Shown in pieces: positions 1 to 44,042 of a stretch of DNA of 44,042 nucleotides. The stretch covers positions 1 to 44,042 of the forward strand of contig NZ_JAGGJA010000022.1 in NCBI RefSeq assembly GCF_026229185.1. The letters run 5' to 3'. A program made the position numbers and the translations under genes. The stretch comes from Fodinibius salsisoli (GTDB taxonomy: Bacteria; Bacteroidota; Rhodothermia; Balneolales; Balneolaceae). Below the pieces are notes generated by a model. The model had not been told where the DNA came from and did not search any database. It saw nothing but the letters and a program-made list of their open reading frames with translations. Numbering within the stretch: the stretch's first letter is position 1; every line of letters starts with the position of its first letter.

Positions 1-122
1 TTGCCTAAAACCACCTCTTTATCGGGATTTTTTTAAATGGAATCCCTCCATTTGTGGAAAAGGTGCATCTTAGTTACCCTTTTTAACACTTTTATTTGAC
101 TCTTAGCTAAGGGTATGCGCGG
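1..122. other. Gene-free left edge with small palindromes
   Basis: No coding region is supported here. It contains a 7-bp perfect hairpin (AAATGGA at 35-41 pairing with TCCATTT at 47-53) and the palindrome CTTAGCTAAG (102-111). It lies just downstream, in the sense of the minus-strand orphan gene, of the inverted repeat at 123-134. No T-run follows the hairpin on either strand, so it is not a convincing terminator. Confidence 0.4.
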
Positions 123-134
123 GTTAGCCGTACT
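123..134 (+). repeat. Left copy of 12-bp inverted repeat flanking orphan gene
   Basis: GTTAGCCGTACT here is the exact reverse complement of AGTACGGCTAAC at 1101-1112. Between the two lies only the 309-codon orphan gene. Read on the coding strand, the order is GTTAGCC..., gene, ...GGCTAAC. That resembles the core sites of integron cassettes (GTT...AAC) or the terminal repeats of a small mobile unit. No full attC fold or direct target duplication was found, so the mechanism is open. Confidence 0.6.
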
Positions 135-136
135 TC

Positions 137-1066
137 TTAGTTTGAGCCATTGGAGTTAGATCTATCACCACCTTTTTCATCTTCGTTTTCTTGCTCTTCC
201 TTTATACCTGAAAGTTTTGGAATATCCTTGATGTTACTTTGTTGGACTCGAGGAACTGTTATTGATTGCTGAGAAATATAGTTAAATGCTTTGACGGCAT
301 TTTCATATGCATCATCTAAGTTGGCAGCAATTGTAACTACGGCTGCCAAAACCAAAACTGTTTGAGAAACTTTTGAAACAATTTTATTCCAGGAAGGCTT
401 TCCTTTATCTAATTCTCTAGTTACATCGTCTAACTCACTGTGTAGTTTTTTAATGACTTTTTCAGGAATATTTGGATCTTCATGCAATGACTCTTTTATA
501 TCATCGATGAGTCTTTTTAAATACTTTTTTGAAACGTTTCGTGGATCATAGTAGTCTTCTACGACAAAAACGTCTTCATCTGAATACCACCACTCTTTAG
601 CTTCTCTTGATGCTGCAGCACATAACCCCCCAATTCTAGCTAAAGCTGTTTGAATTTCTAACAATAATTGTTTCGTGAGAGGAACTGTGCCTTTTTCAGG
701 AATTTCAATTTTATGAGAAGGGCTTAAAAGTAATTTTGAGAATGTTCCTCTTGGAGGTCTTCGCAATCTTCCATCAATCATTCCAAGTTTTACTACATTT
801 TGAGAAAGGTTAAGTTCCGATTCTATCTCAGCTATTTTTTCAAATAATTTTAGGCTAAAAACTTCAACTATATTTTGTATAGCATAAAATACTTCTTCAA
901 ATCTTATGAGAAGATTTTCTTCATCTTCTATAGAAAAGTTATTAGGATTAAAACAGTTTGAACAGTGAAGCATATATCTTTGTCCAATCTTCAATTTACC
1001 ATGAAGCTTTCGGTCAGAGCTGTTTGCTTCTAAAAGTTCCTCAAGTTCTCCCTTTTCAAATTCCAT
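137..1066 (-). CDS. Hypothetical orphan protein with one membrane segment
   Basis: I do not recognise this 309-residue protein. The N-terminal two thirds are charged and probably helical, with a Cys pair near residues 35-38 (HCSNC). A hydrophobic stretch at about residues 237-255 (VLVLAAVVTIAANL) could be one membrane helix. The C-terminal tail is acidic and rich in Asn, Ser and Gly. There is no signal peptide. The gene is clearly more AT-rich than the housekeeping genes to its right. It stands alone between 12-bp inverted repeats and beside a REP-like hairpin cluster, which fits acquired cargo. Nothing in the sequence justifies naming a function; a toxin or defence role would be speculation. 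Confidence 0.65.
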   Translation of the reverse strand: MEFEKGELEELLEANSSDRKLHGKLKIGQRYMLHCSNCFNPNNFSIEDEENLLIRFEEVFYAIQNIVEVFSLKLFEKIAEIESELNLSQNVVKLGMIDGRLRRPPRGTFSKLLLSPSHKIEIPEKGTVPLTKQLLLEIQTALARIGGLCAAASREAKEWWYSDEDVFVVEDYYDPRNVSKKYLKRLIDDIKESLHEDPNIPEKVIKKLHSELDDVTRELDKGKPSWNKIVSKVSQTVLVLAAVVTIAANLDDAYENAVKAFNYISQQSITVPRVQQSNIKDIPKLSGIKEEQENEDEKGGDRSNSNGSN

Positions 1067-1100
1067 CAGATAATATCAGTTTCATAATTTTGATTTGATG

Positions 1101-1112
1101 AGTACGGCTAAC
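1101..1112 (-). repeat. Right copy of 12-bp inverted repeat flanking orphan gene
   Basis: AGTACGGCTAAC, exact reverse complement of 123-134. It sits 34 bp upstream of the orphan gene's start codon at 1066, so the two copies bracket the whole gene with little spare DNA, as cassette ends would. Confidence 0.6.
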
Positions 1113-1202
1113 ATATAATTAAGCGGAATCCCGTTTCAGCACAACTTCCATATAATATCGGGGTTTGTCCAGTTATTTATTGTGAGGGCACATTGGGCGT
1201 AT

Positions 1203-1231
1203 ATTATCAGGAATGATGACTTCCTGATAAT
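1203..1231. repeat. Perfect 11-bp stem hairpin
   Basis: ATTATCAGGAA (1203-1213) pairs perfectly with TTCCTGATAAT (1221-1231) across a 7-nt loop. A second smaller hairpin, CAGATAA/TTATCTG (1237-1252), follows directly. Neither has a T-run suited to termination; they may be part of a structured RNA or recombination substrate. Confidence 0.5.
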
Positions 1232-1343
1232 GTATCCAGATAAGGTTATCTGAAAAAGAGATCTTTTTCTCTTGCAAGATCACAAGCAGCTCATTTAGGG
1301 CAGTTTTAGGCACAATCAACTCAAATCTTGTGACTGGGCTCAT

Positions 1344-1374
1344 TCATCGGATGACAACCCCAGTCATCCGATGA
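1344..1374 (+). repeat. REP-like palindromic element, copy 1
   Basis: An 11-bp perfect stem (TCATCGGATGA with TCATCCGATGA) encloses the 9-nt loop CAACCCCAG, 31 nt in all. Two more elements of exactly the same 11-9-11 design follow within 270 bp. The loop is conserved and the stems differ with mostly preserved pairing. Confidence 0.65.
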
Positions 1375-1397
1375 TAGTTTAGAACCTATCATTTTGA

Positions 1398-1420
1398 GGG
1401 AGCTCTGCTCCCGCTTTTTT
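1398..1420 (+). terminator. Orphan rho-independent terminator
   Basis: GGGAGC (1398-1403), loop TCT, GCTCCC (1407-1412), then GCTTTTTT. It is oriented for rightward transcription, yet both neighbouring genes are on the minus strand, so it has no obvious gene to terminate. It may end a small RNA or be a remnant. Confidence 0.6.
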
Positions 1421-1560
1421 ATTCAGGTGCAGAATTCATTCACAACGGTAAATTTCTTGGTCTCTACTTCAAACATCTAAACTGAAAAGAATTGGATTAA
1501 CGAATAACAAGTAAACGCGTTGTGCGGTTGAATAAACATATAAAACAAGGATATGATCTC

Positions 1561-1591
1561 TCATCGGGCGACTGGGTTTGTCGTCCGGTGA
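1561..1591 (-). repeat. REP-like palindromic element, copy 2 (inverted)
   Basis: TCATCGGGCGA, loop CTGGGTTTG, TCGTCCGGTGA. Read on the minus strand the loop is CAAACCCAG, one base from copies 1 and 3, so this copy is inverted. The stem includes G-T wobble positions. Confidence 0.6.
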
Positions 1592-1612
1592 ATAAATCAA
1601 GGGCCCCTTCAC

Positions 1613-1643
1613 TCATCCGACTTCAACCCCAGAATTCGGATGA
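1613..1643 (+). repeat. REP-like palindromic element, copy 3
   Basis: TCATCCGACTT, loop CAACCCCAG, AATTCGGATGA. One mismatch in the 11-bp stem; loop identical to copy 1. Confidence 0.6.
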
Positions 1644-1729
1644 GAAGGCCGCTTTTAGGATCATAATATGCCATAAACCTTGTTAAAAAAAACACATAAC
1701 GCGGGAACAGCTAACAAATAACCAAGAAG

Positions 1730-2497
1730 TCACATCTTATTTACGGTCTGTAGCCATGCCTCGGCCATCAGCTGCGATCCAGCCAGTGACGGGTGCACGC
1801 CGTCGCCCGTCCAATAGGTGGGTTCTACCTCTTTGGAAGCTTCATCAAAAATCGATTGATAAGGTATGAAGCCGGCTTCAAAATCCCGGGCAATCTCCTT
1901 CGCCACCTGTTGGTAATCTTTGAAATCAGGCATCCACTCCTCTTCACTAACGGCAGATCCTTCCAAAACCACGAAAGGTTCGCCGATCACCAGGGTGACA
2001 TCCGGCAGCTGCTCTTTAGTACGGGTAAGCAGCGCTCTGAGATCTTGTTCATAGACCTCAACTGTGCCGTCATAATCGTTAAGCGTATGCCAAAAGTCAT
2101 TAACGCCAATCAAAATACTTAACACATCCGGCTTAAGCGCTAAGGCCTCTTCCTGCCAGCGGTCGGCCAGCTGAAAAACTTTATTACCGCTGATTCCGCG
2201 ATTATAGCATGAAATGCTGCGGGCTGCCAGCGTATGACGAAGCTGGGCCGTAGCCAAAAAAGCGTATCCACCACCCAGCCCCTGGTTGGCTCCATGGTTT
2301 TCCTTATCCCGGCCGGCATCTGTAATTGAATCTCCTTGAAAAAGAATGGTGGCATTCTCTTCGATGATATCAAACTTTTGGGAACCTGCCGCATCATCTT
2401 TCCAAGATCCAGAAGGCCAAATTGTAGCCCCTGTAGCTCCAATCGTTGCGGTGGTAATGGCTTGCAAAAAATTCCGTCGGGTATAATCCATGGTCAT
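1730..2497 (-). CDS. Tat-exported SGNH/GDSL-family hydrolase
   Basis: A 255-residue exported esterase or deacetylase of the SGNH superfamily. The N-terminus carries a twin-arginine motif (TRRNFLQ, residues 5-11) and a hydrophobic stretch, so export by Tat is expected. Block I is seen as FQGDSITDAG with the nucleophilic Ser, block III as GVNDFW with the oxyanion Asn, and block V as DGVHPSLAG with the catalytic Asp and His near the C-terminus. It starts 9 bp after the fbp stop codon and is probably co-transcribed with it. An internal ATG two codons in (MDYTRR) is an equally good start. The substrate, perhaps an acetylated sugar or lipid, cannot be told from sequence. Confidence 0.88.
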   Translation of the reverse strand: MTMDYTRRNFLQAITTATIGATGATIWPSGSWKDDAAGSQKFDIIEENATILFQGDSITDAGRDKENHGANQGLGGGYAFLATAQLRHTLAARSISCYNRGISGNKVFQLADRWQEEALALKPDVLSILIGVNDFWHTLNDYDGTVEVYEQDLRALLTRTKEQLPDVTLVIGEPFVVLEGSAVSEEEWMPDFKDYQQVAKEIARDFEAGFIPYQSIFDEASKEVEPTYWTGDGVHPSLAGSQLMAEAWLQTVNKM

Positions 2498-2506
2498 TGC
2501 TTTATA

Positions 2507-3538
2507 TTAGGAGTTAATCGATTCGGGGGCATATTCATCCAGAAATTCCTTAACCTTCAATACGTTCTGTTTCGATCCGATAAAAATCGGGGTACGCTGG
2601 TGGATTGATTCCGGATTAATTTCCATAATTCTACCCTCACAATCAATGGCCATTCCGCCGGCCTGCTCAATCAGGAAACTCAGCGGGTTGCACTCATACA
2701 TCAGCCGTAATTTGCCATTCGGATATTGACTGCTATTGGGATAGATAAAAATGCCGCCGGTAATTAAGGTGCGGTGTACATCTGCCACCATCGAACCAAT
2801 ATAACGGGCCTTATACGGCCGCTTGGTGGCGGGATCTTCGACCTGGCAATATTTTACATATTGCTTTAATCCCTTATCCCAGGAATGGTAACTCCCTTCA
2901 TTGACGCTGTAAATGGTTCCGTGGTCGGGTATTTTTACATCCGTATCTGAAAGTATAAATTCCCCAATACTGGGATCAAGCGTAAATAAAGAAACACCAA
3001 GTCCGGTCGTGTAGGCCATGAGCGTACTGGATCCATACAAAACATAGCCGGCTGCCACTTGCTTAACGCCCGGCTGCAGGGCATCATCTTCGGAGAGCTC
3101 ATCAGAACCCGGCTTTTTACGCATGTAGATAGAAAAAATACTCCCAATGGATACATTGACATCAATGTTTGAGGACCCATCCAATGGATCGAGATAAACA
3201 ATATACTTTCCGCCATCATTGTCCAGCTCTACGATGCCATCATTCTCTTCGGAAATAACCATACACGTTATTTCGGATCGATTGAGAGCAGAAATCAACT
3301 GCCGGTCGGCAAAGAGGTCGAGCTTTTTGACGGATTCGCCGTGCACATTGGTACTTCCATCCTCACCTAAAATATTGGTAATACCCGCTTTGTTGACCTC
3401 TCTTGATATAATTTTCGCCGCTAATCCGATGTCTCGCAATAACTGTGACAGCTCTCCGGTAGCCCCGGGAAATTTATTTTGAGCCTGGATTATGTATTCC
3501 TCCAGGGTAATAACGCGATTAGTTTTACGATCTACCAT
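2507..3538 (-). CDS. fbp: Fructose-1,6-bisphosphatase class I
   Basis: Hydrolyses fructose 1,6-bisphosphate to fructose 6-phosphate, the committed step of gluconeogenesis, in the cytoplasm. The 343-residue length is normal for class I. The metal-binding signature DPLDGSSNID is present, as are the substrate-binding stretch LRLMYECNPLSFLIEQAGG and the following GRIMEI region. A Shine-Dalgarno-like AAAGGGA precedes the ATG. It lies 75 bp downstream of coaE on the same strand and 9 bp upstream of the SGNH hydrolase gene. Nothing unusual in the sequence. Confidence 0.97.
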   Translation of the reverse strand: MVDRKTNRVITLEEYIIQAQNKFPGATGELSQLLRDIGLAAKIISREVNKAGITNILGEDGSTNVHGESVKKLDLFADRQLISALNRSEITCMVISEENDGIVELDNDGGKYIVYLDPLDGSSNIDVNVSIGSIFSIYMRKKPGSDELSEDDALQPGVKQVAAGYVLYGSSTLMAYTTGLGVSLFTLDPSIGEFILSDTDVKIPDHGTIYSVNEGSYHSWDKGLKQYVKYCQVEDPATKRPYKARYIGSMVADVHRTLITGGIFIYPNSSQYPNGKLRLMYECNPLSFLIEQAGGMAIDCEGRIMEINPESIHQRTPIFIGSKQNVLKVKEFLDEYAPESINS

Positions 3539-3613
3539 AGATAATCCCTTTCATTATGTGTGTTTTAAAAATTTATCTTTTCGTGGATCTTTTTTCCAAT
3601 CGATTAGTGTATT

Positions 3614-4213
3614 CTAATCGCCGGACTGAAAATGTTTTAAAAAAACGTTCCTTGCTTTTTCCCTGAGCTCTTCGAGGCTGCCGTCATTGTATATTACGAT
3701 ATCCACGTTATCCGTAGCCTCAGAAAAATTCCGTTGGGCCTCTATACGGTCCAACACTTTTTGTGGACTGGTTTCATCACGCTCACTCACCCATTGCAGG
3801 CGCCTTTCCTGATCGGCTAAGACCAAAACCAAGAGATCCAGTTCATCCAGATGGTTACTTTCGAGCAGCAATGCCGCCTCATAAACACCAATGTTATATC
3901 CATTCCGGGCGGCCTGCTCCATTTTAGCTTTCATGGCTTCCGGCATGCGGGGGTGGACAATAGCATTAAGCTCATCCACTCGTCCCTTTTGGAAAGCCTC
4001 CCGGGCCAGATAGTCTCGATTCAACTGGCCATCTTTTGTATAAGATAGCTTCCCAAAAGTTTCAATGAGCTCTGCTTTTATCTCTTCATTAGAGATCATA
4101 AGCTCTTTGGCCAGCTTATCTGCGTTGAGCACATAGGCCCCCAGATCTCTCCAGACTTCGCAGACGGTACTTTTACCGCTGCCTATTCCCCCGGTAATTC
4201 CAACAATGATCAT
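3614..4213 (-). CDS. coaE: Dephospho-CoA kinase
   Basis: Catalyses the last step of coenzyme A synthesis, phosphorylating the 3'-hydroxyl of dephospho-CoA with ATP. The P-loop GGIGSGKST is at residues 8-16, followed by the LNADKLAKELM region and the VHPRM lid-side motif typical of CoaE. Length 199 residues is normal. Its ATG overlaps the prfB stop by one base (TAATG), which suggests translational coupling with prfB. Confidence 0.96.
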   Translation of the reverse strand: MIIVGITGGIGSGKSTVCEVWRDLGAYVLNADKLAKELMISNEEIKAELIETFGKLSYTKDGQLNRDYLAREAFQKGRVDELNAIVHPRMPEAMKAKMEQAARNGYNIGVYEAALLLESNHLDELDLLVLVLADQERRLQWVSERDETSPQKVLDRIEAQRNFSEATDNVDIVIYNDGSLEELREKARNVFLKHFQSGD

Positions 4214-5347
4214 TATTCCGTTTTATCTGTAGCTGAAATGGAAAGTAAATACTGGTTGATAAACTCCTCTATTTCACCATCCATTACGCCATCAACATCC
4301 GAGGTCTCATAATCCGTGCGGTGGTCTTTGACCATATTATAGGGATGAAAAACATAAGACCGGATCTGTGATCCCCACTCAATTTTACTTTTGGAATCCT
4401 CCAGCTTCTGCTTTTCACGTTCCTTGATCTGCTTTTCGAGCTCATAGACTTTAGATTTCAATAGCACCATCGCTTTTTCACGATTTTGCAGCTGAGAACG
4501 CTCCTGTTGACATTCTGCAACAACCCGCTCGGTAGAACCGTCGGAAAGCTCGCCTTCCCAAATCAGGCGAACCCCCGTCTCAACATTATTCACGTTCTGC
4601 CCGCCGGCCCCACTGGAGTGAAACCGCTGCAGCTCAACATCGCTTTCATTTACAGCAATTTCGATACTATCGTCGATGACGGGCGATACAAAAACCGAAC
4701 AAAAAGAAGTATGCCGGCGTGAGTTGCTGTCGAAAGGCGAAATGCGCACCAGTCGGTGTACACCACTTTCCGCCTTTAAAAAGCCATACGCAAACTCACC
4801 ACTAACTTCCACCGTGGCACTTTTGAGCCCAGCAACATCACCTTGCTGATATTCAATGTTAGACAGCTCAAAATTATTTTTCTTTGCCCATTGGGTATAC
4901 ATCCGGTACAGCATTTCTGCCCAATCCTGGCTTTCCGTTCCACCGGCCCCGGGATTGAAGGTCATAATAGCGTCCCGGTGATCATCTTCACCACGGAGCA
5001 TATTTTTGAGTTCAAGGGCTTCCAGCTTAGCCTCAAGCTGCCGTATTTCGCCCCTTAGTTCGGCTTCAACGTCTTCCCCTTCCTCCATAAATTCCTGGTA
5101 CACCTGAATACTGTCCCGAAGGTCGTTGAGCTTATCCCATTCGGCAACCATGTTCTTTTCATGGTCGAGTTTTTTCATTATCCGGCGAGCCTCATCGGGA
5201 TCATCCCAAAAATTAGGATCTTGCGTCTGTTCTTGTAGCTCTATAATTCGAACTTTTCGCTGTTCATAGTCAAAGATACCCCCTGAGCGCATCTACACGC
5301 TCAAATAATTCATTCAAATGGTCGCTGTTAATAGCTGTAATACTCAC
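4213..5347 (-). CDS. prfB: Peptide chain release factor 2, with programmed +1 frameshift
   Basis: RF2 recognises UGA and UAA stops and triggers peptide release; the catalytic GGQ motif is seen in SSGAGGQNVNNV. A continuous frame covers only codons from 5292, but the true start is a GTG at 5345-5347 behind AGAGGAAG. From there 25 codons are read (VSITAINSDH...LRGYL) up to an in-frame TGA at 5270-5272. The local sequence AGGGGG TAT CTT TGA C (5269-5284) is the classical autoregulatory site: an internal SD-like element, slippery CTT, then UGA followed by C. A +1 slip continues as DYEQRKV, giving a product of 377 residues. Low RF2 favours the slip, so the gene regulates itself. A gene caller using only the downstream frame would place a false start at MRSGGIF. 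Confidence 0.96.
5269..5284 (-). promoter_or_regulatory. prfB programmed +1 frameshift site
   Basis: On the minus strand: AGGGGGTATCTTTGAC. The SD-like AGGGGG lies 3 bases before the CTT slippery codon, followed by UGA C. This matches the conserved bacterial RF2 recoding signal. Confidence 0.95.
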
Positions 5348-5415
5348 GGTGCTTCCTCTTTAATTTCGTTTTAATTATATGGATGGAACCTGACAAAGTT
5401 AGGATTCTGAATAAT

Positions 5416-5643
5416 TTACCGACCTAACTTACCCAAAACATATCCAACTGCAATACCACTGATAAAAGCTATGGATACTCCCTGTTCTGGATGGGACCGC
5501 ACATAACGACGGGCTTCTCGATAGTCTCGATCTATAATCTCTTGCAACGCTTTACGTTCTTGCTGCAAACGCTTGATTAAATGTTCGTACTTTTCAACCT
5601 GATTCCCGGGGATTCCCGCGCGGTTCTTGCTATCAGATGCCAT
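5416..5643 (-). CDS. Small YqjD/ElaB (DUF883)-like membrane-anchored protein
   Basis: A 75-residue protein with a charged coiled-coil-like helix (about residues 15-50, rich in Glu, Lys, Arg and Gln) and a C-terminal hydrophobic Gly-containing segment (VSIAFISGIAVGYVLGKLGR). The phrase YVRSHPEQGVSIAF matches the YVREHPWQAVGIGA pattern of YqjD/ElaB proteins, which tether to the inner membrane by the C-terminal helix and in E. coli associate with ribosomes in stationary phase. Family assignment is by pattern only. It lies 68 bp upstream of the prfB GTG start on the same strand. Confidence 0.7.
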   Translation of the reverse strand: MASDSKNRAGIPGNQVEKYEHLIKRLQQERKALQEIIDRDYREARRYVRSHPEQGVSIAFISGIAVGYVLGKLGR

Positions 5644-5853
5644 AAGGAAATTTCTTTAGTTTCATTGAATATGTTCAAAGATACAAATTTCATTGGGGAT
5701 TACACGACCAAATTTATCGCATTAATTTATATTGCCAAGCGGGCGTCTAAGTTGAAAGCATAAGATGAATCCAATCAGATGAGCTCCTTCTTTACAGAAA
5801 GTTTACAATTCATTCATATAGAATACACATCTGTTTTATAGATTTTCGATTCT

Positions 5854-7017
5854 ATGATTACGCTCTCAAAGATAGTAGAAAATTTACAGGATCGGCTGTT
5901 TAACTCAGTCGTATCCAATAACTTAGTCTATAACACCTGCTGGGAAGATCCGCGACTGGATCGTAAGATGTTGCAACTTAATAAAGAAAGCAATGTAGTT
6001 ATGCTAACCAGTGCAGGGTGCAATGCGCTGGATTACCTGCTGGATTCCCCGCGCCACATTCACTGTGTGGATGTCAATCCTGCTCAAAACTATCTGCTTG
6101 AGCTTAAAAAAGCACTGTTTACAAATGGCAACTACTCTTTGCTATGGGATTTCTTCGGCGAAGGACAAAAAACGGGTGCTGAAGTCGTTTATCAGCGGAA
6201 CATACGACCACTTTTACCTACAGCCGCTCAAGAGTATTGGGATAGCCACATAAGCTATTTTACGCCCTCTCCTACCGAGCCCAGCTTCTATTACAAGGGG
6301 ACCTCTGGCAAAATTGCCCTTATGGTTCGCAATAGAATACAACGAAAAGGACTATATAACAATGTATTGCAACTCCTTAACGCTCAGTCAACTAAAGAGC
6401 AGGCTTATTACTTTTTCGAGATAGAGCCGCTTCTGTGGAATGGCTTTCATAAATGGCTTATAAGTCGAAATGCTACGATGAGCATGCTGGGAGTGCCGGC
6501 CGTACAGCGTAAAATGATTGAGCAAGAATATGATGGCATTTTCAATTTCATTCGCCAATCCATTCAGCGGGTCTTTACACAACTACCCATCCACGACAAC
6601 TATTTTTGGAGGGTTTATCTGACAGGCTCCTATGCCCCTGATTGTTGTCCCAATTATTTAAGCAGCCAGAACTTTAAATATTTGCAGCCAAGAGTCGATC
6701 GTATCCATACCCACACCTCTTCCCTAATTCAATTCTTAAAGCATCATCCGGATACGTATTCCCATTTTATATTGCTTGACCACCAAGACTGGATGGCCGA
6801 TGCTAAACCAGATCTGCTTGCAGAAGGCTGGCACCATATATTGAACAATTCATCCCCTGGTACTCGTATTTTATTCCGTTCTGCGAGCCCCTCTGCCGAC
6901 TTTTTACCTCCCTTTGTTAAAAAACATATATCCTTCAAAGAAGAACTATCTTCTAAACTGCATCCTCAAGATCGAGTAGGCACCTACGAAAGTACGCACT
7001 TAGGTATTGTCCAATGA
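5854..7017 (+). CDS. btaA: BtaA: AdoMet:diacylglycerol 3-amino-3-carboxypropyltransferase (DUF3419)
   Basis: First enzyme of the betaine lipid DGTS pathway: it transfers the 3-amino-3-carboxypropyl group of S-adenosylmethionine to diacylglycerol, giving diacylglyceryl-homoserine. The 387-residue protein shows the DUF3419 hallmarks NLVYNTCWEDPRLD (residues 23-36), an AdoMet-site loop LTSAGCNALDYLL (51-63) and VDVNPAQNYLLELK (72-85), plus a late ILLDHQDWM stretch. Its stop overlaps the ATG of the next gene by 4 bp (ATGA), and the next gene encodes a small methyltransferase, exactly the partner expected for BtaB. Family identity is strong; the lipid product is inferred from the pair. Confidence 0.88.
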   Translation: MITLSKIVENLQDRLFNSVVSNNLVYNTCWEDPRLDRKMLQLNKESNVVMLTSAGCNALDYLLDSPRHIHCVDVNPAQNYLLELKKALFTNGNYSLLWDFFGEGQKTGAEVVYQRNIRPLLPTAAQEYWDSHISYFTPSPTEPSFYYKGTSGKIALMVRNRIQRKGLYNNVLQLLNAQSTKEQAYYFFEIEPLLWNGFHKWLISRNATMSMLGVPAVQRKMIEQEYDGIFNFIRQSIQRVFTQLPIHDNYFWRVYLTGSYAPDCCPNYLSSQNFKYLQPRVDRIHTHTSSLIQFLKHHPDTYSHFILLDHQDWMADAKPDLLAEGWHHILNNSSPGTRILFRSASPSADFLPPFVKKHISFKEELSSKLHPQDRVGTYESTHLGIVQ

Positions 7018-7661
7018 CAAAATCTTCATCCTCTCATACCACCTCTACTTCTTCTCAGCAAAGCCAGAAGGTTGAAGCATATTATCAGCTTCATGCTCAG
7101 ATTTATGATGCCACACGCTGGAGTTTTCTTTTTGGCCGGGAAAACCTGCTCGACAAAATTCCCGACCTGCCCTCCCAACCGCATATCCTTGAAATTGGAT
7201 GCGGCACAGGCAAAAATATGGAACGCCTCAGCTACCATTTTCCTGATGCCAGTATCGTGGGCATTGACCTGTCGCCGGATATGCTGCAAAAAGCTAAAAA
7301 GCGATTAGGATCTACAAAAGATATAGAATTAAAACTTGGTCAATATGGCAAACAAAGCTTCAATTACGATTCATTTGACTTAATCCTCGTATCCTATTCA
7401 CTGACCATGTTTGACGACAACATTGAAGACGTTTTCGAACAAATTTGTAAGGATCTAAAGCCCCAGGGATACATCGCAGCCGTTGACTTCCACACCAGTC
7501 CCTTTAACTGGTTTTGCAAATGGATGGAAATGAACCATGTTGATTTTAGCGAGCAACTGTTTTCGCTCTTTAAGAAATATTTTTCGCCTTCCGATATTGA
7601 ACTAAAAAAAGCCTATGGCGGACTGTGGACCTATTTTCAGTTTGTCGGCCGGCAATCTTAG
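7014..7661 (+). CDS. btaB: BtaB-like AdoMet-dependent N-methyltransferase
   Basis: A 215-residue class I methyltransferase with motif I ILEIGCGTGKN (58-68), an acidic residue ending strand 2 (VGIDLSPDM, 82-90) and a motif IV-like DLILVSYSLTMFD. The first 20 residues are a low-complexity Ser/Thr stretch. Translationally coupled to btaA by an ATGA overlap. In the DGTS pathway BtaB adds three methyl groups to the homoserine nitrogen, so the neighbour makes this the likely role. The fold alone would not distinguish it from other small-molecule methyltransferases. Confidence 0.8.
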   Translation: MTKSSSSHTTSTSSQQSQKVEAYYQLHAQIYDATRWSFLFGRENLLDKIPDLPSQPHILEIGCGTGKNMERLSYHFPDASIVGIDLSPDMLQKAKKRLGSTKDIELKLGQYGKQSFNYDSFDLILVSYSLTMFDDNIEDVFEQICKDLKPQGYIAAVDFHTSPFNWFCKWMEMNHVDFSEQLFSLFKKYFSPSDIELKKAYGGLWTYFQFVGRQS

Positions 7662-7706
7662 TTTATGCTATGAGAAAGAAGAGATCTTTTCATATTTTCC
7701 CTCCCT

Positions 7707-8333
7707 ATGGAACAGATCAAACAACAAATAGACGAAATAAAGGAAGAACTTGAGGAAACACCCCAAAATGCTGCTCTACTTAATGAGCTGGGCATTGGTT
7801 ACCACATGTTGGGCGAATACGATAAGGCTGTTCAGGCGTATCAGAAGTCATTGAGCCAGAACTCTCAAGACGTTAGAACCCATTTCAACCTTGCTAATAC
7901 CTTTTTTGAACTCCAGCAAATTGATGCCGCCGTCAATCATTATTTAGATGCTCTTGACATCCAACCGGATTACGTTCCGGCTCTCAATAACCTGGCTGAT
8001 ATTTATGAACTCGCTGAAGAGCCCGATCGGGCGCGCGAGTTGTTTGAATATATCACCAAGATAAGACCAGACGAGGCCATGGGCTACTTTAACCTTGGCA
8101 ACCACCATCTGCGCCACAATAACACGGTAGAAGCGGGACGGTGCTACAAAAAAGCGATCGAACTGAATCCGGATTTTTACGAGGCCTACAACAATATTGG
8201 CTATATGCTCAAGCATCTCGCACAGTACGAAAAAGCCATTTCCTATTTTGAGCAATGCCTTACAATTGAACCCTCCTATCAGCCTGCAAAGAAAGATTTG
8301 CAGGAATGTCGCCAGGCACTTCAACAATCGTAG
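7707..8333 (+). CDS. Tetratricopeptide repeat protein
   Basis: A 208-residue protein built of about five TPR units between residues 20 and 205, with the expected A/Y/P spacing (for example YDKAVQAYQKSLSQNSQD, YNNIGYMLKHLAQYEKAISYFEQ). No signal peptide or membrane segment, so it is predicted to be a cytoplasmic scaffold. It starts 45 bp after btaB and could share its transcript. No specific partner can be named. Confidence 0.85.
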   Translation: MEQIKQQIDEIKEELEETPQNAALLNELGIGYHMLGEYDKAVQAYQKSLSQNSQDVRTHFNLANTFFELQQIDAAVNHYLDALDIQPDYVPALNNLADIYELAEEPDRARELFEYITKIRPDEAMGYFNLGNHHLRHNNTVEAGRCYKKAIELNPDFYEAYNNIGYMLKHLAQYEKAISYFEQCLTIEPSYQPAKKDLQECRQALQQS

Positions 8334-8398
8334 TGTGGAACACAGCTTACATTCTTGGCTATAAAGACTTCGTAAATCATTAACCAAACGAAGTTATT

Positions 8399-8890
8399 AT
8401 GAAGAATGCTACGAAACGATTAGTGTTAATTGCCGTCTTATTTTTAGCTACAACATCATCGTTTGCCCAAAGCAGACCAGATGAAGGTACTGTAGGCTTA
8501 TCTGCTTCAGTGCAGAGTAGTCAAACAAATATTAAAGTCCCCATTTGGGTTTCTGAGGATATCGTAATCGCTCCCCTTGTTGGTCTCACCCACCAGGATG
8601 ATAACTTTACGTCTATCAATCTTGGAATTAATCCCCGTTTCTACCAATCGCTGGGCAACGATTTTGCTACTTACATCGGTGTGCAAGGAATTTTACAGAA
8701 TACTTCTTATGATAGCGATGTAGATGATGACGATTCGGACTTCCTTATCGGAGCGACCGGTGGAGGTGAATATTTTCTTGATGAACACTTTAGCCTGGGC
8801 GTGGAAGGACAATTAAACTTCCTGCTGGATGATAGTGACAATAACTCAATTTTTACGGCCACGGCCCTGACAGGTACATTCTACTTTTAA
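8399..8890 (+). CDS. Small outer-membrane beta-barrel protein
   Basis: 163 residues. A typical signal peptide (about residues 1-23, MKNATKRLVLIAVLFLATTSSFAQ) is followed by alternating hydrophobic/polar strands and a terminal aromatic (GTFYF), as in small outer-membrane barrels of this phylum. An Asp-rich loop (DSDVDDDDSD, about 114-123) may bind cations or reflect a halophilic surface. A strong terminator follows 23 bp after the stop. Function beyond porin-like or structural is unknown. Confidence 0.75.
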   Translation: MKNATKRLVLIAVLFLATTSSFAQSRPDEGTVGLSASVQSSQTNIKVPIWVSEDIVIAPLVGLTHQDDNFTSINLGINPRFYQSLGNDFATYIGVQGILQNTSYDSDVDDDDSDFLIGATGGGEYFLDEHFSLGVEGQLNFLLDDSDNNSIFTATALTGTFYF

Positions 8891-8912
8891 TAATGTAATT
8901 CTACTCTCATTT

Positions 8913-8945
8913 AAAAGCCGATCCCCATTAAGGATCGGCTTTTTA
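8913..8945 (+). terminator. Rho-independent terminator
   Basis: AAAAGCCGATCC (8913-8924) pairs perfectly with GGATCGGCTTTT (8932-8943) around a 7-nt loop, with a T-run. It ends the btaA-btaB-TPR-barrel run. Because the stem is A/T flanked on both sides it may also serve leftward transcription from the convergent gene. Confidence 0.9.
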
Positions 8946-8990
8946 TTATTCACTATATGACAAGAGGTTACAGCAATAACCTAAAATAAA

Positions 8991-10415
8991 TTAAGCATCT
9001 CTTGTAGGATGTGGTTTAAACGAAGTAAGATCTTCTATTCGAACAGGCTGCCCACTTTTTATACTTTTACGGGCCGCAATACCAATTAAAATCGACATAG
9101 CTCCATCTCTGATACCTGCGGAATGCTCCAGGGGATCAGCCATATCCGGATCACGGAATATCTGGTTCTGCAGTCGCACATCACCACCTCCATGTCCGCC
9201 GCTTTCCTGCTGTACTTTTATATGATCATATTCACCTGCAAAATTATCCATGACCATGATCTCTTCGTAATTAGCCGCTTCTTCACGCTCTTGCTGCGAC
9301 ATTTCCTGGGCATGCAGCTCAGCCTGATTTACTTTCTCCGTTTCCCTCCAGGGGATACCATGCCAAGCATCAATCCTTCCATCAAAGCCATTAAAAGCAA
9401 TTTCCATACCCTCATAAGGTGAGTAGGTAGTTAGAGAATAGGTAACCTGCACATCATTGGCATATTTTATTTGTACCGACATCTTATCATAGATATTAAT
9501 CTCATGTCTCCACAGGCAATTATCGCGAATGTATCCATCATGTTCTTCGTTCGCCACATAAAGATCCATGTAGGTATCATTATCGGTGATGTCCCAATAA
9601 AAATCACAATCATTTTGGTGAGGACAGGTTCGGCATTTATTGCCCCGGAAATCATTATTACTGCCATAATGTTCCAAAGCGCCTTCCGCATATACCTCTA
9701 CAGGATCGGAATCGAGCCACCAGTTAAGCAGATCAAAGTGGTGGGTGGCTTTGTGTACTAAGAGCGTACCGCCGCTGGCCTCAATACCGTGCCATCGCCG
9801 AAAATACGAAGCGCCGTGATAGGTATTTAAATACCAATGGAAATCGACTGAAGTAATCTTTCCAACTCGTTGGTTTACAAGCATTTCTTTTAACTTCGTA
9901 TGGTGCGGACTATAGCGGTAATTAAAGCCCACAATTAAATCAGCTTCTGACTTTTCTTCTGCATCCAGGATAGCCTGACACTTCACTTCATCAGTCGTCA
10001 TCGGCTTCTCGGTAAGTACATCCACGCCACGCTCAAGTCCATTGATGATAAACTGATGGTGGGTGGCATCTACGGTTGTAACAATGAGCATATCTGGGTT
10101 GGTTTGGTCCATCATCTCATCAAAATCCGTAAAAGTGGGGCAGTCGGCACCAATATAATTCTTACCATATTCAAGCCGGCCCGGGTTGATATCACAAAGT
10201 CCAACAAATTCTGTGATATCTCCATATCGCTCTCGTACGGTTTTGCCCCAGAATGTAATTCCACGGATACCGGTTCCTACCAGTGCAATTCGTTTCTTTG
10301 CTGTTCCAAATGCTTTTTTGCCTAATGCTCCCACAGGATTAGCCAGCATGGTACCGGCCATAGCTCCTGAGGTTTTTTGTAAAAAATCTTTGCGAGAAAT
10401 ATTGCTATAAGACAT
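8991..10415 (-). CDS. Tat-exported Gfo/Idh/MocA-family oxidoreductase
   Basis: 474 residues. The N-terminus carries a Tat-like leader (SRKDFLQK, residues 7-14, then a hydrophobic AGTMLANP stretch). The Rossmann nucleotide site follows at about 42-52 (RIALVGTGIRG), with the family EKP motif in DVLTEKPMTTDE and a C-terminal alpha/beta domain. A Cys-rich insertion, KCRTCPHQNDCDFY, lies around residue 260 and may bind a metal; similar inserts are common in exported members. These enzymes use NAD(P) on sugars and polyols, and exported ones often act as glycosidases or sugar oxidoreductases. Substrate unknown. SD-like AAGGGA precedes the ATG. Confidence 0.88.
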   Translation of the reverse strand: MSYSNISRKDFLQKTSGAMAGTMLANPVGALGKKAFGTAKKRIALVGTGIRGITFWGKTVRERYGDITEFVGLCDINPGRLEYGKNYIGADCPTFTDFDEMMDQTNPDMLIVTTVDATHHQFIINGLERGVDVLTEKPMTTDEVKCQAILDAEEKSEADLIVGFNYRYSPHHTKLKEMLVNQRVGKITSVDFHWYLNTYHGASYFRRWHGIEASGGTLLVHKATHHFDLLNWWLDSDPVEVYAEGALEHYGSNNDFRGNKCRTCPHQNDCDFYWDITDNDTYMDLYVANEEHDGYIRDNCLWRHEINIYDKMSVQIKYANDVQVTYSLTTYSPYEGMEIAFNGFDGRIDAWHGIPWRETEKVNQAELHAQEMSQQEREEAANYEEIMVMDNFAGEYDHIKVQQESGGHGGGDVRLQNQIFRDPDMADPLEHSAGIRDGAMSILIGIAARKSIKSGQPVRIEDLTSFKPHPTRDA

Positions 10416-10862
10416 ATAATTATCCCTTATCGAGGTTTTGTTAACAATCTATGTTAGATCGTATCCCTATGTTACCGTTTGATGACAACTTACCTGAGGA
10501 ATGCTTTAGAAAGGCGGCCTTGCGCAACAGAACTTGTCGTAATTTTCTGTTGATTCGGCTGTAACTGTCAAAACAACACGTAACAAATGCTAAATACGTA
10601 ATTAACAGATGGAAATACAATTAGAACGATTCTAAATACATGGGGTACTTCCCTTTTCGATGATGTGCCCGCCCCCCTAACGTTCTCTTTGAATTGCCCC
10701 CTTCCCTTTTAAGATTTTAGACATCACCTAGCTATTACCAATTCATTGATAAACTCATTTCTGATGCTTCAGTCCTATACAACTTGAATCACTTTCGGGT
10801 AGGTAATATCCCTGAGAAATGCTTATAATTTGGGCGAATAAAAATTCAACTTTAAGATTATT
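10416..10862. other. 447-bp divergent intergenic region
   Basis: Lies between the oxidoreductase (minus) and the thioesterase (plus), so it should hold both promoters. The only clear structure is the palindrome TTGTTAACAA at 10438-10447, 23 bp upstream of the oxidoreductase start, a possible operator. No gene, RNA or terminator was recognised. Confidence 0.4.
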
Positions 10863-11231
10863 ATGCGATTTTATAGCAGAAAGCTCATTAAGCCCGAAGA
10901 CCTTAATTCCAACGGTACACTTTTTGGAGGATCCGTTTTGAGCTGGATTGATGAAGAGGCCTTTATCTTTGTGACTTGCCAATTAGATAAGGGAAATGTA
11001 GTCACAAAGTATATGACAGAGATTAACTTTGTGAGTTCAGCCGAGTTGGGTGATATTATTGAAATTGGGATGGAAACTATTAAATTTGGGAAATCATCCA
11101 TCACTATTCGCTGCGAAGTTAGAAATAAATTTACAAAAGACATTATTATTAAAATTGACGAAATTGTCTTTGTACATCTTGGAGAAGACGGGCGACCTGC
11201 TCCCCATGGCGCTACAGTCCCTCAAAATTAG
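10863..11231 (+). CDS. Acyl-CoA thioesterase, YciA-like hotdog fold
   Basis: A 122-residue single hotdog-domain protein. The opening LIKPEDLNSNGTLFGGSVLSWIDE matches the YciA/BACH thioesterase helix with the Asn-x-x-G-x-x-x-GG signature and catalytic acidic residue. The FVSSAELGDIIEIGMETIKFGKSSITI section is the usual central strand region. Such enzymes hydrolyse acyl-CoA to free acid and CoA and act as oligomers in the cytoplasm. It stands apart from its neighbours; chain-length preference is unknown. Confidence 0.87.
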   Translation: MRFYSRKLIKPEDLNSNGTLFGGSVLSWIDEEAFIFVTCQLDKGNVVTKYMTEINFVSSAELGDIIEIGMETIKFGKSSITIRCEVRNKFTKDIIIKIDEIVFVHLGEDGRPAPHGATVPQN

Positions 11232-11276
11232 GAATAAATTCAAAACCTAATTGATAATTCACTATGGTCTTGTCCT

Positions 11277-11630
11277 ATGTCCTATAAGTATATTGATCCG
11301 GATAAAATATCGGAAATGCTCTTTGGTGATGATAGCTATATTGTTGAATTTTGTGAAGCTGGCATTACATCCTTTAGTGAATTCAACGAAAATTTTTCTA
11401 CTCATCTGCTGAATCGCAATATGAAAGAGCTCAGGAATGCCGGCCATAAAATTAAACCGGGGGCACAGATGATGGGAGCGGATGAGATCGTTGATGAATA
11501 TACAAAAGCCCGCACCATGCTTGAAGATAATGCCTCTACAGAAAAGCTTGAACAATCAGTTCAGGCAATGGACGCGATTTGCTCAGCTATTCTTGAAGAG
11601 CTGAATACCTTATCCAAGGAGTATAAATAG
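11277..11630 (+). CDS. Stand-alone Hpt (histidine phosphotransfer) domain protein
   Basis: 117 residues, all helical in character. The segment LRNAGHKIKPGAQMMGADEIVDEY (residues 52-75) matches the Hpt signature in which a His (here H57) followed by K-x-K/S-x-x-x-x-x-G sits on the first helix of the four-helix bundle. Hpt proteins relay phosphate between hybrid kinases and response regulators. No kinase or receiver gene is in the window, so its partners are elsewhere. Assignment is from motif reading only. Confidence 0.68.
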   Translation: MSYKYIDPDKISEMLFGDDSYIVEFCEAGITSFSEFNENFSTHLLNRNMKELRNAGHKIKPGAQMMGADEIVDEYTKARTMLEDNASTEKLEQSVQAMDAICSAILEELNTLSKEYK

Positions 11631-11731
11631 CTTACTGAAGCTCAACTGTTTGTAAAAAACAGGCTTAAATCGTATTTCACAGGGCAAGATACAACAGAAT
11701 CTTAATCTGAATTTAATTTAGTTAGTTAAAA

Positions 11732-12739
11732 ATGAAGATTTTAGTCACAGGCGGAGCGGGGTACATCGGGAGCCATACAGTGTTAGAACTGCTCAATCAG
11801 GGCGATGAAGTTATTGTTATTGATAACCTGAGTAATAGCAAAGAAGAGGCCCTTGATCGTGTCGAAGATATTACTGGCAAGTCGGTCACCTTTTATCGCA
11901 CTGACCTGTTGGAAAGAGAAGCACTAAACAAAATTTTTGCTCAGCATGATATTGATTCAGTTATCCACTTTGCTGGCTATAAAGCCGTTGGTGAGTCGGT
12001 CTCCAAACCTCTTTCCTACTATCACAACAATATAACGGGCACCCTGTACCTTTGTGAAGCGATGCAAAGGCATGGGGTTACTGACTTGGTTTTTAGCTCA
12101 TCTGCGACGGTATATGGCGATCCGCATAAAGTACCCATCAAAGAAGATTTCCCGCTTTCTGCTACGAATCCCTATGGACGAACGAAGCTTTTTATCGAAA
12201 AAATTTTGCGAGATTTACATGTAGCAAGTGACCATTGGAATATAGCCCTTTTACGTTACTTCAATCCGGTTGGGGCACACAAAAGCGGACGTATTGGAGA
12301 AGACCCCAATGATATTCCCAACAATTTGATGCCCTACATAACACAAGTGGCTGTTGGTAAACTTGAACAACTATCGGTCTTTGGCGATGACTACCCCACC
12401 CCTGACGGTACCGGCGTACGTGATTATATCCACGTAGTTGACTTAGCTGTTGGGCACTTGAAAGCTCTTGATAAATTAAGAGAAAATCCGGGCGTTGCAA
12501 CCTATAACCTGGGAACAGGGCAAGGCTACAGCGTTTTAGACGTAGTAAAGGCATTTGAAAAAGCCTCTGGCCAGGATGTGCCCTATCAAATTACAGCGCG
12601 CCGTCCCGGAGATATCGCCAGTTGCTACGCCGACCCCTCCAAGGCCGAAGAAGAGTTAGGTTGGAAAGCTAAGCATAACCTTGAGGATATGTGTCGCGAT
12701 TCCTGGCGCTGGCAGTCTGAAAATCCCGAAGGGTATTAG
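11732..12739 (+). CDS. galE: UDP-glucose 4-epimerase
   Basis: Interconverts UDP-glucose and UDP-galactose in the cytoplasm with tightly bound NAD. The 335-residue protein has the Rossmann motif GGAGYIGSH (7-15), the catalytic Ser in FSSSATVYG (121-129) and the Tyr-x-x-x-Lys pair in PYGRTK (Y148, K152), followed by the [12 protein letters not shown] and [13 protein letters not shown] stretches diagnostic of GalE. Length is normal. It would feed galactose residues to surface polysaccharide. A heptanucleotide repeat begins at the last base of its stop codon. Confidence 0.96.
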
Positions 12740-12780
12740 CAGGTTGCAGGTTGCAGGTTGCAGGTTGCAGGTTGCAGGTA
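12739..12780 (+). repeat. Six tandem GCAGGTT heptamers
   Basis: Six head-to-tail copies of GCAGGTT, the last ending in A, spanning 42 bp from the final G of the galE stop. About 50 bp later a degenerate run (CCAGCATCCAACCCC, AACTTCTAACCTCCAGC, 12827-12864) is complementary in type (AACC/CC-rich), so the two could form an imperfect long hairpin between the convergent genes. Confidence 0.85.
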
Positions 12781-12863
12781 AAAGCTGGGTATTCCGAATC
12801 ACCGAGTCAAGAATTAATTTCAACACTTCCAGCATCCAACCCCTAACTTCTAACCTCCAGCTA

Positions 12864-13628
12864 TCACTGCTTGATAAAGGTTGTTTGGTCTACCCCGGTA
12901 TTGCCGGTTCTTGGATCAAATCCATGGACCGTTATCTGGTAAGCTCCGGATTCTTGGGGAGTATATTCAGCCTCAAAAGTGCTCGTTTTACCCGTAAAAT
13001 CCATCGGTATTTCGCTAACTTCTTGCCCACCCTTTGCAATGGTGGCTACGAACTCCATTTCATTACTGTCCCATAACCCACCCGGTTCAATCGGGCAACC
13101 GCACATCATAACCACGTTGGCAGTGATTGTTATAGTATCATTACTATTTCGTTCGTGTGCCTGGGGTTGTAAAATATCAATCGCAAAACCGGGCATCTCC
13201 ATAACAACGCCATCCCCCGTAATATCTTTACCGGGAATCAGCCAAAGTTGAGTACTTGCTGTTATAGCGGACTGTTTTTGTGCCAATGGTCCTCGTGCTG
13301 TAATGGTAACAAAAGTAGGTTCATTAAGCGTTAGATGGGCTTCAAATTTTGCGGCGTCCTCAGTATGCAACTCGCCGTATCGCTGCTGGGGATTACTCAC
13401 CAATCGGTTGGTATCTCCCGTGGAGCCTTCTGTTGTACCTTCAGCAAGTATCTTTCCTGTTTCTGTTTCGCTGATTACAATCGCTACTCCCCCCATGGAC
13501 GAACCAATGAATTTAGCATCTTTGGCTTGGGCACGTACGACCACTGAAGTAGATTCCTGTGCTACCCCATTTCCAACAAAACACAGCAACCAGAAAAGTA
13601 CCAAAATTGAACATTTGACATTTATCAT
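12864..13628 (-). CDS. Secreted beta-rich protein of unknown function
   Basis: 254 residues with a clear Sec signal peptide (about 1-23, MINVKCSILVLFWLLCFVGNGVAQ). The rest alternates strands and looks like two Ig-like beta-sandwich domains, the second ending in YTPQESGAYQITVHGFDPRTGNTG, a typical bacterial Ig-fold closing. A conspicuous MMCGCPI motif lies at 174-180 before EPGGLWDS; the Cys pair may be disulphide-bonded or bind a metal. I do not recognise the family. It ends close to the galE repeat region (convergent) and is preceded on the same strand by a small membrane-protein gene. Confidence 0.75.
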   Translation of the reverse strand: MINVKCSILVLFWLLCFVGNGVAQESTSVVVRAQAKDAKFIGSSMGGVAIVISETETGKILAEGTTEGSTGDTNRLVSNPQQRYGELHTEDAAKFEAHLTLNEPTFVTITARGPLAQKQSAITASTQLWLIPGKDITGDGVVMEMPGFAIDILQPQAHERNSNDTITITANVVMMCGCPIEPGGLWDSNEMEFVATIAKGGQEVSEIPMDFTGKTSTFEAEYTPQESGAYQITVHGFDPRTGNTGVDQTTFIKQ

Positions 13629-13679
13629 AGCTTCCTCTTTTTGATTATAAATTATTTGTAACCAAGCTTTATTACCTTA

Positions 13680-13868
13680 CTACAATACTTCCCAAACCAT
13701 ATAAATGACAGCGGCTGATCCACCGACTAACAATACGATTATTGTATAAGCTTCGAATGTACCGCTCCCTCCCTTTTTGAGCGCTGTCACCATACCACTA
13801 ATGGGTACTTTCCAAAGCCAAAAGAGAGCTAACATTCCAATGACCAAGGCTGCAATAAGTATCGCCAT
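13680..13868 (-). CDS. Small two-helix membrane protein
   Basis: 62 residues with two hydrophobic segments (about 2-20, ILIAALVIGMLALFWLW, and 41-59, YTIIVLLVGGSAAVIYMVW) joined by a basic, Gly-rich loop (ALKKGGSGTFEAY). Probably an inner-membrane protein. It ends 51 bp upstream of the secreted beta protein on the same strand, so the two may be co-expressed. Function unknown. Confidence 0.62.
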   Translation of the reverse strand: MAILIAALVIGMLALFWLWKVPISGMVTALKKGGSGTFEAYTIIVLLVGGSAAVIYMVWEVL

Positions 13869-13939
13869 AGGATAATCTATTTAGCAAATTTGATATCCAA
13901 CAAGCTTTAATATAAAAAAATCACGGGACGACCTACTTT

Positions 13940-15175
13940 TTATGACCGATTCTTTTCTTCAATCCATTTCGACATGTACCGGGTGCTGGCCATAGAATGG
14001 TGCATGAGCATACTTCCAATAAAATTTTGTTTTCGGTGATCATCTAAATTCTCTAGGATTTCGTTTATGGTATCAGCTAACTTGGATTTAAATGCTTTGT
14101 TTGCAAAACGCTCATTTATGATCCGCATGCCTTGCCATTGTGCTTTATCCCAAGCACTTTGATCCTTATACAGCCTAATCGCTTCTGCGGCAAATTCTTC
14201 AGCCTTGTTGGCTATACTTCCGGCCCACTCCATATTTCCTGCGAGTCCTTCAGCACCAATATCCGTTGTTACGTTGGGCGTACCACAGCGCATTGACTCT
14301 ACCAGCTTACCTTTAAGACCTGCCCCAAAACGCAGTGGTGCCAAACTTAGCCGTGCTTGCTCAACCACTTCTTCAGCATTATTGGCCCGACCTTCAATAA
14401 AAAAGCCATCCTCCGGTTTGTGGATATCCCAAACCTTTTGCGAGGGATAGGCCCCATAAATATGGACCTCAGCATCAGGCATTTTTTGACGAATCAACGG
14501 CCAGATATCCGATCTCAGATACGTAACGGCATCCCAGTTTGGAGGATGACGAAAATTACCAATCATCACAAAATGATCCCGCTCTTTATAGGACGGCCTC
14601 TCCTGTAATGTGGACTGTTCAACTGATTTTAAGAGAAACGGAAGATACTGGATAAGAGAATGATCAACCTTAAATACCTCCTGCAATAGCTCCATCTCGA
14701 ACTCCGAAATGATAAGCGACAGATCACAGCGGTAGATGCTGGCAATTTCGCGCTTGGCTACATCTGCTGCGAGCAAATCTTTTTTATGAAATATGCTACC
14801 CTCTTTTACGGCCTGCTTTCGACATCTGCGCAGGCTGTGGAGGTCTTCGGTATCCAGGATACGTACTGCATTAGGGCATACCTCGGCTACCCGCCAGCCG
14901 AACTGTTCTTCAACCATAAACCGATCAAATAGTACCACCTCCGGCTGAAGTTCTTTAGCAAAAGCGTCAAAAGTTGAACTGTTGATGGCAACCTCTCGGC
15001 AATCGACACCATTTGCTTGTAGGTCAGACATAAAGTCGGTTTTAGCTGCTGATGAGGCAAAAGTCACCTCGTAATCCCAGGATTGGAATAGTGATATTAG
15101 CTGCATCATACGTCTGCCGGCTGCCGAAGAATTAGGCTCTGGCCAGACAGAACCAATAATTAATAGCGTGCTCAT
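13940..15175 (-). CDS. Glycosyltransferase, GT4-like GT-B fold
   Basis: 411 residues. The N-terminal half starts STLLIIGSVWPEPNSSAAGRRMM, the usual Gly-rich acceptor-side loop of GT-B enzymes. The C-terminal half has FVMIGNFRHPPNWDAVTYL, a sugar-nucleotide binding region with APLRFGAGLKGKLVESMRCG, and an Asp/Glu-rich TTDIGAEGL. This is the GT4 pattern (E-x7-E-like region around LVESMRCGTPNVTTDIGAE). Likely transfers sugar from a nucleotide or lipid donor in polysaccharide or glycoprotein synthesis. No signal peptide. Stands alone; the donor cannot be told. Confidence 0.85.
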   Translation of the reverse strand: MSTLLIIGSVWPEPNSSAAGRRMMQLISLFQSWDYEVTFASSAAKTDFMSDLQANGVDCREVAINSSTFDAFAKELQPEVVLFDRFMVEEQFGWRVAEVCPNAVRILDTEDLHSLRRCRKQAVKEGSIFHKKDLLAADVAKREIASIYRCDLSLIISEFEMELLQEVFKVDHSLIQYLPFLLKSVEQSTLQERPSYKERDHFVMIGNFRHPPNWDAVTYLRSDIWPLIRQKMPDAEVHIYGAYPSQKVWDIHKPEDGFFIEGRANNAEEVVEQARLSLAPLRFGAGLKGKLVESMRCGTPNVTTDIGAEGLAGNMEWAGSIANKAEEFAAEAIRLYKDQSAWDKAQWQGMRIINERFANKAFKSKLADTINEILENLDDHRKQNFIGSMLMHHSMASTRYMSKWIEEKNRS

Positions 15176-15383
15176 AAATAGAAAAATTCAATTTTATCAA
15201 AAAAATTTGTAAGTATTGATGTCATAAAAGGTCTTACTATTAGAAGAAGGTCTAAGATTCGTTAACAATTTGACAAAAGTATGCTGGGGATTAATAAATA
15301 TAGGGATTATTCCTCTGAACGCATCCATTTCTTATCGTTCTAATTAAACCGAAAAGAGAAACCTCTAACATAATCTAAAAGCC

Positions 15384-16052
15384 ATGGAAAATTTATTAAA
15401 AATAGCTTCAGGAGAATTGGGTATAACAGAAATAGCGGGTAGTACAGATAATGAACGAATTCTTCAGTACGCTGAAGATATTGGCCAAACCTGGATTAAT
15501 GATGATGAGACGCCCTGGTGCAGTATTTTTATGAACTGGGTAGCCTTAAAGGCAGGATCAGAGCGCTCTAATTCAGCTGCAGCCAGATCCTGGTTAAATG
15601 TGGGGTTTTCGGTAGCAAATCCAGAGCCGGGAGATATTGTTGTTTACTGGCGGGGCCATCCCGATTCTCACCAGGGACATGTGGGAATTTTTATGGGCTT
15701 TTCTAATGATCATTCCCGTATTTATACGCTTGGAGGTAATCAGAATAACGCCGTCTCTATATCTGCTTACCCGGCCGACCGCTTGCTCGACTTCCGGAGG
15801 TTAAAACACAAAGGAGATATCGAGCTTGAAGACAAGATATTAAAAAGAGGCGACCGTGGACAAGCAGTGGTACAATTGCAGGATGCACTGAAACTTGCTG
15901 ATTTTGATGTTGGGACTTCCGACGGCATTTTCGGTCCCAAAACGGAAGGGGGCGTCAAACAACTTCAATCCACTAATTTTGACCTGGAGGTGAATGGAAT
16001 ATTCGATGAAAGCAGCAGAGAATTTCTGCTGGAACTCCTTAATTCTGAATAA
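15384..16052 (+). CDS. TIGR02594-type peptidoglycan amidase/CHAP-like protein with PGB domain
   Basis: 222 residues in two parts. The N-terminal domain (about 1-140) has a papain-like arrangement: catalytic Cys46 in TPWCSIFMNW, His99 in GHVGIFMG, and Asn119 in GGNQNNAV. This matches the TIGR02594 family related to NlpC/P60 and CHAP hydrolases. The C-terminal part (about 152-220) is a peptidoglycan-binding domain 1 repeat (RGDRGQAVVQLQDALK, DGIFGPKTEGGVKQLQ). There is no signal peptide, as in phage endolysins, so it is either a domesticated phage lysin or exported by an unseen route. No other phage gene is near. Confidence 0.83.
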   Translation: MENLLKIASGELGITEIAGSTDNERILQYAEDIGQTWINDDETPWCSIFMNWVALKAGSERSNSAAARSWLNVGFSVANPEPGDIVVYWRGHPDSHQGHVGIFMGFSNDHSRIYTLGGNQNNAVSISAYPADRLLDFRRLKHKGDIELEDKILKRGDRGQAVVQLQDALKLADFDVGTSDGIFGPKTEGGVKQLQSTNFDLEVNGIFDESSREFLLELLNSE

Positions 16053-16141
16053 AATTATTATCCGTTTTTAATATTGCATAGCAGTTTTAGAGGCCTTATC
16101 CTTCGGCAGACAATATTCTATAATCAGGCTTTATATCACCG

Positions 16142-16507
16142 ATGGATCTGCAAATAAAAGGCACCGTTAAGCAAATCTTAGAAGAACAATCTGGTGAGGG
16201 CAAAAATGGCCCTTGGCGGAAGCGCGACTTTATCCTGGAAACTGCTGGGCAATACCCCAAAAAAATCTGTATCACCCAATGGGGCGACAGTATTGATCAG
16301 GCAAATGTGCAGGAAGGTGAAGACATCATTGCACATATCGATATTCAAAGTCGTGAATACAAAGGAAACTGGTACACTGATGTTAAAGCTTGGAAAGTAG
16401 AACGTGGCGATAGTAATCCGGGAGGCGCGCCACAGGACAATGTACCTTTTAATGATGAAGAACCCTCTATCGATCTTTCTGCCACCGACGATGATATTCC
16501 ATTTTAG
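16142..16507 (+). CDS. DUF3127 protein with SSB-like acidic tail
   Basis: 121 residues. Residues about 1-90 match the DUF3127 single-OB-fold pattern (IKGTVKQILEEQSG, WRKRDFILET, ITQWGDSIDQ, VEGEDIIAHIDI-like, YKGNWYTDVKAWKVE). A short disordered linker rich in Pro, Gly and Asp leads to the final residues DDDIPF. That is nearly identical to the C-terminal tip of single-stranded DNA-binding protein, which docks many repair and replication proteins. A ssDNA-binding or accessory SSB role is therefore plausible. It sits 89 bp after the amidase gene on the same strand. Confidence 0.8.
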   Translation: MDLQIKGTVKQILEEQSGEGKNGPWRKRDFILETAGQYPKKICITQWGDSIDQANVQEGEDIIAHIDIQSREYKGNWYTDVKAWKVERGDSNPGGAPQDNVPFNDEEPSIDLSATDDDIPF

Positions 16508-16525
16508 TGGAGGTATCTGGTAGCA

Positions 16526-19500
16526 CTATTTATCAGGATGGCCGAACCCGCCACCGCCAGGTGTTTTAAGAATGAACCGATCGCCTTTTTGTAGGTCCCG
16601 GCCATCAATGGGGGCTAACTTTTCTTTGGATCCATCTGCATAATGGACCCATTGCTCTCCAGCAGCTCCGGCTTCTGCTCCCTTTAGTCCATAAGGTACT
16701 TCTAATCGATGTTGGGTCAATACCGTCAGTCTGACCGATTCAAGGAACTCAATCTCCCTTATTATGCCATTCCCTCCCCCGTATTCCCCTTCTCCTCCGG
16801 ACTCATCTCGAATCGAATAACGCCTCAGCCGAACGGGATAGCGATACTCCAGAATCTCTGGATCGGTACCCTTGGTGTTTGTCATATGATGATGAACAGC
16901 ATCGGCCCCGTGAAAGCCGGGACCTGCCCCCGTCCCACCTCCTACGGTTTCATAATATCCAAAATAATCGTTCCCAAAGAGCACATTATTCATCGTTCCC
17001 TGGCTACAGGCGACTACTTCAAACGGTTTGAGCAAGGTATCCACTAAGCGCTGGCTCACCTCTGTATTCCCACCAACTACCGCTGGACACTGAGCCGGAT
17101 CCTGGTCAAACTCCGGATTTAAAAGACAATGAGGCAATACAATATCAATTGGTGCCAGTATACCTTCATTGAGAGGTAACGGTTCATTAATCAAGAGTCG
17201 CAGCACATACATCACCACACTATTGACAATAGCGGGTGTAGCATTCAGGTTATGTGGATGTACGGCTGAAGTGCCGGTAAAATCAATTTGCATCCGATTC
17301 TTCTTTACCTGAAATCGAGCTTTCAATTGATTCCCATCATCAAGCAGCTCTTCGCTCACATATTCCCCATCGGGAATATTGATCAGCGTGTCTTCCATTT
17401 TAGAATGTGCATGCTGCTTGAGCGCTTTCATATAGTGGTGGACTTCGTCTAATCCATACTTCTTGGCTAATGCTCTTAACCCTTCTGCGCCCCGATGGTT
17501 TGCAGCCACCGCTGCCTGGAGATCCGCCATATTTTCTTCCACATTCCGGCTGGGATACGTGGCCTCCTTCAAATGCTGCTCAATGTCCTGCCACTTTTCT
17601 TCTCCTCCCCTGATAAGGTACATTGGAGGAATTACGACCCCTTCTTCAGCCAAATTTGTGGCCATTGGGGGCATTGATCCCGGATCTAAACCCCCAATTT
17701 CCGCATGATGAGCCCGACTGGCGGCATAGCCGATACACTGCTTATTTTTGGTAAAAACCGGCGTCACCACTGTTACATCCGGTAAGTGCGACCCGCCGTA
17801 GCCCGGATGATTAGTAACCACAACATCTCCGGGTTCCATGGCTATAGTCTCCATTAGGCGACGAACACATAATCCCAATGCGCCCAGATGAACGGGGATA
17901 TGCGGAGCATTGACGACTAATTCTCCTTCCGGATTAAGTAGCGCGCAGGAAAAGTCCAGTCGATCTTTTACATTCACCGAAACGGCCGTTCGCCGAAGCA
18001 TCTCTCCCATTTCTGTAGCAATGGTGCTAAATCGATTGGTAAAAAGTTCCAGTCGCGCAGCTTCTGGCCTTTGTTCAAAACCGGTAGTGTTGTCCGTAGC
18101 ATCAAAATTTAAAATCAATGTATCTCTTGCATCAACTGCGCCCTTCCAGCCCGGCTCAATGACGATAGTGCTGTGCGGATCTAAAATAAGGGCAGGCCCT
18201 TGAATACAGTCACCGACTGACAAATGATCTCTAATAAAAACAGGGGCTGTTCTTTTATTTCCGTTAAACCAAATGGGCTTGGTAAAAGCCGGAACAGGCC
18301 AATTTTGCTCTCCTGCCAATGGAATAGTCTCCTGCCTGTCCTGAGTTGTTGATGCTACCACCCGCACAGATTCCAATTCTACAGTCCGGCCAGATACCCA
18401 ATGACCATACTGCTTGATATAGCATGTACGAAAGCGATGTGCCAAATCATCACCAGCACTAAATTCTACATCAAGGCTACTCTCTTGCCCCTGAAATCGT
18501 AAGGAACATATTTTTCTGCGCACCCCAATCTTTTGATCTCTTCCAACAGTAGCATATAGCTTTTCTGTTGCTCGGGTTGCCAGCTCCTCGATCATGCCTT
18601 CAACTGATTCATAGACTTCTGACAATGGTTTAAGAACCTGTCGTTCAGCGAACTCTTCAATCCGGGCATGCTGCAAGCCTTCTGCACTAAGCAGCCCTGC
18701 TTCTACGGGAATAACTATATTCTTCATACCCAAATGACGGGCAATGGCACATGCATGTTGACCGCCTGCCCCTCCAAAAGAAGCCAGCGCATATTCATGG
18801 GCATCATATCCCTTTCGAAGGGAGATTTTCTGAATAGCATCTGCCATGCGCTCGTTGGCAATATCAAGGAAACTTTGCAAAACTTCTTCCCGGTGAATAG
18901 TCACCTCAGAAGCTTTTCGCAACTTCTTCAAAATTTGCCGAAACTTCTTATCGGCAGCCTCAGCAATAAGTGGAATATGAAAATTTTGGGGATCCAAACG
19001 TCCCAATAATAGGTTTACATCGGTAATAGTAAACGGACCTCCAGCACCGTAACAAGCCGGGCCGGGATAAGCCCCCGCGCTTTCTGGGCCTACATATAGT
19101 TTGTGTCCATCATAACCACAGATTGAACCTCCTCCCGCTGCCACGGTTTCCACATAGAGGCTGGGAGCCACTAAATGGGCCGATCCTACCTGGTGTTCAA
19201 AAACATATTCATACTCTCCATTGTAACGGGCTACATCCGTACTGGTCCCTCCCATGTCAAAAGAGATAATTTTGTCAAAGCCGGTTTTCTCGCCTTCAGA
19301 AGCAGCTCCCACTACCCCGCCTGCGGGACCGCTCAGCAGACTGTCTTTGGGATCGAACTCCTGGCTTGTGGTTAGCCCACCGGCGCTGGTCATTACCATC
19401 AAAGATCCCTCTTGCATGTGTGTGGCCACATTATCCAAATAACTTTGAATAATGGGTTCCAGATAAGCGTTTACGAGTGTGGTTTCCGCCCGGGGTATAA

Positions 19501-20323
19501 TGCCAATAAAGGGGCTTAGCTCTGAAGATACGGATACATTGGAAAATCCTTTATCCATGAGCCATTTCTTTAGCTCTTGTTCGTGAATATCATTTTTATG
19601 ACTGTGTAACAGGGCTACAGCCACCGATTGAATATCTTGTTGAGAGAGCCTATCAATTTTGGCTTCCAGGGCTGTTAAATCAATGCGTTTGAGCACCTCG
19701 CCTTCTGCTGATAAACGTTCAGGCACTTCTATCACTTCATCATAGATAGGAGGAGTTTTCTCAACCCGAAGTGCAAATAAGTTGGGTCGCTGCTGGTTAC
19801 CGATGGTCAACAAATCGCGATACCCTTCTGTTACAAGCAGGATTGTTGAACCTCCTTTTTCTTCTAATAAAGCATTAGTCCCCTTTGTAGTAGCTAATCG
19901 TAAATCCATGGGTGGCAGAGGCCGACCTACAGGTGTTTCTGTTATCAAACGCGTGGCCAAAATGGGTGCTTCCTCTTCTGTTTTAACTTCAAAAGAGACA
20001 GCAGCAATACTTCCTGTTTCTTCAAAAGGCTCGTCCAGTTCAATGATGGCTTCCTCGGCATGATAGGCCGTTACCTTTCTGGTTATTTCCGGATTGTCGA
20101 GTAAAGAAAAATGGAAGCCTCTGATAAAGCCATCCGGTGCCTCCCAATCTTCTTTAATTTTATATTTTGCAGTTCCGCGCCGCTCTACAATTTTTCCTCT
20201 TAATGCACTGCTACTTAAAACCTTGACTTTTTTTTGATTTCCATCCGGTGTGACAGCAATACAGTCAGTAAAAGTACCGCCGGTGTCGATATAAATAGAC
20301 CAGGGTTTCTCAGAATTATTCAT
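16526..20323 (-). CDS. 5-oxoprolinase (ATP-hydrolysing), fused HyuA-HyuB type
   Basis: Opens 5-oxo-L-proline to glutamate with ATP in the gamma-glutamyl/glutathione cycle. The 1265-residue length equals the single-chain OPLAH form. The HyuA-like half begins with the ATPase loop DTGGTFTDC (13-21), continues with SFDMGGTSTDVAR and GGGSICGYDG, and closes with an Asp/His-rich region. The HyuB-like half starts near residue 760 (RLELFTNRFSTIATEMGEMLRRTA) and contains GDVVVTNHPGYGGSHLPDV and the final PGGGGFGHP. No frameshift or truncation. Specificity for oxoproline rather than hydantoin is inferred from the fused architecture. Confidence 0.92.
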   Translation of the reverse strand: MNNSEKPWSIYIDTGGTFTDCIAVTPDGNQKKVKVLSSSALRGKIVERRGTAKYKIKEDWEAPDGFIRGFHFSLLDNPEITRKVTAYHAEEAIIELDEPFEETGSIAAVSFEVKTEEEAPILATRLITETPVGRPLPPMDLRLATTKGTNALLEEKGGSTILLVTEGYRDLLTIGNQQRPNLFALRVEKTPPIYDEVIEVPERLSAEGEVLKRIDLTALEAKIDRLSQQDIQSVAVALLHSHKNDIHEQELKKWLMDKGFSNVSVSSELSPFIGIIPRAETTLVNAYLEPIIQSYLDNVATHMQEGSLMVMTSAGGLTTSQEFDPKDSLLSGPAGGVVGAASEGEKTGFDKIISFDMGGTSTDVARYNGEYEYVFEHQVGSAHLVAPSLYVETVAAGGGSICGYDGHKLYVGPESAGAYPGPACYGAGGPFTITDVNLLLGRLDPQNFHIPLIAEAADKKFRQILKKLRKASEVTIHREEVLQSFLDIANERMADAIQKISLRKGYDAHEYALASFGGAGGQHACAIARHLGMKNIVIPVEAGLLSAEGLQHARIEEFAERQVLKPLSEVYESVEGMIEELATRATEKLYATVGRDQKIGVRRKICSLRFQGQESSLDVEFSAGDDLAHRFRTCYIKQYGHWVSGRTVELESVRVVASTTQDRQETIPLAGEQNWPVPAFTKPIWFNGNKRTAPVFIRDHLSVGDCIQGPALILDPHSTIVIEPGWKGAVDARDTLILNFDATDNTTGFEQRPEAARLELFTNRFSTIATEMGEMLRRTAVSVNVKDRLDFSCALLNPEGELVVNAPHIPVHLGALGLCVRRLMETIAMEPGDVVVTNHPGYGGSHLPDVTVVTPVFTKNKQCIGYAASRAHHAEIGGLDPGSMPPMATNLAEEGVVIPPMYLIRGGEEKWQDIEQHLKEATYPSRNVEENMADLQAAVAANHRGAEGLRALAKKYGLDEVHHYMKALKQHAHSKMEDTLINIPDGEYVSEELLDDGNQLKARFQVKKNRMQIDFTGTSAVHPHNLNATPAIVNSVVMYVLRLLINEPLPLNEGILAPIDIVLPHCLLNPEFDQDPAQCPAVVGGNTEVSQRLVDTLLKPFEVVACSQGTMNNVLFGNDYFGYYETVGGGTGAGPGFHGADAVHHHMTNTKGTDPEILEYRYPVRLRRYSIRDESGGEGEYGGGNGIIREIEFLESVRLTVLTQHRLEVPYGLKGAEAGAAGEQWVHYADGSKEKLAPIDGRDLQKGDRFILKTPGGGGFGHPDK

Positions 20324-20686
20324 GAAGGGTTTGTATAGATACTTAGCTTGAAGTACCTAACTTATGACTATCAATCAAAAAGTAAAATATTTTATATAAA
20401 AGATATGGTGAGGCTTTATTATTATGGCATAACACTCATTCACCCACAGATAGTGAATCCAAACAAGAAAAATATTTTACCCCCTTCTTATTTCAGCCGA
20501 AGAGTCCGGTTAAAAAAAGTATGAATATCAGGATAAATAAATATATGGTAATTGATTTTCCGTGCTGATAAGCTTCCATAACATCCCTCTTCAATTTTTG
20601 GGTTAAATAAGCTAAGCAAGGTGCCGAGGCACCCTGCTTAACTCGTTTTATCAGTTCCTTGGCTAAGAATCTAACTGATAGTTTTG
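20324..20686. other. 363-bp intergenic region with one strong hairpin
   Basis: Between two minus-strand genes. It should contain the 5-oxoprolinase promoter (AT-rich around 20340-20400) and the end of the 622-residue protein's transcript, marked by the hairpin at 20613-20640. No gene seen. Confidence 0.45.
20613..20640 (-). terminator. Strong hairpin, likely terminator
   Basis: TAAGCAAGGTGCC (20613-20625) pairs with GGCACCCTGCTTA (20628-20640) with one mismatch and a very short loop. It lies 47 bp past the stop of the upstream minus-strand gene. The following T-run is weak (TTATTT a few bases later), so termination is probable rather than certain. Confidence 0.6.
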
Positions 20687-22555
20687 TTACGTATTCCCAT
20701 TACGTTTGCAAAACGCAATTTCATCATGACGATTACTGGGCGTATCGTCTCCATCAGTCAGTAGGACTTGTACACTCATATTGACGATATAAGCGCAAGG
20801 TTCTAAATCTGAGACTGAAAAATCCGGAGTTGCGGTTCCATGATGATCTCCCGGACTTGAAACAGGTGGCATTGTAAAATTATATGGGCCTCCCGGTCCT
20901 GTCATATTAAGACTTACGCTCCCGAGATTTGGATGAGCCGCCGTAAACACTACATCCAAATCAGTGGTTATACCTAAACAACCATGACCCTGTAATTGAG
21001 CAACATCTACCATAGCCACCGCTAACTGGTTGTTTCTGATGTTTGAATACCAATCAGGATGACTATCGATGCCATCATAGAGTGTATTATTTACTGATAT
21101 ATGGTCGCAGGTACCGGCAACCTCTTCCGTTCCTGGGCTCCCCTTTTCCCTTACGATCATCCGTATTGCAAAATGTTTATTTTCTACTAACGGATGCACA
21201 TCTGTTACTGAGTTTCCGGTCACTAATCCCGTTAGATCAACATCTGGGAATGACGCTATACTCCGGCTATTAAGTGATATTAAATTATGATTGGGGGTAA
21301 AAAAACCATCGCCGGTTGAATCCAGTGGATTATCAGCTTCCTGGGGAACTTGTATCCAGTCCACACCACTATCATTTACAATATTTACTGCCAATTCATC
21401 CGGTTGATTCGGCTTAATTACATAATCCACATTTTCGATGGGATTCGGACTGGGTACAGGATAATCGGGATTGGATCTTTGCAAGGTTCCAATTTTCTGT
21501 TTCCCCATCTGAGCTTCTAATACGGGCTCCCAACTTTCCCCACCAAGAAGATTTCCTGAAGGATCTGTCTCATGTACTTCAAAACGATACTCCAAATCAC
21601 TGCCATTAAACTTCTTGGACAAAGTTCCATTTAAACGGAGATTACTAAAAAATGCTCTGTCTGCCCCTACCGTTAATCCGGTTGCTGAAACTATATCATC
21701 TTCATAATCATAACCTCCTATATGACTAAAGAAAGGCAGCGGTTCAGGTGGGGGAATCGATGGGGTATCAGCTAAACATAAGGTTACACAGAAACAAGAA
21801 CCTGCATTTTCTCGATCAGGATCTCTTCCCTTCGAAGGATCTTCAATGAGTAAGGGGGACCCTAAAGTTGTTTCTACATGGAAATAGATATCCGGCCCAC
21901 CAAATAACTCCACATCAATGAAGGTGCCTTGTTTGAAATCATCCGCAGAATAGTAAATCCTGAAATGGCCTGTAGAATCAGTAAGAGCCGAGCCAAGTGG
22001 ATCATCCTGTAACCAGTCTCTGTCGAATGCTGAAACCTTAACTCCAGGTAACGGTATCTCCTTTTCACAATCCAGCACCTGCCCGCAAATAACGTAGGCG
22101 CCTAACAGTTCGCGAATTCGGCACCAAAACCGATGAGATATACAGTATTCCCAAGCGGCTATCTGTCCCTCTTTGGTTTGTCTCCATTGAGGCTGAAGGG
22201 TGGTGATAGTAAACTGTACCGGCGATGTATCGTCGGGGCGTTCATCTTGTCCGGGAGCTCGTTCAACATATACATCAATTTCAAAAGCTTCTCCTTCATA
22301 GTCCTGATTTTCTCCCAGTTCAAAGTTAAACTGGCCGCGCTCTCCGGTTTCTGTTTGAGCAATCAACAATTTTTCCTTGGCTTTAATATCCTTCTCAGAT
22401 AAAATCGAAAACGTATTCTTGGGATTGGCCGTAGCCAAGACGGTTTCCCGCTCTCTTTCTCGAATCCGGTACAACTTAACCACCACATTCGAAAGGTATT
22501 CCTCACAATCATCACATAAGCGTCCACAGAGTGATCCTTTAAATATATAACTCAT
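20687..22555 (-). CDS. Large cysteine-containing beta-sandwich protein, no signal peptide
   Basis: 622 residues; I do not recognise a named family. Residues about 4-105 look like a transthyretin/carboxypeptidase-regulatory type beta-sandwich (GSLCGRLCDDCEEYLSNVVVKLYR ... GERGQFNFEL). Residues about 155-225 form a second and clearer one (CGQVLDCEKEIPLPGVKVSAF ... LTDSTGHFRIYY). The middle and end are beta-rich with Asp/Asn loops. Cysteines cluster at 10, 14, 17, then 138-163 and about 255-265. No signal peptide, lipobox or membrane helix is present, which is odd for such an extracellular-looking protein. Long non-coding DNA on both sides suggests its own promoter and terminator. Confidence 0.7.
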   Translation of the reverse strand: MSYIFKGSLCGRLCDDCEEYLSNVVVKLYRIRERERETVLATANPKNTFSILSEKDIKAKEKLLIAQTETGERGQFNFELGENQDYEGEAFEIDVYVERAPGQDERPDDTSPVQFTITTLQPQWRQTKEGQIAAWEYCISHRFWCRIRELLGAYVICGQVLDCEKEIPLPGVKVSAFDRDWLQDDPLGSALTDSTGHFRIYYSADDFKQGTFIDVELFGGPDIYFHVETTLGSPLLIEDPSKGRDPDRENAGSCFCVTLCLADTPSIPPPEPLPFFSHIGGYDYEDDIVSATGLTVGADRAFFSNLRLNGTLSKKFNGSDLEYRFEVHETDPSGNLLGGESWEPVLEAQMGKQKIGTLQRSNPDYPVPSPNPIENVDYVIKPNQPDELAVNIVNDSGVDWIQVPQEADNPLDSTGDGFFTPNHNLISLNSRSIASFPDVDLTGLVTGNSVTDVHPLVENKHFAIRMIVREKGSPGTEEVAGTCDHISVNNTLYDGIDSHPDWYSNIRNNQLAVAMVDVAQLQGHGCLGITTDLDVVFTAAHPNLGSVSLNMTGPGGPYNFTMPPVSSPGDHHGTATPDFSVSDLEPCAYIVNMSVQVLLTDGDDTPSNRHDEIAFCKRNGNT

Positions 22556-22881
22556 AATTTTTGCCTCTCTTTTCTATTTTTTGTTAAAGTGATATTATTC
22601 TTGGTATTACCTAATTATCTACCAACTCTTTCTCTCAAATCGGATAATTAATGCATTACATAGGTAAGTACCTTTTAAAGGGTAATCCTTACATAAAAAT
22701 ATTTTTTATTTCTGGGCAGGCCCCTACCAGGGATTATCCATTCATTACATGCCTAAAAATTGGGAAACGAATGCACTGTGTTTCTGCCAAACTAATTATT
22801 GTCAACAGACACAAATAAGCATTTGTAGACTCCTCATATTTTTTAATATTAAAAATGCAATATCAAAAAATGCTATGAGTC
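22556..22881. other. 326-bp divergent promoter region
   Basis: Separates the 622-residue protein gene (minus) from the osmolyte operon (plus). AT-rich with several T-runs. No palindrome or promoter could be assigned with confidence. Confidence 0.4.
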
Positions 22882-24048
22882 GTGATTCAATCATTTGAAG
22901 AGATACTCAGTTTGCTTTCCTCCTCTCAAAAAACGGCCAAAGAGCTCAAGGAAATACTACTGGCCAATTTGGTAATGGTCGGAGAAATTCCTGCCCCCAC
23001 ATTTGAGAAAGAGGATCGAATAGAATTCCTGCTTAACAGGTTTAAGGAAGCGGAAATCGCCCACAACTCAGTGGATGAAGCAGGCAATGGCATTGGTATT
23101 TTAGAAGGCTCCTCCAATAAGGAGTCCATTCTATTGGTAGCTCATGCAGATACAGTCTTTGATTCTAAAGTAGACCATACCATCCAGATACAACCGAAGA
23201 CGGTGCAAGGGCCTGGCGTAGCGGATAACAGTTTGGGGCTCGCCGTCCTGGCAACCATCCCTACCATTCTGGAGGAACTGGATATTGAGCTCAGCCATAA
23301 CCTCATCCTGATGGGAGCCACTCGCAGCCTGGGACGGGGCAATCTGAAAGGGCTTCGATTTTTCTTATCCCATTTTGATCAACCCCTGAAAGCTGGTTTA
23401 GGTATTGAAGGAGTAGAGCTGGGACGATTGAGTCATACTTCTATCGGTATGAGACGAGGTGAGCTGACGTGCGAAGTCCCGGAAACCTATGATTGGTCAC
23501 GCTTTGGAGATGCCAGTGCAATCCTCACTATTAATGAGCTTATCAACCGTATCAACAAAATTAAGACGCCACAACGCCCCCGAACGAGTATTGTCTTGGG
23601 ATCGATAGAAGGCGGAAGTTCGTTTACCACAGCAAAAAAAGCAAAGCTACAATTTGAAATTCGCTCCGAGTCGTCAGAGCTGGTTCAGGAGATTCATCAG
23701 AACATGCGGGAAATTGTCGAAGAGGTCTCTTCCCGAAGTGGTGATCGTATTGAACTGGATATTTTTGCCGAAAGACGACCTGGAGGGCTTAAGTTTTCCC
23801 ATCCATTGGTAAAAAGAACGCGACAAATCATGGATCATCTGGATATTGAATCACGCCCCGGCCCCAGTACATCCGAGCTATCAGCATTCATAGATCAAGA
23901 GATTCCGGCTATTACGCTGGGTATATCCAAAGGAAGTAACGTTCGGGGAAAAGATGAAACCGTAGAAATTGAACCGATCTATACCGGCATTGCACAGATA
24001 ATTGGTACCTTGTTAGCTATTGACGGAGGTTATTGTGAAGAAACTTGA
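22882..24048 (+). CDS. M20-fold metallopeptidase-like protein, probably catalytically degenerate
   Basis: 388 residues from a GTG start, with M20 architecture. The first metal motif reads VAHADTV (H88, D90) and the bridging Asp is in GPGVADNSLG (D115). However, the place where M20 enzymes have the catalytic Glu-Glu pair (as in GEEGLGNLRG) reads ATRSLGRGNLKG, residues 146-157, so both Glu are gone. The C-terminal metal His region reads NVRGKDETVEI, also without His. The dimerisation-lid part (about 185-300) is intact. It is probably a non-peptidase. It is the first gene of an overlapping operon with the glucosyl-3-phosphoglycerate synthase, so a role in osmolyte metabolism is likely but undefined. 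Confidence 0.8.
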   Translation: MIQSFEEILSLLSSSQKTAKELKEILLANLVMVGEIPAPTFEKEDRIEFLLNRFKEAEIAHNSVDEAGNGIGILEGSSNKESILLVAHADTVFDSKVDHTIQIQPKTVQGPGVADNSLGLAVLATIPTILEELDIELSHNLILMGATRSLGRGNLKGLRFFLSHFDQPLKAGLGIEGVELGRLSHTSIGMRRGELTCEVPETYDWSRFGDASAILTINELINRINKIKTPQRPRTSIVLGSIEGGSSFTTAKKAKLQFEIRSESSELVQEIHQNMREIVEEVSSRSGDRIELDIFAERRPGGLKFSHPLVKRTRQIMDHLDIESRPGPSTSELSAFIDQEIPAITLGISKGSNVRGKDETVEIEPIYTGIAQIIGTLLAIDGGYCEET

Positions 24049-25027
24049 CCAATGGATTAATAATAACACCTACCACCATTGCCAGTTTTGGGATCTGAAG
24101 AAGTTAGTAGAAGCCAAGGAAAAAAATGAGCTGACGATTTCTCTTTGCCTGCCTACGCTTAATGAAGAAAAGACCATTGGCAAGGAAGTGGTTATCTTTA
24201 AATCTGAACTTGTTGACCGCTATCCCCTGCTGGATGAGATCGCAGTTATCGATTCAGGATCGGATGACAATACCCGTGAAGTAGCCTCAAATTTTGGTGC
24301 GGATGTTTACCTGGCAGACGAAATATTGCCCCATATCAAATCCAAGAAAGGCAAAGGAGAAAACCTCTGGAAAGCAATCTACCAGTTAAAAGGAGATATT
24401 ATCGTTTATGTGGATGCTGATATCAGCAACATCCATCCCCGATTTGTCTATGGACTGGTAGCGCCCCTTATTTATAGAGAGAAAATCAAATACGTCAAAG
24501 CCTTTTATGATCGACCGCTGGCGGTATCGGGAAACGTTCGCGCTTCCGGTGGCGGTCGGGTTACGGAAATCCTTATTCGCCCGCTCTTCTCCCTCTACTT
24601 CCCCGAATTGACCGGTATCATTCAGCCGCTTTCCGGGGAATATGCAGTCCGTCGGGAAGTGCTGGAGCATATCAACTTCCCCATCGGCTATGGTGTTGAG
24701 ACCTCGCACCTGATCGACGTTTACACCAAATATGGACTGGAAGCCTTTGCCCAAACCGACCTCGACCAACGCGTGCATGAAAACAAACCGACACAGGCAC
24801 TGGGAAAGATGGCTTTTGGTATCTTACAAACCTTTATCAAACGAGCCAAACATTTGGGGATCATTGAAAAGATTGATGACTTCCAAACCGTTTTACGGCA
24901 AACACAGGCCAAGGATAAGGTCTATGAACAGGCTGAACTTGAAATTGTGGAAGAAGAACGTCCGCCCATGATTGAAATAGATGCTTATCGTGAAAAGTTT
25001 AACCGTACGTCTGATATACATGAATAG
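24035..25027 (+). CDS. gpgS: Glucosyl-3-phosphoglycerate synthase (GT81)
   Basis: Transfers glucose from a nucleotide sugar to 3-phosphoglycerate, the first step to the osmolyte glucosylglycerate. Motifs: LPTLNEEKTIG (40-50), the nucleotide-sugar binding IDSGSDDNT (72-80), the metal-binding DAD in VYVDADI (127-129), and GGGRVTEILIRPL ... QPLSGEYAVRREVL, which is characteristic of GpgS. I place the start at GTG 24035, five bases after GGAGG (24025-24029), giving 330 residues and a 14-bp overlap with the M20-like gene. A TTG 15 bases upstream is in frame but has no SD. Translationally coupled on both sides. Confidence 0.92.
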   Translation: MKKLDQWINNNTYHHCQFWDLKKLVEAKEKNELTISLCLPTLNEEKTIGKEVVIFKSELVDRYPLLDEIAVIDSGSDDNTREVASNFGADVYLADEILPHIKSKKGKGENLWKAIYQLKGDIIVYVDADISNIHPRFVYGLVAPLIYREKIKYVKAFYDRPLAVSGNVRASGGGRVTEILIRPLFSLYFPELTGIIQPLSGEYAVRREVLEHINFPIGYGVETSHLIDVYTKYGLEAFAQTDLDQRVHENKPTQALGKMAFGILQTFIKRAKHLGIIEKIDDFQTVLRQTQAKDKVYEQAELEIVEEERPPMIEIDAYREKFNRTSDIHE

Positions 25028-25922
25028 AGCACAGCTACTGAAGCGCATTCGGGATCTCACTCATCCCCTTTCTCCTATTTCAATCAATCATCCTCAAAAG
25101 CTGCAGCCCCTGCAGGATATCCAGTGTGTAGCTTTTGACTTTTATGGCACCATGTTTATATCGGCTGTTGGAGATATCGGTATCGATGAGGATCAACAGT
25201 CTAAAAGTGCCGACTATTTTACCGCTTCCCTTAAAGATTGTGGGCTTACGATCTTGCATGAACAAGCCGGCGATCGCGGGCAAACATTATTTAAAGATAC
25301 CATTACTGCTCATATTTCTTCGGCTCAAACCGATGGCGTTGACCATCCGGAACCCGATGTGCGTACCGTATGGTTTGAAGTTCTGCAGAAGATGCAAAAG
25401 GAGCAGCTTATTGCCGGTTCGGTTACCCAAGGACTTGCCCTGCGCTTTGGCATTGAGTTCGAATTCCGAATTAATGATATTTGGCCCGTACCCGATTTAA
25501 AAAAGCTACTCAAAAACCTGTTGGATGATGGCCTTCAATTAGGCATTATTTCGAACTCTCAGTTTTATACTCCAATTGCATTTGAAGCATTCCTGGGGGT
25601 AAGTCCTGCAGAGTTTGGTTTTAATCCCGATTTATTGGTTTGGTCGTATCAGACCGGCCTCAAAAAACCTTCAGAAGAATTTTACAAGGTCTTTGACCGT
25701 GCTGCCAATAAAGAAGGATTACAACCGGAACAAATACTATATGTCGGCAACGATATCCGTAAAGACATCCGACCTGCTAAAAACCTGGGGATGCGCACAG
25801 CGCTCTATGTAGGCGACCAGCGATCTATTCGCCATGAAACCCGGGAGCTGGATGAAAGTGATTTTCAGCCCGACCTTATCATTCGGGATCTCCATCAAAT
25901 ACTCCAGTGCCTAGATAGCTAG
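25020..25922 (+). CDS. HAD-superfamily phosphatase, candidate glucosyl-3-phosphoglycerate phosphatase
   Basis: 300 residues. Motif I is AFDFYGTMF with nucleophile D40; the second acidic residue is Tyr (D-x-Y), as in haloacid-dehalogenase-like members. Motif II is IISNSQF, the Lys is in GLKKPSEEF, and motif IV is YVGNDIRKDIRPAKNLG with the Asp pair. The ATG at 25020 overlaps the gpgS stop by 8 bp, so the two are coupled. The expected next step is removal of phosphate from glucosyl-3-phosphoglycerate, and this gene is the only candidate here. That role is inferred from context; the fold would also fit other small phosphoesters. Its 3' end overlaps the convergent phosphorylase gene by 12 bp. Confidence 0.82.
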   Translation: MNRAQLLKRIRDLTHPLSPISINHPQKLQPLQDIQCVAFDFYGTMFISAVGDIGIDEDQQSKSADYFTASLKDCGLTILHEQAGDRGQTLFKDTITAHISSAQTDGVDHPEPDVRTVWFEVLQKMQKEQLIAGSVTQGLALRFGIEFEFRINDIWPVPDLKKLLKNLLDDGLQLGIISNSQFYTPIAFEAFLGVSPAEFGFNPDLLVWSYQTGLKKPSEEFYKVFDRAANKEGLQPEQILYVGNDIRKDIRPAKNLGMRTALYVGDQRSIRHETRELDESDFQPDLIIRDLHQILQCLDS

Positions 25923-27632
25923 CCAAACCGTTTTAAACGGTTCAAGTTTAAGCTCGTTCTTTATGGTAAGCTGATCACCCGTCAAGATATTCGTATAGGT
26001 ATCAGCTTCGGCTATGAAGGAAGACAGCAGTTCTCTGGCCAGAGATTTGTGCTCATGGGTTATATTGCTAATGCAGAGGATATTTTCTTCGTCCGAACTC
26101 CGGTGCAGCACAAAAAAATCATTTCCCAAGTCCAGTACTTCTTGTTTCGCTGCGGGACTAAACGCCGAATGCTGCTTGCGAATCTGCAATAATTCTTTAT
26201 ACCGTGTTAATATATAATGAGTTATATCATTTGTTTGGCTTAAATGCTCTTCCAGCTCTTCCTCTCCCCACTGTTTCCTATTGATGGCACGCTTTTCACC
26301 GGTTTCCGTAACACCGTCCAAATAATTTTTAGTGGCCGTGAAGTTATGGAAATAGACCCCGGGCACGCCCTGTAGGCTCAGCATGATAATCTGCGAGCAT
26401 AAATATCGTTTTACCTGGAACTGTGTATCTTTTCTGCCCGGCTCGGCAAAGGCATCGTAGTAAGTGATATTTAGCTCGTAAGGACTTTGAGAATTATCTT
26501 CATTCTTTTTATACGATACAAATCCCCCTCTTTCCTTGGTACTTTTGATCAAATAATCGAACTCTTCATCGGGGACTAATCCTTCCAGAGGGCGTACTCC
26601 GATGCCATCATGGGAGGCGGTAAAATTAAAATAGGTGCACCCTTCCCGGGGTTCCGGCAGCTCCTGAGCCCACTGTGTGAGGTATTGCCCATTTTCTGTT
26701 AGAATAGCATGCAAAAGCAGCGGAGGCAGGCTAAACTGGTAAATCATATGGGCTTCATCACCGTCCCCGAAATAATTGATATTCTCATCAAACGGTACAT
26801 TGGTTTCCGTAATCAGCGTTATATCGGGATCAATATGATCCACTATATCGCGGAAAAGTTTGATAACCTGGTGCGTCTCTTCAAGGTGAATAGAGTTGGT
26901 ACCTATTTCTTTCCACAAGTAGGCAATTGCATCAAGCCGGATTAAGTTGATCCCCTTCGACAGATAAAACAGAAAGATATCTACGAATTCAATAAGGACA
27001 TCCGGGTTGATAAAATTAAGATCTATCTGGTCATCACTGAATGTTGTCCAAACATACTGCATCCCCCGGTTGGTCTTGACCGTAGTTAAAAGAGGGCTGC
27101 TGCGAGGTCGGGTTACATTAGAAAGATCGGTAGAGGGATCAACTTCAATAAAGTAATCCTTCCCGGGGGCTTTTCCCATCTGGTAATTTTCAAACCAATC
27201 GCTAAACCTTGAAGTGTGATTGATCACCAGGTCTGCCATCACATTATATTTTTCAGAGAGCGATTCAATATCTTCCCAATCTCCAAGATCTTCTCGTACT
27301 TTCAAGTAATCAATGACCGAAAAGCCCTGGTCTGATGAGCTGGGGAAAAAGGGCAAAATATGAACGGTATTTACAGCATCTCCCAACCTTTTTTCTACGA
27401 ATTCTTTTAATGTCTGTAGCTTATTCTTCTGGCCGTTCTCAGGCAGAATGACATCTCCATACGTTATGAGTACAGCATCTTCCTGGCTGAAGGATATTCT
27501 GGATGATGGGGTATCCCTCAATCTAAGGTTGTGCTTGCCTACAAGCTTTTTAAGCCGGTTTAACAGATCCCTTTTTTGTTCGGATCCATATAAAAACTCA
27601 AGTCGTTGTAATGCTTTATCATCAAAACTCAT
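25911..27632 (-). CDS. GH13_18 phosphorylase, probable glucosylglycerate phosphorylase
   Basis: 573 residues of the sucrose-phosphorylase subfamily of GH13. Region I is ADLVINHTS (133-141), region II is INLIRLDAIAY with nucleophile D234, region III is LITETNVP with acid/base E276, and region IV is NFTASHDGIGVRP (H341, D342). The ASHDGIGVRP form is seen in glucosylglycerate rather than sucrose phosphorylases, as I recall the subfamily. The reaction would be glucosylglycerate plus phosphate to glucose 1-phosphate plus glycerate. Position opposite gpgS strongly supports this: synthesis and recycling of one osmolyte lie tail to tail. Sucrose phosphorylase remains an alternative. Confidence 0.85.
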   Translation of the reverse strand: MSFDDKALQRLEFLYGSEQKRDLLNRLKKLVGKHNLRLRDTPSSRISFSQEDAVLITYGDVILPENGQKNKLQTLKEFVEKRLGDAVNTVHILPFFPSSSDQGFSVIDYLKVREDLGDWEDIESLSEKYNVMADLVINHTSRFSDWFENYQMGKAPGKDYFIEVDPSTDLSNVTRPRSSPLLTTVKTNRGMQYVWTTFSDDQIDLNFINPDVLIEFVDIFLFYLSKGINLIRLDAIAYLWKEIGTNSIHLEETHQVIKLFRDIVDHIDPDITLITETNVPFDENINYFGDGDEAHMIYQFSLPPLLLHAILTENGQYLTQWAQELPEPREGCTYFNFTASHDGIGVRPLEGLVPDEEFDYLIKSTKERGGFVSYKKNEDNSQSPYELNITYYDAFAEPGRKDTQFQVKRYLCSQIIMLSLQGVPGVYFHNFTATKNYLDGVTETGEKRAINRKQWGEEELEEHLSQTNDITHYILTRYKELLQIRKQHSAFSPAAKQEVLDLGNDFFVLHRSSDEENILCISNITHEHKSLARELLSSFIAEADTYTNILTGDQLTIKNELKLEPFKTVWLAI

Positions 27633-27796
27633 AGAAAAAGCTTTGGTTTTAAAACTTCGGCCTCGGAGTCCAAAAAATAACCAATGAGATTTTAAATTAA
27701 AGCATCAATCTATTCGGTTTAAAATGTCTATTTATAAAAATTCTTCCGCATATAAGTTAGCTTAAAACTAATGCTTTTTATTTATGTTTCATCCAT

Positions 27797-27829
27797 ATTA
27801 AAAAGGCCCACAACTCGCGTTGCAGGCCT
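27797..27829 (-). terminator. Rho-independent terminator of the sigma operon's last gene
   Basis: On the minus strand, AGGCCTGCAAC, loop GCGA, GTTGTGGGCCT, then TTTTTAATATGG. It lies about 50 bp after the stop of the DUF4382 lipoprotein gene. Confidence 0.85.
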
Positions 27830-27878
27830 CTACTTAACTGATTTGTAGCCCTATTACTGTTCCCTATTTTAACATATT

Positions 27879-28718
27879 TTACTGCTGATTTAATTCAACC
27901 GTTCCTATATCCTTGGTTTTTCCTGTTTGTACGGTTACATCTTCAACTGTGGCGGATTGGTAACTGTCAACACGAGGGTTCACGGATACATCATAACTGC
28001 CTTCTTCAAGACCAATAAGTCTGAAGTCTCCGCTGGTAGTATCAGCAATAGTCGAAGCAAGAGTATCTGATCCTGCAATAGCGTAAACTACAGGTTGGGC
28101 ATCAGCAGGGTTCACAACGCCTTCAATATTACCGGTAATAGCCTTTTCTGAGGCTTTAATAACCGGCTTCAACAGGTATTTCTGTGCATTGCCGGGTTGC
28201 CCAGCAGCTACAACCGAGCGACTGGCATCAAAGTCCAATAGTAATACATATTCAATATCAGACTGAATTTCCGCATTGATATTAAGCTTAATGCCGGTCT
28301 GTGCTCCACTTGGCACCATCATGCTATGCTCAGTGCCATCCACCACCACGCTGTGACCGTTTGTGCTTAAAATCAGTCGTATTTGTTCATAAATGCCCGG
28401 TTCGAGCTCTTTGGTACCGATCACTTCAGTGGCACCGTTAACTAATTCAAGCAGATTATAGCTCTGCTGGGGTTCGCTTAATACAATCCATTCTCCCTCT
28501 TCTCCCTCGGAATCTTGTGCCTGTACTTCAACGCGTTCGATGAACACATTTACCGCATCGGCCGAATCAATGGGTGCATCGGTCATCTCTACCGTCATTG
28601 TTCCCATACTTCCATCCGATCCGGTACCGTTGTCGTCACAACCTGTGAAGAAAACCGCTGCAGCAAGAAAAAATGCAAATGGTATTGATAATATTTTATT
28701 CCGTAACATATCTTTCAT
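27879..28718 (-). CDS. DUF4382 lipoprotein with carboxypeptidase-regulatory-like domain
   Basis: About 279 residues from MKDMLRNK; an ATG 12 codons upstream (28754) is possible but would put extra charged residues before the signal. A lipoprotein signal ends in FFTGC, so the mature Cys is lipidated. The middle (about 40-170) matches DUF4382: MTVEMTDAPID, VFIERVEVQ, YNLLELVNG, ELEPGIYEQIRLIL, LLLDFDASRSVV. The end (about 195-279) is a one-domain CarboxypepD-reg-like sandwich (VNPADAQPVVYAIAG ... GDFRLIGLEEGSYDVSV). DUF4382 function is unknown. It follows the 298-residue exported protein on the same strand. Confidence 0.87.
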   Translation of the reverse strand: MKDMLRNKILSIPFAFFLAAAVFFTGCDDNGTGSDGSMGTMTVEMTDAPIDSADAVNVFIERVEVQAQDSEGEEGEWIVLSEPQQSYNLLELVNGATEVIGTKELEPGIYEQIRLILSTNGHSVVVDGTEHSMMVPSGAQTGIKLNINAEIQSDIEYVLLLDFDASRSVVAAGQPGNAQKYLLKPVIKASEKAITGNIEGVVNPADAQPVVYAIAGSDTLASTIADTTSGDFRLIGLEEGSYDVSVNPRVDSYQSATVEDVTVQTGKTKDIGTVELNQQ

Positions 28719-28833
28719 CTGTCTATGATTAATTATTTTGTTTTGTACTTCCATCTCTGAGCATAAGACGAGCGAAAGGAAGAATGGTTACAGAATTATT
28801 TATTGTTCAATATATTGTAGTAGAAACCTCTCA

Positions 28834-29730
28834 TTAGTTACCTCGATTTCCAGAACCATTTCCGCGTTCAGGCCTGTTTTCCAGGCCTTTGGGTACATTT
28901 CCCGGAGGGCCACCCCCTACTTTGCCGTTGAAAAGATTATCGAGGATTTGTTTGGCCGGGATACCTCCCTCCATTTGCCTGGCCACCCCGTCTACCACGG
29001 AAGCAGCAGGCAGCTGGCTGCGCTGTTGTCCCATTTTTAAAGCAGCAGGCAGTTGCTGTAACTCATTGGCATTGAATCCTCCTCTGAGTGCTCGTATGAT
29101 AAACGAAGCTGATTGTTCTGGTTGGTCAGCAGTAGTGGGCAAATCTGAAAGTATTTGCATTGCAGCGACCATATCTGCAGGATAAACTTTTGAAACTACG
29201 GGGTCAGATTCGATTTGAGATAAAATAGTGCTGATATTTCCCGGAGAAACATTCTTCATCAATGACCGCGAAGCTGCCCGGGCCATATCATTACGAAAAT
29301 TTTGTTCGGGCATAGAAGAACCGGCTTGATTCAGCATCTCTTGAACCGCCGGGCGGTTTAACCAGGGATCAACAATGTCGGTTGCCTGCACCATGCTCTG
29401 CTGCACCTGATCCAGAACGGCGATAATACGGTTGCCGGGAATTCCCTTGGAGAACCCTTCAAGTGCTTTGTCGATGGCTAGTTCTCCCGGAAGATTCCTG
29501 GCCGACATATCTACAGCAGACTGCAAAATTTGACGAAGTTGCTGTGAACTGATCCCCTGCGCTTGAGCCCGGTCTTGGAGTTCAGTTAACGAAGCCTCCT
29601 CAACACCAGCTTGTTTGGCCTTTTCAAATAATGAGGATAATTCGCTATTCTGAGCACCTACCTGTTGTCCTGACAGTACCAGCATTCCGCAAGTACATAT
29701 AAAAAGCAATAACTGTTTGTACGTTTTCAT
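28834..29730 (-). CDS. Exported helical protein with Gly/Asn-rich tail
   Basis: 298 residues. A Sec signal peptide (MKTYKQLLLFICTCGMLVLSGQQVGAQ, cleaved after about 27) precedes several helical repeats of about 35-40 residues with a recurring pattern of hydrophobic positions (for example QAQGISSQQLRQILQSAVDM, GIPGNRIIAVLDQVQQSM, GIPAKQILDNLFNGK). The last 25 residues are Gly-, Pro-, Asn- and Arg-rich. I do not recognise the family. It starts 17 bp past the barrel gene and is likely in the same operon, downstream of an ECF sigma factor. Confidence 0.75.
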   Translation of the reverse strand: MKTYKQLLLFICTCGMLVLSGQQVGAQNSELSSLFEKAKQAGVEEASLTELQDRAQAQGISSQQLRQILQSAVDMSARNLPGELAIDKALEGFSKGIPGNRIIAVLDQVQQSMVQATDIVDPWLNRPAVQEMLNQAGSSMPEQNFRNDMARAASRSLMKNVSPGNISTILSQIESDPVVSKVYPADMVAAMQILSDLPTTADQPEQSASFIIRALRGGFNANELQQLPAALKMGQQRSQLPAASVVDGVARQMEGGIPAKQILDNLFNGKVGGGPPGNVPKGLENRPERGNGSGNRGN

Positions 29731-29746
29731 AATTCTTTTTTCTAAT

Positions 29747-31012
29747 TTATTCGACTAATAACATGGCATTTTCACTGCCAAAACCATCATCTACTGTATA
29801 GACTTTATTCGAAAATGGTAGCCAATCTTCCGAACGGCCCTGTACCTTGAGCACTTTATATTCATAGGCTCCTGTTTCCAACAGAAGCTGAGCTCTATAC
29901 ACATTATCGCTACTCTCGGTAAGCGGGATTCCTGTTTTATTCCAATTATTGAAATTTCCCACCAGAAACAGCTGTCCCTCTCCTGAGTAACGGATACGCA
30001 CTTCCTGTTCACCTTTCGTCTTCTTCCATTCCGGGTTTATGCTATAATCTTTTGACCTGAAATGCGGGTTAAAACTAAATCGTAGCCCTCCGGATACCTT
30101 AAATTCAGTAACAGCCTCGCCCGAAGACTCTGACTCAGGTCTTAGCTGAACTCCATTAACCCCGGCAAATAGCGTAAATTGCTTATTGACAGGGAATGTC
30201 CCCTCTATACTCATATTTATGATTCGATCTACGTTTGTAACGGAAATAGTTGAAGGATTCTGATCATTGCCTGGTGGAAATGGTGTTGTCCCATTATCTT
30301 CGGTTGTTGTACTTTCATATTGATATTGGGCCCAACTTCCACTCACTGTTACAGAAGCTCCGTCTCTAAGAAAGTAGGTCACTGATGCCTGGCTGTTGAA
30401 CCCTTCGCGAATATCGGGAAAGGCATCCAATTCCCCATGCAAAGCTGTCCTAAGACGCCACTTATAACTGGGCCACGTCTCAAACTCAAGGCTGTAAAGG
30501 TCAAGCCGGTCCCTGGTTTGATCTACACCTCCATAGTTACGATAGGTGCGAAAATTGGAGCCCGCTTTTGTACGCAACAGTGTAAAAGGTGAAATAAACC
30601 ACGTTAATTGAGGCTGGGCCCATAATAATGTCCGGCTGTATGCTCCCGTCATATAGCTGGCGCCGCCCTCCAAGCCTGCACTTATTTTGTCAGACAGCCA
30701 ATAATTGTAGTTCAGCAAACCCAATCCTCCGCCCCAGTTATCCTGTTGTTCGTTAAAAACGGGCATGTATAACGGACCTCCCATCACAGAGAAGGAATGA
30801 CCATCATTATACCAAGACGTCTGTCCAATAAACGATGTAAAATTATAGCCCGATTCCATCGCCGGATCCCACTCAGATAAAAAGGGATTCAAATAGCTGT
30901 TCGTGGAATACCCCACCCTTGTATCCAGGTAAAATATCGTCTGCCACTGCTGGCTAAATCCACAGGTTGTTAGAGAAAATATAAAACACATTATCAGCAG
31001 GTTCTTTTTCAT
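29747..31012 (-). CDS. Outer-membrane beta-barrel with C-terminal CBM48/AMPK-type domain
   Basis: 421 residues. Signal peptide to about residue 20 (MKKNLLIMCFIFSLTTCGFSQ). Residues about 25-330 show alternating strands with aromatic girdles (for example YFLRDGASVTVSGSWAQYQYES), as in an outer-membrane barrel. Residues about 335-421 are an E-set glycan-binding fold: RIRYSGEGQLFLVGNFNNWNKTGIPL, then VYRAQLLLETGAYEYKVL and DDGFGSENAMLLV. The GNFNNW core is the AMPK/CBM48 hallmark. It overlaps the anti-sigma gene by 4 bp, which carries the same domain type in its periplasmic part. The exact fold of the barrel is inferred. Confidence 0.78.
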   Translation of the reverse strand: MKKNLLIMCFIFSLTTCGFSQQWQTIFYLDTRVGYSTNSYLNPFLSEWDPAMESGYNFTSFIGQTSWYNDGHSFSVMGGPLYMPVFNEQQDNWGGGLGLLNYNYWLSDKISAGLEGGASYMTGAYSRTLLWAQPQLTWFISPFTLLRTKAGSNFRTYRNYGGVDQTRDRLDLYSLEFETWPSYKWRLRTALHGELDAFPDIREGFNSQASVTYFLRDGASVTVSGSWAQYQYESTTTEDNGTTPFPPGNDQNPSTISVTNVDRIINMSIEGTFPVNKQFTLFAGVNGVQLRPESESSGEAVTEFKVSGGLRFSFNPHFRSKDYSINPEWKKTKGEQEVRIRYSGEGQLFLVGNFNNWNKTGIPLTESSDNVYRAQLLLETGAYEYKVLKVQGRSEDWLPFSNKVYTVDDGFGSENAMLLVE

Positions 31013-31737
31013 AAATAGATAACAGCATTTTTATTACCGAAGCCATCATCGCGCTGGATAGTGGCCAGCGGATCTGTCATCCATTGATCTTCATTTTTAA
31101 CAAACATATAATGATGTTCTCCGCGCTTCATTGGCACAAGGGCAGTCCATACCTGTTTTCCATCGATCTGCTGACTTCTCATTTCTACGGGCTCCCAATC
31201 ATTAAAGTCACCTGCTACTGCCATCGAATTAGCATTTTCATCGATGTAAACAAATCTAAGCATAACTTCCTCCGTACCGGATGAAACTTGTTGTACCGAG
31301 CCATTTACCCCCTCTTTACTTTCACTATTTTCAGCGAATGAGGGCATATCCTCTTTCATCTGTTGCGTCAGGTACCATGGATATAAGAAGGCAGCCAATG
31401 CCAATACCACCATTGCAAAAGTGTAAGCCGGCCGCCATTGTATCTGTTTTGGAGTAAATAACCCGCGAAACCAAGCTTTCAGCTGTTGATAAACCGAAAG
31501 GCTCTGTATTTCGTCCGCCAGTGCAATTTGCTGCATAACCTGCGCCGAAAAATTCTCCGGCACGATTTCCCTGTCATAGTCGAGCGATTCATCTAAAGAA
31601 ACCTCATTGAGCCGTTGCTCAAATCGTAACATAGCACGCAGCTCTTCGTCCTCAGCAATTGTATGCAAGGCTCGTTTCTCTTCTTCAGACGATAAATTAC
31701 CCTCCAGGTAACCCCGGAGCAATTCATCCTTGTTCAT
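31009..31737 (-). CDS. Anti-sigma factor with periplasmic CBM48/AMPK-type domain
   Basis: 242 residues. The cytoplasmic part (1-about 110) resembles anti-sigma N-termini (DELLRGYLEGNLSSEEEKRALHTIAEDEELRAML) but lacks the zinc-binding His-x3-Cys-x2-Cys. One membrane helix follows (about 119-140, YTFAMVVLALAAFLYPWYL). The rest is periplasmic and ends in a CBM48-like E-set domain (EEVMLRFVYIDENANSMAVAGDFNDWEPVEM ... GEHHYMFVKNEDQWMTDP ... DDGFGNKNAVIYL). It begins 5 bp after the sigma gene and overlaps the barrel gene by 4 bp. Holding the sigma factor until a glycan or envelope cue is sensed is the natural model, but binding is unproven. Confidence 0.85.
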   Translation of the reverse strand: MNKDELLRGYLEGNLSSEEEKRALHTIAEDEELRAMLRFEQRLNEVSLDESLDYDREIVPENFSAQVMQQIALADEIQSLSVYQQLKAWFRGLFTPKQIQWRPAYTFAMVVLALAAFLYPWYLTQQMKEDMPSFAENSESKEGVNGSVQQVSSGTEEVMLRFVYIDENANSMAVAGDFNDWEPVEMRSQQIDGKQVWTALVPMKRGEHHYMFVKNEDQWMTDPLATIQRDDGFGNKNAVIYL

Positions 31738-31742
31738 AATGT

Positions 31743-32306
31743 TCAGCTATTTTTTTCTATGTATGTTTTCAACTCTTTCTTGGCTCGGTATACTCGAACC
31801 TTGAGGGCGCTGACAGACACCCCCAACCGTTGCGACATCGCATTATAGGTCATCCTAGACCTATATTTCATCAAAAAAGCCTCTGCGTATTCTTGGTTTA
31901 TCACCTTCAACCCTTCTTCCAATAATTGCAGCCATTCGTTTTTTTCCATATCAGTATCGGCTCTGCTTTCATCCTTCATTTGCTGCTCTAATTTATGCTG
32001 ATTCATCTCGCTAAAGGATTTATTTTGCCGGCGAACATTTTTTACATAATCTCTGCAGTGGTTTTTGGCAATCATATACAACCAGGATGAAAAACGAGAC
32101 TTCTTATCAAAAGAGGCCAGTCGTTCATATGTTTTCACAAAAATATCTTGTGCCAGTTCTTCTGCCTCATCTCTGTAATCCACGAACTGGTTGACGATGT
32201 GAAAAACCATCGGGGCATACTGATCCACCAATTCGCGATAGCGGTCTTTGTTCCCATTAAGGACCGCATCCACTATCTGAAATTCTTTTTCATTTTTCAT
32301 ACGCAA
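31743..32306 (-). CDS. ECF-type RNA polymerase sigma factor
   Basis: 187 residues. Region 2 is seen as DQYAPMVFHIVNQFVDYRDEAEELAQDIFVKTYERL and SFDKKSRFSSWLYMIAKNHCRDYVK (about 28-95). Region 4 has YAEAFLMKYRSRMTYNAMSQRLGVSVSALKVRVYRAKKELK, the DNA-reading helix-turn-helix for the -35 element (about 138-180). It directs RNA polymerase to a small regulon, usually including its own operon. It is the first gene of a tight run with its anti-sigma factor, the CBM48 barrel and, after 17- and ~80-bp gaps, two exported proteins. Confidence 0.95.
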   Translation of the reverse strand: MRMKNEKEFQIVDAVLNGNKDRYRELVDQYAPMVFHIVNQFVDYRDEAEELAQDIFVKTYERLASFDKKSRFSSWLYMIAKNHCRDYVKNVRRQNKSFSEMNQHKLEQQMKDESRADTDMEKNEWLQLLEEGLKVINQEYAEAFLMKYRSRMTYNAMSQRLGVSVSALKVRVYRAKKELKTYIEKNS

Positions 32307-32533
32307 GAAAAACTGACTGCAAAAGGTGGTAATAGCCTGGTTTCAGTATCATAAAATAAAGTTCAGATAGTTTCCACTATTCATATGACGATCAAACCGG
32401 AAGATAGTTACCAAATTTTTTGACATAGATATTCAGCGGTTATCAGAATATCTTTATGTATCTAATGTTGTAATTGTTACCTTTAGAGTTAAAGATGTTG
32501 TTAAGTTCATAAAGATCAGAAATAGGCATTTCT
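32307..32533. promoter_or_regulatory. Divergent promoter region, sigma operon / sigma-54 activator
   Basis: 227 bp between the ECF operon (minus) and the sigma-54 activator (plus). AT-rich. An autoregulated ECF promoter is expected here by family habit, but no -35/-10 pair was assigned. Confidence 0.4.
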
Positions 32534-33826
32534 ATGGATCGTGAAGCATTTCAAGAACGATTTGGGCTCATAGGTGAGTCTGTTGCCCTAAAACAGGTCA
32601 TTGACAAAATAATACAGGTTGCGGATACCGATATAACGGTTCTTCTGCAAGGAGAAAGTGGTGTAGGTAAAGATATTACGGCCAAAGCTATTCATGCCGT
32701 CAGCCATCGCAAGCATGAAAATATGGTTATTGTCAATTGTGGTGCGATACCTGAGGGTATTATTGAAAGTGAACTTTTTGGCCATGAAAAGGGGGCCTTT
32801 ACCGGTGCCCATGAGGCCCGGGAAGGTTATTTTGAAAAAGCCAATGGAGGTACCATTTTTCTGGATGAAATTGGCGACACTCCAGCTAACGTGCAGGTAA
32901 AACTACTGCGCGTGCTTGAATCCGGGGAATATTTTCGGGTTGGATCAAGTAAATTGCGTACGACCGATGTTCGTGTCGTTGCTGCTACCAATAAAGACCT
33001 TTGGCAGCTGGTACAGGATGAAACATTCCGCGAGGATCTGTATTACCGACTCGATACGGTAAAAGTGAAGCTTCCTCCTCTGCGTGAGCGCCCAGATGAT
33101 ATTATCCCTATTTTTCGTAAATTTGTTACCGAATTTTCGTCCAAATACGACTCGGTATTCAAAGGCTTTTCTGATGATGCCAAAGAACTGCTTATTTCTT
33201 ATCGCTGGCCCGGCAATGTACGTGAGCTCCGTAACGTCGCCGAGCAGCTGGTAGTGCTGGAAAAATCGCAGTTCATCGATACCGAAAAGTTGCAAAAGTA
33301 TTTGAAGGGACGCCAGCATACCGGCTCGGCGGACAACTTGCCAATACTGGCTGATAAGCAGCAACATACCTCCAATGGGTCGGCCGGAGATGGAGATCAA
33401 CAGCTTATTTACCGGGCTCTGGTTGAATTAAGAAATGATATCGGTGATCTTAAAAAAATGCTGGGAACCTTTCTCTATTCTACCTTTTCCCAGAAAAATT
33501 TAAAAGCGTTACCCCAAAACATTCAGGATGAAGTTCAACATAGCGATATTTCTGAATTTGATATTGATGTAGGAGCAACATCAGAGGAAAATATTGGCGT
33601 GCAGCCTTTTGCAGAAGCTGATATTTCGGAAGAAGAAAACAGCGAGGAAGAAGCTTTTTCCCAATTTTTTAGTGCAGAGGATATTCCTTCAATAGAGAAA
33701 ACAGAACAATTTCTCATTGAACAGGCGTTGCAAAAATATGATGGCAATCGCCGCAAAGCTTCTGAAGCTCTTGGTATTAGTGAACGAACGCTGTATCGCA
33801 AATTAGACCAGTATGATTTACAATAA
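32534..33826 (+). CDS. Sigma-54 interaction AAA+ transcriptional activator without receiver domain
   Basis: 430 residues. The AAA+ domain fills about 11-250: Walker A GESGVGKD (40-47; the usual E after K is D), the sigma-54-contacting loop GAFTGA (87-92), Walker B GGTIFLDEIGD (105-115), and the ELRNVAEQL sensor region. A linker of about 120 acidic residues follows, then a Fis-type helix-turn-helix (NRRKASEALGISERTLYRKLDQYDL). There is no N-terminal receiver or sensor, so activity must be controlled by amount or by a partner. The lptE start lies inside its 3' end (14-bp overlap), so the activator and LptE are coupled, an arrangement often seen in this phylum. Confidence 0.93.
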   Translation: MDREAFQERFGLIGESVALKQVIDKIIQVADTDITVLLQGESGVGKDITAKAIHAVSHRKHENMVIVNCGAIPEGIIESELFGHEKGAFTGAHEAREGYFEKANGGTIFLDEIGDTPANVQVKLLRVLESGEYFRVGSSKLRTTDVRVVAATNKDLWQLVQDETFREDLYYRLDTVKVKLPPLRERPDDIIPIFRKFVTEFSSKYDSVFKGFSDDAKELLISYRWPGNVRELRNVAEQLVVLEKSQFIDTEKLQKYLKGRQHTGSADNLPILADKQQHTSNGSAGDGDQQLIYRALVELRNDIGDLKKMLGTFLYSTFSQKNLKALPQNIQDEVQHSDISEFDIDVGATSEENIGVQPFAEADISEEENSEEEAFSQFFSAEDIPSIEKTEQFLIEQALQKYDGNRRKASEALGISERTLYRKLDQYDLQ

Positions 33827-34331
33827 AAAAATCCTCCTGTTTTTAGTGCTGTTTATCAGCATTATTGGGTCCGGCTGTATTAGATATAGTTTTACCGGTG
33901 CCTCTATACCTGAAAACGTAAATTCAGTCTACATACCCTTCTTTGCTGATCAATCATCGAGTGGGGTTGGCAACCTCAGCGATCGGCTGAATGAGGCTCT
34001 CATTGATCGATTTATCAATCAAACACGCTTACAGCTGGCCAATTCGCGAGCTACGGCTGATGCTGTTTTGGAAGGGTCAATCACCAACTACCGAAATGGC
34101 CCTTTTAGTATAACAGGAGATGACGAGACCACTCGTAACGAGGTTACTATTAACGTACGGGCCACTTACCAGTATATAGAAAAGGATAAACCGGAATGGA
34201 ATAAAACCTTCAGCGGAGCAGCTACTTATGATACCAATGAAAATCCAATTGAGGGAGAAGAAACCGCGGCTGAAGAAGCCTTAGGCCGCGTTGCTGATAA
34301 TATGTTTAATGATGCAGTTAGTGGCTGGTAA
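33813..34331 (+). CDS. lptE: LptE-family LPS assembly lipoprotein
   Basis: 172 residues with a lipoprotein signal (MIYNKKILLFLVLFISIIGSGC). The mature part has the LptE-type plug fold of Bacteroidota: IRYSFTGASIPENVNSVYIPFF, ADQSSSGVGNLSDRLNEALIDRFINQT, and ADAVLEGSITNYRNGPFSI. LptE sits inside LptD in the outer membrane and helps insert lipopolysaccharide. It starts 14 bp inside the sigma-54 activator gene and is followed by a TPR-like gene. The family name is firm for the phylum; the E. coli protein is only distantly similar. Confidence 0.83.
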   Translation: MIYNKKILLFLVLFISIIGSGCIRYSFTGASIPENVNSVYIPFFADQSSSGVGNLSDRLNEALIDRFINQTRLQLANSRATADAVLEGSITNYRNGPFSITGDDETTRNEVTINVRATYQYIEKDKPEWNKTFSGAATYDTNENPIEGEETAAEEALGRVADNMFNDAVSGW

Positions 34332-34424
34332 CAGTATAATACGTTAACTTAATGGACGTGAGTGCTATTATCACTCGTTTGTACACCAAACTAATTTGAT
34401 GTCGGGAAATACTAAATAACAGAG

Positions 34425-35057
34425 ATGCTTCAATTACCTTTTGACATACCTAAGTCGCTTATATCCTATGCAGAACATTTTCAAAAAGATCCTGTTAAAG
34501 CTACCAAGCGGCTTACCAAACAGTTAGACAAGCGCGGGCCCGACGCAGTTGGTTACTTTTTACTTGCATGGTTTTATTATCTCCGGAATATGCCGGAGGA
34601 GGCAATGGAAAAAGCACTCAAAGCTCGTATCTTTTCGCCGGGTAGTCCCTTTTTGAATAAGCTCCACTATTATCTACAGCATCCGGATGTATTTGATGCC
34701 TGGATTCCCAAACCAGCCGATACCAATCAGACTCAAGCCTCTTTTGGGTTGAAGCGCCATGGACCTGTTTTAGACTTGGACATGTTGATTCAACGATTGT
34801 CCGAAATGGAGTCGCAACGTATACGGCCCAAGCAAGATCAAATGGATGAAGGTAGCAAAAGAAATGCTAAAATCAACAGCGATGTTGACGAATTTACCTC
34901 AGAAACATTGGCAAAGATTCATGAGCAACAAGGAAAAATTGATACAGCAATCCGTTCTTATGAGCGCCTGAAAAAAATAAAGGCAGACAAAGAGGATTAT
35001 TATAATGAGCAAATTACCAGGCTGAAAAGCATTAAAGAGCAATCCGAAGAAGAGTAG
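34425..35057 (+). CDS. Predicted TPR-like cytoplasmic protein
   Basis: 210 residues, helical throughout with TPR-like spacing near both ends (GPDAVGYFLLAWFYYLRNMPEEAMEKALKARIFSPGSPF, about 38-76; ETLAKIHEQQGKIDTAIRSYERLKKI, about 163-188). No signal peptide. It lies 93 bp after lptE on the same strand, a position where a similar unnamed TPR gene is often found in Bacteroidota. Role unknown, perhaps in envelope assembly. Confidence 0.68.
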   Translation: MLQLPFDIPKSLISYAEHFQKDPVKATKRLTKQLDKRGPDAVGYFLLAWFYYLRNMPEEAMEKALKARIFSPGSPFLNKLHYYLQHPDVFDAWIPKPADTNQTQASFGLKRHGPVLDLDMLIQRLSEMESQRIRPKQDQMDEGSKRNAKINSDVDEFTSETLAKIHEQQGKIDTAIRSYERLKKIKADKEDYYNEQITRLKSIKEQSEEE

Positions 35058-35099
35058 CTTTCTTGCCTTAATTTACGCAGAGGCATTTAACGAATTACG

Positions 35100-35735
35100 C
35101 TACACCGACACAAAGGGATTTGCTTGTTTTTCATGCCCGATGGTAGTCTTCGGTCCATGCCCGCAATAAACCGTGGTATCATCCGGCAGGGTGTAAAGCT
35201 CCGTTTTGATAGACTTTTTAAGTGTCTCCATGCTTCCCTTATAAAGGTCCGTACGCCCTATGCCTTCCCTGAAGAGTGCATCCCCTGCGATTAGAATACC
35301 CTCATCCTGGCTGTACAGGGAAACATGATCCGGGGAATGCCCGGGTGTGTACAATACATCAAAAGTAAATTCTCCGATTGACCAGTCCTGTTGTATCGGC
35401 AAAATCTCTGGCTCAAAATCAAACCCTTCAACATTCAGACCAAACATTGAGGCCTGTGAAACAAAATTATTCCATAAATAGCGGTCCTTATCGCTTAAAT
35501 AAACAGGCAGCTGCTTGTAATTAAGAACCCGTGGCACACCCAATGCATGATCGACATGGGCATGTGTCAATAACACTGCCAACAATGAAAGCTCATTAGT
35601 TTCTACAATTGATTGAACTTGGCTAAATTCATTGGCTGATGTGAAGCCCGGATCAATCAGTAAGGCTTCACTTCCTTTTATCAACAGGTAGCTATTTTCG
35701 GCAAAAGGCCCGACGGTAAAAGAGTGGATATCCAT
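35100..35735 (-). CDS. MBL-fold metallo-hydrolase (glyoxalase II-like)
   Basis: 211 residues from MDIHSFTVGPFAENSYLL. The zinc motif THAHVDHALG (H58, H60, D62, H63), GHSPDHVSLY, GDALFREGIGRTD and CGHGPKT are the full metal set of the glyoxalase II / hydrolase subgroup. An upstream ATG at 35786 would add 17 residues but falls inside the terminator of the gene upstream, so the later start is preferred. Likely a thioesterase for glutathione- or bacillithiol-type conjugates; the substrate is not determinable. Confidence 0.9.
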   Translation of the reverse strand: MDIHSFTVGPFAENSYLLIKGSEALLIDPGFTSANEFSQVQSIVETNELSLLAVLLTHAHVDHALGVPRVLNYKQLPVYLSDKDRYLWNNFVSQASMFGLNVEGFDFEPEILPIQQDWSIGEFTFDVLYTPGHSPDHVSLYSQDEGILIAGDALFREGIGRTDLYKGSMETLKKSIKTELYTLPDDTTVYCGHGPKTTIGHEKQANPFVSV

Positions 35736-35771
35736 TATGTCATTATTAATAGCAGGACAATGGGAAAGAAA

Positions 35772-35807
35772 TAAAAAAGGATGCATCTCTTAACGACATG
35801 CATCCTT
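35772..35807 (-). terminator. Rho-independent terminator of rpmE2
   Basis: On the minus strand, AAGGATGCAT, 11-nt loop, ATGCATCCTT, then TTTTATT. It follows the rpmE2 stop by about 22 bp and ends before the preferred start of the MBL hydrolase. Confidence 0.88.
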
Positions 35808-35829
35808 AAAATAATTGATCTACAGAAAA

Positions 35830-36042
35830 CTACTTGTTGCCATAACGCTTCTTAAAGCGATCAATACGGCCAGCCTTTTTCTGGAAGTTCATATTTCCGG
35901 TATAGAAGGGATGGTTTTTAGAGTCAACCTCGCTGCGGTAAACACCATCATTGGTGTCCATTGTGCTTCGGGTTTTAAATTCTGTTCCATCGCTGAGGAC
36001 AACCGTAATTTCGTTGTATTCTGGGTGAATTCCTTTTTTCAT
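35830..36042 (-). CDS. rpmE2: Ribosomal protein L31, type B
   Basis: 70 residues beginning MKKGIHPEYNEITVVLSDG and ending GRIDRFKKRYGNK, the type B L31 of the large ribosomal subunit. The Cys residues that bind zinc in type A are absent, so it is the zinc-independent form. Its own strong terminator follows. Single gene transcript. Confidence 0.97.
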   Translation of the reverse strand: MKKGIHPEYNEITVVLSDGTEFKTRSTMDTNDGVYRSEVDSKNHPFYTGNMNFQKKAGRIDRFKKRYGNK

Positions 36043-36116
36043 GAGATCCTAAAATTTCTTTGTTGGCTATTCAGAGAAGCAAATATAAGGCTCTGTTGCC
36101 TCATTTGCAATCCCAA

Positions 36117-37622
36117 TCACCGATCGAAATCCTCCAGATCATCAAAGTCGTCCATCGATCCCAGCATACTTCCCAGCATATCCGAATAAGAACGTCCGTC
36201 ATCCAGGTCTTCTTTGCCCAACATAGAGTGCTGATGCAGGGCTTCGACCACAAAATCCATCAATGAATATTTATTGCTGTCGTCAGATGACAATATTTCC
36301 CGTCCGGCAACCAACTTTTCTAAGCCTTCAACCTGTTGTAAGGCGGCTTCATATTCCTTTTGGGACATCTTATCGGTCATATCCAGCTCATTTCCATTGG
36401 CGAACCAATCCAACACCGGTTGATACAAGCTCTCTTTATCCTGCTTTTTCTGTTCTTCCGGATCAGGAAAATACCGCCCAAACGTTTGTTTTATGGATTT
36501 TCCGATAATATGCTTTGCTACATTCAAAACGCCCTCCTGCTCGCCTTCATAGACCAACTCGAGCTTGCCGGTTAACGCCGGAACGATATGAAAAAGATCG
36601 GTAATACGTGCCGTTGTTTTCTTTTCATTATTTAACAACGCCCGCCGCTCTGCAGATGAAATAAGCTGCTCCATTGCCGTTATCGTCATCCTTGTTGAAA
36701 CCCCGCTCTTCTGATCAATATACTCCGATTCACGAGCCTCAAAGGCAATTTGCTCCAGTAGCTCCTTCATAAGGGGCGGTACCTCCACCTCCACAGAACC
36801 ATTGCGGTTGGCCCACGCTTCTTGCTCAGTAATCTTTTGCCCGATCTCCAGCTTACGCGGATAATGCGTTAAAATCTGTGAATCAATGCGGTCTTTAAGC
36901 GGCGTAATGATATTTCCCCGGTTGGTATAGTCCTCTGGATTGGCGGAAAATACCATCAATACATCCAATGGAATACGCACATTAAAACCACGAATCTGGA
37001 TATCACGCTCCTGCATAATATTCAGCAATGATACTTGGATACGCGGCTGTAGATCAGGCAACTCATTGATCGCAAAAATACCACGATTGGTCCGCGGTAC
37101 GAGCCCAAAATTGATTACGTGTTCATCAGCCAGTGTCAATTTCCGGGCAGCCGCCTTGATAGGGTCAATATCCCCGATCAGATCTGCTACGGCCGTATCC
37201 GGTGTAGCCAGCTTCTCTCCATATCGCTGACTCCGATGAACCCATTCAATAGGGGTCTTGTCCCCCTTTGTTTCAATCTGCTCACGTGCTTGTTTGGAAA
37301 CTGGCTTAAGTGGATCATCATTAATTTCCGACCCTTTGACTATGGGCATATACTCATCCAGTAAAAGATAAAGCTGCCGTAATATCTTGGTCTTCGCCTG
37401 GCCTCGCAATCCCAATAAAATGAAATCATGTTTGGCCAGAAGCGCATGTTGTAATTCAGGAATTACCGACTGATCATATCCCCTAATTTCAGGAAACAAT
37501 ATGTCACCCTCCCTTATTTTTTTGATCAAGTTACGCCGGATTTCTTCCTTGACCGAGACTGATTTCCATTCTGATTCTTTTAATTGGCCAAGGGTGGTAA
37601 TTTGTGGTACCGTTTCACTCAT
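36117..37622 (-). CDS. MoxR/ChlI-type AAA+ ATPase
   Basis: About 501 residues (ATG at 37622; a GTG two codons upstream is possible). The ATPase core starts near residue 48: Walker A is GLRGQAKTK (unusual, where GxxGxGKT/S is typical), Walker B is IFAINELPDL with Asn-Glu in place of Asp-Glu, and the sensor is MVFSANPEDYTNRG. The N-terminal GYDQSVIPELQHALLAKHDFI and the later RITTAMEQL-type region fit ChlI/MoxR chaperones, which normally work with a VWA-domain partner. No such partner gene is in the window. Substrate unknown. Confidence 0.83.
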   Translation of the reverse strand: MSETVPQITTLGQLKESEWKSVSVKEEIRRNLIKKIREGDILFPEIRGYDQSVIPELQHALLAKHDFILLGLRGQAKTKILRQLYLLLDEYMPIVKGSEINDDPLKPVSKQAREQIETKGDKTPIEWVHRSQRYGEKLATPDTAVADLIGDIDPIKAAARKLTLADEHVINFGLVPRTNRGIFAINELPDLQPRIQVSLLNIMQERDIQIRGFNVRIPLDVLMVFSANPEDYTNRGNIITPLKDRIDSQILTHYPRKLEIGQKITEQEAWANRNGSVEVEVPPLMKELLEQIAFEARESEYIDQKSGVSTRMTITAMEQLISSAERRALLNNEKKTTARITDLFHIVPALTGKLELVYEGEQEGVLNVAKHIIGKSIKQTFGRYFPDPEEQKKQDKESLYQPVLDWFANGNELDMTDKMSQKEYEAALQQVEGLEKLVAGREILSSDDSNKYSLMDFVVEALHQHSMLGKEDLDDGRSYSDMLGSMLGSMDDFDDLEDFDR

Positions 37623-37896
37623 GAGCACTTACTAAATCCATTTGAATTGACAATTTGATAACTGAATATAGACAAGAATCATTTCATAATTATTTATTCA
37701 TCTAAGCTTTTTTGGCTAATTGTGGAAGTAGTGCATAATATTTATTGCTCTTGCAACCATGAACCAACCATAAAGTGCAAACCTCCTTCTATTATTCCCT
37801 TACAACTCCCACCTTATGAAATTTTATTTTTAATTTTTTTCATCATCCCAAGAAGAACTTGAATATTGTTGCAATAATTCTTAATTAAGAGCACAT

Positions 37897-37910
37897 TGTA
37901 AGCGCTTACA
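37897..37910. promoter_or_regulatory. LacI/cre-type operator 1
   Basis: TGTAAGCGCTTACA, a perfect 14-bp palindrome with the central CG typical of LacI-family sites. Its twin is 56 bp away centre to centre. Confidence 0.85.
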
Positions 37911-37952
37911 ACAGGCCGTTGAGATAATAGGCCCTTATTTTATACCATTGAC

Positions 37953-37966
37953 TGTAAGCGCTTACA
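37953..37966. promoter_or_regulatory. LacI/cre-type operator 2
   Basis: TGTAAGCGCTTACA, identical to operator 1 and 56 bp away, slightly over five helical turns, which permits looping or cooperative binding. Confidence 0.85.
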
Positions 37967-38143
37967 TAGTATTGCAAGGCGTTTCCAAAGATATATTAAG
38001 AGGTCTTGTTACAACACTTAGCGAGCTACACAAAAAAATATTTCTTGACTAAAATTTTTAAGTCTTGGACTGAAAGTTTTGGTTCAAAACAACTTTAAAT
38101 AGCCACGAATTGCCTATTCTTTAAACTTAACTCAGCTAACTCT

Positions 38144-41116
38144 ATGAATGATATAAAAAAGCTACTAATAACAACGTCCCTATTATTGGGCTTTGCTCTG
38201 CCTGGTATTGCCCAAATTACTGTATCAGGTATTGTCACGGATGCCAGCGATGGTCAACCATTGCCTGGGGTAAATATTATTGTCCAAAATGCTCCTTCCG
38301 TGGGGACTTCCTCCAGAGCCGATGGGGCATATTCTCTGTCAGTGCCTTCGGAAACCGACACCCTCATTTTTTCTTTTGTTGGATATATAAAGCAAGAAGT
38401 TCCGATTGATGGTCGCTCAACGATTGACATTGCACTTTCCTCAGATATCCAGGCGCTCGATGATGTGGTGGTCATTGGTTATGGTACTCAGGATGTTGAT
38501 GACAATACCGGATCGGTCACAGCCGTAAATGCAGATGACTTTAATGAAGGCGCTATCACCTCTCCGGAGGAACTGTTCCAGGGCAAGACGGCCGGCGTCA
38601 ACGTAACCTCTAATGATGGCGCTCCCGGCAGCGGAGCTACCATTCGTATTCGTGGTGGCTCTTCCCTATCGGCCAGCAACGATCCCCTCTTTGTAGTAGA
38701 TGGAGTGCCGCTGGATGGCAGTGGTGTTTCGGGGATGAGAAGCCCACTAAATACCATCAATCCCAATGACATTGCCTCCATAACGGTGCTCAAAGATGCC
38801 TCCGCTACTGCTATTTATGGTTCCAGGGCTTCGAACGGGGTCATCATTATTGAAACCAAAAAAGGAACGGTTGGCCAAGAGTTAAAGGTTAATTATACCG
38901 GAAAGTTTTCAGTGCAGACCAACCGAAACCAGGTGGATGTTCTATCAGCTGACCAGTTCCGGAATGTGATCCGGGAACAGTTTGGGGAAGATGGCAGCCA
39001 GTATTTAGGGGAAGCCAGTACCAATTGGCAAAATAAAATCTATAAACAATCGCTGAGCCAGGACCATAACCTGAGCTTTACCGGAGCTGTCAATCAACTT
39101 CCTTACCGTCTCTCGCTGGGCTATTCAGGAAACAATGGAATCCTGAAAACCTCTCAATTAGATCGACTAACGGGATCTCTGGCCTTAACGCCCACTTTTC
39201 TGGATGATCGCCTGAAAATAGACCTTAATCTCAAAGGCATGCAGGTAAATAATCAGTTTGCCAATCAGGCCGCTATAGGATCTGCAGTTGTATTTGACCC
39301 CACGAAGCCCGTGAAAGTAGAGGGCGAAAACCGTTTCGACGGTTATTATACCTGGGTGGATGCTGACGGAAGTCCTATTTCTATAGCTCCGTCCAATCCC
39401 GTGGCACTGCTGAATCAGACTAATGACGAATCCACAGTCTACCGCTCTATTGGAAATGTTAAATTCGATTATACAACTTCATTTCTGCCCGAGCTAAGTG
39501 CAACGCTCAATCTGGGATACGACTATTCGGATGTTGGCGATGGATTATATACTGTCCCGGAAACGGCGGCCTTCGAATACTCGGGCGCCAATGAAGCGAA
39601 TGGCGTGCGACGTGATTATTCTCAGAAAAAAGAAAATGAACTGCTCGACTTTTATCTGAATTACAATGATGACCTTTCTTCTATTGACAGTAAAGTGGAT
39701 CTGACGGCCGGCTATTCGTGGGAGCATCACTATTCCAGGGGCTCCGAATACGCCACTAACTTCGACCGCTCTTCTACGCTTGTTGTCGATCAGGATACCG
39801 ACTATGAGACCGAGCACTACATCATTTCCTTCTTTGGGCGTATGAATTACACTTTTAAGGATAAGTACCTGCTGACAGCTACGCTCCGCCAGGATGGTAC
39901 CTCAAGGTTCTCGGAAGATAATCGATGGGGCCTCTTTCCGTCTGCCGCCCTGGCATGGAAGATGCACAAAGAGCCCTTCCTTAAGGGCATTGATGATATC
40001 AGCCAGTTAAAACTCCGCCTGGGATATGGCGTTACGGGCCAGCAGCGAATCGGCCAGGGTGACTATCCCTACTTGGGTCGTTACACTTATGGAGAACCGA
40101 CCGCCTCTTATCAATTCGGGGATACATTTCTGGAAACACTTCGTCCTGAAGGCTACAATGCCAACCTCAAATGGGAAGAAACCACAACCTATAACCTTGG
40201 GCTCGATTATGGATTTTTAAATGATCGCATTTATGGATCTGTAGAAACCTATTACCGAGAAACAACGGATCTGCTAAATGTAGTACCCGTTCCAGCCGGA
40301 ACCAACTTTACCAACCGCATTCTATCAAATGTAGGAACGCTGGAGGTTAAAGGAGTTGAATTTAATATAACCGGACGTCCGATTTCAACAGACAATACAT
40401 TCTGGGAAGTTGGCTTTAATCTCTCCCACAATACCAATGAGATTACTAAACTTACTACCGCTGACGACCCAGATTACATTGGAGTTGAAACCGGGGGTAT
40501 CGCTGGGGGGACCGGCAATACCATCCAAATCCATAGCGTTGGTCACCCACGAAGCTCTTTCTATGTTCATGAGCAAGTTTATGATCAAGATGGAAATCCC
40601 ATTGAAGGACTCTATGTTGACCGCAACGATGACGGAGTGGTTGATGAAGATGATAAGTATCGGTATCAAAACCCAGATGCAGATGTAACCCTCGGGCTTT
40701 CATCACGATTAGAATATAAAAATTGGGATGCTTCCTTTTCAGCTCGCGCAAGCTTAGGTAACTACATCTACAATAATGTAGCTTCGAGCAATTCCTTTTA
40801 TAGCGACATGTTGTACACCCAGTACATCCGCAATACGCCTACCTCTATTTTCGATACTGATTTCAATACCGAACAGTTTCATTCTGATCATTATGTCGAA
40901 AATGCCTCTTTCCTGCGCATGGATAACATCACGCTGGGATATACCTTCAGTGATGTGCTGACTGCTGTCTCTTCACTTCGATTGTCAGCTACAGTGCAAA
41001 ATGCTTTTGTGATTACCAACTACAGCGGACTCGATCCAGAAGTATTTGGCGGTATTGACAACAACCTTTACCCACGTCCACGCACCTTCATGTTAGGTGT
41101 AAATCTGAATTTCTAA
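38144..41116 (+). CDS. SusC/RagA-family TonB-dependent outer-membrane transporter
   Basis: 990 residues. Signal peptide to about 23, then the CarboxypepD-reg-like N-terminal domain (TVSGIVTDASDGQPLPGVNIIV, 25-47), a TonB-box-like VVVIGYGTQ, the plug domain (GVNVTSNDGAPGSGATIRIRGGSSL, VLKDASATAIYGSRASNGVIII) and the 22-strand barrel to the end (RTFMLGVNLNF). It carries oligosaccharides across the outer membrane with TonB energy. Followed 5 bp later by the SusD gene. The substrate is unknown; the operon's operators suggest induction by a sugar. Confidence 0.96.
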   Translation: MNDIKKLLITTSLLLGFALPGIAQITVSGIVTDASDGQPLPGVNIIVQNAPSVGTSSRADGAYSLSVPSETDTLIFSFVGYIKQEVPIDGRSTIDIALSSDIQALDDVVVIGYGTQDVDDNTGSVTAVNADDFNEGAITSPEELFQGKTAGVNVTSNDGAPGSGATIRIRGGSSLSASNDPLFVVDGVPLDGSGVSGMRSPLNTINPNDIASITVLKDASATAIYGSRASNGVIIIETKKGTVGQELKVNYTGKFSVQTNRNQVDVLSADQFRNVIREQFGEDGSQYLGEASTNWQNKIYKQSLSQDHNLSFTGAVNQLPYRLSLGYSGNNGILKTSQLDRLTGSLALTPTFLDDRLKIDLNLKGMQVNNQFANQAAIGSAVVFDPTKPVKVEGENRFDGYYTWVDADGSPISIAPSNPVALLNQTNDESTVYRSIGNVKFDYTTSFLPELSATLNLGYDYSDVGDGLYTVPETAAFEYSGANEANGVRRDYSQKKENELLDFYLNYNDDLSSIDSKVDLTAGYSWEHHYSRGSEYATNFDRSSTLVVDQDTDYETEHYIISFFGRMNYTFKDKYLLTATLRQDGTSRFSEDNRWGLFPSAALAWKMHKEPFLKGIDDISQLKLRLGYGVTGQQRIGQGDYPYLGRYTYGEPTASYQFGDTFLETLRPEGYNANLKWEETTTYNLGLDYGFLNDRIYGSVETYYRETTDLLNVVPVPAGTNFTNRILSNVGTLEVKGVEFNITGRPISTDNTFWEVGFNLSHNTNEITKLTTADDPDYIGVETGGIAGGTGNTIQIHSVGHPRSSFYVHEQVYDQDGNPIEGLYVDRNDDGVVDEDDKYRYQNPDADVTLGLSSRLEYKNWDASFSARASLGNYIYNNVASSNSFYSDMLYTQYIRNTPTSIFDTDFNTEQFHSDHYVENASFLRMDNITLGYTFSDVLTAVSSLRLSATVQNAFVITNYSGLDPEVFGGIDNNLYPRPRTFMLGVNLNF

Positions 41117-41142
41117 ATAGAATGTATAAAACCACGGATATT

Positions 41143-42708
41143 ATGTTTATCAAAAACTATAAAATTGTATCAGCAGCATTGCTTGCCATGATCGTTTTGT
41201 TCATGGCCTCTTGCGTGGACAACCTCAACACCAGCCCCCTCGACAATGATATTGTAACATCAGAGGCGGTGTATGAAACCCCTGAAGATTATCGGCAGGT
41301 ACTTGCCAAACTTTATGCCGGATTTGCAGCAACCGGGCAGCAAGGGCCATCCGGTAATGCAGATATCCAAGGCATTGATGAAGGATTTTCAAGTTACATT
41401 CGTCAATTTTGGGTAGCCCAGGAAATTCCAACCGACGAAGCAGTCGTCGCCTGGACGGATCCCGGCCTTCCTGAATTTAATTATCAATCATGGGGGGCTT
41501 CCAACGATTTTGTCATGGGAATGTACAGCCGCATCTTTTATGAAATCACGCTGGCCAATGAGTTTATCAGGAATGCGAACGGCAACGAAAACTCTATGGT
41601 CCAAAGTTATAATGCTGAAGCACGATTCCTCCGGGCCCTCAGCTATTGGCATGCGCTTGATTTTTATGGAGGAGGGATTCCTTTTGTAACCGAAAAGGAT
41701 GGAGTTGGTGCTTACAACCCGCAACCGGCTTCGGCTGATTCCGTTTTTTCTTATATCGAAAATGAGCTGCTTGCCATTGAAGATCAGCTTCCAGCTACCG
41801 GCCAAAATGAATACGGACGCGCCGGTCAGGCAGCGGCATGGACGCTCCTGGCTAAGCTCTATTTAAATGCCGAAGTTTATACCGGTGAACAGCGTTACAG
41901 TGATGCCCTTTCCTATGCTGATAAAGTTATTGAAAGTGGAGCCTATGCGCTCGAAGACAACTATCAACACCTGTTCCTGGCCGATAATCACACCGCTGAT
42001 GGCATTATCTTCCCTATCACTTTCGATGGTGAGCATACCAAAACCTACGGAGGTACGAATTTTATCGTCCATGCAGCCGTAGGAGGCGACATGAGCGCAA
42101 CGGAGTTCGGCATTGACGCGGGCTGGGCCGGACACCGAACTACTCCTCAATTGGTCGATAAGTTTGACCAAGAGAACGATAGCCGCGCGTTGTTTTTTAC
42201 CGAGGGACAAGAGCTCGAAATTCAAGACATTGAAGACTTTAAGCAGGGCTATGCCATCACGAAATGGAAAAACATTACCTCTGATGGCCAGCCTGGTTCT
42301 TTCCCTGAATTTGTGGATACTGACTTCCCCATGTTCCGTCTTGCGGATGTATACCTCATATATGCCGAAGCAGTAGCGCGCGGCGCCGAAGGCGGTAATA
42401 CCGCCAAAGCCGTTGACCTGGTAAACCAAATCAGGGAACGAGCCTTTGGCGATGCTTCCCAAAATATTACCCCCGGTGAATTAACCCCGGAATTCATCCT
42501 GGATGAACGGGCACGTGAGCTCTACTGGGAAGGTCATCGGCGGACAGATCTCATCCGCTACGGTCATTTTACCTCTGCAGATTACGTCTGGGCCTGGAAA
42601 GGAAATACACAAGAAGGTGCCGCTACCAGCGATCATTATGCGCTCTTCCCTATTCCATCCTCAGATGTGAATTCAAATACAAACCTGACGCAGAATTTGG
42701 GTTATTAA
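41143..42708 (+). CDS. SusD/RagB-family glycan-binding lipoprotein
   Basis: 521 residues from MFIKNYKIV; an ATG 7 codons upstream (41122) is possible. The lipoprotein signal ends in LFMASC (mature Cys). SusD hallmarks follow: TPEDYRQVLAKLYAGFA, NAEARFLRALSYWHALDFYGGGIPFVT, the TPR-like middle with GRAGQAAAWTLLAKLYLNA, and the C-terminal RARELYWEGHRRTDLIRYGHF. It is the extracellular lid of the SusC transporter. It starts right after susC, and the SusE-domain gene follows immediately. Confidence 0.95.
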   Translation: MFIKNYKIVSAALLAMIVLFMASCVDNLNTSPLDNDIVTSEAVYETPEDYRQVLAKLYAGFAATGQQGPSGNADIQGIDEGFSSYIRQFWVAQEIPTDEAVVAWTDPGLPEFNYQSWGASNDFVMGMYSRIFYEITLANEFIRNANGNENSMVQSYNAEARFLRALSYWHALDFYGGGIPFVTEKDGVGAYNPQPASADSVFSYIENELLAIEDQLPATGQNEYGRAGQAAAWTLLAKLYLNAEVYTGEQRYSDALSYADKVIESGAYALEDNYQHLFLADNHTADGIIFPITFDGEHTKTYGGTNFIVHAAVGGDMSATEFGIDAGWAGHRTTPQLVDKFDQENDSRALFFTEGQELEIQDIEDFKQGYAITKWKNITSDGQPGSFPEFVDTDFPMFRLADVYLIYAEAVARGAEGGNTAKAVDLVNQIRERAFGDASQNITPGELTPEFILDERARELYWEGHRRTDLIRYGHFTSADYVWAWKGNTQEGAATSDHYALFPIPSSDVNSNTNLTQNLGY

Positions 42709-42737
42709 TAATGTTGAACGTCAAAAATATGATGATA

Positions 42738-43799
42738 ATGAAGAAATTACGTACACCTTTTATTGTTTTACTTAGCCTCTTCACCATTGTCGCATGTGAT
42801 AAAGAAGAGATGGGCCCGGTCATCAGTTCAGAGCCGGGTTCTCCTGCTATCACTGCTCCTGAATCGGGACAAGGCTATACCCTTACCGAAGAAACAGCCG
42901 AAGACACCTTAATGACGATAACATGGACAGAGCCCGACTATGGTTTTGCTGCCCCCGTGACCTATTCCATAGAAATGGGACTCACAAACGGAGATTTTGC
43001 TGACTCCACAGAAATTGGAACCACCACGGAGAGCTCCTATGCGCTTACCGTCAGTGGCATGAACAACCGACTGATCTCTGCCGGATTTGCGGCCAATCAA
43101 CAAATAACGGTGCCTGTACGAGTTCGTGCCATGGTCAATGATTCCGTTCAACAAGAAATCTCGGAACCAGCATCTTATACTTTTACTCCTTACTTGGTGG
43201 AGGTAGAATACCCGGAAATTTACGTTCCAGGCGGCTACCAGGCAGCCAGCGGATATATGACCGACTGGGAACCTGCCGATGCCCCTGCCCTCTATTCTTT
43301 TGAAGATGATGACTTCTACGAAGGCTACGTCTATATTGCTAACGCTGGTGCAGCCTTCAAGTTTACAGCTGAACGCAACTGGAATAATGGCGACTGGGGC
43401 GATACCGGTGCCGATGGAACGCTTGACGCAGGCGGAGATAATATTATAGCTGAAACGGCTGGCTATTATAAAATGGATGTTGATTTAAGTAACCTTACCT
43501 ACTCTTTAACCAATACCGATTGGGGTGTTATCGGAGATGCAACAGCCGGTGAATGGGATGCGGACCAGGATATGACGTATAATCCCGATACCAAAGTATG
43601 GACAATCACAACGGACCTGACAGCCGGCGAAATGAAATTCCGTGCCAACGATGCCTGGGATCTGAATTACGGTGATGCGGAAGGCGATGGCACACTGGAG
43701 GCCGGTGCAGATAACATTGCAGTAGAAGAGGCCGGTAATTATACCGTTGAACTCAACCTGAGTGAAGTCCCATACACCTACTCGCTTACCCAAAATTAA
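42738..43799 (+). CDS. SusE-like surface glycan-binding lipoprotein
   Basis: About 353 residues from MKKLRTPF; the frame extends 9 codons upstream to 42711, but the preceding MLNVKNMMI would spoil the signal. The lipobox is FTIVAC. Residues about 20-165 are a SusE N-terminal Ig-like domain (ITWTEPDYGFAAPVTYSIEMGL). Two tandem binding repeats follow (about 170-265 and 265-353), each with an alternating Trp/Asp pattern (AERNWNNGDWGDTGADGTLDAGGDNI and ANDAWDLNYGDAEGDGTLEAGADNI), as in SusE/SusF starch-binding units. It completes a SusC-SusD-SusE set; an amylase gene normally follows but here an IS element begins. Confidence 0.88.
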   Translation: MKKLRTPFIVLLSLFTIVACDKEEMGPVISSEPGSPAITAPESGQGYTLTEETAEDTLMTITWTEPDYGFAAPVTYSIEMGLTNGDFADSTEIGTTTESSYALTVSGMNNRLISAGFAANQQITVPVRVRAMVNDSVQQEISEPASYTFTPYLVEVEYPEIYVPGGYQAASGYMTDWEPADAPALYSFEDDDFYEGYVYIANAGAAFKFTAERNWNNGDWGDTGADGTLDAGGDNIIAETAGYYKMDVDLSNLTYSLTNTDWGVIGDATAGEWDADQDMTYNPDTKVWTITTDLTAGEMKFRANDAWDLNYGDAEGDGTLEAGADNIAVEEAGNYTVELNLSEVPYTYSLTQN

Positions 43800-43815
43800 C
43801 TTTATTATCCAGTAT

Positions 43816-43847
43816 ACTCATGGTTGGGTGTCATCCCAGCCATGAGT
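43816..43847 (+). terminator. Hairpin after the sus operon
   Basis: ACTCATGGTTGGG (43816-43828) pairs with CCCAGCCATGAGT (43835-43847) with one G-T wobble. It lies 17 bp past the SusE stop, but only a short U-rich tail (TTCTATAA) follows, so it may terminate or stabilise the transcript. Confidence 0.6.
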
Positions 43848-43916
43848 TCTATAACCCATTGAATTACTCAATTTAGAGCTTATTTATATAGTTTGTTATA
43901 AACAACCCCCTTTTAT

Positions 43917-43944
43917 TGGAATTGCAACAAAAAAGTAGACAGTG
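43917..43944 (+). repeat. Putative terminal inverted repeat of an IS3-family element
   Basis: TGGAATTGCAACAAAAAAGTAGACAGTG starts with TG and contains the AAAAGTAGACA-type end common in IS3/IS150 elements. It lies just beyond the transposase stop, where the end should be. The other end is outside the window, so the boundary is provisional. Confidence 0.5.
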
Positions 43945-43956
43945 AGTTAAGGGTGA

Positions 43957-44042
43957 TCATGCGGCCTGTTGCTGTTGGGTTATTAATAATTCTTCGGTTT
44001 GTGCAGGGCTGCGGTAATCCAGGCTTGAATGCAGGCGCTTGC
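43957..44042 (-). CDS. IS3-family transposase C-terminus (partial)
   Basis: The last 27 residues of a transposase running off the right edge: KRLHSSLDYRSPAQTEELL followed by ITQQQQAA and a TGA at 43957-43959. The RLHSSLxYRSPAxxE motif is the C-terminal end of the integrase core (rve) of IS3 orfB. The gene continues beyond the window, so completeness of the element is unknown. It sits directly after the sus operon. Confidence 0.88.
   Translation of the reverse strand, partial: KRLHSSLDYRSPAQTEELLITQQQQAA

Follow-up and report, generated by a model that had tools for sequence, protein, structure and literature searches.

The window analyzed here, a 44,042-nucleotide stretch of Fodinibius salsisoli DNA, contains on its reverse strand an operon led by the gene for an ECF sigma factor (positions 31743 to 32306), which is followed after a gap of 5 bp by a gene for a membrane anti-sigma factor (31009 to 31737) and, with an overlap of 4 bp, by a gene for an outer-membrane barrel protein (29747 to 31012). 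ORF coordinates thus reproduce the gene positions, gap, and overlap given in an earlier note on this DNA. The unit in that note lacked two further downstream genes, namely, hel (28834 to 29730), which encodes a secreted, helical-looking protein and is a neighbor in many loci, and a gene for a DUF4382 lipoprotein (27879 to 28754, with a likely start nearer 28706). It also lacked two predicted ECF promoters of the form GTAAC-N16-CGTC, identified by a motif search and comparison with relatives: P1, located 5' of the sigma factor gene (32387 to 32411), and P2, located 5' of the DUF4382 gene (28767 to 28791).

The sigma factor ORF opens with TTG at 32306, but an ATG two codons further in, at 32300, is the likelier translation start. 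The protein matches Pfam families Sigma70_r2 (PF04542) and Sigma70_r4_2 (PF08281), i.e., regions 2 and 4 only, and its top match among the 25 of 93 NCBIfam matches listed is TIGR02937 (sigma70-ECF). A Pfam search of the anti-sigma protein found no anti-sigma domain family, and NCBIfam anti-sigma families gave weak matches (19.2 bits against a cutoff of 100, among 25 of 93 matches listed); its role also rests on its position after the sigma factor. The N terminus is helical in the structure model, a hydrophobic, putative membrane helix at about residues 103 to 130 was read off the sequence and the model, and residues 156 to 242 (31012 to 31272) make up a C-terminal CBM48/AMPK1_CBM domain. This tail (residues 167 to 240) scores 30.7 bits against AMPK1_CBM (PF16561; gathering score, 26.8) and 23.8 bits against CBM_48 (PF02922; gathering score, 22.4), and its model resembles the AMPK beta CBM, an E-set fold (Z score, 13.4; root mean square deviation, 1.4; 82 aligned residues), with a CBM48 match also returned by Foldseek (E value, 1.1e-6). 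A search with the anti-sigma factor against plasmids gave no match.

The barrel protein ends in a CBM48-type domain as well (about residues 333 to 421; 29750 to 30016). Its tail (residues 338 to 420) lies above the gathering score of 26.8 for AMPK1_CBM, with 32.5 bits, and under that of 22.4 for CBM_48, with 18.6 bits; a profile search with the barrel alignment retrieves AMPK beta chains. When the whole genome was searched with the PF16561 profile, the anti-sigma domain was the only match listed, and that search therefore overlooked the barrel domain. The barrel tail was modelled with low to middling confidence, and since the structural matches span the barrel part only, the missing CBM rows in that list are uninformative. 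The model has 14 long strands, and this even number would place the tail on the periplasmic side. The top structural neighbor is the cyclodextrin porin CymA (Z score, 20.8; identity, 8 to 9%). As for the usual TonB-transporter signalling, which the earlier note had thought not to operate here, Pfam at an E value of ≤1 lists no Plug, TonB_dep_Rec, or STN family for the barrel protein and no FecR family for the anti-sigma factor (RsgI_N is likewise absent among the listed matches); with no supporting domain found, TonB-type signalling was rejected.

The likeness of the two tails had first been drawn from motifs, and a profile and structure search had been named beforehand as a check that might refute it. 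An E-set/CBM48 identity of the tails is supported by profile scores above the cutoff for both and by a fold match for the anti-sigma factor, and the shared AGDFNDW/VGNFNNW and DDGFG-N-A stretches are present and well conserved in an alignment of the window with 20 relatives. In view of these scores, the fold match, and the conserved stretches, a chance or motif-only likeness was rejected.

Conservation and distribution of the gene set

Among 58 genomes, strong matches to the anti-sigma factor and to the barrel protein occur in the same 28 and are adjacent in all 28. Together with the profile matches and the confident anti-sigma fold match, this shows that the observation is not due to chance, and the co-conservation of the sigma and anti-sigma genes with the barrel gene, a check also set beforehand, is borne out. 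All 20 fetched Balneolota relatives have the order sigma-anti-sigma-barrel-hel, and 18 have the DUF4382 gene. A sigma factor, a CBM48-tailed anti-sigma factor, and hel were found again in Nitrospirota, Gemmatimonadota, Acidobacteriota, Myxococcota, and Rokubacteria. In Balneolota, the second CBM48 domain is carried by the barrel and in Nitrospirota by a small lipoprotein, and it is present in 20/20 fetched Balneolota loci and 46/47 loci of the Nitrospirota scan. Of 29 Gemmatimonadota loci, some of them truncated at contig ends, 24 showed no such domain inside roughly 1.5 kb, and none was found nearby in the three Acidobacteriota loci with a sigma factor. Hence, the claim that the same fold is shared across the two membranes was drawn too narrowly, and such sharing cannot explain the whole mechanism everywhere. 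In Nitrospira loci, a separate outer-membrane protein (PF13557) is encoded before the sigma factor; the barrel HMM matched none of the 51 non-Balneolota loci at an E value of ≤1e-3, and homology of this protein with the barrel is therefore unsupported.

The pairing of the two domains raises the possibility of a FecR/FecA-like contact that requires no glycan, in which the outer-membrane CBM48 tail binds the anti-sigma tail and protects it against proteolysis, and loss of contact frees the sigma factor. The near-constant presence of the second domain in the Balneolota and Nitrospirota-scan loci speaks for this explanation, which we nevertheless consider unlikely: the tail residues stay conserved in the Gemmatimonadota lacking a detected partner, and the mirror-tree signal is weak and unspecific. 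For Balneolota, the tail-to-tail partial correlation is 0.11, with 96 of 1,000 permutations as high; for Nitrospirota-type loci, it is 0.33 (0 of 1,000), next to 0.31 between the tail and the N terminus of its own anti-sigma factor. Tail-to-tail coevolution is thus weak. In a domain tree, the anti-sigma and partner tails group by role and not by species (6 changes, against a minimum of 3 and a shuffled mean of 21.8), which argues against a recent duplication inside Balneolota. The tree is, however, built on only 89 columns, leaves 28 of its 46 internal branches open, and places the Balneolota barrel tails on a long branch.

Promoter motif and predicted targets

The window contains three matches to GTAAC-N16-CGTC (shuffled mean, 0.09), one of them antisense inside the anti-sigma gene. 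The motif lies 5' of the sigma factor gene in 20/20 fetched relatives, or 21/21 Balneolota operons counting the window (in one relative, L072, 342 bp from the chosen sigma start), and is assigned to the DUF4382 gene in 16 of the 18 relatives having it. Across 20 loci, 43 sites were found with the N16 spacing and 0 to 2 with each of twelve other spacings between 10 and 22. An extended motif occurs twice in the F. salsisoli genome, both times at the operon, and a related TTTAC-N16-CGTC is present near the sigma factor gene in 33 of 51 non-Balneolota loci and was not seen in 18. Autoregulated promoters of the AAC/CGTC type are typical of ECF sigma factors. With the motif 5' of the sigma factor gene and usually of the DUF4382 gene, it appears that the sigma factor controls its own operon and targets genes for exported proteins.

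Distal motif sites are few, and the raw count shows nothing: 143 matches against 287 for a reversed control in the 58 genomes (3 against 7 in genome G000). Support for these sites comes from a comparison of genomes with and without the system and from the identity of the downstream genes. Relative to its control, the motif is more frequent where the system occurs: the 28 genomes with the system have 114 motif and 164 control matches, linked sites included, and the 30 without it have 29 and 123; at least two motif matches occur in 26/28 and 7/30, respectively. In 20 stretches (24 sites) picked by eye from the 143 matches for motif likeness, distal sites in relatives are followed by paralogues of the DUF4382 gene or of hel, and those at L200, L202, L205 to L209, and L212 by unrelated or unclear genes. 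Of 57 sites surveyed in overlapping loci, some counted twice, 27 have a DUF4382, hel, or sigma match. The lipoprotein in the window is assigned to DUF4382 by PF14321 (E value, 3.9e-35), and it is a predicted target; DUF4382 as a general target was rejected, as the genome's two other DUF4382 genes (L268 and L269) have no motif site. No glycan-degrading enzyme was recognized behind the sites inspected, and the SusC/SusD/SusE genes (38144 to 43799) and the GH13 gene (25911 to 27632) have no exact motif site. On these grounds, a polysaccharide utilization regulon was rejected.

The product of hel, with a signal peptide and mostly helical structure as read from its sequence and a Gly/Asn-rich tail, matched no Pfam family above the cutoff, and no RseB family is listed for it or for the barrel protein. 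It stands beside the unit in 20/20 Balneolota, 46/47 Nitrospirota-scan, and 24/29 Gemmatimonadota loci, the misses in these sets falling on loci that stop at the anti-sigma or partner gene or shortly beyond it, and in the three of eight Acidobacteriota loci that have a sigma factor. Hel is therefore a steadier neighbor than the second CBM48 domain, which could make it the true, RseB-like coregulator that caps the anti-sigma tail, with the CBM48 domain of the barrel or lipoprotein as an accessory. We think this decidedly unlikely, as only two of eight loci in the Myxococcota survey have hel (three have the sigma factor) and as hel has a paralogue elsewhere behind the same motif (L211) and duplicates (L078 and L081), a pattern more in keeping with a target gene than with a dedicated regulator.

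Glucan contact residues

The tails were compared at the glucan contact residues of AMPK, W100, K126, W133, and N150. In the anti-sigma tails, the equivalents of W100, W133, and N150 are invariant (76/76 each), and that of K126 is Met in 75/76. The lipoprotein tails are similar (W, 46/46; Met at the K126 position, 43/46; W, 46/46; N, 45/46), and the barrel tails keep all four in most cases (25/25, 21/25, 24/25, and 24/25 in the above order). The 24 anti-sigma factors without a detected nearby second CBM48 domain keep W181 (24/24), W219 (21/24), and N237 (22/24). The motifs that contain the compared residues are widespread in the CBM48 superfamily, so that part of this conservation may have structural reasons, and many alignment rows are close relatives. 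The anti-sigma tail is also less variable than its N terminus and the sigma factor, with mean distances of 0.52, 0.91, and 0.87, respectively, in 21 Balneolota and 0.25, 0.46, and 0.35 for the 45 loci whose partner is a lipoprotein.

A glycan is thus a plausible cue of the switch. Alternatively, the tails may be general E-set modules for protein interaction or folding, with a misfolded outer-membrane protein or a lipid as the cue, as for RseA, and no role for a glycan. This would agree with the loss of the key lysine from the anti-sigma tails and with the recognizable predicted targets, which are exported envelope proteins and not enzymes; K126Q abolishes glycogen binding by AMPK (PMC6274970). 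This alternative is at odds with the retention of both glucan-contacting aromatics over several phyla, and the plant AKIN-beta2 domain binds starch despite missing both Lys and Asn (PMC4032982). On balance, we judge it improbable.

Discussion

The gene set, its domains, the fold of the anti-sigma tail, the co-conservation, the promoter, and the predicted targets are supported by computation. The reading that we prefer, and to which we would give an even chance, is a self-regulated ECF switch that monitors the envelope by reading an envelope glycan via its CBM48 tail or tails. The steps that we infer (sequestration, glycan binding, contact between tails, proteolysis, and a role for hel) would fit together as follows. 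In the resting state, the sigma factor would be held by the cytoplasmic portion of the anti-sigma factor, whose CBM48 tail would lie in the periplasm and read the glycan alone or jointly with the periplasmic tail of the barrel. Altered glycan occupancy or outer-membrane contact would lead to cleavage of the anti-sigma factor, probably by regulated intramembrane proteolysis, and the freed sigma factor would then act at GTAAC-N16-CGTC promoters of its own operon, yielding more anti-sigma factor, barrel, and Hel, and of genes for DUF4382-type exported lipoproteins. The glycan switch is favored by the retained glucan contact aromatics and Asn, the low variability of the tail, and the similarity of the barrel to CymA; it is weakened by Met at the K126 position, the lack of a glycan enzyme among the inspected targets, and the frequent failure to detect a second CBM48 domain.

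As much of the gene set, hel included, recurs in several distant phyla, the switch seems to represent a previously undescribed form of envelope self-monitoring. Within literature searches outside which lie most subscription papers and all preprints, we found no paper linking anti-sigma factors with CBM48 (as judged by titles and abstracts), AMPK1, or early set domains, none joining ECF sigma, anti-sigma, carbohydrate binding, and Nitrospira, and none linking DUF4382 with sigma factors, the one paper listed for DUF4382 being on archaeal glycoproteomics; for isoamylase early set domains and sigma factors, the matches listed were sigma factor papers only. If correct, our reading would extend the ECF/anti-sigma repertoire of hard-to-study Gram-negative phyla (Nitrospira, Gemmatimonadota, and Balneolota) by a sensor domain of the carbohydrate type, and it offers a predicted promoter, a handful of targets, and point mutations for testing. 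It would tie DUF4382 and hel, two unexplained families, to a predicted regulatory circuit and bear on how the state of the outer membrane is reported in cells that have neither classical RseA/RseB nor TonB signalling.

The closest known mechanisms are FecR/FecA-type signalling and RsgI. We know of no counterpart of hel in FecIRA-type systems. In FecI/FecR/FecA, PupI/PupR/PupB, and FoxI/FoxR/FoxA, related periplasmic folds are found on the anti-sigma C terminus and the outer-membrane protein (PMC7186176). The system described here, judged from sequence, likewise combines an ECF sigma factor, a membrane anti-sigma factor, and an outer-membrane barrel, with the tailed outer-membrane protein encoded beside the anti-sigma factor (28/28 genomes having both) and its tail probably on the periplasmic side. 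However, the shared domain is CBM48 and not STN, it sits at the C terminus of the barrel instead of the N terminus, neither a TonB plug nor an STN or FecR domain is found by Pfam, and the partner can be a lipoprotein. In SigI/RsgI of Clostridium thermocellum, the extracytoplasmic C terminus of the anti-sigma factor is a carbohydrate-binding module (PMC4711584). Here, too, a carbohydrate-binding-type module ends the anti-sigma factor and the sigma genes have promoters of their own type, but the cells are Gram negative, the module is CBM48 instead of CBM3, PA14, or CBM42, and the predicted targets are envelope lipoproteins, in contrast to the polysaccharide-degrading enzymes of RsgI regulons. 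RsgI_N is not listed for the anti-sigma factor, and the top sigma matches are ECF, among 25 of 93 NCBIfam matches listed.

The sigma-E system RseA/RseB consists of a membrane anti-sigma factor with a periplasmic tail and a periplasmic partner encoded adjacently, and it has envelope targets. The present system shares the periplasmic-tailed anti-sigma factor, a neighboring partner gene, and predicted envelope targets, but the tail is unrelated, and Hel and the barrel lack an RseB family match. With the CBM48 domains of AMPK beta, SnRK1, and SEX4, it shares the fold and the two Trp and the Asn of the glucan site, but the tail is predicted to be periplasmic, on an anti-sigma factor, and the site lysine has become Met in that protein. 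Tentatively, and with more doubt than confidence, the ECF sigma factor, CBM48-tailed anti-sigma factor, and Hel might define an undescribed, phylum-spanning envelope signalling family, in which the paired CBM48 domains of Balneolota and Nitrospirota would form a glycan-gated periplasmic bridge, a non-TonB counterpart of FecR/FecA.

Results

The earlier note had described an ECF sigma gene, an anti-sigma gene after a 5-bp gap and a barrel gene with a 4-bp overlap, and had proposed that the last two products share a C-terminal glycan-binding-type domain. Both points were borne out. The genes lie in this arrangement on the minus strand of the window (sigma, 31743-32306; anti-sigma, 31009-31737; barrel, 29747-31012); Pfam detected ECF sigma regions 2 and 4 in the sigma factor, and AMPK1_CBM matched above the gathering score at the C termini of the anti-sigma factor and barrel protein. 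The anti-sigma model starts with a helical N-terminal part, followed by a single long hydrophobic helix; beyond a disordered linker lies a confidently modelled beta domain at the C terminus, which resembles the AMPK beta CBM (Foldseek E value, 1.1e-6; structural alignment Z score, 13.4; rmsd, 1.4 over 82 residues). Structure prediction therefore upheld the domain for the anti-sigma tail, while the barrel tail was modelled with only low-to-middling confidence and is probably a CBM48-type domain, as judged by its profile match. The barrel protein model has 14 long strands, and its closest solved structures are the cyclodextrin porin CymA (Z score, 20.8) and OmpG (18.8); since identity is just 8-9%, this likeness reflects a common topology and is no proof of substrate. 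In the congener G007 (locus L066, 8959-10166), the barrel gene lies in two frames near the barrel/CBM48-domain border, through either a sequencing error or a natural separation.

Next on the same strand are hel (28834-29730), encoding a putatively secreted, helical-looking protein, and a DUF4382 gene (27879-28754). The best-conserved stretch of Hel approximates LP-x(n)-K-EGLAKGVP, and the protein had no Pfam match above the cutoff; it may be a target, a co-regulator or both and is the least understood component of the system.

Co-conservation of the barrel was confirmed among 58 genomes drawn from the genus, family and order of the window. The 28 genomes with a strong anti-sigma match are exactly those with a strong barrel match, and the two adjoin in each, some being partial, at a contig end or split; neither gene had a strong match in the remaining 30, including the congener G001. 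The relatives are labelled Fodinibius and other Balneolota, with one labelled Chitinophagaceae (L105). All 20 fetched loci keep the gene order sigma, anti-sigma, barrel, hel, with a DUF4382 gene next in 18 (one locus lacks it nearby and in one the contig ends), and the flanking genes vary. Two Balneolota loci (L078 and L081) have a doubled hel with further motif sites, and in L081 DUF4382 is also doubled.

A predicted promoter motif, GTAAC-N16-CGTC, precedes sigma in the window (P1, 32387-32411) and in all 20 fetched relatives, although in L072 it lies 342 bp from the chosen start. In 276 kb from the 20 loci, spacing 16 occurred 43 times versus 0 to 2 times for each of twelve other spacings (10-22). 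Of the 18 loci with a DUF4382 gene, 16 have a motif copy that was assigned to it; in the window this copy is at 28767-28791 (P2). The listed ATG of this ORF (28754) follows the CGTC element of P2 at a distance of 12 bases, and relatives suggest a true start near 28706. With its second element extended to CGTCNTA, the motif occurs twice in the whole genome of the window, at P1 and P2 (reversed control, five), and no site was found at the genome's other two DUF4382 genes. Across the 58 genomes, the CGTCNYA form gave 143 matches versus 287 for the reversed control; counting linked sites, there were 114 versus 164 in the 28 genomes with the system and 29 versus 123 in the 30 without it, and at least two matches were present in 26 of 28 versus 7 of 30. 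Elsewhere in relatives, sites precede further DUF4382 genes on other contigs or far away (L182, L196, L197, L198, L201 and L210), about 17-20 kb from the operon (L199) or in a genome that is 71% complete and has no strong match to the anti-sigma (L203), as well as a hel paralogue (L211) and, in three genomes (L193-L195), a lipoprotein weakly MbnP-like by a below-cutoff Pfam score on L193 only. The prediction is thus a circuit that regulates itself and has a few exported proteins as its targets.

Scanning the anti-sigma alignment against genome_contigs (one genome per species, 84,980 species) gave at least 347 relatives among 586 stretches. Among the best 80, which were kept, those outside Balneolota are labelled chiefly Nitrospirota, and also Gemmatimonadota, Longimicrobiales, Myxococcales, Acidobacteria and Rokubacteria. 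The 47 Nitrospirota-type loci (one labelled Nitrosospira) have sigma, a second CBM48 domain and hel in 46 cases each, the second domain being carried by a small protein (about 130 residues) whose signal, read by eye, is of the lipoprotein type; in L142, L126 and L127 (Gemmatimonadota, Longimicrobiales and Myxococcales) it ends a longer, barrel-like protein. The motif TTTAC-N16-CGTC is present close to sigma in 33 of the 51 loci from outside Balneolota and, within a slightly wider stretch, in 34 of the 46 Nitrospirota-type loci having sigma; in 623 kb there were 95 pairs at spacing 16 versus 1 to 7 at other spacings from 12 to 20. Sigma lies downstream of 35 of 92 sites and small, mostly exported-looking families behind others, some gene calls being doubtful reading frames; in L113, Pfam identified a DUF5666 lipoprotein gene second behind a site. 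Directly before sigma in this Nitrospira locus (5217-6275) is the gene of a separate protein with a PF13557 match, and similar genes occupy this place in L122 and L130, with the CBM48 domain apart on the lipoprotein. It could be an unfused counterpart of the Balneolota barrel, whose profile does not detect it.

In one-phylum surveys (E ≤ 1e-20; phyla as labelled for the centre genomes), any matching tail was counted, giving 62 of 101 Gemmatimonadota, 9 of 99 Acidobacteriota and 8 of 95 Myxococcota genomes, several matches in the last two being other proteins. Within just ~1.5 kb each side, some cut, 29 further Gemmatimonadota loci had sigma in 26, hel in 24 and a second CBM48 domain in 5; the corresponding numbers were 3, 3 and 0 for 8 Acidobacteriota loci and 3, 2 and 4 for 8 Myxococcota loci. 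These counts point to a recurrent core of sigma, CBM48-tailed anti-sigma and hel, and the second CBM48 domain is steady solely in Balneolota and Nitrospirota.

Discussion

Does the system sense a glycan? Of the AMPK beta glucan-contact residues, W100, W133 and N150 have invariant counterparts in 76 anti-sigma tails, and K126 is replaced by Met in 75. The residues are kept in 25, 24 and 24 of 25 barrel tails, respectively (K126 in 21), and in 46, 46 and 45 of 46 lipoproteins (M at the K126 position in 43), many rows coming from close relatives. They also persist (24, 21 and 22) in 24 anti-sigmas, 21 from Gemmatimonadota and 3 from Acidobacteriota, without a detected second CBM48 domain; the surface is therefore conserved without a nearby CBM48 partner, which favours a ligand over tail-to-tail contact. 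Counting against a glycan, K126Q in AMPK beta1 abolishes glycogen binding (PMC6274970), although starch is bound by the AKIN-beta2 domain of plants, which has neither the Lys nor the Asn (PMC4032982). Glycan binding is a plausible and testable reading of these sequences, and we consider the chances of direct sensing to be about even.

Tandem TonB-dependent receptor, SusD-like and SusE-like genes lie on the plus strand at 38144-43799; the SusE-like protein also matches an X25 pullulanase domain, a hint that genes near the operon serve in the use of alpha-glucans, and no exact motif site precedes these genes. GT2 glycosyltransferase, HAD hydrolase and GH13 (sucrose-phosphorylase-like) genes at 24020-27632 form what we take to be a glucosylglycerate-type solute cluster, and a GH13 gene is also downstream of the operon in L072 and L073.

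Taken together, the sigma/anti-sigma/barrel unit is confirmed as part of a larger recurrent system, of which no description was found in the open-access papers searched. Pfam found no STN, TonB plug, FecR or RsgI domain in the operon proteins; the lack of the first two agrees with the earlier view that this is not TonB-transporter signalling, and the absence of all four places the system outside the FecR/FecA-type and RsgI classes. The RsgI proteins of Clostridium thermocellum are anti-sigma factors with extracytoplasmic carbohydrate-binding modules (PMC4711584). The present system resembles a cross of FecR/FecA-type signalling and RsgI while being a member of neither.
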